A DNA stretch of 64,000 bases, taken from assembly GCF_026000775.1 (NCBI RefSeq), contig NZ_AP026830.1, positions 1,635,056 through 1,699,055 on the forward strand, written 5' to 3'. The notes under the pieces are model-generated. The model made no database searches. It had not been told where the DNA came from and worked only from the letters and a program-made list of their open reading frames with translations. Position numbers and translations under genes: made by a program. Of this stretch, positions 1 through 64,000 are shown piece by piece. Source of the stretch: Vulcanisaeta souniana JCM 11219. GTDB taxonomy: Archaea; Thermoproteota; Thermoprotei; Thermoproteales; Thermocladiaceae. Position 1 is the stretch's first letter. Every line of letters starts with the position of its first letter.

Positions 1-1575
1 CCGGTACCGCTCATCTTTGGGTACCCGAACCTGAATAAGACGACGGTACTAAATGCGTTGAGGAGGACGCTAAACATTGGGGATGCACCAATCACCCTCT
101 CCACGGAGGGCGCCGCCATCACTCTATCGCCCCAGCGTCTTATCGCAGCCATGACCGAGACCACGCTACCGCTGATCCTCGATGACGTAACGATTAACGA
201 CAGGGTGGTCGAATTAATACTGCAGCTGGGCGCGGCGGGTGGTGACTCGGTTTCTCTACCGCGCGCTAGGCAGTACGGGCCTGGCCTTAGGGAGAGGCTC
301 CCCATCGTGAGGATGGGCTTCTTCATATTGAATGCGGACTCCGTGAATGATGTTTATGGGGGCGTGATTGACGTGCTCAGGGAGAGGGGCAGGGGGAGGG
401 TAGGTAAGGCGGTCCTCATGGCGATTCTGGAGAGGAGGTTGCTCCCACTTGACTTTAATAGGGCGGGGTCCACAAGCATTGAGCTGAGGAGGTCCCTCCA
501 GAGCGTGGAGTTGCCCAACATGTTGCTGGTCCTAAACCACGTGGTCGCTAACTACCCGGGCGTGTTGATTAGGTTGATGAGGCAGGAGGTGGATGAGGTT
601 AAGGACAAGTACCTCAACTTCCTGTGGTTCACCTACCTATTCTGGAGGTTCATTCATGGGGAGTTCGGTGTGGACCTTAGCGACCTTGTCGACGCAATGA
701 GGAGGTTGGCTGAGGAGCGTGAGGAGGCCGGTAGGTATAGGGTGATTGTTATGGGGGAGGAGATTGAGGAGGGCATAAGGAGGGAGGATGCGGAGAGGGT
801 TAGGGCCACATTCGAGACCTGGATCGAAGACTTAAACATACAGGCTGAGACGGCTAGCGAGAGGCTCACGGCGCTGGTCAGGAATGCCGATAGGGCGAGG
901 GTTGTATTCGCCCAGCCAAGGTGGAGTAATGAGTCCATTGAGAATGCGAGTCGCATTGTGAATTTGATTTGTGAGAATGAGGATGCGATGAGCGCGGACG
1001 GCACGATTGACCCCAATAATTGTAATAGGAGGAGCACAATATTCGATGATGAATTCATTAAGGTCGTGAATGAACTGCTCAGGCAGAATAAGACCGTCGT
1101 TTACTTGCTCGACCATGCATTCGCAAGTAGGAGCAACAGGAACGGCATTGGTGTACCAAGGACACTAATGGGTAGGCAAAGAACGCGGGTGGGTAATGAC
1201 CACGGCTTCAGACTCACACTTGATGAGTTACTTTCAATCCTATTTAACATTGACGTAGAACATGAACAAGGTTCGGAAAACCCCGGGGATAAATTGAATA
1301 CCGCAAACACCTACACACCTACCAGTACAGGGGCTATAGAGGGGAGTAGTTCTTCCGGGGGTGAAGAGGGGGTAAGACTTTCAATTCCCAATGAGCAGAC
1401 GAATAAGGTAGAGACTACCAATATAGGCGCGGGGCAGGTAGGTGAAGTAGGTACAGCGGTATCTAGTTCTACCCCGGGGTCTTCTGAAAAGGTTTCAGAT
1501 AAAATAGGGGTTGAAGGTAGTGGCGAGAAACTGAGAGTGAAGGTGAGGTGGGGTGATATCAAGGGCAGGCTCTAG
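1..1575 (+). CDS. Replicative helicase-like P-loop ATPase, 5' end outside the window
   Basis: The reading frame is open to the first base, so the true start lies to the left; a TTG at 58 is only an internal leucine candidate. Codons 7-15 read GYPNLNKTT, a Walker A-like loop with Asn where Gly is usual. PLILDDVTI near base 169 looks like a Walker B strand. The order resembles SF3/D5-type or DUF927-like plasmid and virus helicases, and the part near bases 1040-1260 would fit the C-terminal winged-helix region. The last roughly 100 residues are Ser/Gly/Thr-rich and probably disordered, ending in a short basic peptide (LRVKVRWGDIKGRL). The gene overlaps the primase gene that follows, which precedes a DNA polymerase, so a replication role is inferred from context. 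The family is uncertain without the N-terminus. Confidence 0.6.
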   Translation, partial: PVPLIFGYPNLNKTTVLNALRRTLNIGDAPITLSTEGAAITLSPQRLIAAMTETTLPLILDDVTINDRVVELILQLGAAGGDSVSLPRARQYGPGLRERLPIVRMGFFILNADSVNDVYGGVIDVLRERGRGRVGKAVLMAILERRLLPLDFNRAGSTSIELRRSLQSVELPNMLLVLNHVVANYPGVLIRLMRQEVDEVKDKYLNFLWFTYLFWRFIHGEFGVDLSDLVDAMRRLAEEREEAGRYRVIVMGEEIEEGIRREDAERVRATFETWIEDLNIQAETASERLTALVRNADRARVVFAQPRWSNESIENASRIVNLICENEDAMSADGTIDPNNCNRRSTIFDDEFIKVVNELLRQNKTVVYLLDHAFASRSNRNGIGVPRTLMGRQRTRVGNDHGFRLTLDELLSILFNIDVEHEQGSENPGDKLNTANTYTPTSTGAIEGSSSSGGEEGVRLSIPNEQTNKVETTNIGAGQVGEVGTAVSSSTPGSSEKVSDKIGVEGSGEKLRVKVRWGDIKGRL

Positions 1576-2572
1576 GGGAGTGAATATTGACGTGGCCAGG
1601 GAGTTCCTGGACTCACTGACCTGGGGCTTTAGGCGCTATAACTACTGGGCCGGCAATACGTGGTTGACTGGTAAATTGCCAGTGAGTAAGGATGATGCGC
1701 TCAAGCTAATCGGGAGTGGCGACATAATCGGTGTTTGGCAGTGCTACTCCTTCAATGTTGATGAGGACTGCGTGTTTAGGGACGCCGTGGTGTTCGAGGT
1801 AGACATTTACGAGTGCGAGGACGTGGACGACAAGCTTGAGTGTGTCGTTGAGTGGGCCAGGTCAAGGGCCAGCGAGCTTAGGCCAATACTCAATTTAATG
1901 CCGGTTATTTGGTGGAATGGGAATAAGTCCCTCTATTTCATTAACTACCTCCTTGAGCCTGTTGTTGCCGAGGCACGGTTAAGGAAGGCTTGGGAGAGGA
2001 CCCTGGACAGGCTTGGCTTCGATATGGCGGTCACGGAGGCTAAGCACGCCTTTAGGGTCCCAGGAACACCGCACCCAAAGACGGGTAGCACAGGCAAATT
2101 CTTGAGCCTAGACTTCAGCGTAATAAACAAATTAATAATTAGTAGGATACCTGCCAGGGTATTGTTCGAGGACGTTAAGCCCGTCAGCACTGCTGTAAAG
2201 CCCAGGGTAACAATAAACATGCTTAGCGCGAGTCGAGTGAGGAGGAATGAGAATCACGAGAAACCCAGGGAGTTACCTGCATGGGTTAGGCAGCTGATTG
2301 ATTACCTAAGGGAGAATGGCGAATTGTGCCACTTCGGTAGGCTGGCCATTGCGGAGTGGATGCTCTTCAGGGGCTATAGTGAGGATGAGATCGTTGAGGT
2401 CTTCAAGCATGCCCATGACTTCAACGAAAACAGGACGAGGTACCACATTAGGTATGCCTACGAGCATTGGATATCGCAGGGTAGGAAACCCATTGCCTGC
2501 GAGACTGTGAGGGAGGAATGCGGCAACCACGACATGCCGAAGGACCTCACCTGCCCGGGTGATTCACCATGA
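1553..2572 (+). CDS. Single-chain archaeo-eukaryotic primase (PriS-like domain plus PriL-like C-terminal domain)
   Basis: This 339-residue protein should synthesise primers for the adjacent polymerase. Motif I is FEVDIYE (E82, D84). Motif III is FRVPGTPHPKTG (R168, H174, K176), the arginine-histidine-lysine signature of the archaeo-eukaryotic primase superfamily. Residues 240-335 resemble the helical C-terminal domain of the primase large subunit and carry four cysteines (C259, C316, C323, C334) spaced as possible 4Fe-4S ligands. The fusion resembles pTN2-type plasmid primases, though that is a recollection rather than a search. It overlaps the helicase gene upstream by 23 bases and shares ATGA with the polymerase gene. 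A GTG at 1580, just after the upstream stop, is an alternative start that would remove nine residues. Confidence 0.8.
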   Translation: MISRAGSRGVNIDVAREFLDSLTWGFRRYNYWAGNTWLTGKLPVSKDDALKLIGSGDIIGVWQCYSFNVDEDCVFRDAVVFEVDIYECEDVDDKLECVVEWARSRASELRPILNLMPVIWWNGNKSLYFINYLLEPVVAEARLRKAWERTLDRLGFDMAVTEAKHAFRVPGTPHPKTGSTGKFLSLDFSVINKLIISRIPARVLFEDVKPVSTAVKPRVTINMLSASRVRRNENHEKPRELPAWVRQLIDYLRENGELCHFGRLAIAEWMLFRGYSEDEIVEVFKHAHDFNENRTRYHIRYAYEHWISQGRKPIACETVREECGNHDMPKDLTCPGDSP

Positions 2573-4773
2573 GGTTCTTCGTGACTAATAACATCTTCGT
2601 TAAGGAGAATGGGGATGTTGAGAGGTTCTACCCGTACCTCTACGTGATTGGTAAGTCAAGGCCACCGAGGATTAGGGAAGTGGTCTCAATAGAGGAGACC
2701 AACTACTCAGCATTCACCTGGGACGGCCTTGGCTATAGGGAGGGTAATGAGAGGGTCTACCTGGTCAGGGTTTCATCACCGTCATACGTACCGGGTGTTA
2801 GGGATAAGTACTTGAGGCGGGGCTTTCTGGTTAGCCAGTCATACATTAAGTTTAGTCTTAGGTATTCCATAGATCACGAGCTTAGGAATAAGGCGGTGAT
2901 CGAGAATATACTGAACAGTATAGACTCAGTGATTAGGGACTCACTGAGTAGGAGGCTTAGGGTCTTAACCCTCGATGTTGAGGTTAGGAGTGGCAAGGCT
3001 ATCTACGGCTATACGATTGATGGTGAGGACATAACAATCACTGATGACGTCCATGACCTAGTCACTGAGGAGTTCGACGTAATGGTAACCTACAACGGCT
3101 GGAACTTCGACGTCAAGTACCTACCACTCTTCAAAGGCAGTAAGTACGCAATTAATACCGAGCACGGGGTTAAACCAATCATGGACCTGTATGTCTTCGT
3201 AGAAAGTGGCTTCAAGTCTAGCCTAGGCATTCAGGAAGAGGCGAGCAAGTTATATGATGTAGCGATTCAATTGGGCATACCCAAGGCACTGGGCATCGAG
3301 GAGACCAAGCTATTGAAGTATAAGTCATTGCAGGCAAGGATTGGGGAGTTAACAAGCGATGAGTTAATGACGTACCTTTCACTCGACGTCAAGATCACAC
3401 ACGAAATAGCAATGAGGTGGCTACCAGTGCTTCAAGCCCTCGGTGCAATCACTGGCAGTAACCCAATGGTGATTAACCAAGTAGCAGAATCAGCAAGCCC
3501 TGGGCACCTGGCTGAGGCTCTCATTCACAAATACTTACAATTCAACGGAATTATACTCCAGGATAGGAGACGTGAAATGAATTACGAGGCTGGCGATAAG
3601 ACGCGTGCAAGGTCTTATGGACTCTTTAAGAACGTTGGTGAGTACGACTTCAGTGCCATGTACCCGAGCCTCTACACGCAGGATAATGTTGACCCAATCA
3701 ACATTAGGGAGTGCGAGGACGGGTTCACAGTGAGGACTACGAAGGGTACAAAGAGGGTTTGCTTCGAGCCTGGTGGCCTCGTTCACAAAGTCCTATCCAG
3801 CCTGTACAGGGCTAGGAAGGTGACTAAGGCTTTGAAGGCTACCTACGGCGATGCCCCTGACCAAGCTGTTAAGATTTTGGTTAATTCGGCATACGGTGTG
3901 TTTGGTAAGAGTGGTATTGGCATGGTCAATGAGTGGGTAGCTGCTTACATAGCCCAAAAGACCCAGGCAATATTTGACGATTTATGGCAGAGGTACCACC
4001 CTGTCTATGGTGACACAGACTCGATGTATATCCAACTCGATGGTAGGGACGCAGACAAACTGCTCATGGAGATCAATGACTACCTGCACAGGGCCTATGG
4101 ACCACTCATGGAGATGAAGCTCGAGGGTGTTTGGGACGTCGTGTACATACCCAGGAGCAGGGCTGGTGGCCCTGCTGAGAAGACCTACATCAAGATGGGG
4201 GGTGATGAACTCGTCATTAAGGGTGGTGCGTTGAAGCCACGTGACCTGCCCAGGGGCTTGAGGTACGGGGCATACAGGGACTGGGTCAGGGCATTACTAC
4301 TCGGTGACGCAAGGCTTGACGACCTAATCAGCAGGTTCGTGAGTAATGCAGAGCTTGAGGACCTCTTCATAGAGTACAGCATCAGCTTTAGGGACCTGCT
4401 CTACACCCGCGAGGGCTCGCCAATAAGAACAATTGATAAAAGTAGGTTTCCAGCAATTGCGTACCTGGCAGTGGCAAGCGGTAAGGAAGTCCTCATTGAC
4501 CTGAGGGCTAGGACGCTAAACAATCAACCCATTAATTTGGATGCATTCATAGACGTGCTTTACCTACCAATTGAGACGCAGGGTGAAACAAAGGCATTCG
4601 CCTTCCTAATCAACAACGAGCCAGTCATCACCAGGGTGAGCATTCAATTCGACCAAAAGCAGGGCAAGGCACTGGCTAAAGTCGCGAACCTGGTAAGGGC
4701 GAGCAGGCAGGACATCGAGAAACTAAGCATAAAGGCAATAAGGGAGTCTGGACTATTTAGTCACATTAGTTAA
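2569..4773 (+). CDS. Compact family B DNA polymerase with 3'-5' exonuclease
   Basis: All family B landmarks are present in 734 residues. Exo I is LTLDVEV (D136, E138), Exo II is NGWNFD (N176, D181) and Exo III is YLSLDVK (Y at about 269, D at about 273). Polymerase motif A is YDFSAMYPSLY (about 360), motif B is KILVNSAYG (about 435) and motif C is YGDTDS (about 480); a KTY-like element follows near 540. Both proofreading and polymerase activities therefore look intact. The exonuclease domain is unusually short: Exo I and Exo II are only 40 residues apart. The N-terminal domain is also short compared with cellular crenarchaeal PolB proteins. The start overlaps the primase stop (ATGA), implying co-translation. 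Best read as an element-encoded replicase. Confidence 0.93.
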   Translation: MRFFVTNNIFVKENGDVERFYPYLYVIGKSRPPRIREVVSIEETNYSAFTWDGLGYREGNERVYLVRVSSPSYVPGVRDKYLRRGFLVSQSYIKFSLRYSIDHELRNKAVIENILNSIDSVIRDSLSRRLRVLTLDVEVRSGKAIYGYTIDGEDITITDDVHDLVTEEFDVMVTYNGWNFDVKYLPLFKGSKYAINTEHGVKPIMDLYVFVESGFKSSLGIQEEASKLYDVAIQLGIPKALGIEETKLLKYKSLQARIGELTSDELMTYLSLDVKITHEIAMRWLPVLQALGAITGSNPMVINQVAESASPGHLAEALIHKYLQFNGIILQDRRREMNYEAGDKTRARSYGLFKNVGEYDFSAMYPSLYTQDNVDPINIRECEDGFTVRTTKGTKRVCFEPGGLVHKVLSSLYRARKVTKALKATYGDAPDQAVKILVNSAYGVFGKSGIGMVNEWVAAYIAQKTQAIFDDLWQRYHPVYGDTDSMYIQLDGRDADKLLMEINDYLHRAYGPLMEMKLEGVWDVVYIPRSRAGGPAEKTYIKMGGDELVIKGGALKPRDLPRGLRYGAYRDWVRALLLGDARLDDLISRFVSNAELEDLFIEYSISFRDLLYTREGSPIRTIDKSRFPAIAYLAVASGKEVLIDLRARTLNNQPINLDAFIDVLYLPIETQGETKAFAFLINNEPVITRVSIQFDQKQGKALAKVANLVRASRQDIEKLSIKAIRESGLFSHIS

Positions 4774-5092
4774 TACTCTACGTATCAAGGCTGGGGAATA
4801 ACCATGACCACTCAGCGTAGTTAAAACACGCCGTAACCTAGGAGTGCCGAAGAAACGCCACCTTTTCGCTTATGCGCACTTTTATGTTACTCTCCCCTGC
4901 AATTAAGGTAACAACGCGAGTATTTTAATGAATCCACATGCACCAACGAATCAATTAAAGCTTAACATCCTCACCAACTCACTTCTCCTAATCAGCCATC
5001 TTCATGCACACGCCACATTGAACCCACCAAGTGCGAGAGATCTCAGGGAGTTGCTTGGTATGTTTTGCGCGGTTATTGTGGTGGGTTTAAGG
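4774..5092. other. Non-coding boundary between the replication module and the glycan island
   Basis: These 319 bases follow the polymerase stop. A 61-codon frame at 4928-5113 on the plus strand has no recognisable features and runs into the methyltransferase pseudogene, so I do not call it. I see no tRNA, clear direct repeat, integrase remnant or strong promoter. It could hold an element attachment site, but nothing in the sequence proves this. Confidence 0.4.
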
Positions 5093-5741
5093 TTAGGATA
5101 CTGCCCTCGTTAGTAGCCGCCTCAGTGCGCCTGGCATTGTGCTTGCGAGTCTTAAGTTTAGTATTGTTAGGGTTACCCTCCTCAGTATTGGCATGCCGTC
5201 TAGGCTTGGTATGTCCCGAGTCCTCCTGCCCAAAATCATTGAGTAGAGCTCAATGTTGGAGAGATCTGCTGGCCTCCAGTTCATTGGCTTCCTAGCCTTC
5301 AGGAATACGCCGGGTTCCATTGGATCCCTCATTAGGGTTATTATTTCGAAGTCCCTGAATATCCTAGCCATGTCACTTAGCCTCATAACGCCAGAAGTCG
5401 AAGGGGTATGCGTGGTATGGGAAACCCCTAGACCTTGTTGTGATGAATATGAGTCCTCCGGGCCTCAACACAAGCTTCATGGCATTAACCACAACCCTCT
5501 AATTACGAACATGCTCAAGTGTTTCGGTGAATACCACAACATCAACGAAGAGCCCAGGCTCAAGGTCAATACCAACATACAGCCTTGGCTTCAGGAACCT
5601 CTCAATGAATGGTCTAACACTACCATTAACATACCTACTACCAACCTCAAGAACAGCTTTATTAAAGAATTCATCAGGTTCAGCATAGTTATGGAAGAAC
5701 TCAATGACTGATACATGGCACATGGCTGCACCCTTATGCAT
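5093..5741 (-). pseudogene. SAM-dependent methyltransferase, disrupted by a stop and a frameshift
   Basis: The 5' part (5499-5741) encodes VLEVGSRYVNGS and LYVGIDLEPG followed by VVVFTETLEHVRN, the motif I to motif IV region of a class I methyltransferase. A TAG at 5499-5501 then interrupts the frame. Beyond it the same frame continues sensibly as [18 protein letters not shown] and a PFDFWRYE-like stretch. Near 5385 the frame shifts by one into MARIFRDFEIITL, and the C-terminal part runs to 5093. With two independent lesions the gene is very probably dead. A homologue with a similar Methyltransf_11 layout is intact at 25052-25723. The carbamoyltransferase gene ends 36 bases upstream on the same strand, so this was once the downstream member of that unit. 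Confidence 0.8.
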
Positions 5742-5777
5742 GAAAGTATTTAAGCTTATTTAATCTCATACCAACAT

Positions 5778-7592
5778 TTACCTCTTTCTTATTAACCACC
5801 CCTGCATGTATATTGCGTCGAACCCTCCCAGTGCGTAGGATTTCAAGGCGTTCTGCGGCGTCTCCACCAGTGGTTCTCCTGCTAGGTTGAAGCTTGTGTT
5901 TAGTATAATGCCCTCGCCTGTTATGTCCTTGAATGCCCTTATGAGTTCGTACCAAGTCGGGTTCTCGTCCTTGGCAACGGTCTGCGGTCTTGCCGTGCCA
6001 TCAACGTGGTATACGGCTGGCACGACTTCCTTCATTCCCTCCCTAAACCTGAACATCAGTATCATGAATTGATGCGGCACCGGATCAATGAAGTACTTGC
6101 CTGCACCCTCAACGAGTAGTGATGGGGCCAGTGGTCTCCACCACTCACGACCCTTAATGTTATTTACTACCCTCCACATGTCGGCTCTCCTCGGGTCAGC
6201 CACGATTGACCTATTGCCCAGTGCCCTTGGCCCAAGCTCAGCCCTACCCTGGTACCAGGCAATTACGTAGCCCTTACTCACCAACTCAGCAACCTCATTA
6301 ACATCATCACCAATGTACTCCGCTTTGAACCTACTACGCTCAACGACCTTCCTAACCTCATCATCACTATACTCAGGGCCAAGGTAGCCAGTCCTTAACC
6401 TCTGTCTCTTCATCTTACCACCAAGAATATGCTCATAAACGTAGGCAGCGGCACCAACCGTTGTCCCAGCATCATTGGCTGCAGGGAATATGAACAAGTC
6501 ACTGAATAGTTTTGCGTAATGAATGACCATGTTAGCCTTGGCATTAAGAGCCACACCACCAGCCAAAGCCAGGTACTGCTCGTTAGTGTGCTCCCTAGCC
6601 CACTCGGCAAGCCTAAGCATGGCCTCCTCGGTAATTGCCTGAACAGCCCAAGCCAAGTCAACAGCATCCCTATTCAAATCACCACGGGGATCCCAGGGAA
6701 CCCTCCCATTGAATAGCGAATTTGAGATAAATCTATATGGTTCCCTATAATCGGCATCCTTCAAAACCCTAGGCCTAGAACCATCAACAGTTATGTAATA
6801 CGGGTAATCACCATCATCGAATCTAAAGTAGGACCTCAACTTCTCGTAATACTTCGACCTCTGACCGTAGGGCGCCAACCCCATGACCTTACCAGGACCC
6901 TCAAGATGATCATAACCAATCGTCCAAGAAACCTCCTCATAAAGAAGACCAAGAGAACCATAATAAGTTGGTAATGACACCACCTTCTCAAACTCACCGT
7001 TCTTCACCCTCCAAACAACCGTAGACTCAAACTCACCACTACCATCAACAGTCAATACAGTGGCATTAGTAAAACCACTGAAATAATAGGCAGAGGCAGC
7101 ATGGGCAAGGTGATGAGGAACAGGAACAACCCTAACCTCACCCGGAACCTCCTCACCAAGATCATGAACAACAAACCTAATCATATGCTCAGCAAACGAC
7201 AAATAATCGGCACGAAGGTAATATCTAAATAATTCAAGGCTAAATTCTATGAGGGGCTTGCTTCTACCGCTCCTACGCCAATAACTCCTGAATTCCCGAA
7301 TACCAAGTAGATTTAATAAATTACTTAAGAGAAGATCTCGTCTAAATTTACTGGGCATTAATTCTGGGCCAAAATTTACCGCATATGCATCTACTTCCTT
7401 CGGCTTAATTCCATACTTCTTCTTTAAGTATTGAAAGGCTTGTTTTAGGGCGTTTATTGGTGGTTCTCTTGGCGAGTGTTTGTGCCTTGTCCACCTCTCC
7501 TCCTCACTGGCAAAGACAAGCTCACCATCAACAATGACGGCAACGGCATTATCATGCTCCACAGGCCAATTAAAACCTATGACAACAGTCAT
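5778..7592 (-). CDS. Carbamoyltransferase, NodU/CmcH/TobZ family
   Basis: This 604-residue protein has the usual two-domain layout of O-carbamoyltransferases, which move a carbamoyl group from carbamoyl phosphate via carbamoyl-AMP onto a hydroxyl. The N-terminal ASKHA-like domain begins with VIGFNWPVEHDNAVAV and SEEERWTRHKH; PVPHHLAHAASAYY near residue 160 supplies the conserved metal and substrate histidines. The C-terminal YrdC-like domain contains GRAELGPRALGNRS, then NNIKGREWWRPLAPS and FNLAGEPLVETP, all near-invariant in the family. Length is normal and nothing is missing. Since it heads a cluster of glycosyltransferases, a sugar of the cell-surface glycan is the most likely acceptor. 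The start ATG lies about 26 bases from a TATA box, consistent with a leaderless mRNA. Confidence 0.93.
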   Translation of the reverse strand: MTVVIGFNWPVEHDNAVAVIVDGELVFASEEERWTRHKHSPREPPINALKQAFQYLKKKYGIKPKEVDAYAVNFGPELMPSKFRRDLLLSNLLNLLGIREFRSYWRRSGRSKPLIEFSLELFRYYLRADYLSFAEHMIRFVVHDLGEEVPGEVRVVPVPHHLAHAASAYYFSGFTNATVLTVDGSGEFESTVVWRVKNGEFEKVVSLPTYYGSLGLLYEEVSWTIGYDHLEGPGKVMGLAPYGQRSKYYEKLRSYFRFDDGDYPYYITVDGSRPRVLKDADYREPYRFISNSLFNGRVPWDPRGDLNRDAVDLAWAVQAITEEAMLRLAEWAREHTNEQYLALAGGVALNAKANMVIHYAKLFSDLFIFPAANDAGTTVGAAAYVYEHILGGKMKRQRLRTGYLGPEYSDDEVRKVVERSRFKAEYIGDDVNEVAELVSKGYVIAWYQGRAELGPRALGNRSIVADPRRADMWRVVNNIKGREWWRPLAPSLLVEGAGKYFIDPVPHQFMILMFRFREGMKEVVPAVYHVDGTARPQTVAKDENPTWYELIRAFKDITGEGIILNTSFNLAGEPLVETPQNALKSYALGGFDAIYMQGWLIRKR

Positions 7593-7614
7593 TAATGAAT
7601 GCAGTGGCTAATTA

Positions 7615-7622
7615 CTTTAAAG
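7615..7622 (-). promoter_or_regulatory. TATA box of the carbamoyltransferase gene
   Basis: CTTTAAAG is centred about 26 bases upstream of the ATG at 7592, the archaeal TATA-to-start distance for a leaderless transcript. It lies within the tail of a decayed gene remnant. Confidence 0.55.
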
Positions 7623-7802
7623 CTTTTTGTGGGAATGAATTATTGAGTACGTACCTGAAAATACGACATCCACCTCAAAACCATACCTCCTCAGGAAGTC
7701 TAGGGGCAACAATCTCGGCTTAACCAAGTCCTCAATCCACTGCCCATTGACGTTAACCCTAACCCTAACCAAGTCAACCTTTACATTTAAGTGCGAACAC
7801 AT
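7617..7802 (-). pseudogene. Possible remnant of a molybdenum-hydroxylase 2Fe-2S subunit (CoxS-like) N-terminus
   Basis: The 61-codon frame contains VRVNVNGQWIEDLVKPRLLPLDFLRRYGF. This resembles the opening beta-grasp strands of the small 2Fe-2S subunit of CO dehydrogenase/xanthine dehydrogenase-type enzymes (VxVNGxxVExxVxPxxxLLxFLR). The sequence breaks off before the cluster-binding cysteines, so no functional ferredoxin domain remains. It is read as a remnant on the basis of one short motif only. The carbamoyltransferase promoter sits inside its 3' end. Confidence 0.35.
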
Positions 7803-7850
7803 TTATATCATAATCTTCAAACCTGCTCAACAATAGTGAACTATCTAGTT

Positions 7851-8000
7851 ATGAATGTTGAGTTGGATGATGTTGAGTATGTGGGGAAGTGGTATTGGAT
7901 AAGTGCTTTATGTGAGATAGCATTATACTTCATTAATAGGGGTATGAGGCCTATTTATGTGCATGAAACTGATCATTATCTTAGAACTTTAAGAGCATAA
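7851..8000 (+). CDS. Small open frame of unknown nature
   Basis: From the ATG at 7851 it would encode about 49 residues (MNVELDDVEYVGKWYWISAL and on). A TATA-like ATTTATAT lies further upstream near 7802. The composition is protein-like, but I recognise no family. It overlaps the end of the truncated glycosyltransferase fragment on the other strand and sits among gene remnants, so it may itself be a fragment. Low confidence. Confidence 0.2.
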   Translation: MNVELDDVEYVGKWYWISALCEIALYFINRGMRPIYVHETDHYLRTLRA

Positions 8001-8187
8001 AGAATCCTATCTCAATGAATAGGCATTTGCCAGACACACGGCATAAGTCCTTAATTAAGTCCTTATTACGTGAATCATTATCAACAATGACCACGTTATC
8101 AACCTGCCTCAGGACTGAGTGAAGAACGTTGGTAAGCCTATCAATGCCTGGTTCATGAGTCACGATTACCGCGACGATACTCAGCAC
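7981..8187 (-). pseudogene. Truncated family 2 glycosyltransferase, N-terminal fragment
   Basis: The fragment encodes VAVIVTHEPGIDRLTNVLHS and VVIVDNDSRNKDL, the first Rossmann-like strands of a rhamnosyltransferase-type GT2 enzyme. It stops after about 68 residues, where an intact enzyme would continue for more than 200. The DXD and acceptor-binding parts are absent. Its GTG start is about 25 bases from the palindromic TATA box that also serves the divergent GT2 pseudogene. Confidence 0.65.
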
Positions 8188-8207
8188 ATCAATTATAAAC
8201 GAAAATT

Positions 8208-8217
8208 CTTTATAAAG
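8208..8217. promoter_or_regulatory. Palindromic TATA box shared by two divergent GT2 remnants
   Basis: CTTTATAAAG reads the same on both strands. Its centre is about 25 bases from the GTG at 8187 (minus) and 23-26 bases from the ATGATG at 8235 (plus), so one box fits both divergent genes. Confidence 0.5.
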
Positions 8218-8234
8218 GTAATCATGGAATTAGG

Positions 8235-9127
8235 ATGATGGTTAAGGCGTCTGTGGTTTGGCTTAATTACAATAGCATGAGGTTCATCGACATTGCCATA
8301 AAGAGTCTTGATTCCTTTCTCAACCTCGACTTTGATGGTTATGAGTTGATTGTTGTTGATAATACCTCCACGGACGGTAGTTTCGAGCGCATTAAGAAAT
8401 TCATTGAGGAGAAGAGACCGAGCGGTGTTAGGGTGAGGGTGATTCGTAATGAGAGGAACCTCGGGTACGCCGGCGGCATGAATGTTGGTTGGGAAGCCAG
8501 GGACCCAGACTCGAAGTACGTGGCATTTGTAATGGATTCGTAATTGACGAATGCCCAGGAATCAATAAGGAGCACTACGTAACATACCCAGACGGAGCAT
8601 ACACGGTGGCAAGAGTCAATGCCATAAAGAGGGCAATGCCGGATGGAAAACCATTCATAGACGAAACATTCCTATACCTAGATGATAATCTCTTGGGATT
8701 AATATTATGGAACAAGGGGTATCAGGTTAAGTACGTACCGATAGATGCAGGTATGCATTATGTGAGTAAAACAACAAGGGGATTTCTAAGCGATTTCTAT
8801 GGAACACGTAGCACAACGGCTTTGAGTGACGTTGTTGAGACCAGATATTCAAATACATTAATTAGTGCGCTGCGAAAATCAAGAAGGTTACTATATATTT
8901 TCATAAATAAGACCAGATATCAAGGTTTCATCGATGGAACACGGTTTGCCAAAATATTATTGAAAAAGGTAGGTAGGTTAAACCTTTATTGTGCGACGTA
9001 CCATGAAGTTACTCTACCAGAGGCAATTAGTGAGCTATTCCTGCTTAGATACCGCTTATCTAAGATCTACACTGTGAAATTGAATGAACTTAAGATAAAG
9101 GATAACGTAACCAAGAGGTGCGGATAA
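8235..9127 (+). pseudogene. Family 2 glycosyltransferase with internal deletion and frameshift
   Basis: The first part (8235-8543) encodes VVWLNYNSMRFIDIAIKSL, IVVDNTSTDGSFE and RNLGYAGGMNVGWEA, a normal GT2 nucleotide-sugar domain. It ends at TAA (8541-8543), exactly where an intact enzyme would show its DXD region. The continuation is in a different frame from about 8525, with GFVIDECPGINKEHYVTYPDG and DETFLYLDDNLLGLILWNKGY, the acceptor-side half. Compared with typical members roughly 60-80 residues around the DXD motif are missing, so this is a deletion with a frame change rather than a simple point mutation. The C-terminal half is otherwise well kept to 9127, suggesting recent decay. This is the only sizeable glycosyltransferase on the plus strand in the island. 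Confidence 0.75.
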
Positions 9128-9130
9128 TAA

Positions 9131-10258
9131 TTAAACGTTCATAATCTCCTTAATAATCCTCATACAAACGGCTTCGTACGTCAACGACTGGACACGCTCC
9201 AAAGCCCTTAGTGATAACTCCCTCCTAAGATCCTCATTGCTCATTAGCCTATCCAGGGCGTTGGCGAGGTTGTGAACATCGCCAGGCTCGACAATGACAC
9301 CAACACCCCTAACAATCTCAGAGCCACCAGTCCTAGTCGTTATTACGGGCAAACCAAAGGCCAGGGCTTCAATCCTAGCAATGCCAAAACTCTCTAGGTA
9401 AGAGGGTAGCACGAATATTGATGCATGCCTATACTCACGAACCAACTCACTATCACTAACAGCACCAACAAACTCAACACGACCATCGAGACCAAGCTCA
9501 CCAACCAACCTCCTAAGCTCATTGAAGTAGTCCTTATCCGTAACCGGGCCAACAATCCTTAGGACCCAATCCCCATGCTTACCAGCGACAAGGGAGAATG
9601 CCCTGATCAAGTCGTGAATACCCTTGACAGGCTCAACCCTCGCCACGGTCAATACAATTTTACCACGCTCATTACTTAAACCACCACCCAAGACCTCACG
9701 ACACCAACCATTATAAACAACCCTAAGCCTAGAGTAAAGGCTCGGCACGAACCTAACCGCATTAAGGAGGGCCTCATAACTCTCAATTATCATTAAATTA
9801 ACAAACCTAGAGAAAAAAGCCAGGGACAAAGCTCTGACAACCCTCTTGATACGGTTTCCACGGATAACGCCATCCCAATCCATCTTAACAACAACGCGGA
9901 AACCAAGGACCCTACCAAGGAAATAAAGGATGGGCAGGAGAGTCGGAGAGTAGTAAGTAAGTACAAAAAGCGGCCTCTCCCTAATAAGCAAACCCACCAA
10001 CCTAACACCATAGTAAATGACCGACGCCAAGCTATTCAGAGCATTATAGATGTAAAGCGGCAGTCTACCGCGTCTAGGGTTTATGAGCCCAAGCTCGTAA
10101 ACCTCAACACCAGGAATTCGAACTAAGGCTTTACCCACAACTAACACGCTCCTGAAGCCCAACCTGGCGAAGCCATAGGGTATGCAGACTGGGTCCTTCT
10201 TAATCATCACACCATTAACGACGCCAGGCACAATGGTGATGACTGTGGCATGATGCAT
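9131..10258 (-). CDS. Glycosyltransferase family 4 (GT-B)
   Basis: This 375-residue enzyme should transfer a sugar from a nucleotide donor to a growing glycan at the membrane. The C-terminal donor domain has VLTVARVEPVKGIHDLIRA, GPVTDKDY, and the EX7E signature ESFGIARIE followed by ALAFGLPVITTRTGGSE. The N-terminal acceptor domain is less conserved and contains a hydrophobic patch near residues 75-105 (SLASVIYYGVRLVGLLI) suited to membrane contact. Length is normal for GT4. The stop of the convergent GT2 pseudogene is three bases away. The next gene upstream on the same strand (FkbM methyltransferase) ends three bases before this start, so the two are probably cotranscribed. Donor and acceptor cannot be predicted from sequence alone. 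Confidence 0.85.
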   Translation of the reverse strand: MHHATVITIVPGVVNGVMIKKDPVCIPYGFARLGFRSVLVVGKALVRIPGVEVYELGLINPRRGRLPLYIYNALNSLASVIYYGVRLVGLLIRERPLFVLTYYSPTLLPILYFLGRVLGFRVVVKMDWDGVIRGNRIKRVVRALSLAFFSRFVNLMIIESYEALLNAVRFVPSLYSRLRVVYNGWCREVLGGGLSNERGKIVLTVARVEPVKGIHDLIRAFSLVAGKHGDWVLRIVGPVTDKDYFNELRRLVGELGLDGRVEFVGAVSDSELVREYRHASIFVLPSYLESFGIARIEALAFGLPVITTRTGGSEIVRGVGVIVEPGDVHNLANALDRLMSNEDLRRELSLRALERVQSLTYEAVCMRIIKEIMNV

Positions 10259-10261
10259 GAG

Positions 10262-11194
10262 TCACCACTGCCTTTTGCAATGTAGTATTCTCTGTTTTTC
10301 ATACATTACGCATTTATAGTCCTTGCTTAGTCTGCTTAATAGTTCCTTCTCATCGCCATGAACTTCAAGCAACAACTCTCTAAACAACTTAACATGCTCG
10401 TAATCATTCATTATTACGTCAAACTCGCAACCTTCACAATCCATTTTAAGTACATCAGGCTCAGCGCCGTAGTCCTCGATTAATTGCTCAAGGGTTATCA
10501 TCGGGACTTCTGTAGCGCCGTTGCTTATTGAGCCGTGGTATGTACTTATCGTCATCTCGATGCCAACATCTGCAATCTTTACAATATCGGATTTACTTCC
10601 TAGTGCTGCATTTATTGGTATTATTTTATCCTGCATATTGTTGAGTGCGATGTTTTCAATCATTTCACGGCAAGCACCAGGGTGAGGCTCTATTGCGTAA
10701 ACTTTCTTAGCGCCTTTAAGGACAAAGTAAATTGGCGAGTCTCCGACGAAGGCACCAACATCGACAACAACTCTATTTTTGACATAAGCGATGCTGTAAA
10801 CCTGGTCGATAAATGTTTCAGCTATTGGATGATAATAATGCTTAAATTTTACAGATCCTAGATCAATATAATCGTCATGAAACGACAACCTAACCATCAA
10901 GCCGTTAATGATTAATGCATTATTTCCCGGATCACATTCAACTCTCTTTATAAAGCCAAAATACCAATATCTAACAACCTGAGCGTAGAGGACTGGGTTA
11001 ATACAAACCTCACCGCCAGATCTGCACCTAACCCTGATACAGCTTTTGCTGAGATCTCTTACAATACCAGGCAAGGCGCTGTAGAGGACTCTAGGGTTAA
11101 TGAAGGCGTATTGAATAGCGGCCAAAGGCCAATTACTAAATAGCTCACGACTTCTCAAAACTTCACGAAAACGCTCAATAAGGACGCCCAACAC
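10262..11194 (-). CDS. FkbM-family methyltransferase
   Basis: This 310-residue protein carries the FkbM-type SAM-binding region: VVVDVGAFVGDSPIYFVLKG (motif I), VYAIEPHPGACREMIENIAL with the acidic ribose-binding Glu, and DVLKMDCEGCEFDVI near residue 250. FkbM enzymes O-methylate hydroxyls, and in glycan clusters they usually act on sugars. The first 120 residues form an extra N-terminal region without a recognised domain that contains several cysteines (near residues 50-90). The gene sits between a GT4 gene and a frameshifted GT2 gene on the same strand with tiny gaps, supporting a role in decorating the same glycan. The ATG at 11194 has an AT-rich stretch upstream. Confidence 0.85.
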   Translation of the reverse strand: MLGVLIERFREVLRSRELFSNWPLAAIQYAFINPRVLYSALPGIVRDLSKSCIRVRCRSGGEVCINPVLYAQVVRYWYFGFIKRVECDPGNNALIINGLMVRLSFHDDYIDLGSVKFKHYYHPIAETFIDQVYSIAYVKNRVVVDVGAFVGDSPIYFVLKGAKKVYAIEPHPGACREMIENIALNNMQDKIIPINAALGSKSDIVKIADVGIEMTISTYHGSISNGATEVPMITLEQLIEDYGAEPDVLKMDCEGCEFDVIMNDYEHVKLFRELLLEVHGDEKELLSRLSKDYKCVMYEKQRILHCKRQW

Positions 11195-11225
11195 AGGACT
11201 TATTCACGCTATTACCTTTTTAAAA

Positions 11226-12142
11226 TTACTTAACGCAGTTATGAACAATATTTCCCAAAGCCGCGGACTTGAAACTCCTCATTCTGAAAGTCCTATGGGT
11301 GAGCAACAATCTTAACTTGACAATTATAAACAGATATGCGCGAACAAAGAGAACGACTTCCCCTTTAATTAATGACTTTACCATATCGCGTATAAACCTA
11401 ATCGGTAAGGCTTTAACTAGGAAAGTATGCGGCATGTCTACAACCATAGCTATCAACGGCCCTAGGTATTCAGTATACCTCCTATAGACGGGCTTATTAC
11501 GACTCGTCCTACCCACATGTCTGTAGCACACGAGCTCATAACTTACGGTTTTAAAGCCCATAAACCACAGCTTAAGCATGAACTCCATATCTTCCCAATG
11601 AAAGAATATGAAACTCGAGTAGGTGCCCAAACCCAACCTAATTAATTCCCTAACGACATCAGTCCTAATCACGTAAGCACCACTACCGCCAGTCAAGGCA
11701 ACATAGAGACGGTTGCTTGGCATAACCTTACTAACTACAAAATCCGCGCAGAGCTTGGCACCACGCTCAGGAGAGACAAGGGCGTATTCCCTCGGTAAGA
11801 CCCTTAGAGTATTAATCAATGACCTCAGGCATGTAGCGTCTATAAATGCATCATCCTCGATATAAACAATGTATTCCACAGTAGGAAACCTCTCGATGAC
11901 AAACCTTAATGTTAAATCCCGCTGCTTACCTGAGCCCATTTTTGGGAGTTTAAGGATGTTAATGGAGATTGAATATCTTGCTCAAATAACTTGGCAATTC
12001 CTTGGTAATCAGGTGGTGGGTTCGACCACGAAATTATTAAGTGAGCCTCATCACTTATATTAATTTGCTTAATAGCCCTTAACGTATCTCTAACTAATCC
12101 CAAATTATTTCCAAACATATTAATAACGATTACTGCCTGCAT
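11226..12142 (-). pseudogene. Family 2-like glycosyltransferase interrupted by a single frameshift in an A5 run
   Basis: The N-terminal 67 residues (from 12142) read QAVIVINMFGNNLGLVRDTL and a region leading to LNSQK. The second frame starts at once with MGSGKQRDLTLRFVIERF, then YIVYIEDDAFID (the DXD-like donor motif), GGSGAYVIRTDVV and HWEDMEFMLKLWFMG. The two join perfectly if one A is added to the five-A run at about 11938-11943 (minus strand CAAAAATGG). The rest of the gene is intact, including a hydrophobic C-terminal region. This may be a recent mutation, a sequencing error, or slippage that restores the frame. It follows the epimerase gene by about 16 bases and precedes FkbM by about 31. 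Confidence 0.75.
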
Positions 12143-12158
12143 ACTCTATTCATTGGCC

Positions 12159-13070
12159 TTAGCCATTATTGTATAAAAGAACCAAATCCTTAAGACCCTT
12201 TTCTAACGATGTAAAGTTTATGTTGATTTTTGTTTTTATTTTTCTATTATCTGCATAACTATGCCTTATATCTCCTGGCCTTTCCTCTCTATGTACTATC
12301 TCTATGTTACTCTTACCCAGTATCTCTATTATCATCCTCGCCAGCTCGTTTATTGTCGTTACTTTTCCAGTACCAACATTATACACCTCATTATCAAATA
12401 AATCCCCCTCAATCATCCTCAATATTATCTCAGCCACATCATTCACATACACAAAATCCCTAGTCTGCCAACCATCACCATAAATAACCAACGGCTCACC
12501 CCTCAAAGCCCTCTCAATAAAACCCGAAATAACACCAGCATAGGCAGGATTCTGACCAGGTCCATAGACGTTGAATAACCTCAGGATCACGTACCTAAAG
12601 CCATAAACCCTACTGAAGTTGCTAACCACGAGCTCGCCGAGGTACTTACTGAGGCCGTAGGGCGATAATGGGTCAATCGGGTGGTCCTCAGGAATTGGCA
12701 ACTTGATTGGGTTTCCATAGACCGCCGCAGAGCTCAGGTAAATAATCCTGGCACCAGCCCTACCACACTCATGGACAACCCTCGCAGTACCAACCACATT
12801 ATTCTCGATATAATCAACAGGCCTCTCCATCGACTCAGGCACACTAACGTAGGCAGCCGCATGAACAACAACGTCAAACCCATTACAATCACTAAATGAC
12901 CTAACATCAGCCTTAATAATTGGTATACCATGTTCCCTAAGCCTATTGACGGCAAAATCCGTAGATCTCTCAAGACTATCTAGAACAGTGATATCAAAAC
13001 CCTTACTAATAAAATAAATAGCCAAATTATGACCAATAAAACCAGCCCCGCCAGTAATAAGGATCTTCAT
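12159..13070 (-). CDS. NAD-dependent sugar-nucleotide epimerase/dehydratase (GalE-like extended SDR)
   Basis: This 303-residue protein should epimerise or dehydrate an NDP-sugar to supply the neighbouring glycosyltransferases. It begins with the cofactor motif KILITGGAGFIGHNLAIYF; the Asp after the second strand (VLDSLERS) suits NAD. Then follow HAAAYVSVPES, the catalytic stretch YLSSAAVYG and SPYGLSKYLGE with the YxxxK pair, and RLFNVYGPGQNP and GDGWQTRDFVYVNDVAE for substrate binding. Length fits archaeal UDP-glucose 4-epimerase homologues, but the exact substrate is not determined. A second, badly rearranged epimerase lies at 20402-20846. No truncation is apparent. Confidence 0.9.
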   Translation of the reverse strand: MKILITGGAGFIGHNLAIYFISKGFDITVLDSLERSTDFAVNRLREHGIPIIKADVRSFSDCNGFDVVVHAAAYVSVPESMERPVDYIENNVVGTARVVHECGRAGARIIYLSSAAVYGNPIKLPIPEDHPIDPLSPYGLSKYLGELVVSNFSRVYGFRYVILRLFNVYGPGQNPAYAGVISGFIERALRGEPLVIYGDGWQTRDFVYVNDVAEIILRMIEGDLFDNEVYNVGTGKVTTINELARMIIEILGKSNIEIVHREERPGDIRHSYADNRKIKTKININFTSLEKGLKDLVLLYNNG

Positions 13071-13119
13071 GTACTATTCTTAACTTTATAAATTCATAGA
13101 ATGGCCTTATGTATAATAA

Positions 13120-13731
13120 TTAGTTACGTCTCAGATTATCCATAAATTCTCTAAGGGTTACATATTTAGGTTTAAGAATAGATAATGCCTTAAGAAGTAA
13201 GTTAAGCTTCGTGAGACTCGGTGCATGGGTAAACAGTATCACACCATCAATTTCTCTCAACCTCAGCGCCTCATAGATATTACCTAGTCTTAAATTAAAT
13301 GCCATTACACAACCATGCTCATCAAATAACTCATAATGCCGAGCACTACTCAGGTACGTGCCCCTAACAATTGGGTAAACACTCCTAGCGAGCCTCGCGG
13401 CCTCATCACTATGGGGACCATATGGGTAAGCGAAAGAGACAACGGTATCATGAATAATATCCTCAAGAACCTCCTTACTCCTAACCAACTCCTCTAACAT
13501 AGTGTCCTTATCCGTTCTCGTCATGTCGATGTGAGTCATTGTGTGGCTACCGACTTCATGACCCATTTCATGAATTGCCCTCACATCTTCAGGTCCAAGG
13601 AGCTTCCTGCTCATGTACTCCCTAAGTCCGGCAATAATGAAGAAGGTAGCCTTAATGCCACGCCCAGCGAGGTACCTGGCTATCCTAAGGTGCTCCTTAT
13701 AACCATCATCAAACGTTAAGGCTATGTACAT
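13120..13731 (-). CDS. Polysaccharide deacetylase family protein (carbohydrate esterase 4-like)
   Basis: This 203-residue NodB-fold protein begins with YIALTFDDGYKEHLRIARYL, the first catalytic and metal-binding motif. It then has KATFFIIAG and HEVGSHTMTHIDMTR, which supplies the two zinc-binding histidines (HxxxH). VVSFAYPYGPHSDEA is motif 3, and the C-terminal motif around ILFTHAPS provides the last catalytic histidine. There is no signal peptide, so it probably acts on a cytoplasmic lipid-linked sugar or on a cytoplasmic substrate. Deacetylation of N-acetyl groups of the local glycan is the likely task. About 50 bases separate it from the epimerase gene and about 108 from the GT4 gene upstream. 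Confidence 0.88.
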   Translation of the reverse strand: MYIALTFDDGYKEHLRIARYLAGRGIKATFFIIAGLREYMSRKLLGPEDVRAIHEMGHEVGSHTMTHIDMTRTDKDTMLEELVRSKEVLEDIIHDTVVSFAYPYGPHSDEAARLARSVYPIVRGTYLSSARHYELFDEHGCVMAFNLRLGNIYEALRLREIDGVILFTHAPSLTKLNLLLKALSILKPKYVTLREFMDNLRRN

Positions 13732-13838
13732 TCATAATGCACCTTATACCTTTAACTTTAGGACCTTAATTAATATTAAAATTAACACTAAGAACTCATA
13801 TACCATAATACCAATGCTGAGCATCTCCTTAGATACCA

Positions 13839-14843
13839 TTATGTTCGTTGCAACAATCCTTTCAATTTATTTACAACAACGCTGTACTCATTATTTTTTA
13901 CTATATAATCCCTAGCCCTTTCACTATAATCCCTGAGTAATCCATCATCGCTAATAATCGATATAACATCATCCCACTCATCATCCTCAACACCTATATA
14001 CAAGCCCCTATAATCAACCATGCTCGGACTCAAACTACCAATTACGGGCGTGCCCGAGGAGAGGGCTTCAAGAAGCGTCATGGGAGGCTCCGTGGGGTAA
14101 TCACCACGTATTGGTAGCAACAGCGCATCAACGGCGTTATATACGTACCATATTGGTGCTTCCCTAAGCATGAGCAGCGCATTACCTCTGCGTATAGCCT
14201 TAGCCAAAGTCCTCAAAGTATCTTTTGAAGCATTATCAACATGAAGCGATGCAATTAGGAATTTAACATCATTATTTACGTCACTTGCGAGTTTCACCAC
14301 TATGTCAAACCCTCTTTTTTCATCAACATCTCCCACATAACCCACGATTCTCCCATTGATAGGCAAGCCAAGTAACTTCCTCGCCAAGGCCTTATCCCTG
14401 GGCTTAAACAATTCTATGTTGATTGGTGGGTTTATGAATACACCGTTCCTAAATAGCTTAGCTATCCTCCTTGAGGACCCAACAACGAAATTTGAGTCGC
14501 GCTCAATAATAACACGTTCAACCTCCCAATTACCATGTATCTTAGGCAGGTAAGAGAATTGATACGAAATAATCCTTTTATGATTAAGTAAGCTATTAAT
14601 AAATGTTGGCAATACCTTATTCGTATTAAGCAGGTGAATCTCGTCACAGCCATTGAAGGCTGTGATTAACGCCTCGGTTAAGTAAGCACCATATTTACTC
14701 TTTATGGGGCTTAACCCCGTGGTTTCGATAACCCTTAAGTCACGACCATAAATCATCCGCAGAACCCTCAGGTAATTCACGGCCAACGCGGTCTGCCCCT
14801 CCTTAAAGGTTGGATGCCTAATGAGTGCACAGACCCTACTCAT
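13839..14843 (-). CDS. Glycosyltransferase family 4-like
   Basis: This 334-residue protein has a GT-B C-terminal domain with VGYVGDVDEKRGFDIVVKL and then DYPTEPPMTLLEALSSGTPVIGS. The usual EX7E signature is altered here: the two glutamates are one residue closer (TEPPMTLLE), which might alter the catalytic loop. The N-terminal domain is short and begins SRVCALIRHPTFKEGQTALAVN. It overlaps the upstream GT4 gene by a few bases, so the two are translationally coupled. The C-terminal end lies just upstream of the deacetylase promoter region. Donor unknown. Confidence 0.78.
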   Translation of the reverse strand: MSRVCALIRHPTFKEGQTALAVNYLRVLRMIYGRDLRVIETTGLSPIKSKYGAYLTEALITAFNGCDEIHLLNTNKVLPTFINSLLNHKRIISYQFSYLPKIHGNWEVERVIIERDSNFVVGSSRRIAKLFRNGVFINPPINIELFKPRDKALARKLLGLPINGRIVGYVGDVDEKRGFDIVVKLASDVNNDVKFLIASLHVDNASKDTLRTLAKAIRRGNALLMLREAPIWYVYNAVDALLLPIRGDYPTEPPMTLLEALSSGTPVIGSLSPSMVDYRGLYIGVEDDEWDDVISIISDDGLLRDYSERARDYIVKNNEYSVVVNKLKGLLQRT

Positions 14844-15888
14844 TAATTACCTCCTCAATCATCTTTAAATACTGTGGTACAACATTACTTATATCGAACC
14901 TCTCAGCTACACGTCTAGCTAGACGTGTGGATTCCTCATATGTTTTCTTATCATTTAACCATAAATCATAGAATGCTCGAACCCTGCTAGCAAGGTCTAC
15001 TGGATCGCCGGGATTAAAGCTCATACCAGTACCTGGCGATCCATCTCTAATCTCAATTAAATACCAACTTACGGGAGGTAGTCTTGACATTATTATCGGT
15101 GTTCCTGATGACAAACTCTCAAGAGCGATGAGTGAAAAACTCTCAAACCTACTTGGTATAATAGTAACATGAGACCTCGAATAAAGGCACGGTAGTTGCT
15201 CTCTTGGAGCTTTTACAAATACATCAACTTTAGTAAATCTCCGCAAGGTGCTTAACAGCTCCATGGATACCTCCCTAGTTCCAATTAGCATGACCTTACT
15301 ATTATGTATAATGTCCTTGACATTCTTTAAGCTTTTCAGGAATATATCAAATCCGCCTTTGAATGATGGATCATACCTAATGAGGATTGTGAACTTATCC
15401 TCTTTGCTACATTTAGGATAGAAAAACTTCGTATCTACAGGGTTGGGTATCAGGAACGCTCTTTTACACATCCTTGATAAATATTCGTAATCAAAATTAT
15501 TTAAAGACCGGCAGTAGAGCATTTTGCCGAAGATGCCTATCATTAATCTTTTTAATAGAGTAAGACGACTAGGCTTAATTCCATAAGTTTTCTCCCTATA
15601 TATCCATAACCAGTCAGGGGAGTGAATATCAATTATTATCTTCTGATTAACAGTTAATAAATAAGGTATTTTTATGAGTAATGGATTTATTGAGTGAAGA
15701 ACTACAGCATCACTATCTTTTGCACACTTAATATTATCCTTTAACTTATGGCTCATGTCGACTACATAAACCCTATATTTACTATTTTGATTCTGCATGA
15801 TGTAATTTATGATATTCTGCATCACATATTCAGTGCCACCTAATGGGCTTTTTACCGAGGACCAGATAAAGCAAATCCTAAATACCAT
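14836..15888 (-). CDS. Glycosyltransferase family 4
   Basis: The 350-residue protein starts MVFRICFIWSSVKSPLGGTEY, a typical GT-B N-terminal strand and glycine loop. The donor domain has FTILIRYDPSFKGGFDIFLK and the EX7E motif ESFSLIALE followed by SLSSGTPIIMSRLPPVSWY. The middle is lysine-rich and AT-rich compared with neighbours, for example 15540-15800, which may mark a separately acquired gene. Its ATG lies inside the last codons of the frameshifted GT4 gene upstream (overlap about 11 bases), and its own end overlaps the next GT4, so these three are arranged for coupled translation. Confidence 0.85.
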   Translation of the reverse strand: MVFRICFIWSSVKSPLGGTEYVMQNIINYIMQNQNSKYRVYVVDMSHKLKDNIKCAKDSDAVVLHSINPLLIKIPYLLTVNQKIIIDIHSPDWLWIYREKTYGIKPSRLTLLKRLMIGIFGKMLYCRSLNNFDYEYLSRMCKRAFLIPNPVDTKFFYPKCSKEDKFTILIRYDPSFKGGFDIFLKSLKNVKDIIHNSKVMLIGTREVSMELLSTLRRFTKVDVFVKAPREQLPCLYSRSHVTIIPSRFESFSLIALESLSSGTPIIMSRLPPVSWYLIEIRDGSPGTGMSFNPGDPVDLASRVRAFYDLWLNDKKTYEESTRLARRVAERFDISNVVPQYLKMIEEVINE

Positions 15889-16847
15889 TAAGCAAGCACC
15901 TCAGTAGTTGGGCTGCGCTTTTTCTCCATGTGAATTCCATGGCACGCTTGATCGAGGCCCTGCTTAGCATGTCCCTATTATTTGATCGCATACATTAAAG
16001 CATTAACCACATCATTAATTGATTTAGGTTCAATGAGTATCCCCGCATCACCCATAACCTCGGTTACGGCATCCTCCCTATAAGCTACCACGGGCAATCC
16101 GCATGACATAGCCTCAAGGATAGGTAATCCAAAACCCTCAATTAACGAGGGATAAAGGAATACATCAGCTATTGAGTATAGCCTTGGCATTAATTCCTCA
16201 GGTAGTGGCGGTAAGCACACCAAGCCCTTAATGCCTTTAAGGGACTTGTCACATGGGCCCCTGACTATTAGCCTCGCTTTTCTAAGTCTTTCTCTTGCCC
16301 TGCTAAAGATGGCTACCGCATGCCTAATGATATGCTTCTTAGTAGCCACGGTGAGGATTAAATATTCATCATCCTGGAATTTAATACCCAGAATTTCCCT
16401 CTTACTGGTGTTGATGGGTTTATAAACATCATGATCTATACCGAGCGGCACCACACATGCGTTCAGCCCCACGTATTTTTGGATATTATTAGCCGAGGCT
16501 TGTGACGGCGTCAGAACCTTGTCAATAAATGGCTTAATGAGGTTCAGTGATGTAAGTCTTCTTAGGCGTTGTATTGTGGGGTTCACTCCTGAATCCATGA
16601 CGACGATTGGTGTGTGGCTTATTGACCTTATATCGTGTATGAATGCTGCCGTTACGATACCCTTAACCTTAGCCTTTGCTAACGGTATTGTGTACTTTGA
16701 TGTTGAATCTAATGCAATGATTATGTCGTATTCATCATTGATATAAACATCGCTTATTATTGGTGAAGCCAATTCCTTACTTAATGCTCTAGCTATCTTA
16801 ACAAAACTTAGATTATACGTTCTTAGTAGTAGGCCTATTTTAGGCAT
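15878..16847 (-). pseudogene. GT4 glycosyltransferase, C-terminus lost by a frameshift
   Basis: From 16847 the frame encodes a GT-B enzyme: PKIGLLLRTYNLSFVKIARA, a donor domain with LILTVATKKHIIRHAVAIF, and the EX7E motif EGFGLPILE with AMSCGLPVVAYRED. Translation ends early at 15978 after ALMYAIK. In the neighbouring frame the text continues as NNRDMLSRASIKRAMEFTW and QLLRCLLNGI to 15878, the standard GT4 C-terminal helix. Removing one A from the AAA at about 15980-15982 rejoins the frames. The loss of the last 30-odd residues may leave partial function, since catalytic motifs precede it, but the family normally needs this helix to pack the two domains. Confidence 0.75.
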
Positions 16848-17773
16848 GATTCTATCACACTAATTATTCGTTTTTCAGTAATTTCCATGGACAACTCATT
16901 ATTCACTACATACCTAGATAATACCATTAATTCCTTTAACGATTTATCATTACTTAATACCTCAGTGATCTTATTAGCTATCCTCTCGGCATCGTAGTCC
17001 TGGATTAACTCCCTGCTTACCTTAATCACGATATCCCCACTACCCACATACTTAGTGATTACTGGTACTACGCCCAGCGCCATGGCCTCAATAACGGCCA
17101 CGGAAAAAGCATCGAACAATGACGGTTGTATGTAGATGCTACATTTACGTAGTATGTTAAAGACCTCAAGCCTGGGCATGTAACCCGTTATGGTCAATGA
17201 ATCATTTAAGCCGTATTTAATAGCCTTATTGATTACTACGTCCCTCATGCCGTCGCCGATAATTATGAACTTGGCGTTTTTAACGTCCTTGATAACGTAC
17301 TTGGCGACCTCGGGTATTAGGTGTATGCCCTTAATGGGTATTAGGGGGCCTGAATAGCATATCCAGGGCTTCTTGTCGCTAATGTTCACGTTAATGTTGA
17401 GTAATTGCTCAAGCTCAGGCGGTCTCGGGTAGATAATTGCCTTTCTTTTATTCGGTAGTATGTTGAGTATAATGTTTGATACTGCGATGCCCACATCGGC
17501 AGTTGAGTAGAGCTTGTTTATGCGTGGTTGTAGTATTGATGGTGATAGTGTCACAGCCGCTAGGCAGTTGTTCAGTGGTTTTACTAGTGTGCCGTAGAGT
17601 GTTGCCCTGGTTCCCTCAGTAATGATGATACTGTTGCTTATTAACCTTAATCTGCTTAGATTCATTAATTGAAATTCATCCTTGAATAGTCTCCTTAGGA
17701 TTTGTATCCAGGACCAGTGGCCAATGTGGGGTACACTTCTCGTTATATAAACTACCTTGACCATATCGTCCAC
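16835..17773 (-). CDS. Glycosyltransferase family 4 with an Asp-for-Glu change in the EX7E motif
   Basis: The 312-residue GT-B protein has GPLIPIKGIHLIPEVAKYV and IIIGDGMRDVVINKAI in the donor domain. The signature region reads DAFSVAVIE followed by AMALGVVPVITKYVGSGD, so the first acidic residue is Asp rather than Glu; this is conservative and probably active. The N-terminal domain is short. Its stop overlaps the start of the frameshifted GT4 gene (16835-16847), and its start overlaps the end of the upstream membrane-protein gene by 22 bases, which indicates one operon. Confidence 0.82.
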   Translation of the reverse strand: MDDMVKVVYITRSVPHIGHWSWIQILRRLFKDEFQLMNLSRLRLISNSIIITEGTRATLYGTLVKPLNNCLAAVTLSPSILQPRINKLYSTADVGIAVSNIILNILPNKRKAIIYPRPPELEQLLNINVNISDKKPWICYSGPLIPIKGIHLIPEVAKYVIKDVKNAKFIIIGDGMRDVVINKAIKYGLNDSLTITGYMPRLEVFNILRKCSIYIQPSLFDAFSVAVIEAMALGVVPVITKYVGSGDIVIKVSRELIQDYDAERIANKITEVLSNDKSLKELMVLSRYVVNNELSMEITEKRIISVIESCLK

Positions 17774-19359
17774 AGCCCATCCTTATAAACCACGTTGAAT
17801 GCGTTGTTCATGGCGTTTAATTCATTGTTTAGGTGCTCCGTAGTTATGTCGAGCCTATACGTATTGAATGCCCTATAAAACACCGCTGTTATGTCGCAGT
17901 TGGTGGCTTGGCTTGGCGTGAATGTTGGGTTTAGGTAATTTATTGGTGAGTCTATGTTATACAGCCAATAATAGAACCATAAAAGTTCGTGAGCCCCTGA
18001 TGCACATACCTCGTTATTACCCACGTAACTCATTATGAATAATGCCTCGTGTATGTCGTGAGTTGTTGGGAAGGCTATTACCGAGAATCCCCACTTAACC
18101 ACCGGTGATAGGACCACCAGCACTATCGCCAGGGCAAGTACTAGCACCTGAAGCCACTTACTGCGCCTTACGAGTAATAGCGTCAATATGGGTAATGCCG
18201 ATATTACGTACATGGAGTAAGGCACCATACCCCACCTACTCATGACCAGGGCAGCTGCCTGCAGCACGACAAGCACTAAGTAGAGCGTGACCCACGTAAG
18301 CCCATTATTAACCCTGCCCCTCCTCCTGAAGACGTCAATCAATACTACTGAAGATGCTATTAACCCAATTAGGAACCCTATGAATACGGTGAATTCCCTA
18401 GCATAGTCGTAGAGCCTCATCACAGGATTCACGGCGGGTAGCACCAATGACGGTACTGGGTTTGTTGGCGACTCTATCATAGCCATTAACTGCATGATGA
18501 CTGAGCTAAGGCTACCCGATATGTATAGGATTAGGTTTATTGCGAACCAGGTAACCATGGTCGCCAAGGTCAGTGGTAGGAATTCCCTCCTAAAGATGGT
18601 TAGTGCCACGAGTATTATTGGAACCATGAGCGATGTTGGGTCTGAGATCACGTACGCCGCGTATATTATGATAAGTATCATTATGGCAGCAATGCCTAAA
18701 CCACGCTTGTTCCCAAGCTCATTCAGTCTATTGTATAGGAATGCAGTGAATAACACTAGGTATGACCAGGCAAAGGGAGTCCTACCGTAGAGTATTGGGT
18801 TAAGCATAGCCCCAAGCACGACGAGCATTATTAAGGCTATTTCCTTAGTATCCCTATATGGTAGAGCTAACAATGGTAATGCATAGGCGATAGGTAATAA
18901 TGACTGGACTAACACAATGCCCCATATTGGTGGGTTAACACCCATTAGCACCGTGAGTATTGATGTGAAGTATGCATGACCGAGCGAGGACGGTTCACCC
19001 TGCAGCGGTTCGACATATCCATAGAGAATGCCGCTGAGGGCTTCGCCCACGAAGCCCAGTTGGTCATTGTAAATGGGTAGGGAGTGTATGTAGATCATGT
19101 ATGGTGCCAGGAGTGTTAATGCCCATAAGACCATCAACGGTATAACCACATACCTACTACGCAATACGTAGGCCATGAATACCACGATGAGTAATGTAGC
19201 GATAAGTGACGCATCGTAATGCACGTTACCGTATAGGAAGAATGGGCTCTGAGTAACAACATTAACTACCATAGTCTCAAGCGAGATGAGGGAAATCAAT
19301 GACGCGACGAATACGGTAATTACCAGGACAATGCCATAAACCCCACGATCAACCGCCAC
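17752..19359 (-). CDS. Polytopic membrane protein, probable GT-C-type glycosyltransferase
   Basis: A 535-residue protein with about 11-13 hydrophobic segments, beginning GIVLVITVFVASLISLISL. The first extracytoplasmic loop contains an acidic pair near PIYNDQLGF, where GT-C enzymes keep catalytic Asp or Glu residues. The C-terminal 100 residues form an outward domain ending GLWTIWSR. The whole architecture matches the protein at 45462-47072, which ends LWLWTKP, so they are likely distant relatives. GT-C proteins use dolichyl-phosphate sugars on the outer membrane face. The archaeal oligosaccharyltransferase motif WWDYG is absent, so this is not AglB. It lies between two GT4 genes with short gaps or overlaps. 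Confidence 0.6.
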   Translation of the reverse strand: MAVDRGVYGIVLVITVFVASLISLISLETMVVNVVTQSPFFLYGNVHYDASLIATLLIVVFMAYVLRSRYVVIPLMVLWALTLLAPYMIYIHSLPIYNDQLGFVGEALSGILYGYVEPLQGEPSSLGHAYFTSILTVLMGVNPPIWGIVLVQSLLPIAYALPLLALPYRDTKEIALIMLVVLGAMLNPILYGRTPFAWSYLVLFTAFLYNRLNELGNKRGLGIAAIMILIIIYAAYVISDPTSLMVPIILVALTIFRREFLPLTLATMVTWFAINLILYISGSLSSVIMQLMAMIESPTNPVPSLVLPAVNPVMRLYDYAREFTVFIGFLIGLIASSVVLIDVFRRRGRVNNGLTWVTLYLVLVVLQAAALVMSRWGMVPYSMYVISALPILTLLLVRRSKWLQVLVLALAIVLVVLSPVVKWGFSVIAFPTTHDIHEALFIMSYVGNNEVCASGAHELLWFYYWLYNIDSPINYLNPTFTPSQATNCDITAVFYRAFNTYRLDITTEHLNNELNAMNNAFNVVYKDGLWTIWSR

Positions 19360-19361
19360 AA

Positions 19362-20405
19362 CTACTCACCAAGTACCTTCTTGTAAAGTTCGATGTACCG
19401 CTGAGTAATGACGCTCCAGTCAAATCCCTTGGCATACTCAATGGCCCTTCTCGAGTAGTAATCACGATTATTCATGACCTCTTCAACAGCCCTAAGCAGC
19501 TCCTCCTCATTTTTAAATAGGAAGCCAGCGCCTGAGTTAAGGATGTGCTCGCGCCTGGCGTCGGGTCTGTCGAGGGCTATGACTGGCGTACCAGCCGCGA
19601 ACGATTCAATAATTGGTAGCCCGAAGCTTTCTATCCTTGATGTAAGTAAGTAAAAATCTGCTGCGCAGTAATACTTAATTAATTCATTAAATGGCATAAG
19701 GCTTAGGCTCACAATATCGCGCATGTACATGTTACTTAATTTATTTTTATTAATGTAATTATGTATGCCTACTGCAATCAAAAGAGTTTTAGGAAACCTT
19801 CTTTTAATGACCTTAAAGAATTTAATGAGTAAGTCTCCACCCTTTAAGTTGTTATAGGCTGTGGCGTTGAATATTACCGGCCTATGACCGGCGTACTTAT
19901 CTCTTAATGCCGTATTGCATTCACTGAATTGACTAAGGTTGACCCCATTGGGTATTACGATAGAGTCAACGCCGTAGAGTTTCCTTAATTGTTCACGTGC
20001 GTAGTTAGATATGGCTGTTATGAACTTGATCCTTGGGATTAGGGACTTGTAGGCTATGTGTTTTATGTAGAGTCCCGTAATTTTATTAATGATTCCTGGC
20101 ACGTAAATCAGCGGCGCATAGCCATGCCAGGTAAAGACAAGGTTGGTAGTTAATCCGCGCTTGACAAGTGCATTGGTATATGGGTATGATGTGTGGATGT
20201 GGACTACGTCGTAATGCTCGGCTTCTTTAGCAAATTCCTCGGGCGTTAATTTAACTAAGTTTACATGGTCAGGGGCTCTCATTCTGACGACCCTAGCCGC
20301 AACCACCACATTAATGCCGTTATTCATGAGGTACTTACTTAGCATGTTGATCACCGTGGCGAAGCCGCCAGGTTCGTAATAACCAAGTCCCATTAATACC
20401 CTCAT
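19362..20405 (-). CDS. Glycosyltransferase family 4
   Basis: The 347-residue protein opens RVLMGLGYYEPGGFATVINML, with the glycine-rich loop of GT-B acceptor domains, followed by VFTWHGYAPL and SNYAREQLRKLYGVDSIVIPNGVNL. The donor domain includes FNATAYNNLKGGDLLIKFF and the EX7E motif ESFGLPIIE with SFAAGTPVIALDRPDA. The ending (GFDWSVITQRYIELYKKVLGE) is the complete GT4 tail. The stop is two bases from the start of the GT-C gene, and the start overlaps the remnant epimerase gene's end by four bases, an ATGA-style junction surviving from when that gene was functional. Confidence 0.88.
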   Translation of the reverse strand: MRVLMGLGYYEPGGFATVINMLSKYLMNNGINVVVAARVVRMRAPDHVNLVKLTPEEFAKEAEHYDVVHIHTSYPYTNALVKRGLTTNLVFTWHGYAPLIYVPGIINKITGLYIKHIAYKSLIPRIKFITAISNYAREQLRKLYGVDSIVIPNGVNLSQFSECNTALRDKYAGHRPVIFNATAYNNLKGGDLLIKFFKVIKRRFPKTLLIAVGIHNYINKNKLSNMYMRDIVSLSLMPFNELIKYYCAADFYLLTSRIESFGLPIIESFAAGTPVIALDRPDARREHILNSGAGFLFKNEEELLRAVEEVMNNRDYYSRRAIEYAKGFDWSVITQRYIELYKKVLGE

Positions 20406-20846
20406 GTGAGTACCTCCTTAGCCAGTTCCCTAACGGTCAATCTAACGGCATCAATAGAGCTATGCCTTGGTTTAAAGTCAAGCTCCTTAAGCCTACCTAT
20501 CTTTAGGGCTATTTTCCACTTCGCCGCAAACCCGGAGGTCAGGGTAAGCACCACAAACCCAAGGATGCACTTCGAGGAAAACATAGTCGCCACATTCAAC
20601 CTACTAGAAGCCATGAGACACCGTGTCTATGCCTTTAACGGCCTCTTTAGTATCCTGCTCGTTTTTTAGATCGCCCTTGATTATCTCTAGGTTTGGGTTG
20701 TCTTCGAGGTGCTTGAGGTTTTCTATCCTGCCTGTGCTGAGGTTATCGATGACTCTTACCCTGTAGTCCTCGCTGATTAATCTATCAACGATGTGGCTTC
20801 CTATGAAGCCTGCGCCGCCGGTGACTAATATTGTTCTATTTCTCAT
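20402..20846 (-). pseudogene. Sugar-nucleotide epimerase remnant with an internal inversion and large deletion
   Basis: From 20846 the minus strand reads ILVTGGAGFIGSHIVDRLI through NLEIIKGDLKNEQDTKEAVKGIDTV, the NAD-binding half of an extended SDR. At about 20617 the sense breaks. The expected next segment (FHFAANPEVRVSTTNP, then FEENIVATFNLLEAMR) is present but on the plus strand, at roughly 20511-20617. After it the minus strand resumes with KIGRLKELDFKPRHSS and VRLTVRELAKEVLT, the normal C-terminal end, so about 170 middle residues are missing. The right breakpoint contains GACACCGTGTC, an almost perfect palindrome that could have guided the inversion. The gene is certainly non-functional. 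Confidence 0.85.
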
Positions 20847-21966
20847 AGAGTTTAAGCACTTCCTTGGCTATTTGGTTCCAGCTATTAACGTTTTCCCTGC
20901 CCCTTGCCCCTAGTTTTCTTGCTAGTTCTTTGTTTGTGAGTAGTGTGATTATTGCGGTTGCCAGTGCCTTTGTGTCCTTTGGTGGTACTAGTATTCCGTT
21001 TTCCATATTTTTAACCCTGTACGGTATTCCGCCCACCGCTGTTGCGATTACGGGCTTCTGCCTTGCCCACGCCTCACTTATTACCATTGAGTATACCTCC
21101 ACGTAGTTACATATGCTTGGTAGTACCAGGGCTGTTGAGGCGTCTAGAGCGCCTATCTTTTCCCTATCATTTACGTAGCCTAGGAAAAGCACCTTATCCC
21201 TGATTCCCAGCCTATTGGCTAGGTCGATGTATGGTCTCTGGTCTCCGGGTCCGATGATTATTAATGATGAGTCTTTTATCTCATTGCTTACTATCTTCAT
21301 CGCCCTTATTAGGTAGTTAATGCCCTTGAGTGGGTGTAGCCTGCCTATGTATAGTACGTAATCACTTGTTATGTTTCTTGATTTCCTGAACCAATCGCCC
21401 AAGTATTCCATGTTTAGTAATTCATCGTTTACGCCGTCTGGTACGTAGTGCACGTACCTCACGCCGTACCTATTCATTAGTAGTTCCTTATCCCTTAAGC
21501 TTCGTGCCATGTATATGTCGAACTCCTTTATTGCCCTCCTAGTCATTGTGCTTGAATACTTAGAACCAAGTAATTTGACCACTAGGTTTGGGTGATCGTT
21601 TAAGGCGTCTACAGCCATGAAATGTATCGCAGTCTTCACGCCCTGCTTCTTCGCGTGTTCAAGTATTTTCATGGTGAATAGGCTGTTTTGGCTGTGCCCA
21701 TGCACGACATCAGCATCCTTAAGCACATCGGGGTGCTCCAGTGGGTACGTTAGGTCTGGGTAACCCATTAGCCTAGTTGCCTTGATCCTATGTACGTGCA
21801 CACCGTTTATTACCTCCTTCCTGGGTCTGTCCTCTGCGCCGTAGGTGCTTGTTATTACGTGGACTTCGTGTCCGAGTTTTACCTGTTCCTCGGCTAATGC
21901 CTTCACGACGTTTTCCAGCCCTCCCACTACGGGCCAGTAATGGTGATGAATATGGACAATTTTCAT
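20836..21966 (-). CDS. Glycosyltransferase family 4
   Basis: This 376-residue enzyme starts KIVHIHHHYWPVVGGLENVV, the classical GT4 N-terminal motif with the glycine loop. It continues with ALAEEQVKLGHEVHVITS, HGHSQNSLFTMKIL and YVHYVPDGVNDELL. The donor domain has YVLYIGRLHPLKGINYLIRA and IIIGPGDQRPYI. The EX7E motif is EVYSMVISE within a slightly unusual loop (SICNYVEVYSMV), then AWARQKPVIATAVGGIPY. It is full-length. Its stop overlaps the start of the epimerase remnant and its start overlaps the stop of the next GT4 gene by four bases. The gene is less AT-rich than its upstream neighbour. Confidence 0.9.
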   Translation of the reverse strand: MKIVHIHHHYWPVVGGLENVVKALAEEQVKLGHEVHVITSTYGAEDRPRKEVINGVHVHRIKATRLMGYPDLTYPLEHPDVLKDADVVHGHSQNSLFTMKILEHAKKQGVKTAIHFMAVDALNDHPNLVVKLLGSKYSSTMTRRAIKEFDIYMARSLRDKELLMNRYGVRYVHYVPDGVNDELLNMEYLGDWFRKSRNITSDYVLYIGRLHPLKGINYLIRAMKIVSNEIKDSSLIIIGPGDQRPYIDLANRLGIRDKVLFLGYVNDREKIGALDASTALVLPSICNYVEVYSMVISEAWARQKPVIATAVGGIPYRVKNMENGILVPPKDTKALATAIITLLTNKELARKLGARGRENVNSWNQIAKEVLKLYEK

Positions 21967-23150
21967 GATGCTAGTAATTTATAGTAAAGTTCTGCCGTTC
22001 TTTTCGCAGTAATATCCCATTTAAAGTGAAGGGATCTTTTAAATGCTCGTTTACTTAATTCCTGCCTTAAGTCTATATCGTTAGCTAGTTTAAGTATTGC
22101 TTGGGTAATCTCTTCTATATCGTATGGATTTACTAAGATGCCTGCATCACCAACTATTTCAGGCATGCTACTGATGTTTGATGCTATTACCGGCGTTCCA
22201 CATGCCATGGCCTCTGCCACTGGAAAGCCAAAGCCTTCATAGAGACTTAAGAATACACTAATATCGCATGCAGAATATAAATAAGGCAGATCTTCTCTAG
22301 GTACATAGCCTATGGCCTTTATTTTACTTAGAATAAGATCCTTATATTGCTTAAGTTTTTCGCTGTTTAATAATGCATTATTTAATAATTCATTTAATTG
22401 ATTTTTCACAGTACCTACAAGCACTAAGTCATGGTTGAGCCCTCTAAGTACGGCAATGAAATACGCAAGTAATAACCTGGCAAGATTTTTCCTAGGATGT
22501 GCCGTTCCTACATAGATAATGCAATCATGATCTATACCGTATTTACTATAAACATATGATTTGGCATAATTTTTGTTAATGGGTCTAAATATTTCGTCAA
22601 TGCCATTATATATTACTTGAATCTTTGCCTCAGGAATATTAGCTATGTTCATTAAATCATACTTTGTGGATTTCGATATAGCTATTATCGAATCGACGTA
22701 CTTATTTAAGTATCTTAGACTTAATAATAGGCCTATGCGTTCCATGTATCCGTAGGCATATAAATACGGTAATATAATATTACCAATATCATGGATGGTA
22801 ACAATCAGTTTGAACTTAAATAACTGTTTAAGAAGTACAAATGGAATATAACTGAATCCCCAGACAGGTAAGTGCACTATATCTATATTCCTAAGAAGTT
22901 CCATAAATTGAGAGTCTAAGCCTAACCTAATGTTACGGAGCAGTAGACTTAATGGTGAATAACTATATGTAGTAAATACATAATCTTTATGACCTAATTC
23001 ATCATTATTCATTAAACGAAGTGTATATATCTTAATATTCTTAAATTTCTTTAAACCTTTAATCAAGTTAAATATATAATAATATATTCCGCTAGGATTC
23101 TTTCTTTGCATATCATAATGGTCTGCTACTATTAAAACATTAATTACCAT
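21963..23150 (-). CDS. Glycosyltransferase family 4
   Basis: A 395-residue GT-B enzyme. The donor domain contains CIIYVGTAHPRKNLARLLLA, similar to mannosyltransferase-type GT4 proteins. The EX7E motif is EGFGFPVAE followed by AMACGTPVIASNISSMPEIV, and the tail is FKWDITAKRTAELYYKLL. The gene is notably AT-rich and lysine/asparagine-rich compared with its neighbours, with long runs such as the region around 22300-22460, suggesting separate acquisition. The start shares an ATG-stop overlap with the GT2 gene upstream at 23150 and its end overlaps the next GT4 gene, so it is embedded in the operon. Confidence 0.88.
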   Translation of the reverse strand: MVINVLIVADHYDMQRKNPSGIYYYIFNLIKGLKKFKNIKIYTLRLMNNDELGHKDYVFTTYSYSPLSLLLRNIRLGLDSQFMELLRNIDIVHLPVWGFSYIPFVLLKQLFKFKLIVTIHDIGNIILPYLYAYGYMERIGLLLSLRYLNKYVDSIIAISKSTKYDLMNIANIPEAKIQVIYNGIDEIFRPINKNYAKSYVYSKYGIDHDCIIYVGTAHPRKNLARLLLAYFIAVLRGLNHDLVLVGTVKNQLNELLNNALLNSEKLKQYKDLILSKIKAIGYVPREDLPYLYSACDISVFLSLYEGFGFPVAEAMACGTPVIASNISSMPEIVGDAGILVNPYDIEEITQAILKLANDIDLRQELSKRAFKRSLHFKWDITAKRTAELYYKLLAS

Positions 23151-23968
23151 TAAATTGTGCGAAATATATAATTTATATTGTTTGTTAGTCCCTGGCGTTT
23201 ATAGCCTCTACCGCTTACTAGTACTATTGTTTCTCTATCGAATTTGAAGACGTGGCTTCCGAACTTCTTGTACGCCTTTTCGCCGAATCCATAGTCCTCT
23301 TCGCCAATTCTTGCTTTTATGTCGAATTGTACGTGTTTGTATAGTTCCTGTGTGTAGGCTATGAAGTGCCCTGTGGTGTTCCAGGGTTTGCGGAAGTACT
23401 TGTCGTAGTAGTGGGCTATTAGGTTCATTATTGTGTTTCCGTCATAGTAATAGTGAGCTACGTGGTAAATCATTGCCTTGCCATTGATTAGTGTAGTTAC
23501 GGTTCTCGTTATTACGTATGGTGTGAGCACGGTGTCGGCGTCAATTTGTACTATGACCTCGCCCCTCGCCTCCAGTGAGCATATGTGTCTCGGTAGGCCT
23601 ACGTTGCCCACTACGTCGAGTTCTATTACCCTCGCGCCAAGTCTTTTTGCTATATCCCTCGTTTTATCGCTTGACATTCCGTCGACCACTATTACTTCGG
23701 TGTTTCTGTATTGGCTGTGGGTTATTGAGTAGATCGCCTGCCCTATGAATCTCTCTTCGTTTCTCGTTAGTATGCAGACGGTTACCAATGGTAATCCCCT
23801 ACCGCCTAATGGTCTTATCCTTCCATTGATCGCGTCCCTAATGCTCCTCATAGCCTCATTGTACCTTTTCCTCATTTCGTTGAGTTCAAGCATTACCTTA
23901 CCACTTAGTACGTGTTTAGTGAGGAATAGCGCCCTTGGTATTTGCCTACTCGGTATATAGTCTTTCAT
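23150..23968 (-). CDS. Glycosyltransferase family 2
   Basis: The 272-residue protein has an N-terminal helical extension of about 60 residues, then LVTVCILTRNEERFIGQAIY, VIVVDGMSSDKTRDIAKRL and IVQIDADTVLTPYVITRTV, the complete GT-A donor site with its DXD (DAD). Later segments include YDKYFRKPWNTTGHFIAYT and ARIGEEDYGFGEKAYKKFG, matching the acceptor ED motif. There are no clear membrane spans, so it is likely peripheral. It overlaps the upstream GT4 gene by 23 bases and the downstream GT4 gene by one, supporting coupled expression. Confidence 0.88.
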   Translation of the reverse strand: MKDYIPSRQIPRALFLTKHVLSGKVMLELNEMRKRYNEAMRSIRDAINGRIRPLGGRGLPLVTVCILTRNEERFIGQAIYSITHSQYRNTEVIVVDGMSSDKTRDIAKRLGARVIELDVVGNVGLPRHICSLEARGEVIVQIDADTVLTPYVITRTVTTLINGKAMIYHVAHYYYDGNTIMNLIAHYYDKYFRKPWNTTGHFIAYTQELYKHVQFDIKARIGEEDYGFGEKAYKKFGSHVFKFDRETIVLVSGRGYKRQGLTNNINYIFRTI

Positions 23969-25055
23969 AGAGTGGTAATATTTTATTCCACGTGAGGTTT
24001 TTGGCGTGTTCGTATGCGCCTTGGCTTAGTTTCTTCCATAGTTCATCATCTGTGAGTAGTTGTGTTATGGTTTTTGCGTATTTTTCTGGTTTTGGTTCTG
24101 TCCATAGGCTTGCCTTTTCTGGTGGTGCTGCGTGTAGTTGTCCTCCGTTTCCTGTTATTGTGCTTGGTGTTGCGTGTATTCCTGCCTCCAGTAGTGTTAT
24201 TCCGAATGGTTCGTAGGTTGATGGTAGTGCGTAAACCCTGCTCCTTAGGTATAGTTCGTGTTTTTGCTCTTCGTCTACCACGCCTAGGTACTTCATTTTT
24301 ATTCCGTGTCTGTCTGCGTAGTTTATTAATTGGTTGATTAATCCTTCGTCTGGCCCTGCCATTATTAATTCCGCGTCCTTTACCTCATCCTTCACGATGT
24401 TCATAGCCTTTATTAGTAATTGCACATTCTTTGCCCTGCTTATCCTGCCCAGGTATAGTACTGTGTCGTCTCTTTCGTTGTTTGGTTTGCACCTGTCCTC
24501 CTCGATGCCGTTTGGTACTATGATGACCTTGTCCTCGCTTAGTCCTAGTTTTTTCGTCACTATTTCCTTCTCGTGGTTCGTCAGCGCTATGTATGTGTCG
24601 TAATTACGTAGCACGCCCTTAAGGGTGTTGTCCACTAGCCTGTGGTATGTCCAGGTTATTGGGCCTAGTTGGTTTAGTTTGTGGAATGGCGCGTGGCCGT
24701 GTAGTATTGCCTTGAATTTCATTTCCCTCCTTAGTTTGGCTATTTGGAATACGTGTGGGTGTCTCCATACGTGGACGTGGACTATGTCTGGCTTTAGGCT
24801 CCTCATTACGTTGGGTAGTTCTGGGCTGTAGGATCCGTGGCTCCAGGTTATTGTGGGTTTTAGCCTGATTATGTGGACTCCGTTTACTTCCTCCTCCCTG
24901 GGTAGTGTGCCTATTGCGCCGGTTCTTAGTCTGTTGTAGGTTATGACGTAGACCTCGTGGCCCCTGCTGGCCATGTGCTCGGTTATGTGTTTTACGACGT
25001 CTTCAACTCCGCCGATTACTGGTGTGTAGAGTGGGGTGACGTGGGTTATCCTCAT
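23946..25055 (-). CDS. Glycosyltransferase family 4
   Basis: A 369-residue enzyme starting RITHVTPLYTPVIGGVEDVV with the expected glycine loop. It continues with HVHVWRHPHVFQIAKLR, ILHGHAPFHKL and KVIIVPNGIEEDRC. The donor domain has VLYLGRISRAKNVQLLIKAM and LIMAGPDEGLINQL. The EX7E motif is EPFGITLLE followed by AGIHATPSTITGNGGQL. Domain order, length and tail are standard. Its start overlaps the stop of the methyltransferase gene upstream by four bases. A short near-copy of its first bases lies at 25750-25770. Confidence 0.9.
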   Translation of the reverse strand: MRITHVTPLYTPVIGGVEDVVKHITEHMASRGHEVYVITYNRLRTGAIGTLPREEEVNGVHIIRLKPTITWSHGSYSPELPNVMRSLKPDIVHVHVWRHPHVFQIAKLRREMKFKAILHGHAPFHKLNQLGPITWTYHRLVDNTLKGVLRNYDTYIALTNHEKEIVTKKLGLSEDKVIIVPNGIEEDRCKPNNERDDTVLYLGRISRAKNVQLLIKAMNIVKDEVKDAELIMAGPDEGLINQLINYADRHGIKMKYLGVVDEEQKHELYLRSRVYALPSTYEPFGITLLEAGIHATPSTITGNGGQLHAAPPEKASLWTEPKPEKYAKTITQLLTDDELWKKLSQGAYEHAKNLTWNKILPLYERLYTE

Positions 25056-25723
25056 GGCTTTTGGGCAAGTATTATTAATCTCCTTGATAGGCTGGGTATT
25101 TTGCTGAGTATGTGATCAATTACGTATAGTTCTTTTGGTTCAACTCCTGGTGCTCCCTTTATATCGATTATCCTGAACCCGTGGTATTTTAATAGTTCCT
25201 TGAGCGCCCTTAATGTGTATGGCCTTATGTGACCTGATGGTTTTGCAAATGTCCTGGCTTTCCAGGGCACCCCTGCCACTATCTCTGTCGATACCTCTAC
25301 ATTGTATGGTTGGTAACCTAATAAGAGTGCTATCCTATTGACCCAACTTGCTAGGTTCGGGGTTGTTATTAATAACACGCCTCCATGCCTTAATATCCTA
25401 TTGCTCTCCCTGAGCATGTTATCGGGGTTTATCAGATGTTCTATTACTTCAAATGCCGTAACTAGATCCACCGATTCGTTACTTAACGGTATTTTACCTG
25501 TTGATAAATCAACTTCGTATGTTATCAAACCTTTTCCTCTAGCTTTTACCAAGGCTTCACTATCAATGTCTATGCAGTATGCCGTCTTTGCGTTCACAGC
25601 TCTTGCAATTTCAACAGTTATACTTCCATCATTGCATCCTAAATCTACGTATACATCAGTCTTTACGCTAAATTTCTTCAGCAATTTAACGGCCTCATTA
25701 ACCCTAGGAAGTTCCATTGTCAT
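25052..25723 (-). CDS. Class I SAM-dependent methyltransferase (Methyltransf_11 type)
   Basis: This 223-residue protein has motif I VYVDLGCNDGSITVEIARAV, the acidic residue after strand 2 in YCIDIDSEAL, motif IV LVTAFEVIEHLINPDNML, and post-motif GGVLLITTPNLASWVNRIAL. That TPN loop is common in enzymes that methylate sugars or lipid-linked glycans in cell-wall clusters. It is the most upstream gene of the minus-strand operon running to 9131 and is followed with a four-base overlap by a GT4 gene. A TATA-like ACTTTAATA lies about 22-26 bases upstream. It is similar in layout to the broken gene at 5093-5741. Confidence 0.85.
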   Translation of the reverse strand: MTMELPRVNEAVKLLKKFSVKTDVYVDLGCNDGSITVEIARAVNAKTAYCIDIDSEALVKARGKGLITYEVDLSTGKIPLSNESVDLVTAFEVIEHLINPDNMLRESNRILRHGGVLLITTPNLASWVNRIALLLGYQPYNVEVSTEIVAGVPWKARTFAKPSGHIRPYTLRALKELLKYHGFRIIDIKGAPGVEPKELYVIDHILSKIPSLSRRLIILAQKP

Positions 25724-25749
25724 GTCCTAATGCTGGTATTAAAGTAAAA

Positions 25750-25770
25750 TGACGTGGGTTATTCTCATGG
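25750..25770 (-). repeat. Short duplicated start of a GT4 gene
   Basis: These 21 bases match 25037-25057 (start of the GT4 gene at 25055) with one difference. On the minus strand they read MRITHV from an ATG at 25768, then stop within a few codons. This may be the scar of a duplicated or deleted glycosyltransferase gene. Confidence 0.4.
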
Positions 25771-25905
25771 TCATTTCTCTAGCTTAACACAATGTCTGGT
25801 CTTCTTCCTGGGCTTGGGGATGTTGTGGTTGGGCGCTTGGTGGTTCTGAGCATCACGGTTTTTAGTGTCCTGTGCTTAATGATTGTCCTCTTTCTCGCAG
25901 TATTC

Positions 25906-26472
25906 TTAAGTGCGTCTGTCCGCGTTGTCACTGGCTTTCTTGAGTTGGTTGAGTGTTTGTTCTAGGTCGTTGTTCCACTTTACCCTTGGTTTTAGTTCCT
26001 CGATTCTCTTTATTAATTCTTTTATGAGTTCTATTGTTGCCCTTGCGGCTTCTTCCCTGTTTCTGAACTTTGATAGTGCCATGTCTGGGTCTGGTCCGTT
26101 GTATTGGTAGTCGTGTAGGTCTAGGGCAGCGCTTGTGGTGAAGTATAACCCAACATACCCAACCTCCTCGAGCATCTGCGACAATGCTACCATTCTGGTG
26201 GTTGGAACCCTGGGAACAGCCTTATCCATTAACCACCTACGCTCCTCCTCAGTCTTAGCAACCTGCAGTAGTTTATCTAACTCAAGCCTTAGTAAAGCCG
26301 CCAAAAACGCCCTCCAAGCCTGAAAAGCCTTACCAGCCGCATTTCTAACCAAGCCCTCACTGAGGAACCTAATGGCTAGGTATGCCTCAACAAGTGCTTC
26401 GAGTAACCTGGCGCTCACGTAGTCCTCCGTGGTGGGTTTCGGCAGTGGTTTCTCGATGGTCTCGGTGCTCAT
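25906..26472 (-). CDS. PaREP1-family protein, intact copy
   Basis: This 188-residue, mostly helical protein resembles the PaREP1 family first named from Pyrobaculum repeats; I believe that family is HEPN-like, but I could not run a profile search. Characteristic stretches are ARLLEALVEAYLAIRFLSEG, VRNAAGKAFQAWRAFLAALL and LDLHDYQYNGPDPDMALSKF. The final 40 residues form a charged helix. The start is set at the ATG at 26472, which lies about 24 bases from a TTTAAAA box; a GTG two codons earlier is possible. It immediately follows an ATPase gene on the same strand, and a second, broken copy stands in the same position after another ATPase. The pairing suggests that the ATPase and PaREP1 proteins work together. 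The biochemical role is unknown. Confidence 0.78.
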   Translation of the reverse strand: MSTETIEKPLPKPTTEDYVSARLLEALVEAYLAIRFLSEGLVRNAAGKAFQAWRAFLAALLRLELDKLLQVAKTEEERRWLMDKAVPRVPTTRMVALSQMLEEVGYVGLYFTTSAALDLHDYQYNGPDPDMALSKFRNREEAARATIELIKELIKRIEELKPRVKWNNDLEQTLNQLKKASDNADRRT

Positions 26473-26525
26473 ACCCACCTAGTTGCTGGGCCTGGGTTTA
26501 AAAGCGCTCAATGCTCTGCTGGGCT

Positions 26526-27530
26526 TCATGTTACTTCCTCCAGTGCCCTTCTCACGGCTTCCCTGTGTATTGGTGTTTGCCATGCTACGTATTTTCCGAT
26601 TCCGAGTTCTTCATCCTTTTCTGGTGGTGGTGTGTCCACCCAGTAGTCTGGTTTTCTCTTGGGTAGGAAGTGAATGATGAGGTTCCTCTCGATTAACTCG
26701 TTGATTAATTCCCCGGGTGCGTTGAACCACAGGTAATCAGGGTCACCAACGGCCTCCCTAAGGTGACCCGCCCACTTCTTAATGAAGTCGGGTGATAGTT
26801 CCTTTTCCTTGGTGATTTTGTCAATGATTTTACCTACGTCCCAGTTGGCGCTGTATAGGTTCTCTAGCATTGCTGGATTTCCTCCGGTTATTCGCCAGAC
26901 CTCTTCGAGGTCCGGCTTATCGCCGGGTAATTGCTCGTAGAGTTGCTTGAAGCCTTCCCTAGTCATGTTCCACATGGGTGTTGACCAAGCCCACCTATGC
27001 CTACCAATCTCCCTCAAACTCACACCCTCACTGGTTGCGGCTATCGTTACTATCCTCTCATAATGCTCGGGTGGATACTCGATTAGGTTGAGCAGTGCCT
27101 TCACGTACAATGCAGACTCCTTAACGCCAATGACTTGGAAGGCGTCATCGACTATCACGGCTATCTTGCCCCTGGTCACCCTAATTAATTCCTTGGCGAG
27201 GTCGAAGGCAAGCCAAGCCAACCTACCGAGGGCATTTTGGGCGAGGGCATCCTTAACCATCTTAAGGAATTCATCCCTGAGACTAGCCACACCGAACTCG
27301 GCAAGAACCTCCCTATTGATTGGGTTAACGTAAATGACCTCAAAACCAAACTCCCTAAGCAACACCACAGACTGCCTAAGCCAAGCAGACTTACCACAAC
27401 CCTCAGGACCATAAATGACCTGCACCGGGTATGTGCCTTTCCCAGCCCACTCCTCAATGAGTTTAAGGGCGAGGTCCCTATCCACGAATTCCACTTGTTG
27501 ATTTGCGAAGTTGAGTTTGACCCTCTTCAT
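26526..27530 (-). CDS. Archaeal STAND-type ATPase, array member 5
   Basis: This 334-residue P-loop NTPase has Walker A GPEGCGKSAWL at about residues 41-51, Walker B IAVIVDDAFQVIG near 130, a sensor-like TIAATSEGVSLREIGRH, and TGGNPAMLENLY, which is typical of the archaeal ATPase/STAND family. The last 40 residues (PPPEKDEELGIGKYVAWQTP) are nearly the same in all five paralogues. The N-terminal 210 residues are almost identical to array member 4. The variable part before the tail (PDYLWFNAPGELINELIERN, then DYWVDTPPP) matches member 2 instead, so the gene is a recombinant. It overlaps the PaREP1 pseudogene by four bases, and the intact PaREP1 gene follows. No effector domain is fused. A sensing or switch role is inferred. 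Confidence 0.85.
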   Translation of the reverse strand: MKRVKLNFANQQVEFVDRDLALKLIEEWAGKGTYPVQVIYGPEGCGKSAWLRQSVVLLREFGFEVIYVNPINREVLAEFGVASLRDEFLKMVKDALAQNALGRLAWLAFDLAKELIRVTRGKIAVIVDDAFQVIGVKESALYVKALLNLIEYPPEHYERIVTIAATSEGVSLREIGRHRWAWSTPMWNMTREGFKQLYEQLPGDKPDLEEVWRITGGNPAMLENLYSANWDVGKIIDKITKEKELSPDFIKKWAGHLREAVGDPDYLWFNAPGELINELIERNLIIHFLPKRKPDYWVDTPPPEKDEELGIGKYVAWQTPIHREAVRRALEEVT

Positions 27531-28086
27531 TGTTTATCCTTAGTTGGATTTTTCCTGGGTTCATTTAGTGCCTCCTCTAGGTCGTTGCTCCACCTTACTC
27601 TTGGCTTCAACTCCTCAATGCGCTTGGTCAGCTCCTCTATGAGTAGTTTTACGTCCACCGCAGCCTCCCGCCTACTCCTATACTTCGACAGCGCCAAATC
27701 CGGGTCCGGACCATTGTACTGATAATCGTGTAGTTCCAGGGCCACCGCTGTCCAAGCAGATAACGCTTCATAATCAATCTCCTCAAGCATTTGCGCCAGC
27801 ACCTTCATCCTGCCCGTTGAAACCCTAGGGACAACCCTCCCCATTAATCACCCACGTACTTCATCAGTCCTAACCACCTGGAGCAACCTATCAAGCTCAA
27901 GCCTCAGTAATACAGCCAATAAAGCCCTCCAGGCCTGGAAGGCTTTGCCCGCGCGTTTCTGACTAGGCCTTCATTAAGGAATTTGATGGCTAGGTTTGCC
28001 TCGGTTAGGGACTCCAGGAGCCTGGCATTTATGTAGTTCTCCGTGGTTGGCTTGGGTAGGGGCCTCTCGAGGTTTTCAGCGCCCAT
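27527..28086 (-). pseudogene. PaREP1-family protein, broken second copy
   Basis: The frame from 28086 encodes LPKPTTENYINARLLESLTE and AIKFLNEGLVRNA, matching the intact copy. A frameshift near 27957 turns the expected AAGKAFQAWRALL into unrelated residues. The second half then reads well in another frame, except for a TGA at 27848-27850 where the intact gene has TGG (Trp in RRWLM). The C-terminal half (LELHDYQYNGPDPDLALSKY to the end) is intact. Two lesions show the gene is inactive. Its position directly after ATPase member 4 mirrors the intact pair at 25906-27530. Confidence 0.85.
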
Positions 28087-28110
28087 GCCCCGAGTCTTCA
28101 GTGGGATTCC

Positions 28111-29127
28111 TCACATTAATCCCTGCAATGCACTCCTGACTGCTTCCCTGTGCAGTGGTGATTGCCACGCGACGCGCCTGCCAATCCCCAGCTCTGGGTC
28201 CTTCTCCGGCGGTGGTTGATCGATCCATAGGTATTCATCCCTCCACTGTGGTATTTCGATTATGAGGTTTAGCTCGATTAGCCTATTCATTAGTGGTATT
28301 CTTTCCCTGCTCATGAGTGTGTCTGGGTCGTTGATTGCCTCATCAAGCCAACGCTTTTCTTCACTGGTAAGTGAGTCTATGAATGCGTCAAGGCCCTTCT
28401 CATCACGCATATCCCTAATGACGGCCTTCACACTCCAACCAGCATTGTAAAGCCTCTCCAACATCCTCGGGTTTCCACCCGTCAATTTCCAGACCTCCTC
28501 GAATGGTGGCTTATCGCCGGGCAACTGATCATACAACTGCCTGAACCCATCCCTAGGCATATTCCACATAACCCTTAGGTTAGCCCACGTGTGTCTTCCT
28601 ATTTCCCTCCTCGAAACACCCTCACTCGTGGCAGCTATCGTGACTATTTTCTCGTAGTGCTCCGGAGGATACTCAATCAAGTTCAGTAAGGCTTTTACGT
28701 ACAATGCCGATTCCCTCACGCCAATGACTTGAAACGCGTCATCGACTATCACGGCTATTTTTCCTCTGGTCACCCTAATTAATTCCTTGGCGAGGTCGAA
28801 GGCAAGCCAAGCCAACCTACCGAGGGCATTCTGGGCAAGAGCCTCCCTAACCATCTTAAGGAATTCATCCTTGAGACTAGCCACACCGAACTCGGCAAGG
28901 ACCTCCCTATTGATTGGGTTAACGTAAATGACCTCAAAACCAAACTCCCTAAGCAACTCCACGGACTGCCTAAGCCAAGCAGACTTACCACAACCCTCAG
29001 GACCCAAGACAACCTGGACTGGGAAGGTACCCTTCACAGCCCATTCCTCGGCAACTCTCCTGAGGGCCGAGTCCCTATCAACGAATTCTATTTCCTTGCC
29101 CGCGAAGTTGAGTTTGACCCTCCTCAT
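28111..29127 (-). CDS. Archaeal STAND-type ATPase, array member 4
   Basis: The 338-residue paralogue has Walker A GPEGCGKSAWL, Walker B IAVIVDDAFQVIG and the TGGNPRMLERLY motif. Long DNA stretches (for example 28850-28990) are almost identical to member 5. Its C-terminal variable region is of the other type (DPDTLMSRERIPLMNRLIEL, then DEYLWIDQPPPEKD), as in members 1 and 3. Two positions near the end (DPELGIGRRVAW) depart from the usual tail. It overlaps member 3 upstream by four bases and is followed after 24 bases by the PaREP1 pseudogene. Confidence 0.85.
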   Translation of the reverse strand: MRRVKLNFAGKEIEFVDRDSALRRVAEEWAVKGTFPVQVVLGPEGCGKSAWLRQSVELLREFGFEVIYVNPINREVLAEFGVASLKDEFLKMVREALAQNALGRLAWLAFDLAKELIRVTRGKIAVIVDDAFQVIGVRESALYVKALLNLIEYPPEHYEKIVTIAATSEGVSRREIGRHTWANLRVMWNMPRDGFRQLYDQLPGDKPPFEEVWKLTGGNPRMLERLYNAGWSVKAVIRDMRDEKGLDAFIDSLTSEEKRWLDEAINDPDTLMSRERIPLMNRLIELNLIIEIPQWRDEYLWIDQPPPEKDPELGIGRRVAWQSPLHREAVRSALQGLM

Positions 29128-30143
29128 GACTTAGTCTCCCCTAGTACCTTCCTGATTGCTTCCCTGTGTATTGGGCTTTGCCATGCGACGTACTTTCCGA
29201 TCCCTAGCTCCTCATCCTTTTCTGGCGGTGGTTCTCCGATCCACAGGTATTCCTCCCTCTCGGGTATGTCATCAATTATTAGGTTTAATTCGACGAGTTT
29301 GTCCATGAGAGGTATCCTCTCCCTATTCATTAGGGTGTCTGGGTTTTCGGTGGCTTCCTGGAGCCAGGATTTCTCGGTGTTGGTGAGGGATGATATGAAT
29401 GTCCTTAGTCTCTTTTCGCTGATTATATCGCTGATTACCTTATCCGTGTTCCACCTGTTCTCGTAGAGGTTTCCCAGCATCCTTGGGTTACCGCCGGTTA
29501 GCTTCCACGCTTCCTCGAGGCTTGGCTTATTGTCGGGTATTTGCTCGTAGAGTTGTCTAAAGCCGTCCCTCGCCATGTTCCACATGATGTCTAAGTGGGC
29601 CCACGTGTGCCTTCCTATTTCCCTCCTCGAAACACCCTCGCTGGTGGCTACTATTGTTATTACCCTCTCGTACTCAGCCGGTGGGTACTCGATTAGGTTG
29701 AGCAGTGCCTTCACGTACATTGCCGATTCCCTCACGCCAATCACCTGGAATACGTCGTCTGCGAGTATGGCTATCCTGCCTCTCCTCGCCTTTATTAATT
29801 CATTAATTACGTTATAGGCTATCCACGCAATCCTTGCCAGGGCGTTTTGGCTAATTGCTTCCTGGGCGAGCCTGTAGAGCTCGTTTCTTAGGTCCTTAAT
29901 CCCAACTTCAGCGTAGACGCGCCCGTTGAGTGGGTTTATGTAGATCACGTCGAAGCCATAATCCCTAAGCAACTCCACGGACTGCAGGAGCCAAGCCGTC
30001 TTACCACAGCCCTCAGGCCCTAGGACAACCTCCACAAGCCTCATGCCCCTATCAACCCACTCATCAATGCGTTTGATGGCTATCTCCCTGTCCGTGAACT
30101 CAACCTGCAGGTCTAGGGCCAGGGGTAGTTTAATCCTCCTCAC
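29124..30143 (-). CDS. Archaeal STAND-type ATPase, array member 3
   Basis: The 339-residue paralogue has Walker A GPEGCGKTAWL. Its Walker B is slightly altered (IAILADDVFQVIG), with Ala-Asp-Asp still holding the acidic pair. It keeps VATSEGVSRREIGRHTW and TGGNPRMLGNLY. The middle (ESAMYVKALLNLIEYPP) groups with members 4 and 5, while the C-terminal region (ENPDTLMNRERIPLMDKLVE) groups with members 1 and 4. It is the most divergent in the segment after the Walker A helix. It overlaps both neighbouring ATPase genes by four bases, so the array is likely translated in a coupled way. Confidence 0.85.
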   Translation of the reverse strand: MRRIKLPLALDLQVEFTDREIAIKRIDEWVDRGMRLVEVVLGPEGCGKTAWLLQSVELLRDYGFDVIYINPLNGRVYAEVGIKDLRNELYRLAQEAISQNALARIAWIAYNVINELIKARRGRIAILADDVFQVIGVRESAMYVKALLNLIEYPPAEYERVITIVATSEGVSRREIGRHTWAHLDIMWNMARDGFRQLYEQIPDNKPSLEEAWKLTGGNPRMLGNLYENRWNTDKVISDIISEKRLRTFISSLTNTEKSWLQEATENPDTLMNRERIPLMDKLVELNLIIDDIPEREEYLWIGEPPPEKDEELGIGKYVAWQSPIHREAIRKVLGETKS

Positions 30144-31144
30144 ATTAACCCCTGCAACGCCCTCCTAACCGCCTCTCTATGCAGTGGCGACTGCCACGCA
30201 ACGTAGCGGCCAATCCCGAGTTCCTCATCCTTCTCAGGCGGTGGTGTGTCCACCCATTGGTCCGGGTCCCTGCTGGGTATTCCGTAGATTATTAGGTTCC
30301 TCTTGATGAGTTCATTGGCGAGTTCCCTGGGCCCCTCATTCCACAGGTAATCCGGGTCGCTCAGTACGGCCTCCATCTCCCTCCTCCACCGCCTAATGAA
30401 CTCCCTAGTCACTTCCCTATCCAGGATTAACTGCTCAATGACCTTATCAGCATTCCAACCCCTCTCGTAGAGTCTCTCGAGCATCCTCGGATTCCCACCA
30501 GTCAATCCCCACACCTCCTCGAATGGCGGCTTACTGCCCGGTATCTGCTTATAGAGTTTCTCGAAGCCCTCTTTCGGCATGTTCCAAATTGGCGTGATGT
30601 CCGACCACGAGTGCCTTCCAATCTCCCTTAGGCTGACGCCCTCGCTTGTTGCGGCTATTGCTATCATGCTCTCATAATTGGCTGGCGGGTGTTCGAGCAG
30701 TCCAAGTAGTCCCTTGACGTATATGGCTGCCCTGTCTAAACCAATCACTTGAAAGGCATCATCGACGATCACGGCTAGCCTGCGCACCCTAGCCTTAATG
30801 GCCTCCCTGGCAACGTCAATCACAGCCCAGGCAACCCTACCCCAGGTGAGTTGGCTCGTGGCCTCGCGGATTATATCCATTAGTTTATTCCTCAGTTTTT
30901 CAATACCAAGCTCAACAATGAATGAACCCTCGATGGGGTTTACGTAGATTACCTCAAACCCATGATCCCTCAGCACCTCAGCCGACTGCATTAGCCAAGC
31001 GGTCTTACCACAGCCCTCCGGGCCATAGACCACGTGTGGAAGGGCCATACCCCTATCAATCCATTGCTCAATCCATTTAATCGCTGAATCCCTATCCACG
31101 AAGTTAATCCTTACGTTAGCGAGCCTAAGCTCAATCCTCCTCAT
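30140..31144 (-). CDS. Archaeal STAND-type ATPase, array member 2
   Basis: The 334-residue paralogue has Walker A GPEGCGKTAWL and Walker B LAVIVDDAFQVIG. Its middle (LDRAAIYVKGLLGLLEHPP) is shared with member 1. The variable C-terminal part (SDPDYLWNEGPRELANELIK, then DPDQWVDTPPPEKD) is shared with member 5 but not with member 1. The sensor stretch IAIAATSEGVSLREIGRHSW and TGGNPRMLERLYERGW are intact. Stop and start overlap with members 1 and 3. Confidence 0.85.
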   Translation of the reverse strand: MRRIELRLANVRINFVDRDSAIKWIEQWIDRGMALPHVVYGPEGCGKTAWLMQSAEVLRDHGFEVIYVNPIEGSFIVELGIEKLRNKLMDIIREATSQLTWGRVAWAVIDVAREAIKARVRRLAVIVDDAFQVIGLDRAAIYVKGLLGLLEHPPANYESMIAIAATSEGVSLREIGRHSWSDITPIWNMPKEGFEKLYKQIPGSKPPFEEVWGLTGGNPRMLERLYERGWNADKVIEQLILDREVTREFIRRWRREMEAVLSDPDYLWNEGPRELANELIKRNLIIYGIPSRDPDQWVDTPPPEKDEELGIGRYVAWQSPLHREAVRRALQGLM

Positions 31145-32157
31145 TACTTCAGGGATTCAAGGACCCTCTTAACGGCTTCCCTATGTATTGGGCTTTGCCA
31201 TGCGACGTACTTTCCGATCCCTAGCTCCTCATCCTTTTCTGGCGGTGGTTGGTCAATCCATTGGTATTCCTCCCTCTCGGGTATGTCGTCAATTATCAGG
31301 TTCAATTCAACCAGTCTGTCCATGAGAGGTATCCTCTCCCTAGCGAATAACGTGTCAGGATCATTAACCGCCTCCATGAGCCAAGCCCTCTTGACGCTTG
31401 AGAGAGACCTTGCGAATCGCCTTAACTTATTTCTATTAATCACCTCATTAACCACCTTATCAACACTCCAATTATTCTCATAGAGTCTCTCCAACATCCT
31501 TGGGTTTCCTCCGGTTATTCGCCAAATCTCTTCGAAACCCGGCTTATCGCCGGGCAACTGGTCATACAACTGCCTGAAGCCTTCCTTCGGCATGTTCCAC
31601 ATGGGTATTATGTCGGACCACTCATGCCTACCAATCTCACGCCTCGAAACACCCTCACTCGTGGCAGCGATGGCGACAATCCTTTCATATAATTCCGGTG
31701 GGTGTTCTATTAGTCCGAGCATTCCCTTGACGTATATGGCCGCCTTATCAAGGTCTATGGCTTGGAAGGCGTCGTCGACGATAACCGCCAGTCTACCCCT
31801 CCTCATCCTTATTAATTCCCTGGCTAGGTCAATGACCACCCACACAGCCCTGACCCAGGCATCGCTGGTAGCCTCACGGAGAATCTCAACCAGCCTCCTC
31901 CTAACATCCTCAACACCCGCCTCAGCCATGAACCTCTGCTCAATGGGGTTTATGTAGATCACGTCGAAGCCATAATCCCTAAGCAACTCCACGGACTGCA
32001 GAAGCCAAGCCGTCTTACCGCAGCCCTCAGGTCCATAAACCACCTTCGGAAACCCAGCACCCCTCTCGGCCCATTCCTCAACGCGTCTCATTGCTAGGTC
32101 TCTGTCCACGAATTCGACCGCCAGGTTTGGTGTTAGGGATAGCCTTATTCTTCTCAT
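31144..32157 (-). CDS. Archaeal STAND-type ATPase, array member 1
   Basis: First-transcribed member of the array, 337 residues. Walker A is GPEGCGKTAWL and Walker B LAVIVDDAFQAID. The middle (LDKAAIYVKGMLGLIEHPP) resembles member 2, while the C-terminal region (NDPDTLFARERIPLMDRLVE, then EEYQWIDQPPPEKDEELGIG) resembles members 3 and 4. A purine-rich GGGAGGGA lies about 6-13 bases before the ATG, which could act as a Shine-Dalgarno site and indicates internal, leadered initiation in a longer operon. The gene is 42 bases downstream of the 145-residue protein gene. Confidence 0.85.
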   Translation of the reverse strand: MRRIRLSLTPNLAVEFVDRDLAMRRVEEWAERGAGFPKVVYGPEGCGKTAWLLQSVELLRDYGFDVIYINPIEQRFMAEAGVEDVRRRLVEILREATSDAWVRAVWVVIDLARELIRMRRGRLAVIVDDAFQAIDLDKAAIYVKGMLGLIEHPPELYERIVAIAATSEGVSRREIGRHEWSDIIPMWNMPKEGFRQLYDQLPGDKPGFEEIWRITGGNPRMLERLYENNWSVDKVVNEVINRNKLRRFARSLSSVKRAWLMEAVNDPDTLFARERIPLMDRLVELNLIIDDIPEREEYQWIDQPPPEKDEELGIGKYVAWQSPIHREAVKRVLESLK

Positions 32158-32199
32158 GCCGTATCCCTCCCTATGGCTTGGGTCGTGGCTTTGCCGTGT

Positions 32200-32637
32200 T
32201 CACGTCAGCTCCGGCCTGTATATTATTGGTGTGTTTAGCCACATTAGGCCCATGTTTATCATGTCCTGGGACCTCCTAACGATAGCCCTGACCCACCCAA
32301 GTCTCTCGACCAGTTTCCTGCCGACTAGGTAGGCTACGAATTTCGCCTTCCTCATTAGTACGAGGCTTAGCGCCTCTATTACTGCCTCCCTGAGCATTTC
32401 CAGGGCCTTCGGTGACTTGAACCTGAGACCTCGCCTTAGGTATGGAATTGCCGCCTCAAGGAGGCCCCTGCGGAGTGAGTTAACCCTCCACCAGACGCCG
32501 AGTCTTAGGGCTATCCTCTTTGTTGATTGCATTAGTTGCAGGCTGATTGCATTGATGGTGTTGTTAAGGAAGTCTTTTATGAGTCCCAGGGCCTCCTCGG
32601 GCGGTATAAACATTATGACATATAAGTTAGGACCCAT
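32200..32637 (-). CDS. Conserved small protein, paralogue of the 36497-36871 product
   Basis: I do not recognise a named family for this 145-residue protein. It is basic and helical and shares a clear core with the protein at 36497-36871: WWRVNSLRRGLLEAAIPYLR, then MLREAVIEAL, RKAKFVAYLVGRKL and a tail around GLMWLNTPIIYR. The paralogues lie on the two arms of a divergent envelope locus. It overlaps the membrane-protein gene upstream (TAATG-type junction) and precedes the ATPase array by 42 bases, so it may link the two groups of genes in one transcript. Function unknown. Confidence 0.65.
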   Translation of the reverse strand: MGPNLYVIMFIPPEEALGLIKDFLNNTINAISLQLMQSTKRIALRLGVWWRVNSLRRGLLEAAIPYLRRGLRFKSPKALEMLREAVIEALSLVLMRKAKFVAYLVGRKLVERLGWVRAIVRRSQDMINMGLMWLNTPIIYRPELT

Positions 32638-33218
32638 TATATAAACATTGCCTGAGAATGAACCATTGGCTCTATGCTTGTTTGTCTTGGTTTACCGTGT
32701 TTCCTCACTTCCATGGCCGCTGGCATTGCCATTAGTCCCACGGCTAGGGCCACCCAGTATATTAGGTGTGGGGTTATTGTTATTGTCATTAGTATGTTGG
32801 TGCCTCCGTAATTCATGGTCATGACGCCGCTGCCCATGAGCACAAGCGGGTACCTCGCGGGTACGTGGTACAAGCCAAATACGTAGTTCGCTATGTAGTA
32901 TATTATGATTGGGTATATTAGGTATGGTATTGATAATGAGATTAATGTGTATGTCCTTATTGGTGTTCCCTTCACGGTCACTAGGTATATGTTTCTTGCA
33001 AGGATTATTATTAGGTATGCCCTGTATGCCTCGAGTATTGCTGTGATTAAGCCTGAGATCTCTAGGGTTGTTCCCAGGAGTGTTACCGTGAATTGGAATG
33101 GTGATGTTCCAATAATGAGTAGCCCTCCGAAGTTGTAGGTCCACCAATCCAGCGGTATTGCCACCACGGCCAGCCCAAGGACCAGGTACACCAGTGTGAT
33201 TGGGTGCTTGACCTTCAT
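32637..33218 (-). CDS. Integral membrane protein, about five segments
   Basis: This 193-residue protein has hydrophobic segments at about 8-25, 30-60 (LLIIGTSPFQFTVTLLGTTL), 60-80, 90-115 (YTLISLSIPYLIYPIIIYYI) and 145-170 (LIYWVALAVGLMAMPAAM). The loop near residue 130 contains SGVMTMNYGGTN. No family was recognised. It overlaps the repeat-protein gene upstream by four bases and the small paralogue gene downstream by one, so the three are one translational unit. It probably forms a membrane anchor or partner for the repeat protein, by context only. Confidence 0.6.
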   Translation of the reverse strand: MKVKHPITLVYLVLGLAVVAIPLDWWTYNFGGLLIIGTSPFQFTVTLLGTTLEISGLITAILEAYRAYLIIILARNIYLVTVKGTPIRTYTLISLSIPYLIYPIIIYYIANYVFGLYHVPARYPLVLMGSGVMTMNYGGTNILMTITITPHLIYWVALAVGLMAMPAAMEVRKHGKPRQTSIEPMVHSQAMFI

Positions 33219-34846
33219 GGTCTCACCCTTAGCCTAACCAGCGTTGAGCCAGCCATGACTGTTACATTGACGTACTCGTTAAGGGCGCTTGCATTGGTCA
33301 CCTGCAGCCTGAGTATCCCGGTGCTGTTTGGCGGTATCTCGACTGGGGCTACGAGGTGTATGTATTGGTTGGTTATGTTGATTATAGCCATGTGCACACC
33401 GAGTGGGTTCCTGATGAGCACCTCTATGACCTGTGGTTCAAGCCCCGTACTGCCTATTGTGAATTCCTCGGTTAGGTTCACGCCCATGATGCCGAGGATT
33501 ATCGTCACGTTCTCACCCACCGGGTTGGTTGTGTTCGTTATCAGTAGCCTTAGTATTGCCGTTCCCATGGGTGGTATTGTCGTGGTGTTTATTAGGTGGA
33601 GGCTTGGGCTTGTTATGTTGTATATGGTTATTGCGTAGTTCATTGGGTTCTCAACGGCCATGCTTAGTACGGCGCCCCTGAGGACACTGGGACCGGCTAC
33701 GCTGCCCAGTGGTATTGATGTCGTTAGGTTTATGCCGTCAACACCCAACATCAACAGCGCATCCTCATTACCCATGGCGATGCTCCTATAGAGACCGAGG
33801 TAGTTGCTCACGTTTATGGTTATGTATGAGGGGCCGGGTGGAATGACTTGCGGCGTGTTGGCCAGCTCTATGTATTGTCCGCTTAGTTCATAGACCGTGA
33901 CCTCGGTGCCCAGCGGGTTTTCCACGTCGATCCTCAGTACACCGCCTGTGCTTATGGGCGTGGCGTTAATTCCCCTGCTTAGTACGAATTCACTGCTCAT
34001 TGTTGCGCCGCCTAGGTTTACGGTTGCGTTAACCACCTCCTCGCCCTCCTGGTATAGGGTGTAGAAGCCCGTGTAGTTCCACACGTGGAACTCCGCAATT
34101 GCCGTGTTGTTTGGCGGTACCTCCACAGGGCTGACTAGGGTTATGTACCTGCCCGTGATGTTGTACAGGGTCACTGTGAACGGGTAATTATTCCTGACGC
34201 CAATGCTTACGTACCCGCCGCCCAGGTTTGGTATTGACAATGGTACATTGGTTATTTTACCAAGTATGCCCACTGTGGTTATTCCCACCCCGCATGCCGT
34301 TAGGTTCATGGTTATTGTCTCCTTGCCGGACGTGTATGATTGGTAGAGGGCTTGGGCATTAGTTATTGCCAGCGTCACGGTGGCCGTGCCCTGTGGCTGG
34401 ACCGTGTATTGCCTGTTCATGGTTATGTAGTTTCCCGTTATGTTGTTTATGACTACCGTGCAGTTGAGACTGTTGGTAACCAGTAGTGTCATGGTTTGCT
34501 CGTTGTATGACTGCACGTTAATGCCCAGCGTCCCATTTATACTGGTTGGTATCCTGGGTACTTCGAAGGTGAGCCCTCCCGTGGTATTCATTGGCGCGCT
34601 CGGTATGTGCATACGCAGTAACCCAGTGCCATTCTTAATGGCCGCCAGCACGCCTGAGAGTCCCTGGGCATTTAGTTCTATGTTCGGCGTAATAACGCTA
34701 CTACTTATCTCACTTAGTGACTTGTTGATTATGCTGATTGGTTGCGTCACGTAGTTATGTATGTTGGCTGGGACGTTATTGACCAATACGTACACCACAA
34801 CTACTGCTACAGCTACCAAAATGGCTATGAGTCTAATTACATCCAT
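33215..34846 (-). CDS. Surface protein of five tandem Ig-like repeats with an N-terminal membrane anchor
   Basis: A 543-residue protein with an N-terminal hydrophobic helix (IRLIAILVAVAVVVVYVLV) that anchors or exports it. From about residue 95 to the end come five repeats of about 80 residues. Each follows the pattern N-P/Y-h-x-x-T-hydrophobic-Y-N-I-T-G-x-Y-I-x-L, then a PP-x-x-T turn, for example VTLYNITGRYITL, VTVYELSGQYIEL and AIINITNQYIHL. Many N-x-S/T sequons suggest heavy N-glycosylation outside the cell. The start is set at the ATG at 34846, because a TATA box lies 26 bases upstream; the TTG at 34852 is less likely. The related repeats may mediate adhesion or S-layer contact. Function is inferred. 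Confidence 0.7.
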   Translation of the reverse strand: MDVIRLIAILVAVAVVVVYVLVNNVPANIHNYVTQPISIINKSLSEISSSVITPNIELNAQGLSGVLAAIKNGTGLLRMHIPSAPMNTTGGLTFEVPRIPTSINGTLGINVQSYNEQTMTLLVTNSLNCTVVINNITGNYITMNRQYTVQPQGTATVTLAITNAQALYQSYTSGKETITMNLTACGVGITTVGILGKITNVPLSIPNLGGGYVSIGVRNNYPFTVTLYNITGRYITLVSPVEVPPNNTAIAEFHVWNYTGFYTLYQEGEEVVNATVNLGGATMSSEFVLSRGINATPISTGGVLRIDVENPLGTEVTVYELSGQYIELANTPQVIPPGPSYITINVSNYLGLYRSIAMGNEDALLMLGVDGINLTTSIPLGSVAGPSVLRGAVLSMAVENPMNYAITIYNITSPSLHLINTTTIPPMGTAILRLLITNTTNPVGENVTIILGIMGVNLTEEFTIGSTGLEPQVIEVLIRNPLGVHMAIINITNQYIHLVAPVEIPPNSTGILRLQVTNASALNEYVNVTVMAGSTLVRLRVRP

Positions 34847-34868
34847 ATGCAATGATTTACCTCTATTC

Positions 34869-34876
34869 TTTATAAA
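34869..34876 (-). promoter_or_regulatory. TATA box of the repeat-protein operon
   Basis: TTTATAAA is centred 26-27 bases upstream of the ATG at 34846 on the minus strand. That spacing decides between the ATG and the TTG six bases earlier. Confidence 0.6.
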
Positions 34877-34984
34877 CTATAGCATTCGTGACTTGGGTAA
34901 ACGCAATGGACATCGCCCTTAGCTTATTAATGCGTCATTGTGAATAATGCTTTAATTATGCCTTGCTAGGGATGGCTTTGTTTA

Positions 34985-36463
34985 ATGAGGGAGCCGCCAG
35001 TTGTTGGTGTGGTATTTGGATACCTATACTCTGCGGTTAATTACGCCCTTGCATTGATCTACGTCATTGTATTGACCAGGTACATACCCCTGACCCAATA
35101 TGGTTATTACAATACGTTAATGGCCATGATAGGTATGATAGGTCTATTCTTCCCAACCCTCGGTGTCGATGCTGCCATAGCCAGGGAGGGCGCCATGCTC
35201 CACTCAAGGGGCTTGGGCATTGATGACCACTACGCCGCGTTGCTGACCATTTCCCTGACAGTCTCGACACTCTACGCCACGGCGTTGATAATCGCAATAC
35301 CACTATACCTAGTCAGCAGGATGCCCAGTGAGTACATGGGCCTAGTCTTCATTTACGCGGCCTACGTGGCCATTGCTGGAATCAACGGCGCACTATCGGC
35401 GTACCTATGGATGATGGGTAGGTTGGCATCCCAGGGAATAGGCGGTATAGTGGGTAATATCGTGTTCAGGGGCATTGAGATAGCCCTACTGGTGCTGCTC
35501 AGGAGTGTTTATGCAATAGTAATTGGGATGGTGATAGGCCAACTGGTCACCCTAATCTACTACTTAGCCATTGTTAAGCGCCTTGTCAACCCAGGTAGGG
35601 GCGTTGCATTGATCAGGAGGGGTTTCAGGGGCTACCTAAGCCTTGGGATCCAGAATTGGTTACTTAGTTACCTGAGTTCAGTTAGTGGTTACGCGATTAC
35701 GTACGTGATTTACTCCTTCATTGGAACCACCTACGTCGCCCTATACAGCCTTGCGGGCTACATACTGGGGGCCATCACGGCGCTGGGAGGGGCCGTGACA
35801 AACGTGTTCGGGAGTAGGGTGGCCCACGCATTGGGTTCCGGCCTCACAGATAGGCACCACTTGATTCGTGATTACACGGTGGCTGCGATATCCGTAAGCG
35901 GCGTCCTAGCCACAGGGGCAATACTGGCGGCGCCATTACTGCCGCTGCTCGGCATCATTCATGGCGATTACGTCGAGACAATACCGTACGGCATTGCCCT
36001 ATTCGGCACTGCTGTACTCGGTTCTGTGAACTCGATATACTCAACGTACTACTGGGTATCCGGCAGGGGTTGGATCGCCCTCGAGGTCTCCTCCGTGGGC
36101 ATTGCGGTGAATGTGGTCATTGCATTGGCACTATTAATCGTTGATAGGGGCCTGGGCCTTTATTCCGTGATAATCGCGACTTACCTGGGCTCGTTGGCCC
36201 CACTCATTATGTACCTGCTCATGGATGGGAATCCCCAAATCAGTGATATTGTGGTAAACACCACCACGTACCTACTCCTCTCTATTGCCGGTGCGTTGCC
36301 ATACCTATTAATGGCCAATTCCTGGCCGCTGTATCAACTAATTGTCTTTCTAGTGACCATCCTCGTGACATACATCATGAGGCCAATACCCAGGTCCGTC
36401 ATTAACCAGCTGCCCGGCTTTGTAAAGCCGTTACTAACGCCATTCATTGAAACGGGCGAGTAA
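34985..36463 (+). CDS. Polysaccharide/oligosaccharide flippase (MOP superfamily, RfbX/Wzx-like)
   Basis: The 492-residue protein has about 14 hydrophobic segments starting GVVFGYLYSAVNYALALIYV. The paired-helix layout and conserved gate-region stretch YIPLTQYGYYNTLMAMIGMI are typical of MOP-type polysaccharide exporters. It should move lipid-linked glycans across the membrane, completing the pathway of the nearby glycosyltransferases. An AT-rich GCTTTAATTATG about 30 bases upstream is a likely promoter. The next gene begins 33 bases downstream from its own promoter. No truncation is seen. Confidence 0.85.
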   Translation: MREPPVVGVVFGYLYSAVNYALALIYVIVLTRYIPLTQYGYYNTLMAMIGMIGLFFPTLGVDAAIAREGAMLHSRGLGIDDHYAALLTISLTVSTLYATALIIAIPLYLVSRMPSEYMGLVFIYAAYVAIAGINGALSAYLWMMGRLASQGIGGIVGNIVFRGIEIALLVLLRSVYAIVIGMVIGQLVTLIYYLAIVKRLVNPGRGVALIRRGFRGYLSLGIQNWLLSYLSSVSGYAITYVIYSFIGTTYVALYSLAGYILGAITALGGAVTNVFGSRVAHALGSGLTDRHHLIRDYTVAAISVSGVLATGAILAAPLLPLLGIIHGDYVETIPYGIALFGTAVLGSVNSIYSTYYWVSGRGWIALEVSSVGIAVNVVIALALLIVDRGLGLYSVIIATYLGSLAPLIMYLLMDGNPQISDIVVNTTTYLLLSIAGALPYLLMANSWPLYQLIVFLVTILVTYIMRPIPRSVINQLPGFVKPLLTPFIETGE

Positions 36464-36465
36464 AG

Positions 36466-36474
36466 CTTTATTTT
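36466..36474 (+). promoter_or_regulatory. TATA box of the DUF1616-MoxR operon
   Basis: CTTTATTTT is centred about 26 bases before the ATG at 36497, right after the flippase stop. It would let the following operon be transcribed separately from the flippase. Confidence 0.5.
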
Positions 36475-36496
36475 ACTCCCTGGTTTATAGCGTTAA

Positions 36497-36871
36497 ATGA
36501 TTGATCATTACGTGATTAACCTAGTTAGGGAGTTCCTGGTGAGGCACGTTGACTGCATTAGCCTATCCGTACTAACTCACGTAAGGGTCCTCGCCATTAG
36601 GTACAACTCATGGTGGAGGGTCAACCCACTCAAGAGGGCGTTGATCAATGCAGCAATCGCCTACCTGAGGAACGGCCTCGTCATTAGGTCTACGACATTA
36701 ATAGGCATGCTTAGGGATGCCGTCATTGACGCGCTCATGAACACCGTTACCAGGAAGTTATCATTCATAGCCTACGTCATAGGGACCAAGCTCGGCGAAC
36801 CCAGGAACCCAGTAATTGCCGGGTTGCAGTGGCTCAATAGACCCGTGCAGTACAGGTGGTTGGTCGGGTGA
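36497..36871 (+). CDS. Conserved small protein, paralogue of the 32200-32637 product
   Basis: This 124-residue basic protein has the same core as the one on the other arm of the locus: SWWRVNPLKRALINAAIAYL, MLRDAVIDAL, RKLSFIAYVIGTKL and a WLNRPVQYRW tail. The pattern WWRVN-x-L-K/R-R-x-L is the diagnostic part. There are no clear membrane segments. It heads an operon that continues into the DUF1616 and MoxR genes, and its stop overlaps the next start (GTGA). Function unknown. Its repeated presence beside envelope genes suggests a scaffold or regulatory role, which is inference. Confidence 0.65.
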   Translation: MIDHYVINLVREFLVRHVDCISLSVLTHVRVLAIRYNSWWRVNPLKRALINAAIAYLRNGLVIRSTTLIGMLRDAVIDALMNTVTRKLSFIAYVIGTKLGEPRNPVIAGLQWLNRPVQYRWLVG

Positions 36872-37770
36872 GACACAGCCACCTACTGCTACTGGCCCTA
36901 CTACTCACGGCGCTGGGGATCGCGGCGCACTCCCAACAGCCAACGGCATTAACCGCGTATCAGTACATCGTCGAACTAAGTAAGTTGGGCGTTAACACCA
37001 CGTCCCTCGTCAATGAACTAAACAACGCAATAAGCCTCGAGGCATCGGGCCAGGTGGGTAATGCATCCGCGGTGGTGGGCGGTTTAATAGCCAGGGCACA
37101 ATCACTGATGCCCAGCGCGAGGCTTTGGTACGTGGTGGGCATAATCGCCAAGGCCGTCGCCTCGGCCGCGGTCATAGCCCTGGTCGCCGTGTTCTACGTC
37201 AAGAGGCGCGAGTTGATAGGCTCGATTTGGCTAAGGGCCAGGGGCAGTAATAGGGTTAGGGGCGGTGGACCCTGTAGGCCTAGGACCTTCATCTTCAATG
37301 AGGAGGTGGCCGCCGTGGCCCTATCCCTCGTTATAATACTAATTGTGTTCCTAACTGCCCAATCAATGGTGAGTGGTTACACCCAGTCCTTCTCTGCGAT
37401 TGGGTACCTGGGACCCACGGGCAAGCTCGGTGATTACCCAAGCACGGTCATCGTGGGCCAACCAATAAGTCTCTACATATACGTGTATAACCACATGGGC
37501 GTACCCACCTGGTTCGTGGTGAGGGTGTTCGTGATCAACAACACGGTGGCCCAACCACCCCTTAACCAGACGCCGGTCATGGTCTTCCAGAGGGTCCTCA
37601 TGAATAATGAGTCCTGGATCGAACCACTGACACTCAGCATAAACTCAACGGGTACCTACAGGATAATTAGTGAGTTGTGGATGTATAGCCCAGGCAACCT
37701 AACCCTCGTCTACACCGGTAATTACGTGCAGCTGTGGGTCAACGTGACCCAGGTGGTGCCCAGTGGATAG
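36868..37770 (+). CDS. Membrane-anchored protein with a DUF1616-like outer domain
   Basis: A 300-residue protein with a signal-like N-terminus (LLLLALLLTALGIAAHS), a first outer part, a membrane helix (VASAAVIALVAVFYV), a basic cytoplasmic loop rich in Arg/Gly and a second helix (VAAVALSLVIILIVFL). Then comes an outer domain of about 130 residues containing FSAIGYLGPTGKLGDYP and VIVGQPISLYIYVYNHMG, which matches the C-terminal half of DUF1616 proteins. The N-terminal half of that family is encoded by the next gene, so a DUF1616 protein appears split in two. The start is set at the GTG at 36868 in the GTGA overlap. Several N-glycosylation sequons lie in the outer domain. Confidence 0.6.
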   Translation: MRHSHLLLLALLLTALGIAAHSQQPTALTAYQYIVELSKLGVNTTSLVNELNNAISLEASGQVGNASAVVGGLIARAQSLMPSARLWYVVGIIAKAVASAAVIALVAVFYVKRRELIGSIWLRARGSNRVRGGGPCRPRTFIFNEEVAAVALSLVIILIVFLTAQSMVSGYTQSFSAIGYLGPTGKLGDYPSTVIVGQPISLYIYVYNHMGVPTWFVVRVFVINNTVAQPPLNQTPVMVFQRVLMNNESWIEPLTLSINSTGTYRIISELWMYSPGNLTLVYTGNYVQLWVNVTQVVPSG

Positions 37771-38350
37771 CCGCGACATTAGAGACGCCATTAGGAAGGC
37801 CCTAAGCACCAACCAGTGCGCGAGCGTTAGTGAGCTCGTAACTGAGGTTTCCAGGGCGTTGGGCGTTCCCAGGGGCCTGGTCGCCTATGAGGTCATGATG
37901 ATGTGGAAGAACGGAGAGCTGGAGCTCGAGGGCGTCCCACGCAATTCCGTGGCTTATGTCTTCAGTGTTGAGGGCCTTTGGTACTGGGTCTCCCTGGCCC
38001 TCGTCGCCGCGTCGATACTCGCCGTGACGTTAATAAACGGTGGGCCGCTCATCTACCTTAGGTATGGCCTAGGCGCATTGATGCTCCTGTTCATGCCGGG
38101 CTACGCACTCGTTGAGTCGCTGTACCCAAGGGGTGATGAATTAAGTCCGCTGGAGAGGCTCGCCCTATCCATTGGCCTCAGCCTAGCAGTCTTACCACTA
38201 ATCGGCCTAGTGCTTAACTACACCCCGTGGGGCATCAGGTTCGTGCCCATTGTGGTGTCCACGAATTCGGTAACGGTGACCCTACTCACGGTTGCCCTGG
38301 TCAGGAAGGCCAGGATATTCGAGGCGGGTGAGGATAGGTGCCAAGGCTGA
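37763..38350 (+). CDS. DUF1616 membrane half-protein with an N-terminal helix-turn-helix-like region
   Basis: This 195-residue protein begins with about 60 soluble residues (SVSELVTEVSRALGVPRGLV and a following helix) that look like a winged helix-turn-helix. The rest has four hydrophobic segments with the DUF1616 hallmarks LRYGLGALMLLFMPGYALVE, SPLERLALSIGLSLAVLP and LVLNYTPWGIRFVPIV. The usual outer C-terminal domain of DUF1616 is missing here but is present in the preceding gene. Genes overlap on both sides. DUF1616 proteins recur in archaeal envelope and glycosylation loci; the molecular role is unknown. Confidence 0.75.
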   Translation: MDSRDIRDAIRKALSTNQCASVSELVTEVSRALGVPRGLVAYEVMMMWKNGELELEGVPRNSVAYVFSVEGLWYWVSLALVAASILAVTLINGGPLIYLRYGLGALMLLFMPGYALVESLYPRGDELSPLERLALSIGLSLAVLPLIGLVLNYTPWGIRFVPIVVSTNSVTVTLLTVALVRKARIFEAGEDRCQG

Positions 38351-39063
38351 ACAGCGACCTGGGCATCTCATTGATAATACTCGGGGCAGGACTCCTGGTC
38401 ATTGGCTACCTAATCCTGGACTCGACCCCGGTCTTCGTGCTCGGGATAGCCGTGGTGATAATGGGGCTCCTGGCGGCGTGGGGTGAGGGATCGCTGGAGA
38501 GGACCCAGCTCGAGCTCGCCAGGTCCGGGTGGACGAACACAAGCGCCCTGCTGGAGAGCATTGGTACGGCCAGTAGGGCGATTTACCTACCCAGCTCAGC
38601 GACTGAGGCAGGGACGTCAATGGCCCTGGTACCGCTTGTAAGGCCTGAGCCACCAAGTATCAAATTGCCGAGGGGCTTCGCGATTAGGTATGGCAGGGAG
38701 GGAGAGTCCGGCCTCCTACTCTACACGCCAGGCTCAATAGCGGTTAGTAGGTGCTTGGGTGTTGGTGCCATAAGTAGTGACGTGGCCACAAGCCTAACCA
38801 ACTGCCTGGTCAATCACCTAACCGTGGCCCGCGGGGTGACGGCAATGCCCAGTGAGGGTGGCGTCACTGTAGTGGTTAGGGAGTCAAGGGTTGGGGAGTT
38901 GTATGGTAATGAGTTGGTGAGGGCTGTCCTTGGCTTGCCAACGGCCTCCCTGGTGGCCTCCGTGGTTGCTGAGTCCCTGAACTCACCGGTAGTGATAGAG
39001 ACGGAGGAGGTTAGGGGTAAGGACGTGGTTGTTAAGCTTAGGGTGGTTGGTGGTGGTCCTTAA
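38338..39063 (+). CDS. Membrane protein of unknown function in a MoxR-type operon
   Basis: A 241-residue protein with two hydrophobic helices near the start (LGISLIILGAGLLVIGYLIL and VFVLGIAVVIMGLLAAW), followed by about 180 soluble residues containing YLPSSATEAGTSMALVP and a region starting GFAIRYGREGESGLLLYTPG. The soluble part recalls hypothetical proteins that accompany MoxR-DUF58 genes in archaea, but I do not know a family name. The GTG start overlaps the previous gene by 13 bases. The operon is tightly packed on both sides. Confidence 0.6.
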   Translation: MPRLNSDLGISLIILGAGLLVIGYLILDSTPVFVLGIAVVIMGLLAAWGEGSLERTQLELARSGWTNTSALLESIGTASRAIYLPSSATEAGTSMALVPLVRPEPPSIKLPRGFAIRYGREGESGLLLYTPGSIAVSRCLGVGAISSDVATSLTNCLVNHLTVARGVTAMPSEGGVTVVVRESRVGELYGNELVRAVLGLPTASLVASVVAESLNSPVVIETEEVRGKDVVVKLRVVGGGP

Positions 39064-39313
39064 GCGATTATTAGTGGCACAGCTGGTTTTGTACACGGTC
39101 GTGATAGCGTTCCTAGCGTACTTGGGCATTAACGACTTTGCAATCTACATATCACTGATCACGCTGGTCTACCTCGTGACGATAATAACCGCCCACCCAC
39201 TACCGCCTGGTGCGCGTGGGGTCGCCAATGTCATAACGGCCATACTCGTGGCCGTGTTCCTATACTTCGCGGTGATGAGAATACTCCAAATACTCGGTGT
39301 GGCTGTGGTATGA
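39053..39313 (+). CDS. Small membrane protein, three helices
   Basis: From the GTG at 39053 the gene encodes about 86 residues, with hydrophobic segments LVAQLVLYTVVIAFLAYLGI, ISLITLVYLVTIITAHPL and NVITAILVAVFLYFAVM. A TTG start at 39029 is possible. It overlaps the preceding gene by 11 bases and shares four bases with the next start (ATGA). No family recognised. It probably belongs to the same membrane assembly as the neighbouring DUF4129-like protein. Confidence 0.55.
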   Translation: MVLKRLLVAQLVLYTVVIAFLAYLGINDFAIYISLITLVYLVTIITAHPLPPGARGVANVITAILVAVFLYFAVMRILQILGVAVV

Positions 39314-41169
39314 GGGTGATTTACCTAGCCCTCATCGCCCTTGGGATCGTCATGGCGGTGGTCTACCTAGGCCACGCCATTGCCTGGCCATCACTATCAA
39401 TCCCAAACCCACTTAATGAGAAGCTCTCGGTTAACACTCAGGGTGTTGTTCAGCTTTACATAACGGCCCTGGAGCTTAATGCCCTCGGTAATTACACGGG
39501 GGCCCTCAGCATTACGAAGGTCCTTGGCATCACCGCGGCGGTTAAGGTCTCGCCATTGATAAGTCAACTGCATAACTATGAGGCTCAACTTACGAATTAC
39601 CTAGTTGAATTGAGGAGTATCTACAATGAGATGGTTAACTCGATATCACTGGGTAATTATACCGGTGCCAGGTCCCTGGCAATTGAGGGTTTGCTTATTG
39701 ATAGTGAGGCTGATAATGAATTAAATGCGATATTAAGCATGCTCAACAATATTGCACCGGGTAGTGCCGGGCAGGTAATCAGCGCCGCCCAGTCAATTAG
39801 GCAGTACCTAATTGGCCTAAATGAGACCTTCATAAACGTACTAACCAGCAATTACACTAGGACTGAGCTAACGGTAAATGCCACGCCAAGCACGGTGGTT
39901 GTTGGGAGCCCGGTTACGGTGTATGGCGTGCTAACCACGATTAATGGCGTACCAATACCCAACGCCACAATAAACATCTACGTAGGGGGTAACTACGTTG
40001 GTAGGGCATTAACGAATGTTTACGGCCAATACTCATTAACATTCACAATGCCCCAGATATACGTGAACAGCGTTAACTTAACGGCGATCTACAACCCACC
40101 ACTGGGTGGTAATTACCTACCATCTGAAGCCACGGTGCAGATAAACGTGGCATTCAACACGACGTCACTCACAGCCAATTACACGAACCATGTCATGTGG
40201 GGTGAGCCCATCAACGTGAGTGGTTATGTGAGTGGCCCACCGATTAGGCAGGTGATTATTAGTATTGATGGGGTTAACGTGAGTACGTACACGGTAAATA
40301 ACGAATTCTCAACGACGATAAGCACGGGCAACATGACCCCAGGTAACTACTCAATAACTATCTACGCACCGCCGGTTGGCCCGTACTCACCCGCGTACAT
40401 GGTTGGTTCGGTTTCCGTGAGTTCCGTGGTTGAGAACGTAACGATAATTACGAATTACCTGGCGATAGCAGGCCTGCCTATTACCCTGAGGGGCTTTGTG
40501 GGTCCCTGGGTTGGTAACCTGTCCCTTTCATTATCGGTGGGTGGCGAGACAGTGCGCCTGGACTTAAATGGCCCGAACTTCACGGTCTCAATACCAACAT
40601 CACCGCTCTTGAGTATGGGTAGGCATTACATAATAGTCTCCGTAAGCCCAAGCCCGCCGGTAATGGGCGCTGTCTATACCTACGACGTATTCGTCGTGAA
40701 TATACCCGAGGTTGTCATACCCATGGCTATAGCCCTGGTGTTATTCCTGGCGGTGAGGACTGAGTCAATAACGTTGCCGGGTAGGGAGGGGGCTACGATT
40801 GATAACTCACGGCCTCAGGCAGGCCCCATGCCCATCATGGCAAGGCAAAGCGCTGAGGTTAGGGAGTTGAGGAGGGAGATCATGAGGGCGGCGTTGAGGA
40901 GTAAGGTGGACATTAAGAGCGTTAGGGATATAGTGGATGCATTGGCGAGCGCCATCTACGCCATTGGGAATAGGACTGGGGTTAGGCTTAGGGACACAGA
41001 CACCCTCAGGGAGTACCTAAGGGCTGTTCGGGGTAGGCTAAGTGATGAGGAGTACGCAGTATTTGCGGAGCTCGTTAGGCTCGGTGAATACACACTGTAC
41101 TCACCCCACATACCAAGTGATGAGGATGTGAGGAGGGCATGGGAGCTGGCGGGAAGGCTCGCTCAATAA
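39310..41169 (+). CDS. Large membrane protein with Ig-like outer domains and a DUF4129-like cytoplasmic tail
   Basis: The 619-residue protein opens with an export helix (VIYLALIALGIVMAVVYLGH). A helical outer part (about 40-180) is followed by beta-rich Ig/Big-type domains, such as TVVVGSPVTVYGVLTTINGV, IPNATINIYVGGNYVGRAL and SVNLTAIYNPPLGG, and a second one near ANYTNHVMWGEPINVSGYV. A membrane helix lies near residue 480 (VVIPMAIALVLFLAV). The cytoplasmic C-terminus (LREYLRAVRGRLSDEEYAVF and ELVRLGEYTLYSPHIPSDED) resembles DUF4129, a domain found with transglutaminase-like and MoxR/DUF58 systems. The outer part has many N-glycosylation sequons. It overlaps both neighbours and sits in one operon with MoxR. 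Confidence 0.7.
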   Translation: MRVIYLALIALGIVMAVVYLGHAIAWPSLSIPNPLNEKLSVNTQGVVQLYITALELNALGNYTGALSITKVLGITAAVKVSPLISQLHNYEAQLTNYLVELRSIYNEMVNSISLGNYTGARSLAIEGLLIDSEADNELNAILSMLNNIAPGSAGQVISAAQSIRQYLIGLNETFINVLTSNYTRTELTVNATPSTVVVGSPVTVYGVLTTINGVPIPNATINIYVGGNYVGRALTNVYGQYSLTFTMPQIYVNSVNLTAIYNPPLGGNYLPSEATVQINVAFNTTSLTANYTNHVMWGEPINVSGYVSGPPIRQVIISIDGVNVSTYTVNNEFSTTISTGNMTPGNYSITIYAPPVGPYSPAYMVGSVSVSSVVENVTIITNYLAIAGLPITLRGFVGPWVGNLSLSLSVGGETVRLDLNGPNFTVSIPTSPLLSMGRHYIIVSVSPSPPVMGAVYTYDVFVVNIPEVVIPMAIALVLFLAVRTESITLPGREGATIDNSRPQAGPMPIMARQSAEVRELRREIMRAALRSKVDIKSVRDIVDALASAIYAIGNRTGVRLRDTDTLREYLRAVRGRLSDEEYAVFAELVRLGEYTLYSPHIPSDEDVRRAWELAGRLAQ

Positions 41170-42014
41170 GGTGGACACCAATATCCCTGGCACTACTGGC
41201 GTTGATCATAATAGCCATTGCGCTCGGCCCATCACTCACACCATTCGACGCCTACAACACCTACTGGGATGGCTACTCAGAGGCCGCTTCAATATGCCTA
41301 AGGCCCGTCTACGCCCTGCCCAACAACTTAGTGAACGTGTCATCGGTATTCATAGTTCCAGAGGGCAATGTTAGTGGGTCCCTGGTTACGGAGTTGCTCG
41401 ATTACGTGATTAATGGAGGCAGGTTAGTGATACTTAACGGTAATGAGTCATTCAGCAACCAATTACTCAAGGAGTTAGGTGTTGGGAGTAGGTTTACGGG
41501 TAACGTCATTGAGGACCCCGTATTGAACGTAATTAATGAGAAATTCCCACTGGCCTTCATCGTCAGTAACCCAGTGGTTCAGACCAACGCCACAACCATA
41601 GCACTTGACGATGCCACGACCATCAGCATTAACGACGCTGGTGCCGTGACCATCGCAGTAACGAGTAGGTTCAGTGCGGCGGGTAATTCCACAGGGCCAT
41701 TCTCTGTGGTTGTTGCCGTACCCGTGGGTAAGGGCTACGTGATATTGGTGTCCAGCCCGGGCATGTTCATGAACTCCATGACTAATGAGACGGGTAATGC
41801 GGAATTCCTGAGGGCGTTGTGTGGTAATGGCACGGCGCTGTATCTGGAGAGCGCATTGGCAGGTAATCCCCAGGGTGTCGTCAGGGCTTGGCTATTAACG
41901 GCTTATACCTACGCATCCACCTACCCCATTAATTACCTAATTATTGTAATGCCGGTCATAATAATCATGGTAGTACTATTAATAAATGAGGCAAGGCATG
42001 GTGCCGAGGTATGA
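41139..42014 (+). CDS. DUF4350-like membrane protein
   Basis: A 291-residue protein with an N-terminal membrane helix (PISLALLALIIIAIALG) and another near the C-terminus (YLIIVMPVIIIMVVLLI). The outer domain between them resembles DUF4350: FIVPEGNVSGSLVTELLDYV, then INGGRLVILNGNES and VVVAVPVGKGYVILVSSPG. DUF4350 proteins accompany MoxR and DUF58 genes. It overlaps the DUF4129-like gene by 31 bases and the MoxR gene by four bases. This supports a four-part membrane assembly. Confidence 0.65.
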   Translation: MGAGGKARSIRWTPISLALLALIIIAIALGPSLTPFDAYNTYWDGYSEAASICLRPVYALPNNLVNVSSVFIVPEGNVSGSLVTELLDYVINGGRLVILNGNESFSNQLLKELGVGSRFTGNVIEDPVLNVINEKFPLAFIVSNPVVQTNATTIALDDATTISINDAGAVTIAVTSRFSAAGNSTGPFSVVVAVPVGKGYVILVSSPGMFMNSMTNETGNAEFLRALCGNGTALYLESALAGNPQGVVRAWLLTAYTYASTYPINYLIIVMPVIIIMVVLLINEARHGAEV

Positions 42015-42973
42015 GCGCTCAGGGACTTAACGTGATTAAGCGCATTAAGGATGGTATTTCAAGGGTATTCATTGGTAACGAACCGGCAATACAGGTGTTA
42101 TTGGCAACACTCCTCAGCGAGGGTCATGCACTGCTACTGGGTCCAATAGGCTCCGGCAAGACGACGCTGGCCAGGGCTTTGGCGTCGATAATAGGGGGTA
42201 CGTTTAAGAGGGTTCAGGTGACTAATGAGACACTCCCATCGGACATACTGGGCTTCATAATTTACGCACCCGGTATGGAGCCCAGGCTTGTTAAGGGGCC
42301 CATCTTCGCAAACGTGGTCCTCCTCGACGAGATCAATAGAGCGCCACCGAGGACCCTATCGGCATTGATAGAGGCAATGCAGGAGAGGCAGGTAACCATT
42401 GATGGCACACCCCTCGAGCTACCCAGGCCCCACATGGTCCTTGCAACGATGAACATAGTCGAGGTTGAACTCGGCTACACTCAGGCACTGCCGATGGCGA
42501 TACTCGATAGGTTCATGTCGAGTATATACGTGAGTTACGTAAGCGATGCCGAGGAGGTCATGATAATCAAGGATATTGATAGGATAGAGCATGAGTTATC
42601 AACGCTGGGTAGTATCACCAGCCTTGGTGAGGTTGCGAAATTAATAGATGATGTAAAGAACGTGTATGTTGATGACTCGGTGATCGGCTACATCATGGGC
42701 CTGGTTAGGGAGATTAGGAGCGATCCAAGGGTTCAGGTAACGCTCAGTACCAGGGCGTCCATAAGCCTCTTCAAGCTTTCAAGAGCCCTGGCCTACCTCG
42801 ATGGTAGGGACTACGTACTTCCCGATGACGTTAAGGTGGCGGCGTACCCAGCCCTCATGCATAGGATAATCCTCAGGCCTGAGTATAGGGGTTCCGTAAC
42901 GCCGATCAGCGTCATCAATGACGCATTGAATAAGGTCCCTGTACCCCACTACATACAGACCCCGGTGCGGTAA
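42011..42973 (+). CDS. MoxR-family AAA+ ATPase
   Basis: The 320-residue chaperone-like ATPase shows Walker A GPIGSGKTTLARAL near residue 43, followed by TNETLPSDILGF, Walker B VVLLDEINRAPPRTLSALIE, the insert QERQVTIDG, and sensor 1 MVLATMNIVEVELGYTQAL, where the usual NP is changed to NI. The C-terminal lid holds the TLSTRASISLFKLSRALAYL arginine motif. MoxR proteins activate partners that carry metal-ion-dependent adhesion sites or DUF58 domains. Here the DUF58 gene follows after four bases. The strong order MoxR-DUF58 supports this being a functional pair. Confidence 0.92.
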   Translation: MSAQGLNVIKRIKDGISRVFIGNEPAIQVLLATLLSEGHALLLGPIGSGKTTLARALASIIGGTFKRVQVTNETLPSDILGFIIYAPGMEPRLVKGPIFANVVLLDEINRAPPRTLSALIEAMQERQVTIDGTPLELPRPHMVLATMNIVEVELGYTQALPMAILDRFMSSIYVSYVSDAEEVMIIKDIDRIEHELSTLGSITSLGEVAKLIDDVKNVYVDDSVIGYIMGLVREIRSDPRVQVTLSTRASISLFKLSRALAYLDGRDYVLPDDVKVAAYPALMHRIILRPEYRGSVTPISVINDALNKVPVPHYIQTPVR

Positions 42974-42977
42974 GGCC

Positions 42978-44267
42978 ATGATAAGGGGACTCGGCAAACA
43001 GTGGGTGCGGGTGCTCGCCACATCACTACTTATAGTGGCGGCAGTGCTTTCGCTAGGTAATGCGGTGTTGTTCGCCGTATACGTAACGGCCGCGGCCATC
43101 GCATGGATTTACTGGGGTAAGTACCCAATACCGCTGTCCCTGGGCGTGGTCGCACTAACCTCGTTGGTCACGCCCCCAATGAACATCGCGTTGACGTCAG
43201 CATCGATAATGCTGATGGACAACGCCCTTAAAACGGGTAATGACAGGCCCTGGTGGTTCTACGCGGCGCCCCTCGCAACCTCGGCATTGCTCGCGGCGAT
43301 TCTCAGGCAGTTCTACACCGCGGTCTCATTCGCCATACCATTAATCTACGTATTACTGATGTCGTTAATAAGCATCATTAGGCACCACACAGCCACTATT
43401 GAACTAAGGCCCAGCAGGAACCTACGCATTAACGCCGGCTCCGGACTGCTGTACTCGCTGACGGTAGTCACGAAGCCCCCACTCAGGGCGGTAGTGGAGG
43501 TTAAGGCCCCGGGGAGCCTCAGGGTAAGCCCAACCAGGCTCTACCTTAATGGCGAGGCCTCCATCAACGTGAACGCCAGGTACAACCTCGGCGGTGTTAA
43601 GAGGCCGAGGCTTGTCCTCACGTTCACCGACACACGCGGCCTCGTGAGGGTGAGGAGGGTCGTTAGGCACCCGAGAATCACCGTAATACCCAGGGCGAGG
43701 ACTGCTATTCAATTCGCCAGGGGCTTACTGGCTCAATCAGCGTTGACGCTGGGTGCCGAGGACGTCCGTGAGGTTAGGGAGTACGTACCGGGCGACCCAA
43801 TCAGGAGGTTGCATTGGAAGAAGAGCGCGAAATTGAATAAGTTAATCATCAAGTTACTGCAGGGCCCGGGATTGCCGGGCCCCATCATCCTGCTATCCTA
43901 CGCAACAAGCCCTACACTGGTTGATAGGGTTGGGGAGGTCCTCGTTTACTTAACCGCTGAGTTGCTAACGAGAATCCCGAGGATAGAGGTCATCTCCGTG
44001 GATAGGGACGGTAAAGCCACTAATTACGTGCTCAGTAGAGATAATTATTTCGAAATGATTGAGAAAGCTTTGAACAAAATTGAAAATCTAAATATGAAGC
44101 TCGTTGGCGGTGGTGACTATGCGGATGTACTGGGCACCATTAAGTACTCAATACCCTTAAGGGTTAAGGGCATGGTTAAGGAGGGCGTCATAGTCATTGG
44201 GCAAGGATTGTTCGTGGAGCCAATATGCAATGCCTTTAAGGAGCGTGTAATTTGTATTTCCGTATAG
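42978..44267 (+). CDS. DUF58-domain protein
   Basis: This 429-residue protein has N-terminal hydrophobic segments (VLATSLLIVAAVLSLGNAVL and following) then a beta-rich middle (SLRVSPTRLYLNGEASINVN). The DUF58 hallmark is VREYVPGDPIRRLHWKKSAK followed by KLIIKLL. DUF58 proteins are vWA-like partners of MoxR ATPases. This copy lacks an obvious MIDAS DxSxS sequence in the C-terminal part, which is common in short members. It is the last gene in the operon; the next gene starts 80 bases later behind an AT-rich promoter-like region. Confidence 0.88.
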   Translation: MIRGLGKQWVRVLATSLLIVAAVLSLGNAVLFAVYVTAAAIAWIYWGKYPIPLSLGVVALTSLVTPPMNIALTSASIMLMDNALKTGNDRPWWFYAAPLATSALLAAILRQFYTAVSFAIPLIYVLLMSLISIIRHHTATIELRPSRNLRINAGSGLLYSLTVVTKPPLRAVVEVKAPGSLRVSPTRLYLNGEASINVNARYNLGGVKRPRLVLTFTDTRGLVRVRRVVRHPRITVIPRARTAIQFARGLLAQSALTLGAEDVREVREYVPGDPIRRLHWKKSAKLNKLIIKLLQGPGLPGPIILLSYATSPTLVDRVGEVLVYLTAELLTRIPRIEVISVDRDGKATNYVLSRDNYFEMIEKALNKIENLNMKLVGGGDYADVLGTIKYSIPLRVKGMVKEGVIVIGQGLFVEPICNAFKERVICISV

Positions 44268-44346
44268 TCCTTAATTCTTATTTCGAGGATAATACTTTAA
44301 ATAATATTATATGAAATCAAAAGAGGTACATATCCAACGATGGTGA

Positions 44347-45483
44347 ATGAACATGGTGAGATTACTGATGATGCTCGAGGGATTAAGCATCGCGCTTATA
44401 GTAATGCATTTCATAACGCCAAGTATTTACTACGTAATTGCGAGGGGCTGGCTAAGGCTTAGTAGCAAAACAGGCAGTAGGGATGGGCTTACCACCGAAC
44501 CGCCATTTGTGTCAATAATAATACCAACGTATAATGAGGCTAAGGTAATAACTCAGAAATTGAGTAATATCTACCTGCAGGACTACCCGAGGGATAGGTT
44601 TGAGGTCATTATTGTTGACTCAGGGAGTACTGACGGAACAATGGATTTAATTCGTGAGTGGGTTAAAGGTCATGGGGACATTAACGTTAGGGTTATTGAG
44701 GAGGGTGTTCGAATGGGCAAGGCCCACGCCCTAAACACGGCATTGAGGAACGCCAAGGGCGACATTATAGTGATTACTGACGCTGACTCAACCTGGTTAA
44801 GGGACTCCCTTAGGAATGCCGTTACCTGGCTTGTGAATGATTGCGTTGGTGCTGTTTCCTGCAATAAAGTACCGAGGACTAACAAGGACGTTGAGACTGA
44901 GTATAGGAATTACTACGGCTTGCTTAGGATTGCCGAGAGTAGGAAGTTCTCATCAGCCATATTCCATGGAGAATTGGCTGCGTTTAAGAGGGATTTACTT
45001 GAGAAAATTGGTGGTTTTCCCACGGATCTTGGCGCCGATGATAGTCACACGGCCGGCTTAATATCAATGATGGGTTATAGGGCTATTATCCCCGAGGATG
45101 TTAAGTGCATTGAGTATGTGCCGAGTAAGGGCTACTGGACGTGGAGGATCAGGAGGGCCCAGCATTTAATCCAGCACTTCCTAAGGTTCCTGAGGTACGT
45201 GTTAATTGATGGTAGGGACCTACCCAGGGATTACAGGCAAATAATGCTCTATGAATCATACCTACACCTGGTCAATCCCTGGCTTTTCGTAGTAGGACTT
45301 GTATTGATAATCATATCTGCAATACACGGCGCCTTAATACCCATTGCACTACTACTGATTGGAGCCGCCCTACTGGTCATTAAGATATTCAGGACCTGGG
45401 TAATGACCCAGGTAATACTCGTGGCGGCCGCCATTAGGAACCTGTGGAATAAGGAGTTGGTATGGAGGAAGATAGAGAAGTGA
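44347..45483 (+). CDS. Membrane-bound processive-type glycosyltransferase family 2
   Basis: The 378-residue enzyme begins with a membrane helix (SIALIVMHFITPSIYYVIA). The catalytic GT-A domain has FVSIIIPTYNEAKVITQKLS, VIIVDSGSTDGTMDLI, GKAHALNTALRNAKGDIIVI and TDADSTW. The acceptor motif is FPTDLGADDSHTAG, and WTWRIRRAQHLIQ corresponds to the Q/RXXRW region. Two or three more helices follow (WLFVVGLVLIIISAIHGALI and after). This is the layout of hyaluronan-, cellulose- and dolichyl-phosphate-sugar-type synthases. The gene overlaps the GT-C-like gene by 22 bases. A likely promoter is the AT-rich stretch 44291-44312. Confidence 0.87.
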   Translation: MNMVRLLMMLEGLSIALIVMHFITPSIYYVIARGWLRLSSKTGSRDGLTTEPPFVSIIIPTYNEAKVITQKLSNIYLQDYPRDRFEVIIVDSGSTDGTMDLIREWVKGHGDINVRVIEEGVRMGKAHALNTALRNAKGDIIVITDADSTWLRDSLRNAVTWLVNDCVGAVSCNKVPRTNKDVETEYRNYYGLLRIAESRKFSSAIFHGELAAFKRDLLEKIGGFPTDLGADDSHTAGLISMMGYRAIIPEDVKCIEYVPSKGYWTWRIRRAQHLIQHFLRFLRYVLIDGRDLPRDYRQIMLYESYLHLVNPWLFVVGLVLIIISAIHGALIPIALLLIGAALLVIKIFRTWVMTQVILVAAAIRNLWNKELVWRKIEK

Positions 45484-47072
45484 CTAGGGTTGCGCCCATA
45501 ATTGCGCCGCTCGCAATACTCGCATCATTGGTGATGCTCAATTACGTGATCAATGGTCTACCGTACATACCCGACTCCTGGGTCCACATAGCCCACTCGG
45601 AAACCCTGCTGAGGACGGGTTATCTCTTCGGTCCATCACCAAACCCATCAATGGTAAGCTACAACTACCAGTGGCCCACGGTAAACCTACTACTCGCCCT
45701 ATCACAGTCTGTGCTTGGTTTGAGCCCTCTACAGTCGTTTTATGTAGTGAGCCTCCTAGCGTCACTATCCATAATACCCTTCGTATTATTCGTGATGAGA
45801 TTAACGAGGAGTAACTCCGTGACCCTAATCACGGGCTTACTATTCGCGGTATTAAGCGTTAAACTCCTCGTTGATTCATCGGTAATGAAGGAGACGGCTG
45901 CCCAATACCCATTCTACGCCTACCTACTGGCCACGTACATGGCATTAACGGATAGGAAGCACTTCAGGCAGAACCTGGTGGTTATGGTCCTGGCCTTCGT
46001 GGCCATACTCTTCGCCCATCACTTCACGCTATTAATGGCGCTGGCCTACACCTTCATAATCTCAATAACAGTATTAGTAAGTAACTACCTGAGTGGTGAG
46101 GATGCCAGGCGTGGACTTTACGTATTAATCACTGTAATAGCCCTGGGCCTACTCACCTATTACTGGTACATGGACTACTTGAGGACATTCAGCGTCACGG
46201 GCTTCGTAACGCCAGGCCTAATCTCAACGCCAATCCTCATAGCCCTCCTCCTAATTGACTACGTAACAATGCGCAGGGGGTCGCGAATAGCGATCTACAC
46301 CACACTGTCGATGATTGCCCTCGCATTAATAGCCATGTTCTCAATCGGCAGGCTCCAACCCTACATATTGGAGGGATTTAACAGGGCTGTGGTCCTATCA
46401 TCGATACCTTACATACTACCAATCCTCATGGCCGTACTCTACCTAGCCCTTTACGGACTTGAGAGGCCCGTAATTACCATTACCACGATAATATCGCTCG
46501 CCATACTACTCTACGTCCTACTCATGGGCAACAACCCACTGGAACTGCTCTTCCTCTCCAAGTCCCTGGACTTCGTTATGCCCTTCCTACTAATACCAAC
46601 GGCACTGGTGATTACCTGGACCACGAGACGCAGATTACCCCTTAAGGTCATTATCTACGTACTCACGGCGGCCATGGTAATTTCATTACCCATGTTCGCC
46701 GTACTAACCCTATACACGTACTCACTGCCAACTTCATCAACCCTCACCGTCTACAGAATGATTGATTACAAAGAATTAAATGCCGTAAATTCCCTAATAC
46801 CGAGAAACTCCACACTCTACTCACCAATCAGCTATGAGTCAATGATAATGTTCATGACAGGGATTAACTCCTCAGACCCAACCACCCACCTGCTCCATGG
46901 TGAGGCACCACCGGGTTTACTCATGCTCACCCAAAGGAACCTAAGGATTGGCTTCCTCTACGGCTCGGGCTATGGCATGGTTAACATACCCAGGAACTAC
47001 CTACTCAACACCCTGGCGGGTGATGACCTGGTATACTCGAGCAGGACCCTATGGCTTTGGACAAAGCCCTAA
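45462..47072 (+). CDS. Polytopic membrane protein, probable GT-C glycosyltransferase
   Basis: The 536-residue protein has about 12 hydrophobic segments. The first outer loop has INGLPYIPDSWVHIAHSETL, in which the acidic Asp lies at the position used for catalysis in GT-C enzymes. VMKETAAQYPFYAYLLATYM is another recognisable loop, and an outer C-terminal domain ends LWLWTKP. It matches the architecture of the 17752-19359 product. Coupled to a GT2 gene, it could use the dolichyl-linked sugar that the GT2 product makes. It meets the ABC transporter gene tail-to-tail with a four-base overlap. Confidence 0.6.
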   Translation: MEEDREVTRVAPIIAPLAILASLVMLNYVINGLPYIPDSWVHIAHSETLLRTGYLFGPSPNPSMVSYNYQWPTVNLLLALSQSVLGLSPLQSFYVVSLLASLSIIPFVLFVMRLTRSNSVTLITGLLFAVLSVKLLVDSSVMKETAAQYPFYAYLLATYMALTDRKHFRQNLVVMVLAFVAILFAHHFTLLMALAYTFIISITVLVSNYLSGEDARRGLYVLITVIALGLLTYYWYMDYLRTFSVTGFVTPGLISTPILIALLLIDYVTMRRGSRIAIYTTLSMIALALIAMFSIGRLQPYILEGFNRAVVLSSIPYILPILMAVLYLALYGLERPVITITTIISLAILLYVLLMGNNPLELLFLSKSLDFVMPFLLIPTALVITWTTRRRLPLKVIIYVLTAAMVISLPMFAVLTLYTYSLPTSSTLTVYRMIDYKELNAVNSLIPRNSTLYSPISYESMIMFMTGINSSDPTTHLLHGEAPPGLLMLTQRNLRIGFLYGSGYGMVNIPRNYLLNTLAGDDLVYSSRTLWLWTKP

Positions 47073-47731
47073 GGCTCAGTCGTTAATTCACCAGCCCTAA
47101 TCATATAAAGCCTATCCGAATTCCTAATCAGGTACTGGTCGTGGGTCGCCACAAGCACAACCCTACCCAACCCAGCCTCCTCCCTAAGTATCCTAATTAA
47201 CAACTCTACGTTGGCCCTGTCGAGGCTATTCGTTGGTTCATCCATAATGAGGAACTCATGATCCCTGGCTAGGGCTACCGCTATCGAGGCCCTCCTCCTC
47301 TCACCACCACTCACCTGCCCAGGCCTCTTATCAAGAACATGCCCAATCCCAATCAACCCACTGACCCACCTAATCCTCTCCTCAATAACCCTATTACCAA
47401 GTCCCTGAACTCTAAGGGCCAGCCTAAGGTTCTCCCTAATCGTCAAACCACTCACCAGTAGGTCGTCCTGGGGCACGTAGGAGACTAGGTTAACAACTTC
47501 ACGGGCCCTCGAGTCTGCGTAAATGTCGACGCCGTTTATTAAGACCCTGCCCGAGTCAGGCCTTAGGTAGCCGGCTATTATCCTCAGTAGTGTCGACTTA
47601 CCACTACCGCTCGGCCCAGCTATGCATGTTATTGAGTTTGGCGGCGTGTTAATGCTGACGTTCCTTAATACTGCGTAATTGCCGAGGGACTTCGATACAT
47701 TGATCACGCTAATACCGAAATTAATCAACAT
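47069..47731 (-). CDS. ABC transporter ATPase, LolD/MacB type
   Basis: This 220-residue nucleotide-binding subunit has Walker A GPSGSGKSTLLRIIA, a Q-loop in VSYVPQDDLLVSGLTI, signature VSGGERRRASIAVALAR, and Walker B EFLIMDEPTNSLD with a following H-loop (VLVATHDQYLI). It belongs to the group that pairs with FtsX-fold permeases, encoded by the overlapping upstream gene. The small size and lack of extra domains fit an exporter or mechanotransmission ATPase. The stop overlaps the convergent GT-C-like gene by four bases. Confidence 0.93.
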   Translation of the reverse strand: MLINFGISVINVSKSLGNYAVLRNVSINTPPNSITCIAGPSGSGKSTLLRIIAGYLRPDSGRVLINGVDIYADSRAREVVNLVSYVPQDDLLVSGLTIRENLRLALRVQGLGNRVIEERIRWVSGLIGIGHVLDKRPGQVSGGERRRASIAVALARDHEFLIMDEPTNSLDRANVELLIRILREEAGLGRVVLVATHDQYLIRNSDRLYMIRAGELTTEP

Positions 47732-49346
47732 CGATCACCCTAGACCTAATCACTAAATGCATTATTATTAGTAGCAGGAGGGTGGTGATGAGGGCGACGG
47801 TATATGGGTAGTGATTACTCACGGCAATTAGGTAAATTGGTTGATTCATGATCCCTAATTTCATGAACCTAGTCATGAGCGGCCACAGGTAGTTGGCCGT
47901 TAGGAACCCAAGCGCCGTGGAAATTATATACGTGACTATGATCGGTAGGTCAACCAGTAATGCCATGTTTAAACCGTCAGCCCTGTTCAATCTCAAGTAT
48001 GTGATTAATTCCCTGTTAACATTAATTGAGTATTCGCTGATCCCCACTACACCGATGGATACTATGACCAGGAGACTAATGATGATCCCAATGAATGTAC
48101 CAATGCCTATCTTCAGGGCATTAATTAATGCCTCAGACCCAGAATTGGGGGTTAGCGGCGTTACCTTCGTGAAGTAATTATATGCATGCGTCATTAACTC
48201 GCTCATTACCACGGAATAGGGCGTCAGCACCACGGTCACGTTTAGCCCAGGCCCTATGTATTTACTCACGGTGTAGTATACCGAACTCATGATAATAACA
48301 ATCCTATACGTATTACCTAACAACGAAATTGGGGTGGCACCGCCCCCCACTGTTGAGTAGGCCAATGAACCATTCATGTAATAAATCAATAAGTAATAAT
48401 TACTTACTAACGAACCATTGGGCCACTCCACAGTAACCCACTCACTCGGTATTGCATATGTCGTGTTGATGACCCTCGGTATTGAAACACCCACCACCCT
48501 AATGGTGTCATTACCACTTAGTATTACTGGGAGGAACCAGGTGATTGCCGACTCATTATATGCAATCACGTAGTACACGCCGAACGGTAATGCCAGCGTA
48601 GTGTTGGTAAGTGGCCCGTTAAACACCGTGTGATTCATGGAATCCAATACCGCCAGGTAATCATTGCTCATGTTTGTGATTATCCTCAATTCATAGACCT
48701 GATTCACCCTACTTATTAATTCATAACTCGCGTTGATGTATATTGCATTAACTATGGGTGATGGTAATGAATCCAGGCGCTGCGCCATGGTTATGTTTAA
48801 GATAACCTCATAATTGAGTTGTGGATATCTAGATGAGGTTATGATCCCGGTAACCGTTAGATTATCCGTGATGCCCTTGAAAGAGGTTATAATTAGCTCA
48901 TCGCCAACCTTAACATGTAGCTCCTCAGCTAATTTATAACCAACCAACGCACCCCGGCCCAAGTCAGGCTGCGTAGCGTTTATGCTGTAATAACCAATAC
49001 AACCTGGTTCAATACCCCTAATGATTGCTGGGGTTTCATTCACAATCGACGGTACTATGACCTCCGGCACGGCTGTCACGCCCATGTCCCTGAGGGAGTA
49101 GGCCAGGTTTATTGGTACCCAACTCGTGAATATGGATATTGACTCACCCTTCTTAATCGTAGCATTGCCAATATTAAGGAGGAATAGTTGCGGTAGGTAA
49201 TACATGGCTAACATCGTGGATATAACCAAGCCCAGCGCCAGGGCTACGAGGTAGATAGATAGCACAGTTACGGCCAAGCCCCTAGGGTAGAGAGGCATAC
49301 CTACGCACCCATACAATTCCCTCTCCAATGTATGTAACGCATGCAA
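47721..49346 (-). CDS. FtsX/MacB-type ABC permease
   Basis: A 541-residue permease. The N-terminal helix (LAVTVLSIYLVALALGLVIS) is followed by a large outer domain of about 350 residues, with GRGALVGYKLAEELHVKVGD and ITSFKGITDNLTVTGIITSS typical of the MacB periplasmic core domain. Three C-terminal helices follow (IGIGTFIGIIISLLVIVSIG, then LVDLPIIVTYIISTALGFL, and a final one near LITTLLLLIIMHLVI), the FtsX core. The outer domain carries many sequons. It overlaps the ATPase gene by 11 bases and the upstream small membrane gene by 65. The substrate may be a lipid or surface-linked compound. Confidence 0.8.
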   Translation of the reverse strand: MHALHTLERELYGCVGMPLYPRGLAVTVLSIYLVALALGLVISTMLAMYYLPQLFLLNIGNATIKKGESISIFTSWVPINLAYSLRDMGVTAVPEVIVPSIVNETPAIIRGIEPGCIGYYSINATQPDLGRGALVGYKLAEELHVKVGDELIITSFKGITDNLTVTGIITSSRYPQLNYEVILNITMAQRLDSLPSPIVNAIYINASYELISRVNQVYELRIITNMSNDYLAVLDSMNHTVFNGPLTNTTLALPFGVYYVIAYNESAITWFLPVILSGNDTIRVVGVSIPRVINTTYAIPSEWVTVEWPNGSLVSNYYLLIYYMNGSLAYSTVGGGATPISLLGNTYRIVIIMSSVYYTVSKYIGPGLNVTVVLTPYSVVMSELMTHAYNYFTKVTPLTPNSGSEALINALKIGIGTFIGIIISLLVIVSIGVVGISEYSINVNRELITYLRLNRADGLNMALLVDLPIIVTYIISTALGFLTANYLWPLMTRFMKLGIMNQPIYLIAVSNHYPYTVALITTLLLLIIMHLVIRSRVIDVD

Positions 49347-49887
49347 CGCAGGCCAGGGGAATTACCACCGGCAATGCGCTTGTTATGTCAATGCCGTAAT
49401 TAGCAATTGGTATCAAATTCAGTGTCGTCAAAACCTTCATAAGCACCAATACAAGGGCCACCGCCACGGAGACCCCCAATGCAAATGAGTATATGGAGAT
49501 AAGGAACATTAATAGCGCGATATACGTAGTGGCGCTTAGGCTCGACCTAAAGATGCTAATTATGGCCTTAAGATCATCCTTCAAGCTCCTTATTAGGCCA
49601 TTAACCATGAATATTGACGTCACGATGAAGACTATGGTTAATGAGGTAATTATTAAGTACGTTATGGAGTTTATGAAACTAATGGCATTAATTACTATGG
49701 ATCTTAAATATGGGGTTGCCGTGGCAATCAACGACCCTACGTATGTATTAAGAATATTCATTAGTAACTCATACGTTGTTAATATGGCCATGGGTATTGC
49801 AGCATTCACTATCAACAACCTAAATGAATTAATATCCCTAATGAAGAACCTAACCGATGCATCAATTACATAAATTAGGCGATACAT
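49282..49887 (-). CDS. Integral membrane protein, partner of the ABC exporter
   Basis: The 201-residue protein has about four hydrophobic segments: LIVNAAIPMAILTTYELLMN, ITYLIITSLTIVFIVTSIFM, TTYIALLMFLISIYSFALGV and ALPVVIPLACVACV. It lacks outer domains. No family was recognised. The 65-base overlap with the permease gene and the shared strand suggest one operon and perhaps one complex. No clear promoter was found immediately upstream; the region holds a decayed gene. Confidence 0.55.
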   Translation of the reverse strand: MYRLIYVIDASVRFFIRDINSFRLLIVNAAIPMAILTTYELLMNILNTYVGSLIATATPYLRSIVINAISFINSITYLIITSLTIVFIVTSIFMVNGLIRSLKDDLKAIISIFRSSLSATTYIALLMFLISIYSFALGVSVAVALVLVLMKVLTTLNLIPIANYGIDITSALPVVIPLACVACVTYIGEGIVWVRRYASLP

Positions 49888-49959
49888 ATTACCACTTAAT
49901 CAACGCATTTAGAAATTAATTTATTAAAGCTTTAAACCCACGATATGGGCATTAAATCC

Positions 49960-50121
49960 CTAACTACCGTCATAACCAAGTCTCCTAGCCAATTCGGTGA
50001 ATACCCACCAATCAGGCCTTGCGTCACCCAGTAAGTCAACCATTCTCCCCGTTAATTGCAACCTCCTCTCCGTATACGTGAACGCGCCGTAATCCCCAAG
50101 CCACTCCTCTAACGATAGTTC
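49960..50121 (-). pseudogene. Remnant of a molybdopterin oxidoreductase
   Basis: The minus strand between a TAG at 50122-50124 and a TAG at 49960-49962 encodes LSLEEWLGDYGAFTYTERRL, then GRMVDLLGDARPDWWVFTEL and ARRLGYDG. This matches the C-terminal part of formate dehydrogenase or related molybdopterin enzymes, in which EGTxTNxERR and GEARPDWWIxxELARRLG are standard. About 52 codons remain and nothing else of the enzyme is seen nearby. It occupies most of the 271-base gap between the exporter and the anion-transporter gene. Confidence 0.75.
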
Positions 50122-50158
50122 CTAACCCATTGGCCTGTAAAGCATTGCATACTGCTGC

Positions 50159-51853
50159 TTAAATCTGAATCACGTGAGTGAATAAGGCGGTGATTAGTAA
50201 AATAGTGATTAGTAGTATTGTACCCATTGTTAGGTAATCCCTGGGTTTATAATTCCCTGGGTTATAGACGAGTAGGTTTGCCGGGTGGCTGAAGGGCGTT
50301 AGGAATGTGGTTGTGGAGGCCATGGCGACCACCGTCACTGCTAGTAACGGGTTTGGGTATGTGAGGGCTATTGGAGTCATTATTGATGCGGCACTCACGT
50401 TGTTTACGAAGTTGGCTATGAGCGCGGTTATTAGGAATAGTATGATTAGGGACTTGGGAAGTACATCGGCTATTACCATTGATAAGCCGCTACTGCTCAT
50501 TGCGTAGCCCAGGGTTAGGAAGGACGCTATGAATATTAGTACAGACCAATCAATGTATTGGTAAATCCTCCTATAATTAACTGCACCGCTAAGCATCAAA
50601 ACGACAACGCCGGTGAGGAAGGCCAGGGCAATGTCCACGCCGAATAACGAGGCAATCGTGGCCCCGACTAGGGCCGCAACGGATAAGGCGCCCTTCCTAA
50701 CATCAAAGAGCTTGGCACCCCTAGTCCTGAGCGGCACCAATCCGTAATCACCCATGAACTTGGCAATACTCTCCTCATCACCCATGAGGAGTAGTGCATC
50801 ACCGGGCCTAAGCATTACGTGGGATATCCTGCCATATATCCTCCTACTCCCTGTGGAAATACCAACTATCTTAACTCCATACTTATTCAGAACGTCTATG
50901 TCGGATATCGTGTAATTAATTAAAGGCGATGAACTGGTTATTAATGCCTCAACAACCTCCTTACCCTCAACCTGCTCTGACTGGGGCGCCAGGGCTAATC
51001 CCTTTATTGATGAGATTATTGGTAGTTTGTCCACGGGGACCTCCATTATCAACGTGGTTCCACCATGAACCCTACCAGCCCTGGATAACCTCCTTGGTAA
51101 TACTGACCTTATCTTAACTCCATACTCCCTCTCAACCTCACGCTTGGTCTTCCCCACCAACTCGCAATCCTCATTTACCTGGGCCTCAACCACGTACTCA
51201 CCAATCTTCAGGTCATCAACGCTGGCAACCACGCTTTCCCTATTTGGTAGTAGTAAGTATATGAGTAGTAGTGCTGGTATGCTTGCGAAAACTATTACCA
51301 GGCCTATGTTTAGGAACTGAAATATTGACAAATACCTACCAAGCCTCTCGTACCAAAGCTGGTCAATTATCAAATTCGTACTGGTACCAAATATTGTATA
51401 CCTACCGCCAACAATAGCCGCATAGGAGAGCGGGAGTAGGTACTTGGATAATTTCTTGTTGTGGTTCCTCGACACCGCGTACATGAATGGTATGAATATG
51501 GAGACCAGGGCCACGTCACTCATGAACCCCGACAACAACGACACTATTAATATCACGAATACCAGGAACACGTACTCATTCCTAAACACCCTATCCAACT
51601 CCCCAGCTAACCGATCAAGGAAACCCGACTCCTCAAGGGCCTTGCTAATCACCATTATACTACCAAGCACGACAACGGTTGTGGAACCAATAAATGACAG
51701 GGCCTTCTCAGCGCTTATCACACCGCCGATTATGAGCAATACCATGAGGAGCACGCCCACCACGTCATACCTAACAACACGGCTCAGCAGTAACACCACA
51801 GCCAGCACCAGTACAGTTAATACGTAGTACTCACTAAATGAGAGAACAACCAT
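50159..51853 (-). CDS. DASS/SLC13-type anion transporter with two RCK_C (TrkA-C) domains
   Basis: The 564-residue protein has N-terminal helices (VLTVLVLAVVLLLSRVVRYD) with the family pattern LGSIMVISKALEESGFLDRL. Next are two central soluble domains (about 210-290 and 290-370) of TrkA-C type, the second ending VMLRPGDALLLMGDEESIAK. Later helices carry NFVNNVSAASIMTPIALTYP and ASTTTFLTPFSHPANLLVYN, the ion-binding SNT-like motifs. Such proteins carry sulfate, dicarboxylates or similar anions with sodium or protons. Substrate uncertain. Single gene, about 47 bases from the SDR gene upstream. Confidence 0.85.
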   Translation of the reverse strand: MVVLSFSEYYVLTVLVLAVVLLLSRVVRYDVVGVLLMVLLIIGGVISAEKALSFIGSTTVVVLGSIMVISKALEESGFLDRLAGELDRVFRNEYVFLVFVILIVSLLSGFMSDVALVSIFIPFMYAVSRNHNKKLSKYLLPLSYAAIVGGRYTIFGTSTNLIIDQLWYERLGRYLSIFQFLNIGLVIVFASIPALLLIYLLLPNRESVVASVDDLKIGEYVVEAQVNEDCELVGKTKREVEREYGVKIRSVLPRRLSRAGRVHGGTTLIMEVPVDKLPIISSIKGLALAPQSEQVEGKEVVEALITSSSPLINYTISDIDVLNKYGVKIVGISTGSRRIYGRISHVMLRPGDALLLMGDEESIAKFMGDYGLVPLRTRGAKLFDVRKGALSVAALVGATIASLFGVDIALAFLTGVVVLMLSGAVNYRRIYQYIDWSVLIFIASFLTLGYAMSSSGLSMVIADVLPKSLIILFLITALIANFVNNVSAASIMTPIALTYPNPLLAVTVVAMASTTTFLTPFSHPANLLVYNPGNYKPRDYLTMGTILLITILLITALFTHVIQI

Positions 51854-51899
51854 TGATTTTTAAGTGGTCGGTAAGGGTATAAGTTTTTCTTGTATTGCA

Positions 51900-52661
51900 T
51901 TAAACACCGTGGGTCAGGTAATCAATCCTACCGCCATCAGCCACCACGGTCTGTCCCGTAACGTACCTAGCCCTATCGCTGGCCAGGAAGAGCACCACGT
52001 TGGCGATGTCCTCAGGCACACCAGTGGTGCTTAGCATCGTCCTTGACCTGACCAGCGCCTTCGTCTTCTCAACTTCCTCGGGAGCCCTATTGGCGGTGGT
52101 CATGTCGGTCTCAATCCAACCAGGCGCAACCGCATTAACCCTAATACCATACCTCCCAAGATCAAATGCCATGCGCTTCGTGAGTATTATCACAGCAGCC
52201 TTAGTTATAGCATAGTATGTAGTGCCCTCCCAAGCCGTTCCTATACCCGCGTTTGAGGCTATGTTGATTACGACGCCCCTAGTCCTCCTCAACTGAGGCA
52301 GGAACTCAAGGGCAGTGTAGATTATTCCCTTAACGTTGATATCAATCATCCTATTAAACAACCCCTCATCATACGATTCAAACTGCATTAAGTACATAAC
52401 CCCGGCATTATTAACGAGAATATTGACGTCACCAAGCCTATCCCCCACGATCTCCGCAGCTCTCCTAACTTCATCCCTACTCGACACATCGCATTTAATG
52501 GCCAGAATCCCCATTTTCTCGAGCTCCCTTGCCTTATCATCACTCTTGGCGTAGGTTACGGCCACCCTGGCGCCCTCCCTCAAGAACGCCTCGGCAATAG
52601 CCCTACCAATGCCCCTACTGCCACCCGTAACCAGAACCACCTTATTACTGAACTCACCCAT
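51900..52661 (-). CDS. Short-chain dehydrogenase/reductase
   Basis: The 253-residue enzyme has the classical SDR set: VVLVTGGSRGIGRAIAEAF for the cofactor, LVNNAGVMYL, and the catalytic group in VVINIASNAGIG and TTYYAITKAAV (Ser/Ala region, Tyr and Lys), with RVNAVAPGWIETDM. The ending ASDRARYVTGQTVVADGGRI is typical of FabG-like oxidoreductases. Arg and the CDV acidic residue after strand 3 suggest that the cofactor choice is mixed. The start is set at the ATG at 52661, since the TATA box at 52686 leaves only a few bases before the TTG at 52682. Substrate unknown; no neighbour specifies a pathway. Confidence 0.9.
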   Translation of the reverse strand: MGEFSNKVVLVTGGSRGIGRAIAEAFLREGARVAVTYAKSDDKARELEKMGILAIKCDVSSRDEVRRAAEIVGDRLGDVNILVNNAGVMYLMQFESYDEGLFNRMIDINVKGIIYTALEFLPQLRRTRGVVINIASNAGIGTAWEGTTYYAITKAAVIILTKRMAFDLGRYGIRVNAVAPGWIETDMTTANRAPEEVEKTKALVRSRTMLSTTGVPEDIANVVLFLASDRARYVTGQTVVADGGRIDYLTHGV

Positions 52662-52685
52662 ACAGGGCCTAGGTATGCCCAAGTA

Positions 52686-52693
52686 CTTATAAG
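52686..52693 (-). promoter_or_regulatory. TATA box of the SDR gene
   Basis: CTTATAAG is centred about 28 bases upstream of the ATG at 52661 on the minus strand. It lies between divergent genes, and the plus-strand gene has its own AT-rich stretch at 52691-52705. Confidence 0.5.
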
Positions 52694-52718
52694 AATTAAT
52701 TAAACATGTAATAATAAA

Positions 52719-53444
52719 ATGGAATTCCTCGTACCACTGAGCCCAGTGAGAATTGGAGATAGGGTGTTAAGTAATGCAAGGGCTTCAATAAGCAGTAAGT
52801 ATGTTTTCATAATTGGCGTTGGACCTGACGGTAGTTATGAGGAGAGGCTGATGGAGATTAGCAGTGATGATGCCAAACAGGTAATCAGTGGTAATATGAG
52901 TTACTTCAGGGACCTACTTGATAAATTAGATGAGTTGGTAATTAATATTGGGCATGAAGTTGGCGTCGACATTAAAATAAGGAACACCAGTTCTGGGGAT
53001 CCCATTCAGTACTTGATTAATAGGCTCAGTAACCATGATGAGTACCTTAGGTTCACTGGTGATGGTTGGAGGAGGATCCTGGATTCAATAGGGCTCGGCA
53101 GGACGAGCAAGGGACTCACCGGTAGTGATAGGATTTACGTGACGCATAGCGGTAATAATATAACACTTAACCTGGTGGCTGAGCCCATCGAAGGCGGTGT
53201 AATCGAGGTCACCACTTACACGGAGGGCAAGGCCACGGGTATAGTTAGGGTTAGGGCTGGCGAGGACGTGGTTGTTAAGACGGACATCAGGTCCCCATCA
53301 TCGCTAATAATACTGTCCCAGGTAAGGGATCCTCATCAATTAGGTGAGGGGCTGGCTGACCTACTCATTAATGTTAGGGGACGCGTCATTAATGCCGTGA
53401 ATGAATTGCTGAGTATAATGAGGACCCATGGCGCAGTACCATGA
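52719..53444 (+). CDS. Protein of unknown function, first gene of a two-gene operon
   Basis: I do not recognise this 241-residue soluble protein. It has no membrane segments and no obvious catalytic motif. The N-terminal half is mixed alpha/beta (YVFIIGVGPDGSYEERLMEI). A central charged helical stretch (RDLLDKLDELVINIGHEVGV) precedes a beta-rich part (TEGKATGIVRVRAGEDVVVK) and a last helix (LADLLINVRGRVINAVNELL). Its stop shares ATGA with the zinc-finger gene start, so the two products probably act together. Confidence 0.6.
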   Translation: MEFLVPLSPVRIGDRVLSNARASISSKYVFIIGVGPDGSYEERLMEISSDDAKQVISGNMSYFRDLLDKLDELVINIGHEVGVDIKIRNTSSGDPIQYLINRLSNHDEYLRFTGDGWRRILDSIGLGRTSKGLTGSDRIYVTHSGNNITLNLVAEPIEGGVIEVTTYTEGKATGIVRVRAGEDVVVKTDIRSPSSLIILSQVRDPHQLGEGLADLLINVRGRVINAVNELLSIMRTHGAVP

Positions 53445-53896
53445 TCCTTCGTAAAGTAATGCTTAAAGCCCTACTCAGTACGTTGTTAATCGTGACGAGT
53501 GAGCAAGCGGAGGTCCTAGGACTCAGAAGAAGCGGTGTAATTAAGGGTAAGTACGTGGACCTAGTTGTCTACATGCCTAAGGGTGGTAACGAACTCTTCA
53601 TAAGCGGTGTTATTAAGTGCCCCTTCACAGGTAAGGAGTTTAGGCTATACGTGACTCCGCATACTGACCAGGTAAAGCTGGGCTTCGTGCAGCACCTCAG
53701 TGGTTTCAATGATCATGTTATTAGGACAAAGGAGTACAGGCAGTGGCTAAATGTTAGGGTTGAGTCCTACTCAAGAAATTCATTCCATAGGAGGAGGTAC
53801 TTCGTATGCGCCAGGTGTGGTCATAAAACCACGAGGTTCCCAGATGCACTGCTACACCTAATTAGGGTTCACGGTTTCCTCACAAGGTTTCCATAA
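53441..53896 (+). CDS. C2H2-like zinc-finger protein
   Basis: The 151-residue protein ends with YFVCARCGHKTTRFPDALLH followed by LIRVH, spacing C-X2-C-X12-H-X4-H, a classical C2H2 zinc-finger arrangement that is uncommon in archaea but known. A second CxFTGK (near IKCPFTGKEFRLYVTP) precedes it by about 60 residues. The basic surface (RRR, KHR clusters) suits nucleic-acid binding. It starts in the last codons of the upstream gene of unknown function. A DNA- or RNA-binding role is inferred. The ATG at 53441 is chosen because of the ATGA overlap. Confidence 0.65.
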   Translation: MILRKVMLKALLSTLLIVTSEQAEVLGLRRSGVIKGKYVDLVVYMPKGGNELFISGVIKCPFTGKEFRLYVTPHTDQVKLGFVQHLSGFNDHVIRTKEYRQWLNVRVESYSRNSFHRRRYFVCARCGHKTTRFPDALLHLIRVHGFLTRFP

Positions 53897-53902
53897 ACAA
53901 TA

Positions 53903-53910
53903 CTTAATAA
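53903..53910 (+). promoter_or_regulatory. TATA box of the aminotransferase gene
   Basis: CTTAATAA is centred about 25 bases upstream of the ATG at 53932. The nearby ACTATAAAC at 53918 is too close to the start to serve as the TATA box. Confidence 0.45.
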
Positions 53911-53931
53911 CCAAACCACTATAAACTATTA

Positions 53932-55290
53932 ATGGATGATTTTGGCAATAGGGTTCAGGAGTTGATTGATAGGTACACTAGGATTTACCTGGGAAGAACT
54001 GGAAGATCCAGGGAATTATTTGAGAGGGCTAGGAGGGTTTTGCCAGGAGGAACGACATACCAAATAAGGCACTTCTCCCCATACCCGGTGTACATAACTA
54101 GGGCCAAGGGCGTCAGTGTTTGGGATGTTGATGGTAATGAGTACGTTGATTACTGGATGGGTCACGGAACCCACATCCTAGGTCACTCACTGGACTTCGT
54201 GATCAAGGCAGTCAATGAAGCATCCCACGAAGGAACCCACCCAGGCTACCCAAACACAATTGAGGTGGAGTACGCGGAACTACTGACGAGGGTTGTACCT
54301 AATGTGGACATGGTTAGGTTCTCAAATAGTGGTACTGAGGCTAATATGTATGCCGTTAGATTAGCTAGGGCATACACTGGGCGTAGGTACGTGATTAAGA
54401 TGGAGGGTGGTTGGCACGGTGGTTATGACGGCCTACACGTAGGTGTTAACCCACCGTTTGAGGGGCCCGAGAGCCTTGGCCTGCCCGCGGAGCACATTAA
54501 GTACACACTGGTGGTTCCATTCAATGATCTTAACGCCCTTGAGAAGACCCTAAGGAGCTTTGACGTGGCCGCAGTCATTATGGAGCCAGTACTAGGCTCA
54601 GGCGGCTGCATAGAGCCGCAACCAGGTTACCTAAGGGGCGTTAGGGAATTGGTGGATAGATACGGTGCCCTGCTCATACTTGATGAGGTCATTACGGGCT
54701 TTAGGCTAGCCCTTGGCGGCGGTCAGGAGTTATTCAATGTCAAGGCCGACATGGTAACGCTTGGAAAAATAGTTGGCGGTGGTTACCCGGGCGCTGGTGC
54801 CATTGCCTCTAGGTCGGAGATCATGGAGTTACTTGACCAGGTTAAGAGGCCGAGTTCCAGGTCCAGGAGTTTCCACGGGGGTACATTCACGGGGAATAGG
54901 GTGACACTGAGCGCGGGTTACGCATTAATAAATTACCTAAGTCAACACAGGGCTCTTTATGAGGAATTCAACAACCTATGGGACTTGGTGAAGAAGGAGC
55001 TGGATAAGGCTTGTGAGGCGCATGATAGGCTTTGCTGGACGACCGGCGTTGGTGGTATGGTTGGGCTTCACTTCACCAGGGAGAGGCCGTTAAACGCCAG
55101 GATGGCCTATGATGGGAGGATCAATGAGGGGCTATACCAATTAATGCATTTGTATATGAGGACCAGGGGCATCCTCTACATGACGGAACACACCGCGCAT
55201 TTACTACCCTCAATGATACACACAGGGGGCCACGCAAAAACCCTCATAGGGGAATTCAACAACCTGCTGGATGAGGCAACACATAGGTAA
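53932..55290 (+). CDS. hemL: Class III aminotransferase, glutamate-1-semialdehyde 2,1-aminomutase-like
   Basis: A 452-residue PLP enzyme. It has SRELFERARRVLPGGTTYQI and DVDGNEYVDYWMGHGTHILG at the start, RFSNSGTEANMYAVRLARAY for phosphate binding, and MEGGWHGGYDGLHVG. The aspartate motif is ALLILDEVITGFRLALGG. The PLP lysine lies in TLGKIVGGGYPGAGAIASR, the form seen in glutamate-1-semialdehyde aminomutases. The reaction would be formation of 5-aminolevulinate for tetrapyrroles. Other GSA-like transaminases share these motifs and no other heme gene is adjacent, so the exact substrate stays open. Own promoter, single gene. Confidence 0.75.
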   Translation: MDDFGNRVQELIDRYTRIYLGRTGRSRELFERARRVLPGGTTYQIRHFSPYPVYITRAKGVSVWDVDGNEYVDYWMGHGTHILGHSLDFVIKAVNEASHEGTHPGYPNTIEVEYAELLTRVVPNVDMVRFSNSGTEANMYAVRLARAYTGRRYVIKMEGGWHGGYDGLHVGVNPPFEGPESLGLPAEHIKYTLVVPFNDLNALEKTLRSFDVAAVIMEPVLGSGGCIEPQPGYLRGVRELVDRYGALLILDEVITGFRLALGGGQELFNVKADMVTLGKIVGGGYPGAGAIASRSEIMELLDQVKRPSSRSRSFHGGTFTGNRVTLSAGYALINYLSQHRALYEEFNNLWDLVKKELDKACEAHDRLCWTTGVGGMVGLHFTRERPLNARMAYDGRINEGLYQLMHLYMRTRGILYMTEHTAHLLPSMIHTGGHAKTLIGEFNNLLDEATHR

Positions 55291-55298
55291 GGCAGTGA

Positions 55299-56297
55299 TC
55301 ACTCTGTAACTATGTCATAATCCAAGTTCAACTTAATACCAAACCTATTGATAAGGTTGCTTAACGTGAATTGAAGCATTGCCCTGTCATCATCACTAAT
55401 TCTCCTATCGGCAATCGCGTGATTGTCCTGTGGAAATGACTCATCACCAAATCTAACATTATGGGGTAGCACGTAATTGAAGCAGTCAATAATTGAGTCG
55501 TTGAGTTTCACTAAAGTCTCAAGGTTTCTCCTGAGCATTTCATCGACCTTCCTGGCCCTCCCAGCAATACTCATTGATACAGGCCTCCCACTATTCTCCT
55601 CAATGTCAATACGTTGCACCTTAAGCGCATCACTAAGGGTCTTCGCCTCTATTACGTACTTATTCGGGTCAAAATTAAACACCAGGGTGAAGATTGGGAT
55701 CCTCTCATCCATCTTCCTAAAGAGCCCCGCGATCTTGTTAATCATAGTGTTGGTCCTGTTGGTGTCCGTAAGCGTCGGTCTAAGCACAACAACAGCCCTG
55801 CCAACACCATACAGGGCAATTAATGTGTACCTCTTGTCAAAGAATGGCGCGGTATCCACAATGGCCACATCAAACAAGCCATCAATACCACCCCTATGAA
55901 GTACTTTCCAGACCATCTTACCAACATCCATATTTTGATTCTCTGCAAAGAATTCGTCGAAGCCCTCGCCGGGCGATAAAACAGCGACCTCGTTGAATTG
56001 AGGATACAGTTTGATTTCATCATCATAACTCTTGACCTGCCTCCCATAAATTATGTAATTCCTAATATCCACATTACCATGCTCATCATCCCTAATCATA
56101 TCCATGAGCGTCCTACGTTCACTAAGTAGCCTCTGATAGGTTAGGTCGCCAAGCATCCTAAGGGTTAGTCCTGCCGTTGGATCCATGTCGATAAGCAAGA
56201 CCCTGTAATTAGGTGGTAGTACGTAGGAGAGCATTAGGGATAACGTAGTCTTGCCGACGCCGCCGGCTGCGGAAATAATGGGGATAACCACAGTCAT
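55299..56297 (-). CDS. ParA/MinD-like P-loop ATPase
   Basis: The 332-residue protein has the deviant Walker A IISAAGGVGKTTLSLML, with GKTT and the signature Gly-Gly before it. It continues VLLIDMDPTAGLTLRMLGDL and FDVAIVDTAPFFDKRYTLIA (switch II), and VLRPTLTDTNRTNTMINK. The later part (IPIFTLVFNFDPNKYVIEAK) and a charged C-terminus complete a dimer-forming ATPase. There is no ParB gene beside it. It is divergent from a small nuclease gene with an AT-rich region (CTATTTAAAATTTAA) between. Roles could be plasmid-like partition, positioning or element maintenance. Confidence 0.85.
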   Translation of the reverse strand: MTVVIPIISAAGGVGKTTLSLMLSYVLPPNYRVLLIDMDPTAGLTLRMLGDLTYQRLLSERRTLMDMIRDDEHGNVDIRNYIIYGRQVKSYDDEIKLYPQFNEVAVLSPGEGFDEFFAENQNMDVGKMVWKVLHRGGIDGLFDVAIVDTAPFFDKRYTLIALYGVGRAVVVLRPTLTDTNRTNTMINKIAGLFRKMDERIPIFTLVFNFDPNKYVIEAKTLSDALKVQRIDIEENSGRPVSMSIAGRARKVDEMLRRNLETLVKLNDSIIDCFNYVLPHNVRFGDESFPQDNHAIADRRISDDDRAMLQFTLSNLINRFGIKLNLDYDIVTE

Positions 56298-56354
56298 AAT
56301 CCTCTTATTAGAAATAGAGGGAACTATTTAAAATTTAATTCAATAAGTACATAC

Positions 56355-56720
56355 GTGGACATAATTGAAGCAGTAAGAAGGATCACAGTAAGTACTTGCC
56401 AAAGGGAGACGTGTTTCCAGGACTACATAGCTACACTAATGAACGCAAGGACCAGGGTAGTAATCAATGGGGTGGAGGTTGATGTGTACGGAAATGATAT
56501 TGCGATTGAGATCAAGGTCAATCCAAGGATATACGATGGAATCGGACAGGCACTAACCTACAAACGACTACTGGGTATTAGGGAAGTATGGCTCATACAC
56601 ATCTTCACCTATAGAGCGGACGCGCAGCAATGGTGCAAGGAATTAGGCAAGATACTGAGTGGGTTGGGCATAGACTACGCTGTAATAACACCGAGCCATA
56701 AGTGCATAAATAATGAGTAA
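56355..56720 (+). CDS. Small PD-(D/E)XK-type nuclease
   Basis: The 121-residue protein has an all-in-one restriction-endonuclease-like core: VINGVEVDVYGNDIAIEIKV, with the metal-binding Asp in EVDVYG and the E-x-K pair in IEIKV. It is followed by GIGQALTYKRLLGIREVWLI, the conserved Q-alpha-helix of such folds. There are six cysteines for its size, including CQRETC at the N-terminus. The GTG start is about 30 bases from an AT-rich box. It resembles small VRR-like or archaeal Holliday-junction-type nucleases, but I cannot tell the substrate. Confidence 0.7.
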   Translation: MDIIEAVRRITVSTCQRETCFQDYIATLMNARTRVVINGVEVDVYGNDIAIEIKVNPRIYDGIGQALTYKRLLGIREVWLIHIFTYRADAQQWCKELGKILSGLGIDYAVITPSHKCINNE

Positions 56721-57257
56721 CTAATTACCATTGCCACACGTGCTGGCCTTGTTACCCTCCGCACAATTAATAATCCTAACCAAGCGATCCCTAACCGAGC
56801 CCAGGAAAACCCTAGCCCTAACCACAAGGCGATTAAGCAACACCCTCAACAAGCCACCAACCCTAACCAGTAAGACCCAGGTAATTCGCAAAGCCCTCAT
56901 TAATTGGGCGCTCAATTCATTAATAATGGGCCTAATACGATTAGTGACACTGTTAAAATTAATATCATCAACAGGCCTTGCATTAACAATTGACAACCTC
57001 GGTTGATTACTCAGCGGCATGGATCTCAACTCATTCTCGGCATCCTCAAATCTCTCAAGCCCAATTAACGCCGCCACCTTAGCAAGCCTATACCTCTCAT
57101 TACCTGGGTCAAGCTCCAAAGCCCTCTCTAACTCGGGGAGGGCCTCCTCAAAGCGACCAAGCTTTAGAAGGGCAATGCCGCGTGAGTAATGCCTCCTTGC
57201 CTCACTGGGTTCTTGCCCGTTGCCTTGAACAACACCGTAGGTTTCCTCCTGTTTCAC
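56721..57257 (-). CDS. TPR-repeat protein
   Basis: The 178-residue product has two tetratricopeptide repeats: SEARRHYSRGIALLKLGRFE with EALPELERALELDPGNERYR, then LAKVAALIGLERFEDAENEL. A basic, leucine-rich C-terminal half (LLRVLLNRLVVRARVFLGSV) follows. The start is set at the GTG at 57257, about 27 bases from a TATA box at 57281-57288, rather than further upstream. It lies one base from the stop of the convergent nuclease gene. TPRs bind partner peptides. The partner is unknown. Confidence 0.75.
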   Translation of the reverse strand: MKQEETYGVVQGNGQEPSEARRHYSRGIALLKLGRFEEALPELERALELDPGNERYRLAKVAALIGLERFEDAENELRSMPLSNQPRLSIVNARPVDDINFNSVTNRIRPIINELSAQLMRALRITWVLLVRVGGLLRVLLNRLVVRARVFLGSVRDRLVRIINCAEGNKASTCGNGN

Positions 57258-57280
57258 GTTAATTATTTCAATTCCAAGAC

Positions 57281-57288
57281 TTATAAAT
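57281..57288 (-). promoter_or_regulatory. TATA box of the TPR gene
   Basis: TTATAAAT is centred about 27 bases upstream of the GTG at 57257, which fixes the start of a leaderless message. Confidence 0.55.
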
Positions 57289-57356
57289 CTTTGCCATGGT
57301 AAACAGCCAATAAAACAATGCGAAACCCCATTTGAAACCAAGGGAAAAGTGGGAAC

Positions 57357-57977
57357 TCACGACCAATACCTAGCCAACTCCTCCGCGGTGAGTATGGGAA
57401 AGAACCTCCTCATGTTTGCCAGAGACCTCTCATGAGCCTCCCTATCATATGACGACACGGCATTTGAAACAATGACAGGCACAAAACCAAGGGCATAGGC
57501 ATGCCTCGCACTGGTCTCCACACCAATCTCGGTGGCAATACCCGTGAACACAACCGTGTACCTCCCCGAATTCCTAAGCAGTAACTCCACGTTAGTCCCC
57601 ACAAAGAGCGACCAAGTATTCTTATTAATAACAATGTCACTTGGTTGGGGCTGAACAATCAAATCCATCTCCTCAGGCCTGAAACCACCCCTCCATTGCA
57701 TGATTTTTGCCGTAACGGGCTCAAAGCCGCTTGGGAACGGGGTTATCCTGGTGAATATTATTGGCACCCTAACCCTCCTCGCAGCCTCAATCACAGTACC
57801 CAACGCCCTCTGGAACTCATCCTTATTGAATATACCGTTAAACAAGGCCCTATGCACATCCCAGGCAATCAACACGGAATTACCTGGTTTCAGTAAATCC
57901 CTAAGCACATCCTGACTAACCATCGAGGTAATAGGCACATCCCAGGCCCTATTTAAGCCTTGTTCACGCCAGGGCAC
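57357..57977 (-). CDS. Isochorismatase-fold hydrolase lacking the catalytic cysteine
   Basis: This 206-residue protein has the Rossmann-like fold of isochorismatases: [15 protein letters not shown] with D40 and [16 protein letters not shown] with K119. The last member of the D-K-C triad should follow T in a GxATxxCVE stretch. Here it reads [20 protein letters not shown], so Gly152 replaces Cys. Gly at this position is known in true isochorismatases (EntB-like), where the enzyme cleaves an ether bond without a nucleophile. The protein may therefore act on an isochorismate-like or other substrate rather than as an amidase. Own promoter and GTG start. Confidence 0.82.
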
Positions 57978-58029
57978 ACACGCAGTAAGTTTAATTTACC
58001 TAGTACAAAGACATAGGGCACTGGGTTTA

Positions 58030-58398
58030 ATGGGACTCATTGAATGCATAATAATAAGCACCCTAAAGAAACTCGGGAGGACCAGCCTGGATAGACTTGC
58101 AAAGATCGTATTCCTGGTGGACAGATTCGGAGACCTCCAGGCCCTTAACTGGGACAGAATAGACCTAGTAATAACAAGCCCAGACCTAATTGGGACAGTG
58201 GAACAATTGACAAGGAACGGGGTCATAAAGAACATAGGAGACTTCCTGACACTGGCGAACAATGACTACGACCCAGGCTGCGGCTGGATAGGGAACACCG
58301 TGGAATCAACAATAAACTACGTACTCGAGAAATACGGCCAACTAAGCGACGGCGAACTAGACGACATAGTGGAATCCGTATACGAAGGTGTCTACTAA
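58030..58398 (+). CDS. Small helical protein coupled to kae1
   Basis: A 122-residue protein with a winged-helix-like order of segments: IECIIISTLKKLGRTSLDRL, AKIVFLVDRFGDLQALNWDR and then ITSPDLIGTVEQLTRNGVI. The last two recall the Panacea/DUF4065 antitoxin fold (LxKlvFLxD and GPxxxxLxxLxxxGxI), although the resemblance is short. The C-terminal third is acidic. Its TAATG stop overlaps the kae1 start, so translation is coupled. A helper for Kae1 or an unrelated regulator are both possible. Confidence 0.6.
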   Translation: MGLIECIIISTLKKLGRTSLDRLAKIVFLVDRFGDLQALNWDRIDLVITSPDLIGTVEQLTRNGVIKNIGDFLTLANNDYDPGCGWIGNTVESTINYVLEKYGQLSDGELDDIVESVYEGVY

Positions 58399-59405
58399 TG
58401 ACACTAATACTGGGCATAGAGTCCACGGCACACACCTTCGGGATAGGCATAGCCAGCGAGGACGGGATACTGGTCAATATCAACGACACGTACACACCAC
58501 CACAGGGAGTGGGCATACACCCAAGGGCAGCCGCAGACCACCACGTAATGGTAGGACCACGACTACTCAAGGAAGCCCTAGGGAAACTGGGCATAGCAAT
58601 AAGGGACATTGACGCCGTAGCCTTCTCCATGGGCCCAGGACTCGGCCCCGCCCTAAGGATCGGCGCAACCCTGGCAAGGGCAATAGCCATTAAGTTCAGC
58701 AAGCCACTGGTGCCCGTACACCACGGCGTGGCCCACGTCGAAATAGCCAGATGGTCCGTAAAGTTCAGGGACCCACTGGTCCTACTCGTGTCCGGAGGCC
58801 ACACAATGGTCATATCCCACTCCGGGAAATCCTACGGAGTCTTCGGCGAAACCATAGACATAGCCGTCGGCAACGCCCTAGACTACTTCGCAAGAAGAGT
58901 CGGACTACCAAACCCAGGCGTACCACACCTGGAGGAATGCGCAGAGAAGGGTAGTAAGTACATACCACTGCCATACACCGTGAAGGGACAGGACGTATCC
59001 TTCTCCGGACTAGTCGAGGAGGCCCTAAGACTCGTTAGAAAAGGCATTACACTACCCGACATCTGCCTAAGCCTTGTTGAAACGGCGTACTCAATGCTCG
59101 GCGAAGTGGTCGAGAGAGGACTCGCACTGACGGGCAAGAGGGAACTGCTACTGGCTGGTGGCGTGGCGAGGAGTAGGAGACTCAAGTCAATAATGGAGTG
59201 GATAGCCAATGAATTCAACGCAAAACTGGGCATAGTACCACCAGAGTACGCAGGAGACAACGGAGGAATGATAGCACTAACAGGACTACTCGCCTACAAA
59301 AGTGGAATCACCATAGACCCAACCGAGGCAGTAACAAAACAAAGATGGAGACTAGACGAGGTAGAAACACCCTGGTTCGGCAAAGAACCCTGGCTCAATA
59401 AATAA
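58398..59405 (+). CDS. kae1: tRNA threonylcarbamoyladenosine synthase subunit of KEOPS, Kae1/TsaD
   Basis: This 335-residue ASKHA-fold protein transfers the threonylcarbamoyl group to A37 of tRNAs reading ANN codons, within the KEOPS complex. Motifs seen are LILGIESTAHTFGIGIAS, HHGVAHVEIARW with the metal histidines, LLVSGGHTMVI, GETIDIAVGNALDYFARRVG and PPEYAGDNGGMIALTG. The C-terminal part is KQRWRLDEVETPWF. No Bud32 kinase is fused at the end, although several archaea have such fusions. The gene overlaps the small upstream gene by one base (TAATG). Expected essential. Confidence 0.96.
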   Translation: MTLILGIESTAHTFGIGIASEDGILVNINDTYTPPQGVGIHPRAAADHHVMVGPRLLKEALGKLGIAIRDIDAVAFSMGPGLGPALRIGATLARAIAIKFSKPLVPVHHGVAHVEIARWSVKFRDPLVLLVSGGHTMVISHSGKSYGVFGETIDIAVGNALDYFARRVGLPNPGVPHLEECAEKGSKYIPLPYTVKGQDVSFSGLVEEALRLVRKGITLPDICLSLVETAYSMLGEVVERGLALTGKRELLLAGGVARSRRLKSIMEWIANEFNAKLGIVPPEYAGDNGGMIALTGLLAYKSGITIDPTEAVTKQRWRLDEVETPWFGKEPWLNK

Positions 59406-59451
59406 TTACTACAATGCATAATAAGGTGACGACAACCGTATAAGTTTTGTA

Positions 59452-59469
59452 GAGAAAACAAAAAGAATT
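59452..59469 (-). terminator. T-rich terminator of the pilin gene
   Basis: On the minus strand this reads TTCTTTTTGTTTTCTCT, about 40-50 bases beyond the pilin stop. Runs of T on the sense strand terminate archaeal transcription. No hairpin is needed. Confidence 0.45.
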
Positions 59470-59505
59470 GAATTTTTAACGAAACAGTTTAAGGCATTAG
59501 TCGTA

Positions 59506-60027
59506 TTACGAGGTTGCCGTCACTGTGAATGGGTACGTCTGCCCGCTAACGGTTGTTATATAGCCACTGTATTGAATGCCTACCTGCGCGGCCTGTCTTC
59601 CGCTGCATGTTGCAGTTATTGATGATTGCTGAACGCCTAAGTATATGCTGCTTACTCCTGTGAAGTTACCATTTGAGCCGGCTAACTTAATTACTAGTAG
59701 TTCACCCTGTGTACCGGCAGGTATTGAGAGTGGTTGGTTGAACACGCAGCTTAGACTACCGAGTGTGAAGCCGTTAATACCAATGGCTGCAGATGATGGG
59801 TTACTAACAAGCAGCGAAAGATAAGCATAACTATTAGCAGTAGCATTTATATTTGCAGTATTGTTTAAACCAACTGCCTGTATCTGTAATGTCGCGGTCT
59901 TTGACGCGCTACCTGCTAGGCCGAAGACCCATACGGCGACTGCCACTGCCAGTGCTATTGCCACGGCTATGAGTATTATCGTAGCCACTACGTTGGATAT
60001 ACCCTTTCTATTCATTTTTGTTGCCAT
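59506..60027 (-). CDS. Type IV pilin-like protein with class III signal peptide
   Basis: The 173-residue protein has the prepilin pattern NRKGISNVVATIILIAVAIA, with the short basic leader, Gly at the cleavage site and a 20-residue hydrophobic core that becomes the filament stalk (PibD-type processing is predicted after the KG). The head is rich in Ser/Thr/Asn and N-glycosylation sequons, with an expected disulfide (SCVFNQ and TCSGRQ). The ATG at 60027 is 27 bases from a TATA box, and a strong T-run terminator lies downstream, so a monocistronic and possibly abundant transcript is expected. Confidence 0.88.
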   Translation of the reverse strand: MATKMNRKGISNVVATIILIAVAIALAVAVAVWVFGLAGSASKTATLQIQAVGLNNTANINATANSYAYLSLLVSNPSSAAIGINGFTLGSLSCVFNQPLSIPAGTQGELLVIKLAGSNGNFTGVSSIYLGVQQSSITATCSGRQAAQVGIQYSGYITTVSGQTYPFTVTATS

Positions 60028-60050
60028 ACGTTTGTTGGTCTTTCAACTAC

Positions 60051-60058
60051 TTAATAAA
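60051..60058 (-). promoter_or_regulatory. TATA box of the pilin gene
   Basis: TTTATTAA on the minus strand is centred 27 bases before the ATG at 60027, fitting a leaderless message. The rest of the 188-base gap to the next gene (60059-60215) shows no other clear signal. Confidence 0.5.
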
Positions 60059-60215
60059 TTCTAGCGTGTGTTTGTTGCTGTTTTTTCTATTCCTATGTGG
60101 CTCTTTTTACATGAGTAGAATTGAGGGATTTATTGCCTTGTCCTTGTTTCTGTTTCTTGTTTTCTGCTCCTCTTTTCCTGGATATTTCATTTTCTCCTTA
60201 GCTTTTATTCCCCAA

Positions 60216-60575
60216 TTAGGTATTTAAGGTACTTACTGCCCTGCTCATGGTTATTAGGGCATTGTTTATTTGGTAGAAGCCCATTGTTGCTGTTATGTTG
60301 CCGGCCACGGCTATGAACTTCATGGTTATGAATACCGCCAGCGCTGGGTTTGTGATTGGGTACCTGAGTGTTATTAGGTATATTAGGGCTATGGTTGCTT
60401 CATATGTTATGAAGGCGAGGGTTGCGGCTACGTAGCTGTTTAAGTGCATTGTTGTGGCGTAGTTGTTGAGCTCCACCATTTTGAATACGGAGAAGTCTAT
60501 GTAGCTTGTTAGTAGGTCTAGGGTATTTGCCAGTGTTGCAATGATCAGTGGGTTTACCTGGTGGTTATTATTCAT
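60216..60575 (-). CDS. Four-helix membrane protein, DUF5658-like
   Basis: The 119-residue protein has hydrophobic segments at about 8-25, 48-72 (YVAATLAFITYEATIALIYL), 78-90 (NPALAVFITMKFIAVAGNIT) and 95-112. The motif TLDLLTSYIDF with a loop of Asn-rich residues recalls the DUF5658 group, whose role is unknown. It lies between the pilin gene and a methyltransferase gene on the same strand, with its own TATA box at 60602-60609. Confidence 0.6.
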   Translation of the reverse strand: MNNNHQVNPLIIATLANTLDLLTSYIDFSVFKMVELNNYATTMHLNSYVAATLAFITYEATIALIYLITLRYPITNPALAVFITMKFIAVAGNITATMGFYQINNALITMSRAVSTLNT

Positions 60576-60601
60576 TATTGAATTCTCTTTCTACACATGA
60601 G

Positions 60602-60609
60602 ATATAAAA
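60602..60609 (-). promoter_or_regulatory. TATA box of the small membrane-protein gene
   Basis: TTTTATAT on the minus strand is about 30 bases upstream of the ATG at 60575. Confidence 0.45.
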
Positions 60610-60718
60610 GTATTGTTGGGAAGATTTACTGAATTAACCAAATTAAACTAGCATAATTGTTAAAAAGAGGTAGAATTTCAAAGTAGAAAGAAGCCAGTTT
60701 CAATTAGCCAACCAATCC

Positions 60719-61408
60719 CTAGGGCTTCCATCCCTTGAATGCCACGTAGTCACCCCTGTCATAACCGTCAATTGGGTATTCAACGGATTCGTTTGAGTAC
60801 CTTGGGTGCCTAGTCAGTGTTTGGGCAACCTTAACAATTATGAAGCCGGCGTCCTCGAGCAATTTCCTAATCTCATCAACCGTGTGCCACCTGGCCTGCC
60901 TAACATACTCAATTGGGTATGGGTTCAAAGGCCTAACCCTGGCTATGTACGGGTCATCCCACGAGCCGAGGAGCTCGGCAAGCTTATAGAGTAGTCCGTA
61001 GGAGCCCTCGGCAATCACGTCGGCAACCACAATGTGTCCACCAGGCTTTAACACCCTGTAGGCCTCCCTAACTGCCTTAACATCATCCTTAACGTAGTCC
61101 AGCACGCCATTGAGTATCACCGTGTCGAAGGTGGAGTCCTCGAAGGGTAGCTCCTCGGCATAACCAATCCTAACATTAAGCCCCCTAGCCCTGGCAACCT
61201 CAGCCATTGCTGGGCTAGGCTCAACACAATCACTAATAACAATCCCATACCTAGTCCTGAGAATAAACTCAAAAAGCCCAGAGCCACAACCAACACTCAA
61301 AGCCCTACCTGGGTTGGGCTCAAGCATGTACCTTAGGAGCAAAATCTCGGACTCAAGCACGTAATTATTCCTTAGAAACCACGTGTCGTACTTACTGGCC
61401 TCGAACAT
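60719..61408 (-). CDS. Class I SAM-dependent methyltransferase
   Basis: A 229-residue protein with motif I RALSVGCGSGLFEFILRTR, VIEPSP-like segment (CVEPSPAMAEVARARGLNVR), motif II region DTVILNGVLDYVKDDVKAVR, and post-motif KPGGHIVVADVIAEGSYGLL. It is in the UbiE/Methyltransf_11 group. The start is set at the ATG at 61408; a TTG nine bases upstream is less likely given the AT-rich box near 61430. There is no clear substrate hint in the neighbours. Confidence 0.85.
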   Translation of the reverse strand: MFEASKYDTWFLRNNYVLESEILLLRYMLEPNPGRALSVGCGSGLFEFILRTRYGIVISDCVEPSPAMAEVARARGLNVRIGYAEELPFEDSTFDTVILNGVLDYVKDDVKAVREAYRVLKPGGHIVVADVIAEGSYGLLYKLAELLGSWDDPYIARVRPLNPYPIEYVRQARWHTVDEIRKLLEDAGFIIVKVAQTLTRHPRYSNESVEYPIDGYDRGDYVAFKGWKP

Positions 61409-61527
61409 AATAATCAACTTATTAATTATTAATAACAGTGTTTTAAGGATTACCTCGCACGGCAGTTGAGAGGCGGGGTCCGAAAAACCGGAAAAAATAA
61501 ATCCTAAACAGAGGTACTACTGGTGCA

Positions 61528-61616
<89 letters not shown>

Positions 61617-61815
61617 AATCTACGTTCTATCCTTTATCAACGCATCACAATTCAATGCCTTCTCTGCTACGGATGGCTTATGCACATGCCCATTGTAGTA
61701 GTTGGGTATGGCTTATTGCGAGCTTTATGGTTGAGTAGGATCCCCATGGTGTTCGAGTTAGGTTCATTAAATACCTAGTGGGTACTAAGAAGGACGCCAA
61801 TAACCCCTGTACTTA
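61617..61815. other. Gap between the tRNA gene and the restriction-modification gene
   Basis: These 199 bases carry no gene I can support. No repeat of the tRNA 3' end was found by eye. It is where an integrated element might join the tRNA, but there is no integrase and no visible att duplication. Confidence 0.35.
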
Positions 61816-63606
61816 TTACGCATCTTTGTCAATCCACGTTCGTAGTGCAATACCTAGTCTCCTATATAATTCGATTAAACATTGTTTTGATTTGCCTTCA
61901 TTGATTCCTGGGTCTAATGCCATTAGGAACTCAAGATCAAAACCTAGCCTGGTAGGGTCTGGGTTATCACCGTATTGCTCTGGTATTCTTTTGAACTCCG
62001 TATTTGCATAATTATCGAAGATCCCAGCTATTACGCTAAGTCTATTATTACTTAACTTACTTACGTCAAGTATTGGTAACGCTCTCCACTGACCAATATT
62101 TAACCTTGTTAGTGCTCCTTCGGTCTCCTCCCTATTAGCCAATATTATCAATAATCCAAATGTAGTGTTTAACCAGGTCACTAACGCTTTTTCTTTACTC
62201 GCATTTTCGTCCTTGAGCTTAACCATGAAGAACCTATTGGCTATTAACGGTTCATCGCCGTAAACAGTAATGACCCTCCAGGTATTCCACCTAACCCTAT
62301 CGGGGACCAGTAGCCTAGACCTCAGTTTGATTATTCTCTCAGCCCTGGGCCCACTGCCCACGACCCACGCGTTTGGCTTAACGAGCATGGTCATCCTCAA
62401 CTCCTCCTCACCACTGCAGAGCATGGGTACTGAATTGGGAATGGGGCTCTTCGGCAGTGCATTGCAGTCAACCCGTGTGCCACTACCGCAGGCTAGGTCT
62501 GCAACCTTGACTTCCTTAATTCTACGTATGAGTTCCTCGGGATCACCAACCCCATCAATGGCCCTCTTGATCTCATCCTCAAGGCCCAGTAATGCCCTAA
62601 CTGCTAACGTGGCGAGTAGGTACGCGGCGGGTACCTGCGTGTAGAACGTTGCAAAGCCCTTCCTCGTCGCAATATCCCCAGTGATCCTGTGATAGACCCT
62701 ACCTGCGAAATCGCGCCTAAGGAACGTCCTGTTTTGAGCAATGCCAACACCCTTATCAATCAAATCCCTAACCCTACCAGTAGCGTTTGACGGCAGTCTA
62801 TCGAGAATCTCCCTTGCCAATCTAACGGCCTCCCTATAATCAATCTTCAGTAATTCATCAAGAGCCCTCTTGAAGCCCTCAATTGCACCGTATTTTTCCA
62901 CATACACACTCAATGGCCCTAGCCTTGGGTGAGTGTTCCTAATGTGTTCGTAGAATGTCGCCGTTAGTAGTGATGATAGTGCTGCCTGGGCTAGGACTAG
63001 TTCCTCATCCCTCGGGCTTTGCATTCCATATAACCTGTACATAACCTCGTAAATACCCTCATACACCCCACGGTTTTTTAATGAATCAACGAAATTATTA
63101 ATTACCTGTATGGTGTTTTCCAATTCCTCCTCAACCTCACTCTCCTGGATTAGGTACTCCACTGCGTACTTAATTACGTTGATTAATGTGGGTATATCAA
63201 CGGCGAACCACTCGGTCAACAATTTCTTCCTCCCCAATTGCTGGATTATGAACTGAAGCAAGGAGCCCATCTTAACGTACTTGGGTACGATGATTTTTAC
63301 GTTGAATTGCGACCTCTTGATTTGCTCCACGAGTTCCTTACCAGCCACATCACGGTACCTAATTGGGTATTGCAGGGCTATTGCTAAGTCGACAAGCCCC
63401 TGGTCAACCCTATTCCTTGCATCGCCCTCGGCATCAGGCGCCTGGTAGGATGCCTCAATGCCGATTATTAAGCCGTTGTGGAAGCACCTGATGTCTGGCC
63501 TACGCCTACCACTAACCCTCTCAGGCCTACAGTCAAGGCCCAACTCATTCAGTGCATCAGCAAGCCTAATATTGACCTTCTCCTCATGAACAAAGCCATT
63601 ATTCAC
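61816..63606 (-). CDS. Type IIG-like restriction-modification protein with the methyltransferase core deleted
   Basis: This 596-residue protein has an N-terminal nuclease-like region (RRPDIRCFHNG and IIGIEASYQAP, residues 35-57) resembling a PD-(D/E)XK site, although the last catalytic Lys is not obvious. After about 310 helical residues comes VADLACGSGT (about 369-378), the SAM-binding motif I of N6-adenine methyltransferases. The expected NPPY motif and the rest of the catalytic domain are absent. Instead the sequence passes directly to RVDCNALPKSPIPNSVPMLC and target-recognition-like stretches (PDRVRWNTWRVITVYGDEPL, then WLNTTFGLLIIL). This is an in-frame internal deletion of a typical longer enzyme. 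The GTG start overlaps a small frame upstream. Confidence 0.65.
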   Translation of the reverse strand: MNNGFVHEEKVNIRLADALNELGLDCRPERVSGRRRPDIRCFHNGLIIGIEASYQAPDAEGDARNRVDQGLVDLAIALQYPIRYRDVAGKELVEQIKRSQFNVKIIVPKYVKMGSLLQFIIQQLGRKKLLTEWFAVDIPTLINVIKYAVEYLIQESEVEEELENTIQVINNFVDSLKNRGVYEGIYEVMYRLYGMQSPRDEELVLAQAALSSLLTATFYEHIRNTHPRLGPLSVYVEKYGAIEGFKRALDELLKIDYREAVRLAREILDRLPSNATGRVRDLIDKGVGIAQNRTFLRRDFAGRVYHRITGDIATRKGFATFYTQVPAAYLLATLAVRALLGLEDEIKRAIDGVGDPEELIRRIKEVKVADLACGSGTRVDCNALPKSPIPNSVPMLCSGEEELRMTMLVKPNAWVVGSGPRAERIIKLRSRLLVPDRVRWNTWRVITVYGDEPLIANRFFMVKLKDENASKEKALVTWLNTTFGLLIILANREETEGALTRLNIGQWRALPILDVSKLSNNRLSVIAGIFDNYANTEFKRIPEQYGDNPDPTRLGFDLEFLMALDPGINEGKSKQCLIELYRRLGIALRTWIDKDA

Positions 63607-63721
63607 ACCTCATCACCCTCCTTACCTTTACCTTACTGTTTTCGAACGCCCACTTTATTTGGTCCCTGTCGTTTATTTCCCGGCACTGTACTCGCTTCCT
63701 TTGGTGTTGTTGTCCTCTCAT
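63599..63721 (-). CDS. Small open frame directly upstream of the restriction-modification gene
   Basis: From an ATG at 63721 it encodes about 40 residues, including QCREINDRDQIKWAFENSKV. It ends at 63599, overlapping the GTG start of the next gene by eight bases, which suggests coupled translation. The frame is open about 26 codons further upstream. It may be the end of a decayed larger gene. Unrecognised. Confidence 0.3.
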   Translation of the reverse strand: MRGQQHQRKRVQCREINDRDQIKWAFENSKVKVRRVMRCE

Positions 63722-63834
63722 TGTGCCAAGCCTTAGACCTAGCGAGTACGGGCACTGCGCTGGTAAAAACGCTGGCCAAACTAATAAGCGCTTTTCTCAA
63801 GCAGTATACATACACCGCATTAAAACTTGACTAA

Positions 63835-64000
63835 TTAGTGCGTTTTGGTGTAGATGTTCCTCGGAGGCGCATTAATCATCATCTGCAATGCATGTCCGTG
63901 AGTCATCAATTCCTGGAGCAATTCATTGATGCTGGCGGCAACCTCATCATACTCTATGAAATCAGGTAAAACACTAACAACCCTAAGAAAATACCTAAGA
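63835..64000 (-). CDS. C-terminal end of a gene that continues beyond the right edge
   Basis: Reading leftwards from the edge, the minus strand is open for about 54 codons: LRYFLRVVSVLPDFIEYDEV, then AASINELLQELMTHGHALQM, and NAPPRNIYTKTH, ending with TAA at 63835-63837. It is protein-like and not a shadow of another gene. I do not recognise the family. Confidence 0.5.
   Translation of the reverse strand, partial: LRYFLRVVSVLPDFIEYDEVAASINELLQELMTHGHALQMMINAPPRNIYTKTH

Follow-up and report, generated by a model that had tools for sequence, protein, structure and literature searches.

Recurrent GT-C and ABC transporter genes beside the MoxR-DUF4350 operon of Thermoproteota

In 2015 Makarova, Galperin and Koonin (PMC5898192) described an archaeal gene set comprising DUF4350, MoxR, vWA, DUF1616 and Ig-like proteins, arCOG01314/arCOG02884, which they predicted to act in secretion or membrane remodelling; in the available text of that paper DUF4350 is described as resembling GldG and the core as partly present in Halobacteria. 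The core of the operon has therefore already been described and the operon as such is not new, and the literature that we searched held no experimental follow-up of the proposal. DUF4129 domains are also found with MoxR-DUF58-transglutaminase operons. Here we compare these systems with a locus of Vulcanisaeta souniana JCM 11219 (Thermoproteota, order Thermoproteales) on contig NZ_AP026830.1, all coordinates being those of the window, i.e. the whole stretch of 64,000 nt that was analysed.

Gene content of the operon and its flanks

The operon consists of nine ORFs on the plus strand and spans exactly positions 36497-44267; the original prediction had placed an overlapping operon here with the right coordinates and overlaps, counting eight genes instead of nine. 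From 5' to 3' the ORFs overlap by 16, 8, 13, 35, 4, 31 and 4 bases, followed by a 4-base gap ahead of the DUF58 gene. Family assignments at the locus are in general strong, the functions being predictions. For DUF4350, DUF4129 and DUF1616 the predicted identities were confirmed by Pfam scores above cut-off and for MoxR by a score of 136.6 bits, while the DUF58 and Ig-like assignments scored below it, the former being backed by its signature.

The first ORF, g124 (36497-36871), encodes a 124-aa protein for which no family was found in Pfam or otherwise; a paralogue lies at 32203-32691 on the minus strand. DUF1616 (PF07760, cut-off 31.6 bits) is split over the next two ORFs in an order reversed relative to the profile, as the C-terminal, Ig-like part comes first (36856-37770, profile positions 150-284, 35.2 bits), joined to an N-terminal helical secreted region, and the N-terminal membrane part second (37763-38350, positions 4-121, 105.7 bits). 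The second DUF1616 ORF also carries a small N-terminal region conserved in alignment A6, a putative domain that looks cytosolic and, by eye, wHTH-like; Pfam gave no match to an HTH family among the DUF1616 members scanned. The fourth ORF, g241 (38338-39063), was modelled by AlphaFold2 (pLDDT 92.3, pTM 0.81) as a two-TM hairpin with a soluble alpha/beta domain. This domain gave weak fold matches to V4R, Bet3 and BcsD proteins, most of the better ones belonging to what we take to be one known fold type (Bet3/V4R/H-NOX/BcsD), so that g241 may be TRAPPC3/V4R-like; the best structural match (Z 7.3, rmsd 3.9 over 126 residues) lies inside the range that the tool itself names as noise, and a Foldseek search reached E 0.03. 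Profile searches of g241 gave no match.

The small membrane protein g94 (39029-39313) is followed by a protein of Ig-like repeats with DUF4129 at its C-terminus (39310-41169), in which DUF4129 (PF13559) scores 30.1 bits against a cut-off of 24.8 and the Ig-like domain Big_3_5 (PF16640) 33.1 bits, slightly below its cut-off of 35.5. The membrane-anchored DUF4350 protein (41139-42014; PF14258, 50.1 bits, cut-off 30.4) is of the arCOG01314 type by its Pfam domain, and comparison with PDB sequences yielded no useful match. Its gene overlaps by 4 bases that of the AAA+ ATPase MoxR, of the MoxR/GvpN family (42011-42973; AAA_3, PF07726, 136.6 bits), whose Walker A and B motifs are intact and form invariant alignment columns. 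The last ORF (42978-44267) reaches 19.5 bits for DUF58, below the Pfam cut-off of 23.4; the DUF58 signature is nonetheless present and common to its relatives. The protein has no MIDAS motif, and a MIDAS DxSxS-like pattern occurs in 0 of 61 DUF58 relatives, the vWA-type partner being judged here by sequence signature.

The flanking genes agree with the prediction. A MOP-superfamily flippase (Polysacc_synt, PF01943, 52.1 bits) precedes the operon at 34985-36463 on the plus strand, and a GT2 membrane glycosyltransferase (44347-45483, PF00535, 114.3 bits) and a GT-C protein (45462-47072) follow it on the same strand. Convergent to these, on the minus strand, lie the ATPase (47069-47731, PF00005, 109.2 bits) and the permease (47721-49346) of a MacB/LolCDE-like ABC transporter, and a small membrane protein adjoining the permease (49282-49887), which has no Pfam match and occurs in 5 of the 74 loci surveyed below, within the set examined only in Vulcanisaeta. 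In close relatives GT2, GT-C and the ABC genes are kept together with the MoxR block up to the position corresponding to 49887, indicating that the predicted 3' limit at 44267 is too short.

Conservation of the block and its glycan genes across Thermoproteota

We surveyed 74 DUF4350 neighbourhoods, namely the window, 13 from a search of the order and 60 picked by hand from the match table of the phylum, mainly entries above cut-off whose frame measures some 250-430 aa, to which one of 533 aa (locus L136) was added. Seventeen of the 74 loci have no Ig/DUF4129 gene and may represent truncated contigs or DUF4350 proteins of another kind; the denominators include them. The controls were 40 round-number positions in the same genomes, all at full length, whereas several test stretches were shortened by contig ends, which biases the comparison against the test set. 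As loci of the same family are not independent, family counts are reported alongside P values.

DUF4350 was detected in at least 126 of 397 genomes. Genes for g241 and g94 were each present in 49 of the 74 neighbourhoods and g124 in 20, all three being absent from the 40 controls. Where g241, Ig/DUF4129 and DUF4350 occur together (49 neighbourhoods from 22 families), the order g241-g94-Ig/DUF4129-DUF4350 is consecutive and on one strand in 45 cases, and this conserved order is not due to chance. Conservation of the whole block had been set beforehand as the test of the prediction: the block is kept across the phylum, and synteny is not limited to MoxR-DUF58 without glycan genes.

The GT-C gene was found in 20 of the 74 neighbourhoods, from 9 families, and GT2 in 25, from 13 families, compared with 0 and 2 of the 40 controls, respectively. 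The flippase occurs in 8 neighbourhoods from 2 families (0/40 controls), its link being confined to the order Thermoproteales, and was rejected as the chief glycan link outside that order; GT4 is not enriched (10/74 vs 3/40, P=0.26). The predicted glycan link is thus supported well beyond Vulcanisaeta, through GT-C and GT2 and not chiefly through the flippase. The original prediction, of a putative system for assembly or quality control at the surface layer, is supported in part.

A profile search detected GT-C in 50 of the 397 genomes, at least 40 of which, counted by hand, are also DUF4350-positive (Fisher P 6e-14). In at least 20 of the 50 genomes a DUF4350 match lies no farther than 10.5 kb from GT-C, compared with an expectation of about 0.8 that assumes 1.7 Mb and 1.25 DUF4350 copies in each genome. 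Among the matches listed, GT-C lies farther away in 30 of the 50, some of these on short contigs, and three of the 30 are near the operon by the profiles of this analysis. Of the near pairs, that in G372 adjoins an 825-aa frame, which may encode a different protein.

The GT-C model, which is of moderate confidence (pLDDT 70.5), matches yeast STT3 with Z 24.2 (rmsd 5.0, 443 residues aligned) and archaeal AglB with Z 22.9 (rmsd 4.6, 433 residues), and Asp38, in the stretch following the first helix, and Glu144 are invariant. The WWDYG motif was found in 0 of 18 GT-C members by motif scan and is present in the AglB of V. souniana itself; as GT-C lacks the motif, we rejected it as a standard oligosaccharyltransferase, of which this genome holds a separate one. 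Neither Pfam STT3 nor hhalign against V. souniana AglB (probability 0.2) gave a match, so that the relation of GT-C to AglB is one of fold. Full-length GT-C was found in none of 196 genomes of the Halobaculum phylum, and as the available text of PMC5898192 places the core partly in Halobacteria, the GT-C unit is not universal.

An ABC permease is encoded in 18 of the 74 neighbourhoods and in 0 of 40 controls, and in most loci other than the window the GT-C gene lies between the permease and ATPase genes. The permease of the window scores 25.8 bits for MacB_PCD (PF12704, cut-off 27) and its relatives at locus L081 exceed the FtsX cut-off; cassette permeases match FtsX above cut-off and LolCE weakly. 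The ABC ATPase taken alone is not enriched as a linked gene (28/74 vs 13/40, P=0.36), and an earlier count of 65/74, probably too high through cross-matches to MoxR and further ATPases, was dropped. In seven loci (L257, L258, L259, L261, L262, L268 and L276) the stretch read contains the ABC/GT-C cassette and no MoxR block, suggesting that the cassette can probably act alone. In three genomes from three families (L263, L264, L265) DUF1616 is fused to GT-C.

Readings of the locus

The reading that we prefer, with moderate confidence, is that the Thermoproteota form of the arCOG01314 system is a membrane machine driven by MoxR which, jointly with the ABC/GT-C pair, glycosylates a surface molecule and puts it in place. 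Such a machine would be a multi-protein, membrane-bound assembly with most of its mass extracellular and the MoxR AAA+ ATPase on the inside. The five steps below, like their sequence and the substrate, are inferred. GT2 and other cytosolic glycosyltransferases, with the flippase in Thermoproteales, would provide a lipid-linked sugar, which GT-C would move onto a lipid or protein at the outer face. Mechanical movement of the outer domains of the ABC transporter might then pull the product from the membrane or pass it on, and the DUF4350, Ig/DUF4129 and DUF1616 proteins would take it up or fix it to the surface layer. Finally, MoxR and its DUF58 partner would use ATP to assemble or reset the machine. 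Set against this reading are the 30 distant GT-C genes, the cassettes that lack the MoxR block, the absence of full-length GT-C from the Halobaculum phylum and the moderate confidence of the GT-C model, together with genomes G002, G003, G004 and G013, of the same family as V. souniana, which have the block and no GT-C match.

An alternative is the 2015 proposal of protein secretion, in which glycosylation plays no part and the glycosyltransferases lie nearby owing to a shared cell-surface gene neighbourhood; it is possible, if on the unlikely side. It was published from the same gene set and the similarity of DUF4350 to GldG, as far as the available text of PMC5898192 goes, and the core block spreads wider than the GT-C link: 19 of the 49 fuller neighbourhoods have GT-C and 30 have none in reach, some of these on short contigs. 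What a secretion system does not predict is that GT-C and an ABC permease are neighbours in 9 families, nor the DUF1616-GT-C fusions. Quite unlikely is a general MoxR-DUF58 chaperone pair whose other genes are just co-transcribed in a loose surface-protein maturation operon. The genome does hold three more MoxR loci with DUF58-like neighbours and partners differing from those of the operon, as this would suggest, yet loose co-transcription would not preserve the four-gene order in 45 of 49 neighbourhoods from 22 families. A transmembrane sensing or regulation system, in which the DUF1616 N-terminal domain may bind DNA and the g241 soluble domain be a possible ligand-binding fold, is very unlikely, as the conserved A6 region and the V4R, Bet3 and BcsD matches that hint at it are set against the missing HTH match and g241 Z scores no higher than the noise range, and GT-C and ABC would be left unexplained.

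A more specific version of the membrane-machine reading, tentative and in its full form unlikely, is that in Thermoproteota the STT3-fold glycosyltransferase works inside a membrane-pulling ABC exporter as one of its subunits, docked via DUF1616 to the MoxR-powered machine, and that this single device glycosylates a lipid-anchored surface molecule and lifts it out of the membrane into the surface layer. In the 2015 proposal the arCOG01314 system had neither a substrate nor a biochemical handle; the recurring GT-C/ABC cassette and the DUF1616-GT-C fusions offer one, as they point to glycans and surface molecules to examine and predict named protein contacts. If true, many Thermoproteota (the 50 of 397 genomes found by profile) would hold a second STT3-fold enzyme besides AglB, invisible to Pfam.

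Comparison with known systems

GT-C resembles STT3, PglB and AglB in its fold, which matches over the whole length, and in its invariant acidic residues Asp38 and Glu144, and differs from them in lacking WWDYG (18/18 members), a Pfam STT3 match and a sequence match to V. souniana AglB. The ATPase and permeases, the latter matching FtsX and MacB_PCD, resemble LolCDE, MacB and FtsX, but score far under the NCBIfam equivalog cut-offs, and the GT-C gene between permease and ATPase sets most other loci apart; archaea of this kind have, to our knowledge, no outer membrane. We found no precedent in the literature searched for a GT-C enzyme coupled to a mechanical ABC exporter.

MoxR adjoins DUF58 as in the MoxR-DUF58-transglutaminase operons, i.e. 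bifidobacterial PFNA and the mycobacterial moxR operon, according to the available text of PMC12067865. Unlike in these, no transglutaminase core was detected by Pfam among the nine ORFs, nor in any of the 74 neighbourhoods with a profile built from one sequence. At a separate V. souniana locus (L009) a transglutaminase is present, by reading of its translation.

The locus shares with the arCOG01314 system a neighbourhood of DUF4350, MoxR, DUF1616 and small membrane proteins, joined by a putative vWA-type partner and a putative Ig-like surface protein, whereas Table 2 of PMC5898192, in the text available, contains neither a glycosyltransferase nor an ABC transporter. Different from that system are the recurring GT-C, ABC transporter, GT2 and g124 genes, the split DUF1616 and, in relatives, the fusion of DUF1616 to GT-C.

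The operon and its surroundings

The genome consists of a single contig of 2.43 Mb, with the window at C1:1635056-1699055. Reading of the window's ORFs confirmed the predicted operon at 36497-44267 (+), although it comprises nine genes instead of the eight originally claimed, neighbouring ORFs overlapping or almost abutting. Their order is g124, the C- and then the N-terminal part of DUF1616, g241, g94, Ig-like/DUF4129, DUF4350, MoxR and DUF58, where g124 is a 124-aa protein with no Pfam family, g241 a two-TM hairpin with a soluble alpha/beta domain and g94 a small membrane protein. DUF1616 (two ORFs), DUF4129, DUF4350 and MoxR score over the Pfam cut-off, DUF58 and the Ig-like domain slightly below it. 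The flanks are as the original prediction described them: on the 5' side lies a flippase gene (34985-36463), and on the 3' side are genes for a GT2 and for a GT-C-like protein (45462-47072, +).

In 2015, Makarova, Galperin and Koonin (PMC5898192) predicted that arCOG01314 (DUF4350), together with MoxR, vWA-type, DUF1616, Ig-like surface and small membrane proteins, forms a new secretion system, and a 2019 paper repeats this proposal for arCOG02884/HVO_2173 (PMC6393860). A further study (PMC8241124) includes HVO_2173, which is a DUF1616 protein from Haloferax, among AglB-dependent glycoproteins. Experimental studies of the arCOG01314/DUF4350 system were not found in the literature searched. Domain content argues strongly for assigning the operon to the system predicted in 2015; we rate the operon itself as already known, and its proposed coupling with a unit of GT-C and MacB/LolCDE-like ABC transporter genes as a new variation on it.

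Several other features of the window were recorded. A second g124-like ORF (32203-32691, -) is 43% identical to the operon copy, and five related ATPase-like ORFs of ~335 aa each lie together in 26526-32157 (-), at 26526, 28111, 29124, 30140 and 31144; 345-aa ORFs cluster together in 6 DUF4350 neighbourhoods in all-against-all clustering. As read from its translation, 5778-25723 (-) is an extensive glycan island, in which numerous ORFs are glycosyltransferase-like, one is carbamoyltransferase-like and one is sugar epimerase-like. By eye, an ORF at 2569-4773 (+) resembles family B DNA polymerase and adjoins two ORFs that may be part of a replication module, this region possibly being an integrated element, and an ORF at 59506-60027 (-) has a type IV pilin-like N-terminus.

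Conservation of the block and its link to glycan genes

A genome search identified three further close MoxR genes. One adjoins a transglutaminase-like gene and pilus-type genes as read from translation (L009), and the remaining two (L010, L011) belong to operons that also encode DUF58 and further membrane proteins. As these three loci have different partners, a MoxR-DUF58 pair is not in itself tied to glycan genes, and the link has to be judged on the entire block. By eye, L009:7361-10758 is a distinct locus with transglutaminase-like, MoxR and DUF58-like genes, and a ParA-like gene and a pilus-type membrane gene lie nearby.

The DUF4350 gene is present in 14 of 45 genomes of the order, and PF14258 matches in 126/397 genomes of the phylum. 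The stretch from the flippase to the ABC genes is collinear in the close relatives L032, L033 and L035, and in L038 except for its g124; in L034 it is interrupted by a contig end. Two of the draft genomes from the genus (L034, L035) carry block copies with broken frames, due to sequencing errors or decay.

The 74 DUF4350 neighbourhoods compared were the window itself, 13 loci of the order search and 60 of the phylum search; 40 stretches at round-number positions of the same genomes served as controls, and all were annotated by profiles grown from the window's proteins. The neighbourhoods contain MoxR (66/74), DUF58 (60/74), Ig/DUF4129 (57/74), g241 and g94 (49/74 each) and the DUF1616 parts (42/74 each). 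In 49 of them, from 22 families, g241, Ig/DUF4129 and DUF4350 occur together, and 45 of these 49 have the order g241-g94-Ig/DUF4129-DUF4350.

GT-C was found in 20/74 test loci versus 0/40 controls (9 families), the ABC permease in 18/74 versus 0/40 (the same 9 families), GT2 in 25/74 versus 2/40 and g124 in 20/74 versus 0/40; the flippase reached 8/74 versus 0/40, but in 2 families only. Profile-free all-against-all clustering agrees, giving a GT-C cluster of 20 loci versus 0 and one GT2 cluster of 19 versus 0. Permease and GT-C are adjacent on one strand in 13 loci, usually as permease-GT-C-ATPase, whereas in the window they are convergent. GT-C occurs in 50/397 genomes, and in 20 of these 50 a DUF4350 match lies ≤10.5 kb away (expected ~0.8). 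We read 20 additional GT-C loci, mainly ones lacking a nearby DUF4350 match: L274 and L275 proved to be near the operon, L260 starts within DUF58, and most others are a permease-GT-C pair or triplet with no MoxR block. In three of the 20 (L263, L264 and L265; genomes G385, G086 and G145; families f21, f31 and f40) DUF1616-N, over the Pfam cut-off, is fused N-terminally to GT-C. No full-length GT-C was detected in 196 genomes of Halobaculum's phylum, 6 of which gave weak partial matches. In Thermoproteota, gene neighbourhoods, supported by the gene fusion, suggest that the 2015 system is coupled with a GT-C/ABC unit in ~2/5 of the fuller neighbourhoods (19/49), forming a putative system whose function, substrate and contacts we infer.

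The DUF58 and g241 proteins

The operon's DUF58 protein retains the signature R-E-Y-x-PGD...WK. The MIDAS pattern is absent from all 61 proteins scanned, including two other DUF58 proteins of the genome, which makes metal-dependent vWA binding by DUF58 doubtful. The AlphaFold2 model of g241 (38338-39063, +) is confident (pLDDT 92.3), and the best fold matches of its soluble domain are BcsD, TRAPP Bet3, V4R sensor domains, YslB and H-NOX (Z ≤7.3). We take these to represent one common fold type, and their agreement is thus suggestive of a Bet3/V4R/BcsD-type fold, the matches being consistent but weak, with Z in a range that the tool calls common.

Relation of the GT-C protein to STT3 and AglB

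The window's GT-C protein has no match in Pfam or NCBIfam, and the 18 GT-C members together gave one Pfam match, weak and irrelevant. An AlphaFold2 model built from the 18 sequences (pLDDT 70.5, pTM 0.72) matches STT3, PglB and AglB along its whole length (Foldseek E 1.5e-6), with Z 24.2 and rmsd 5.0 over 443 residues for yeast STT3 and Z 22.9 and rmsd 4.6 over 433 residues for archaeal AglB. Other GT-C enzymes, among them PMT, ArnT, ALG12 and Aft, follow at Z ~12 to 20, so that the GT-C class is clear, the nearest function not. Invariant columns of the alignment include Asp38, Trp40, Lys143, Glu144 and His186. We rejected the protein as a standard oligosaccharyltransferase since, despite its STT3-like fold, a motif scan found WWDYG in none of the 18 members. 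The GT-C protein shares the fold of STT3/AglB, but differs from them in lacking this motif, which is present in the AglB that this genome also encodes (L286, identified with PF02516).
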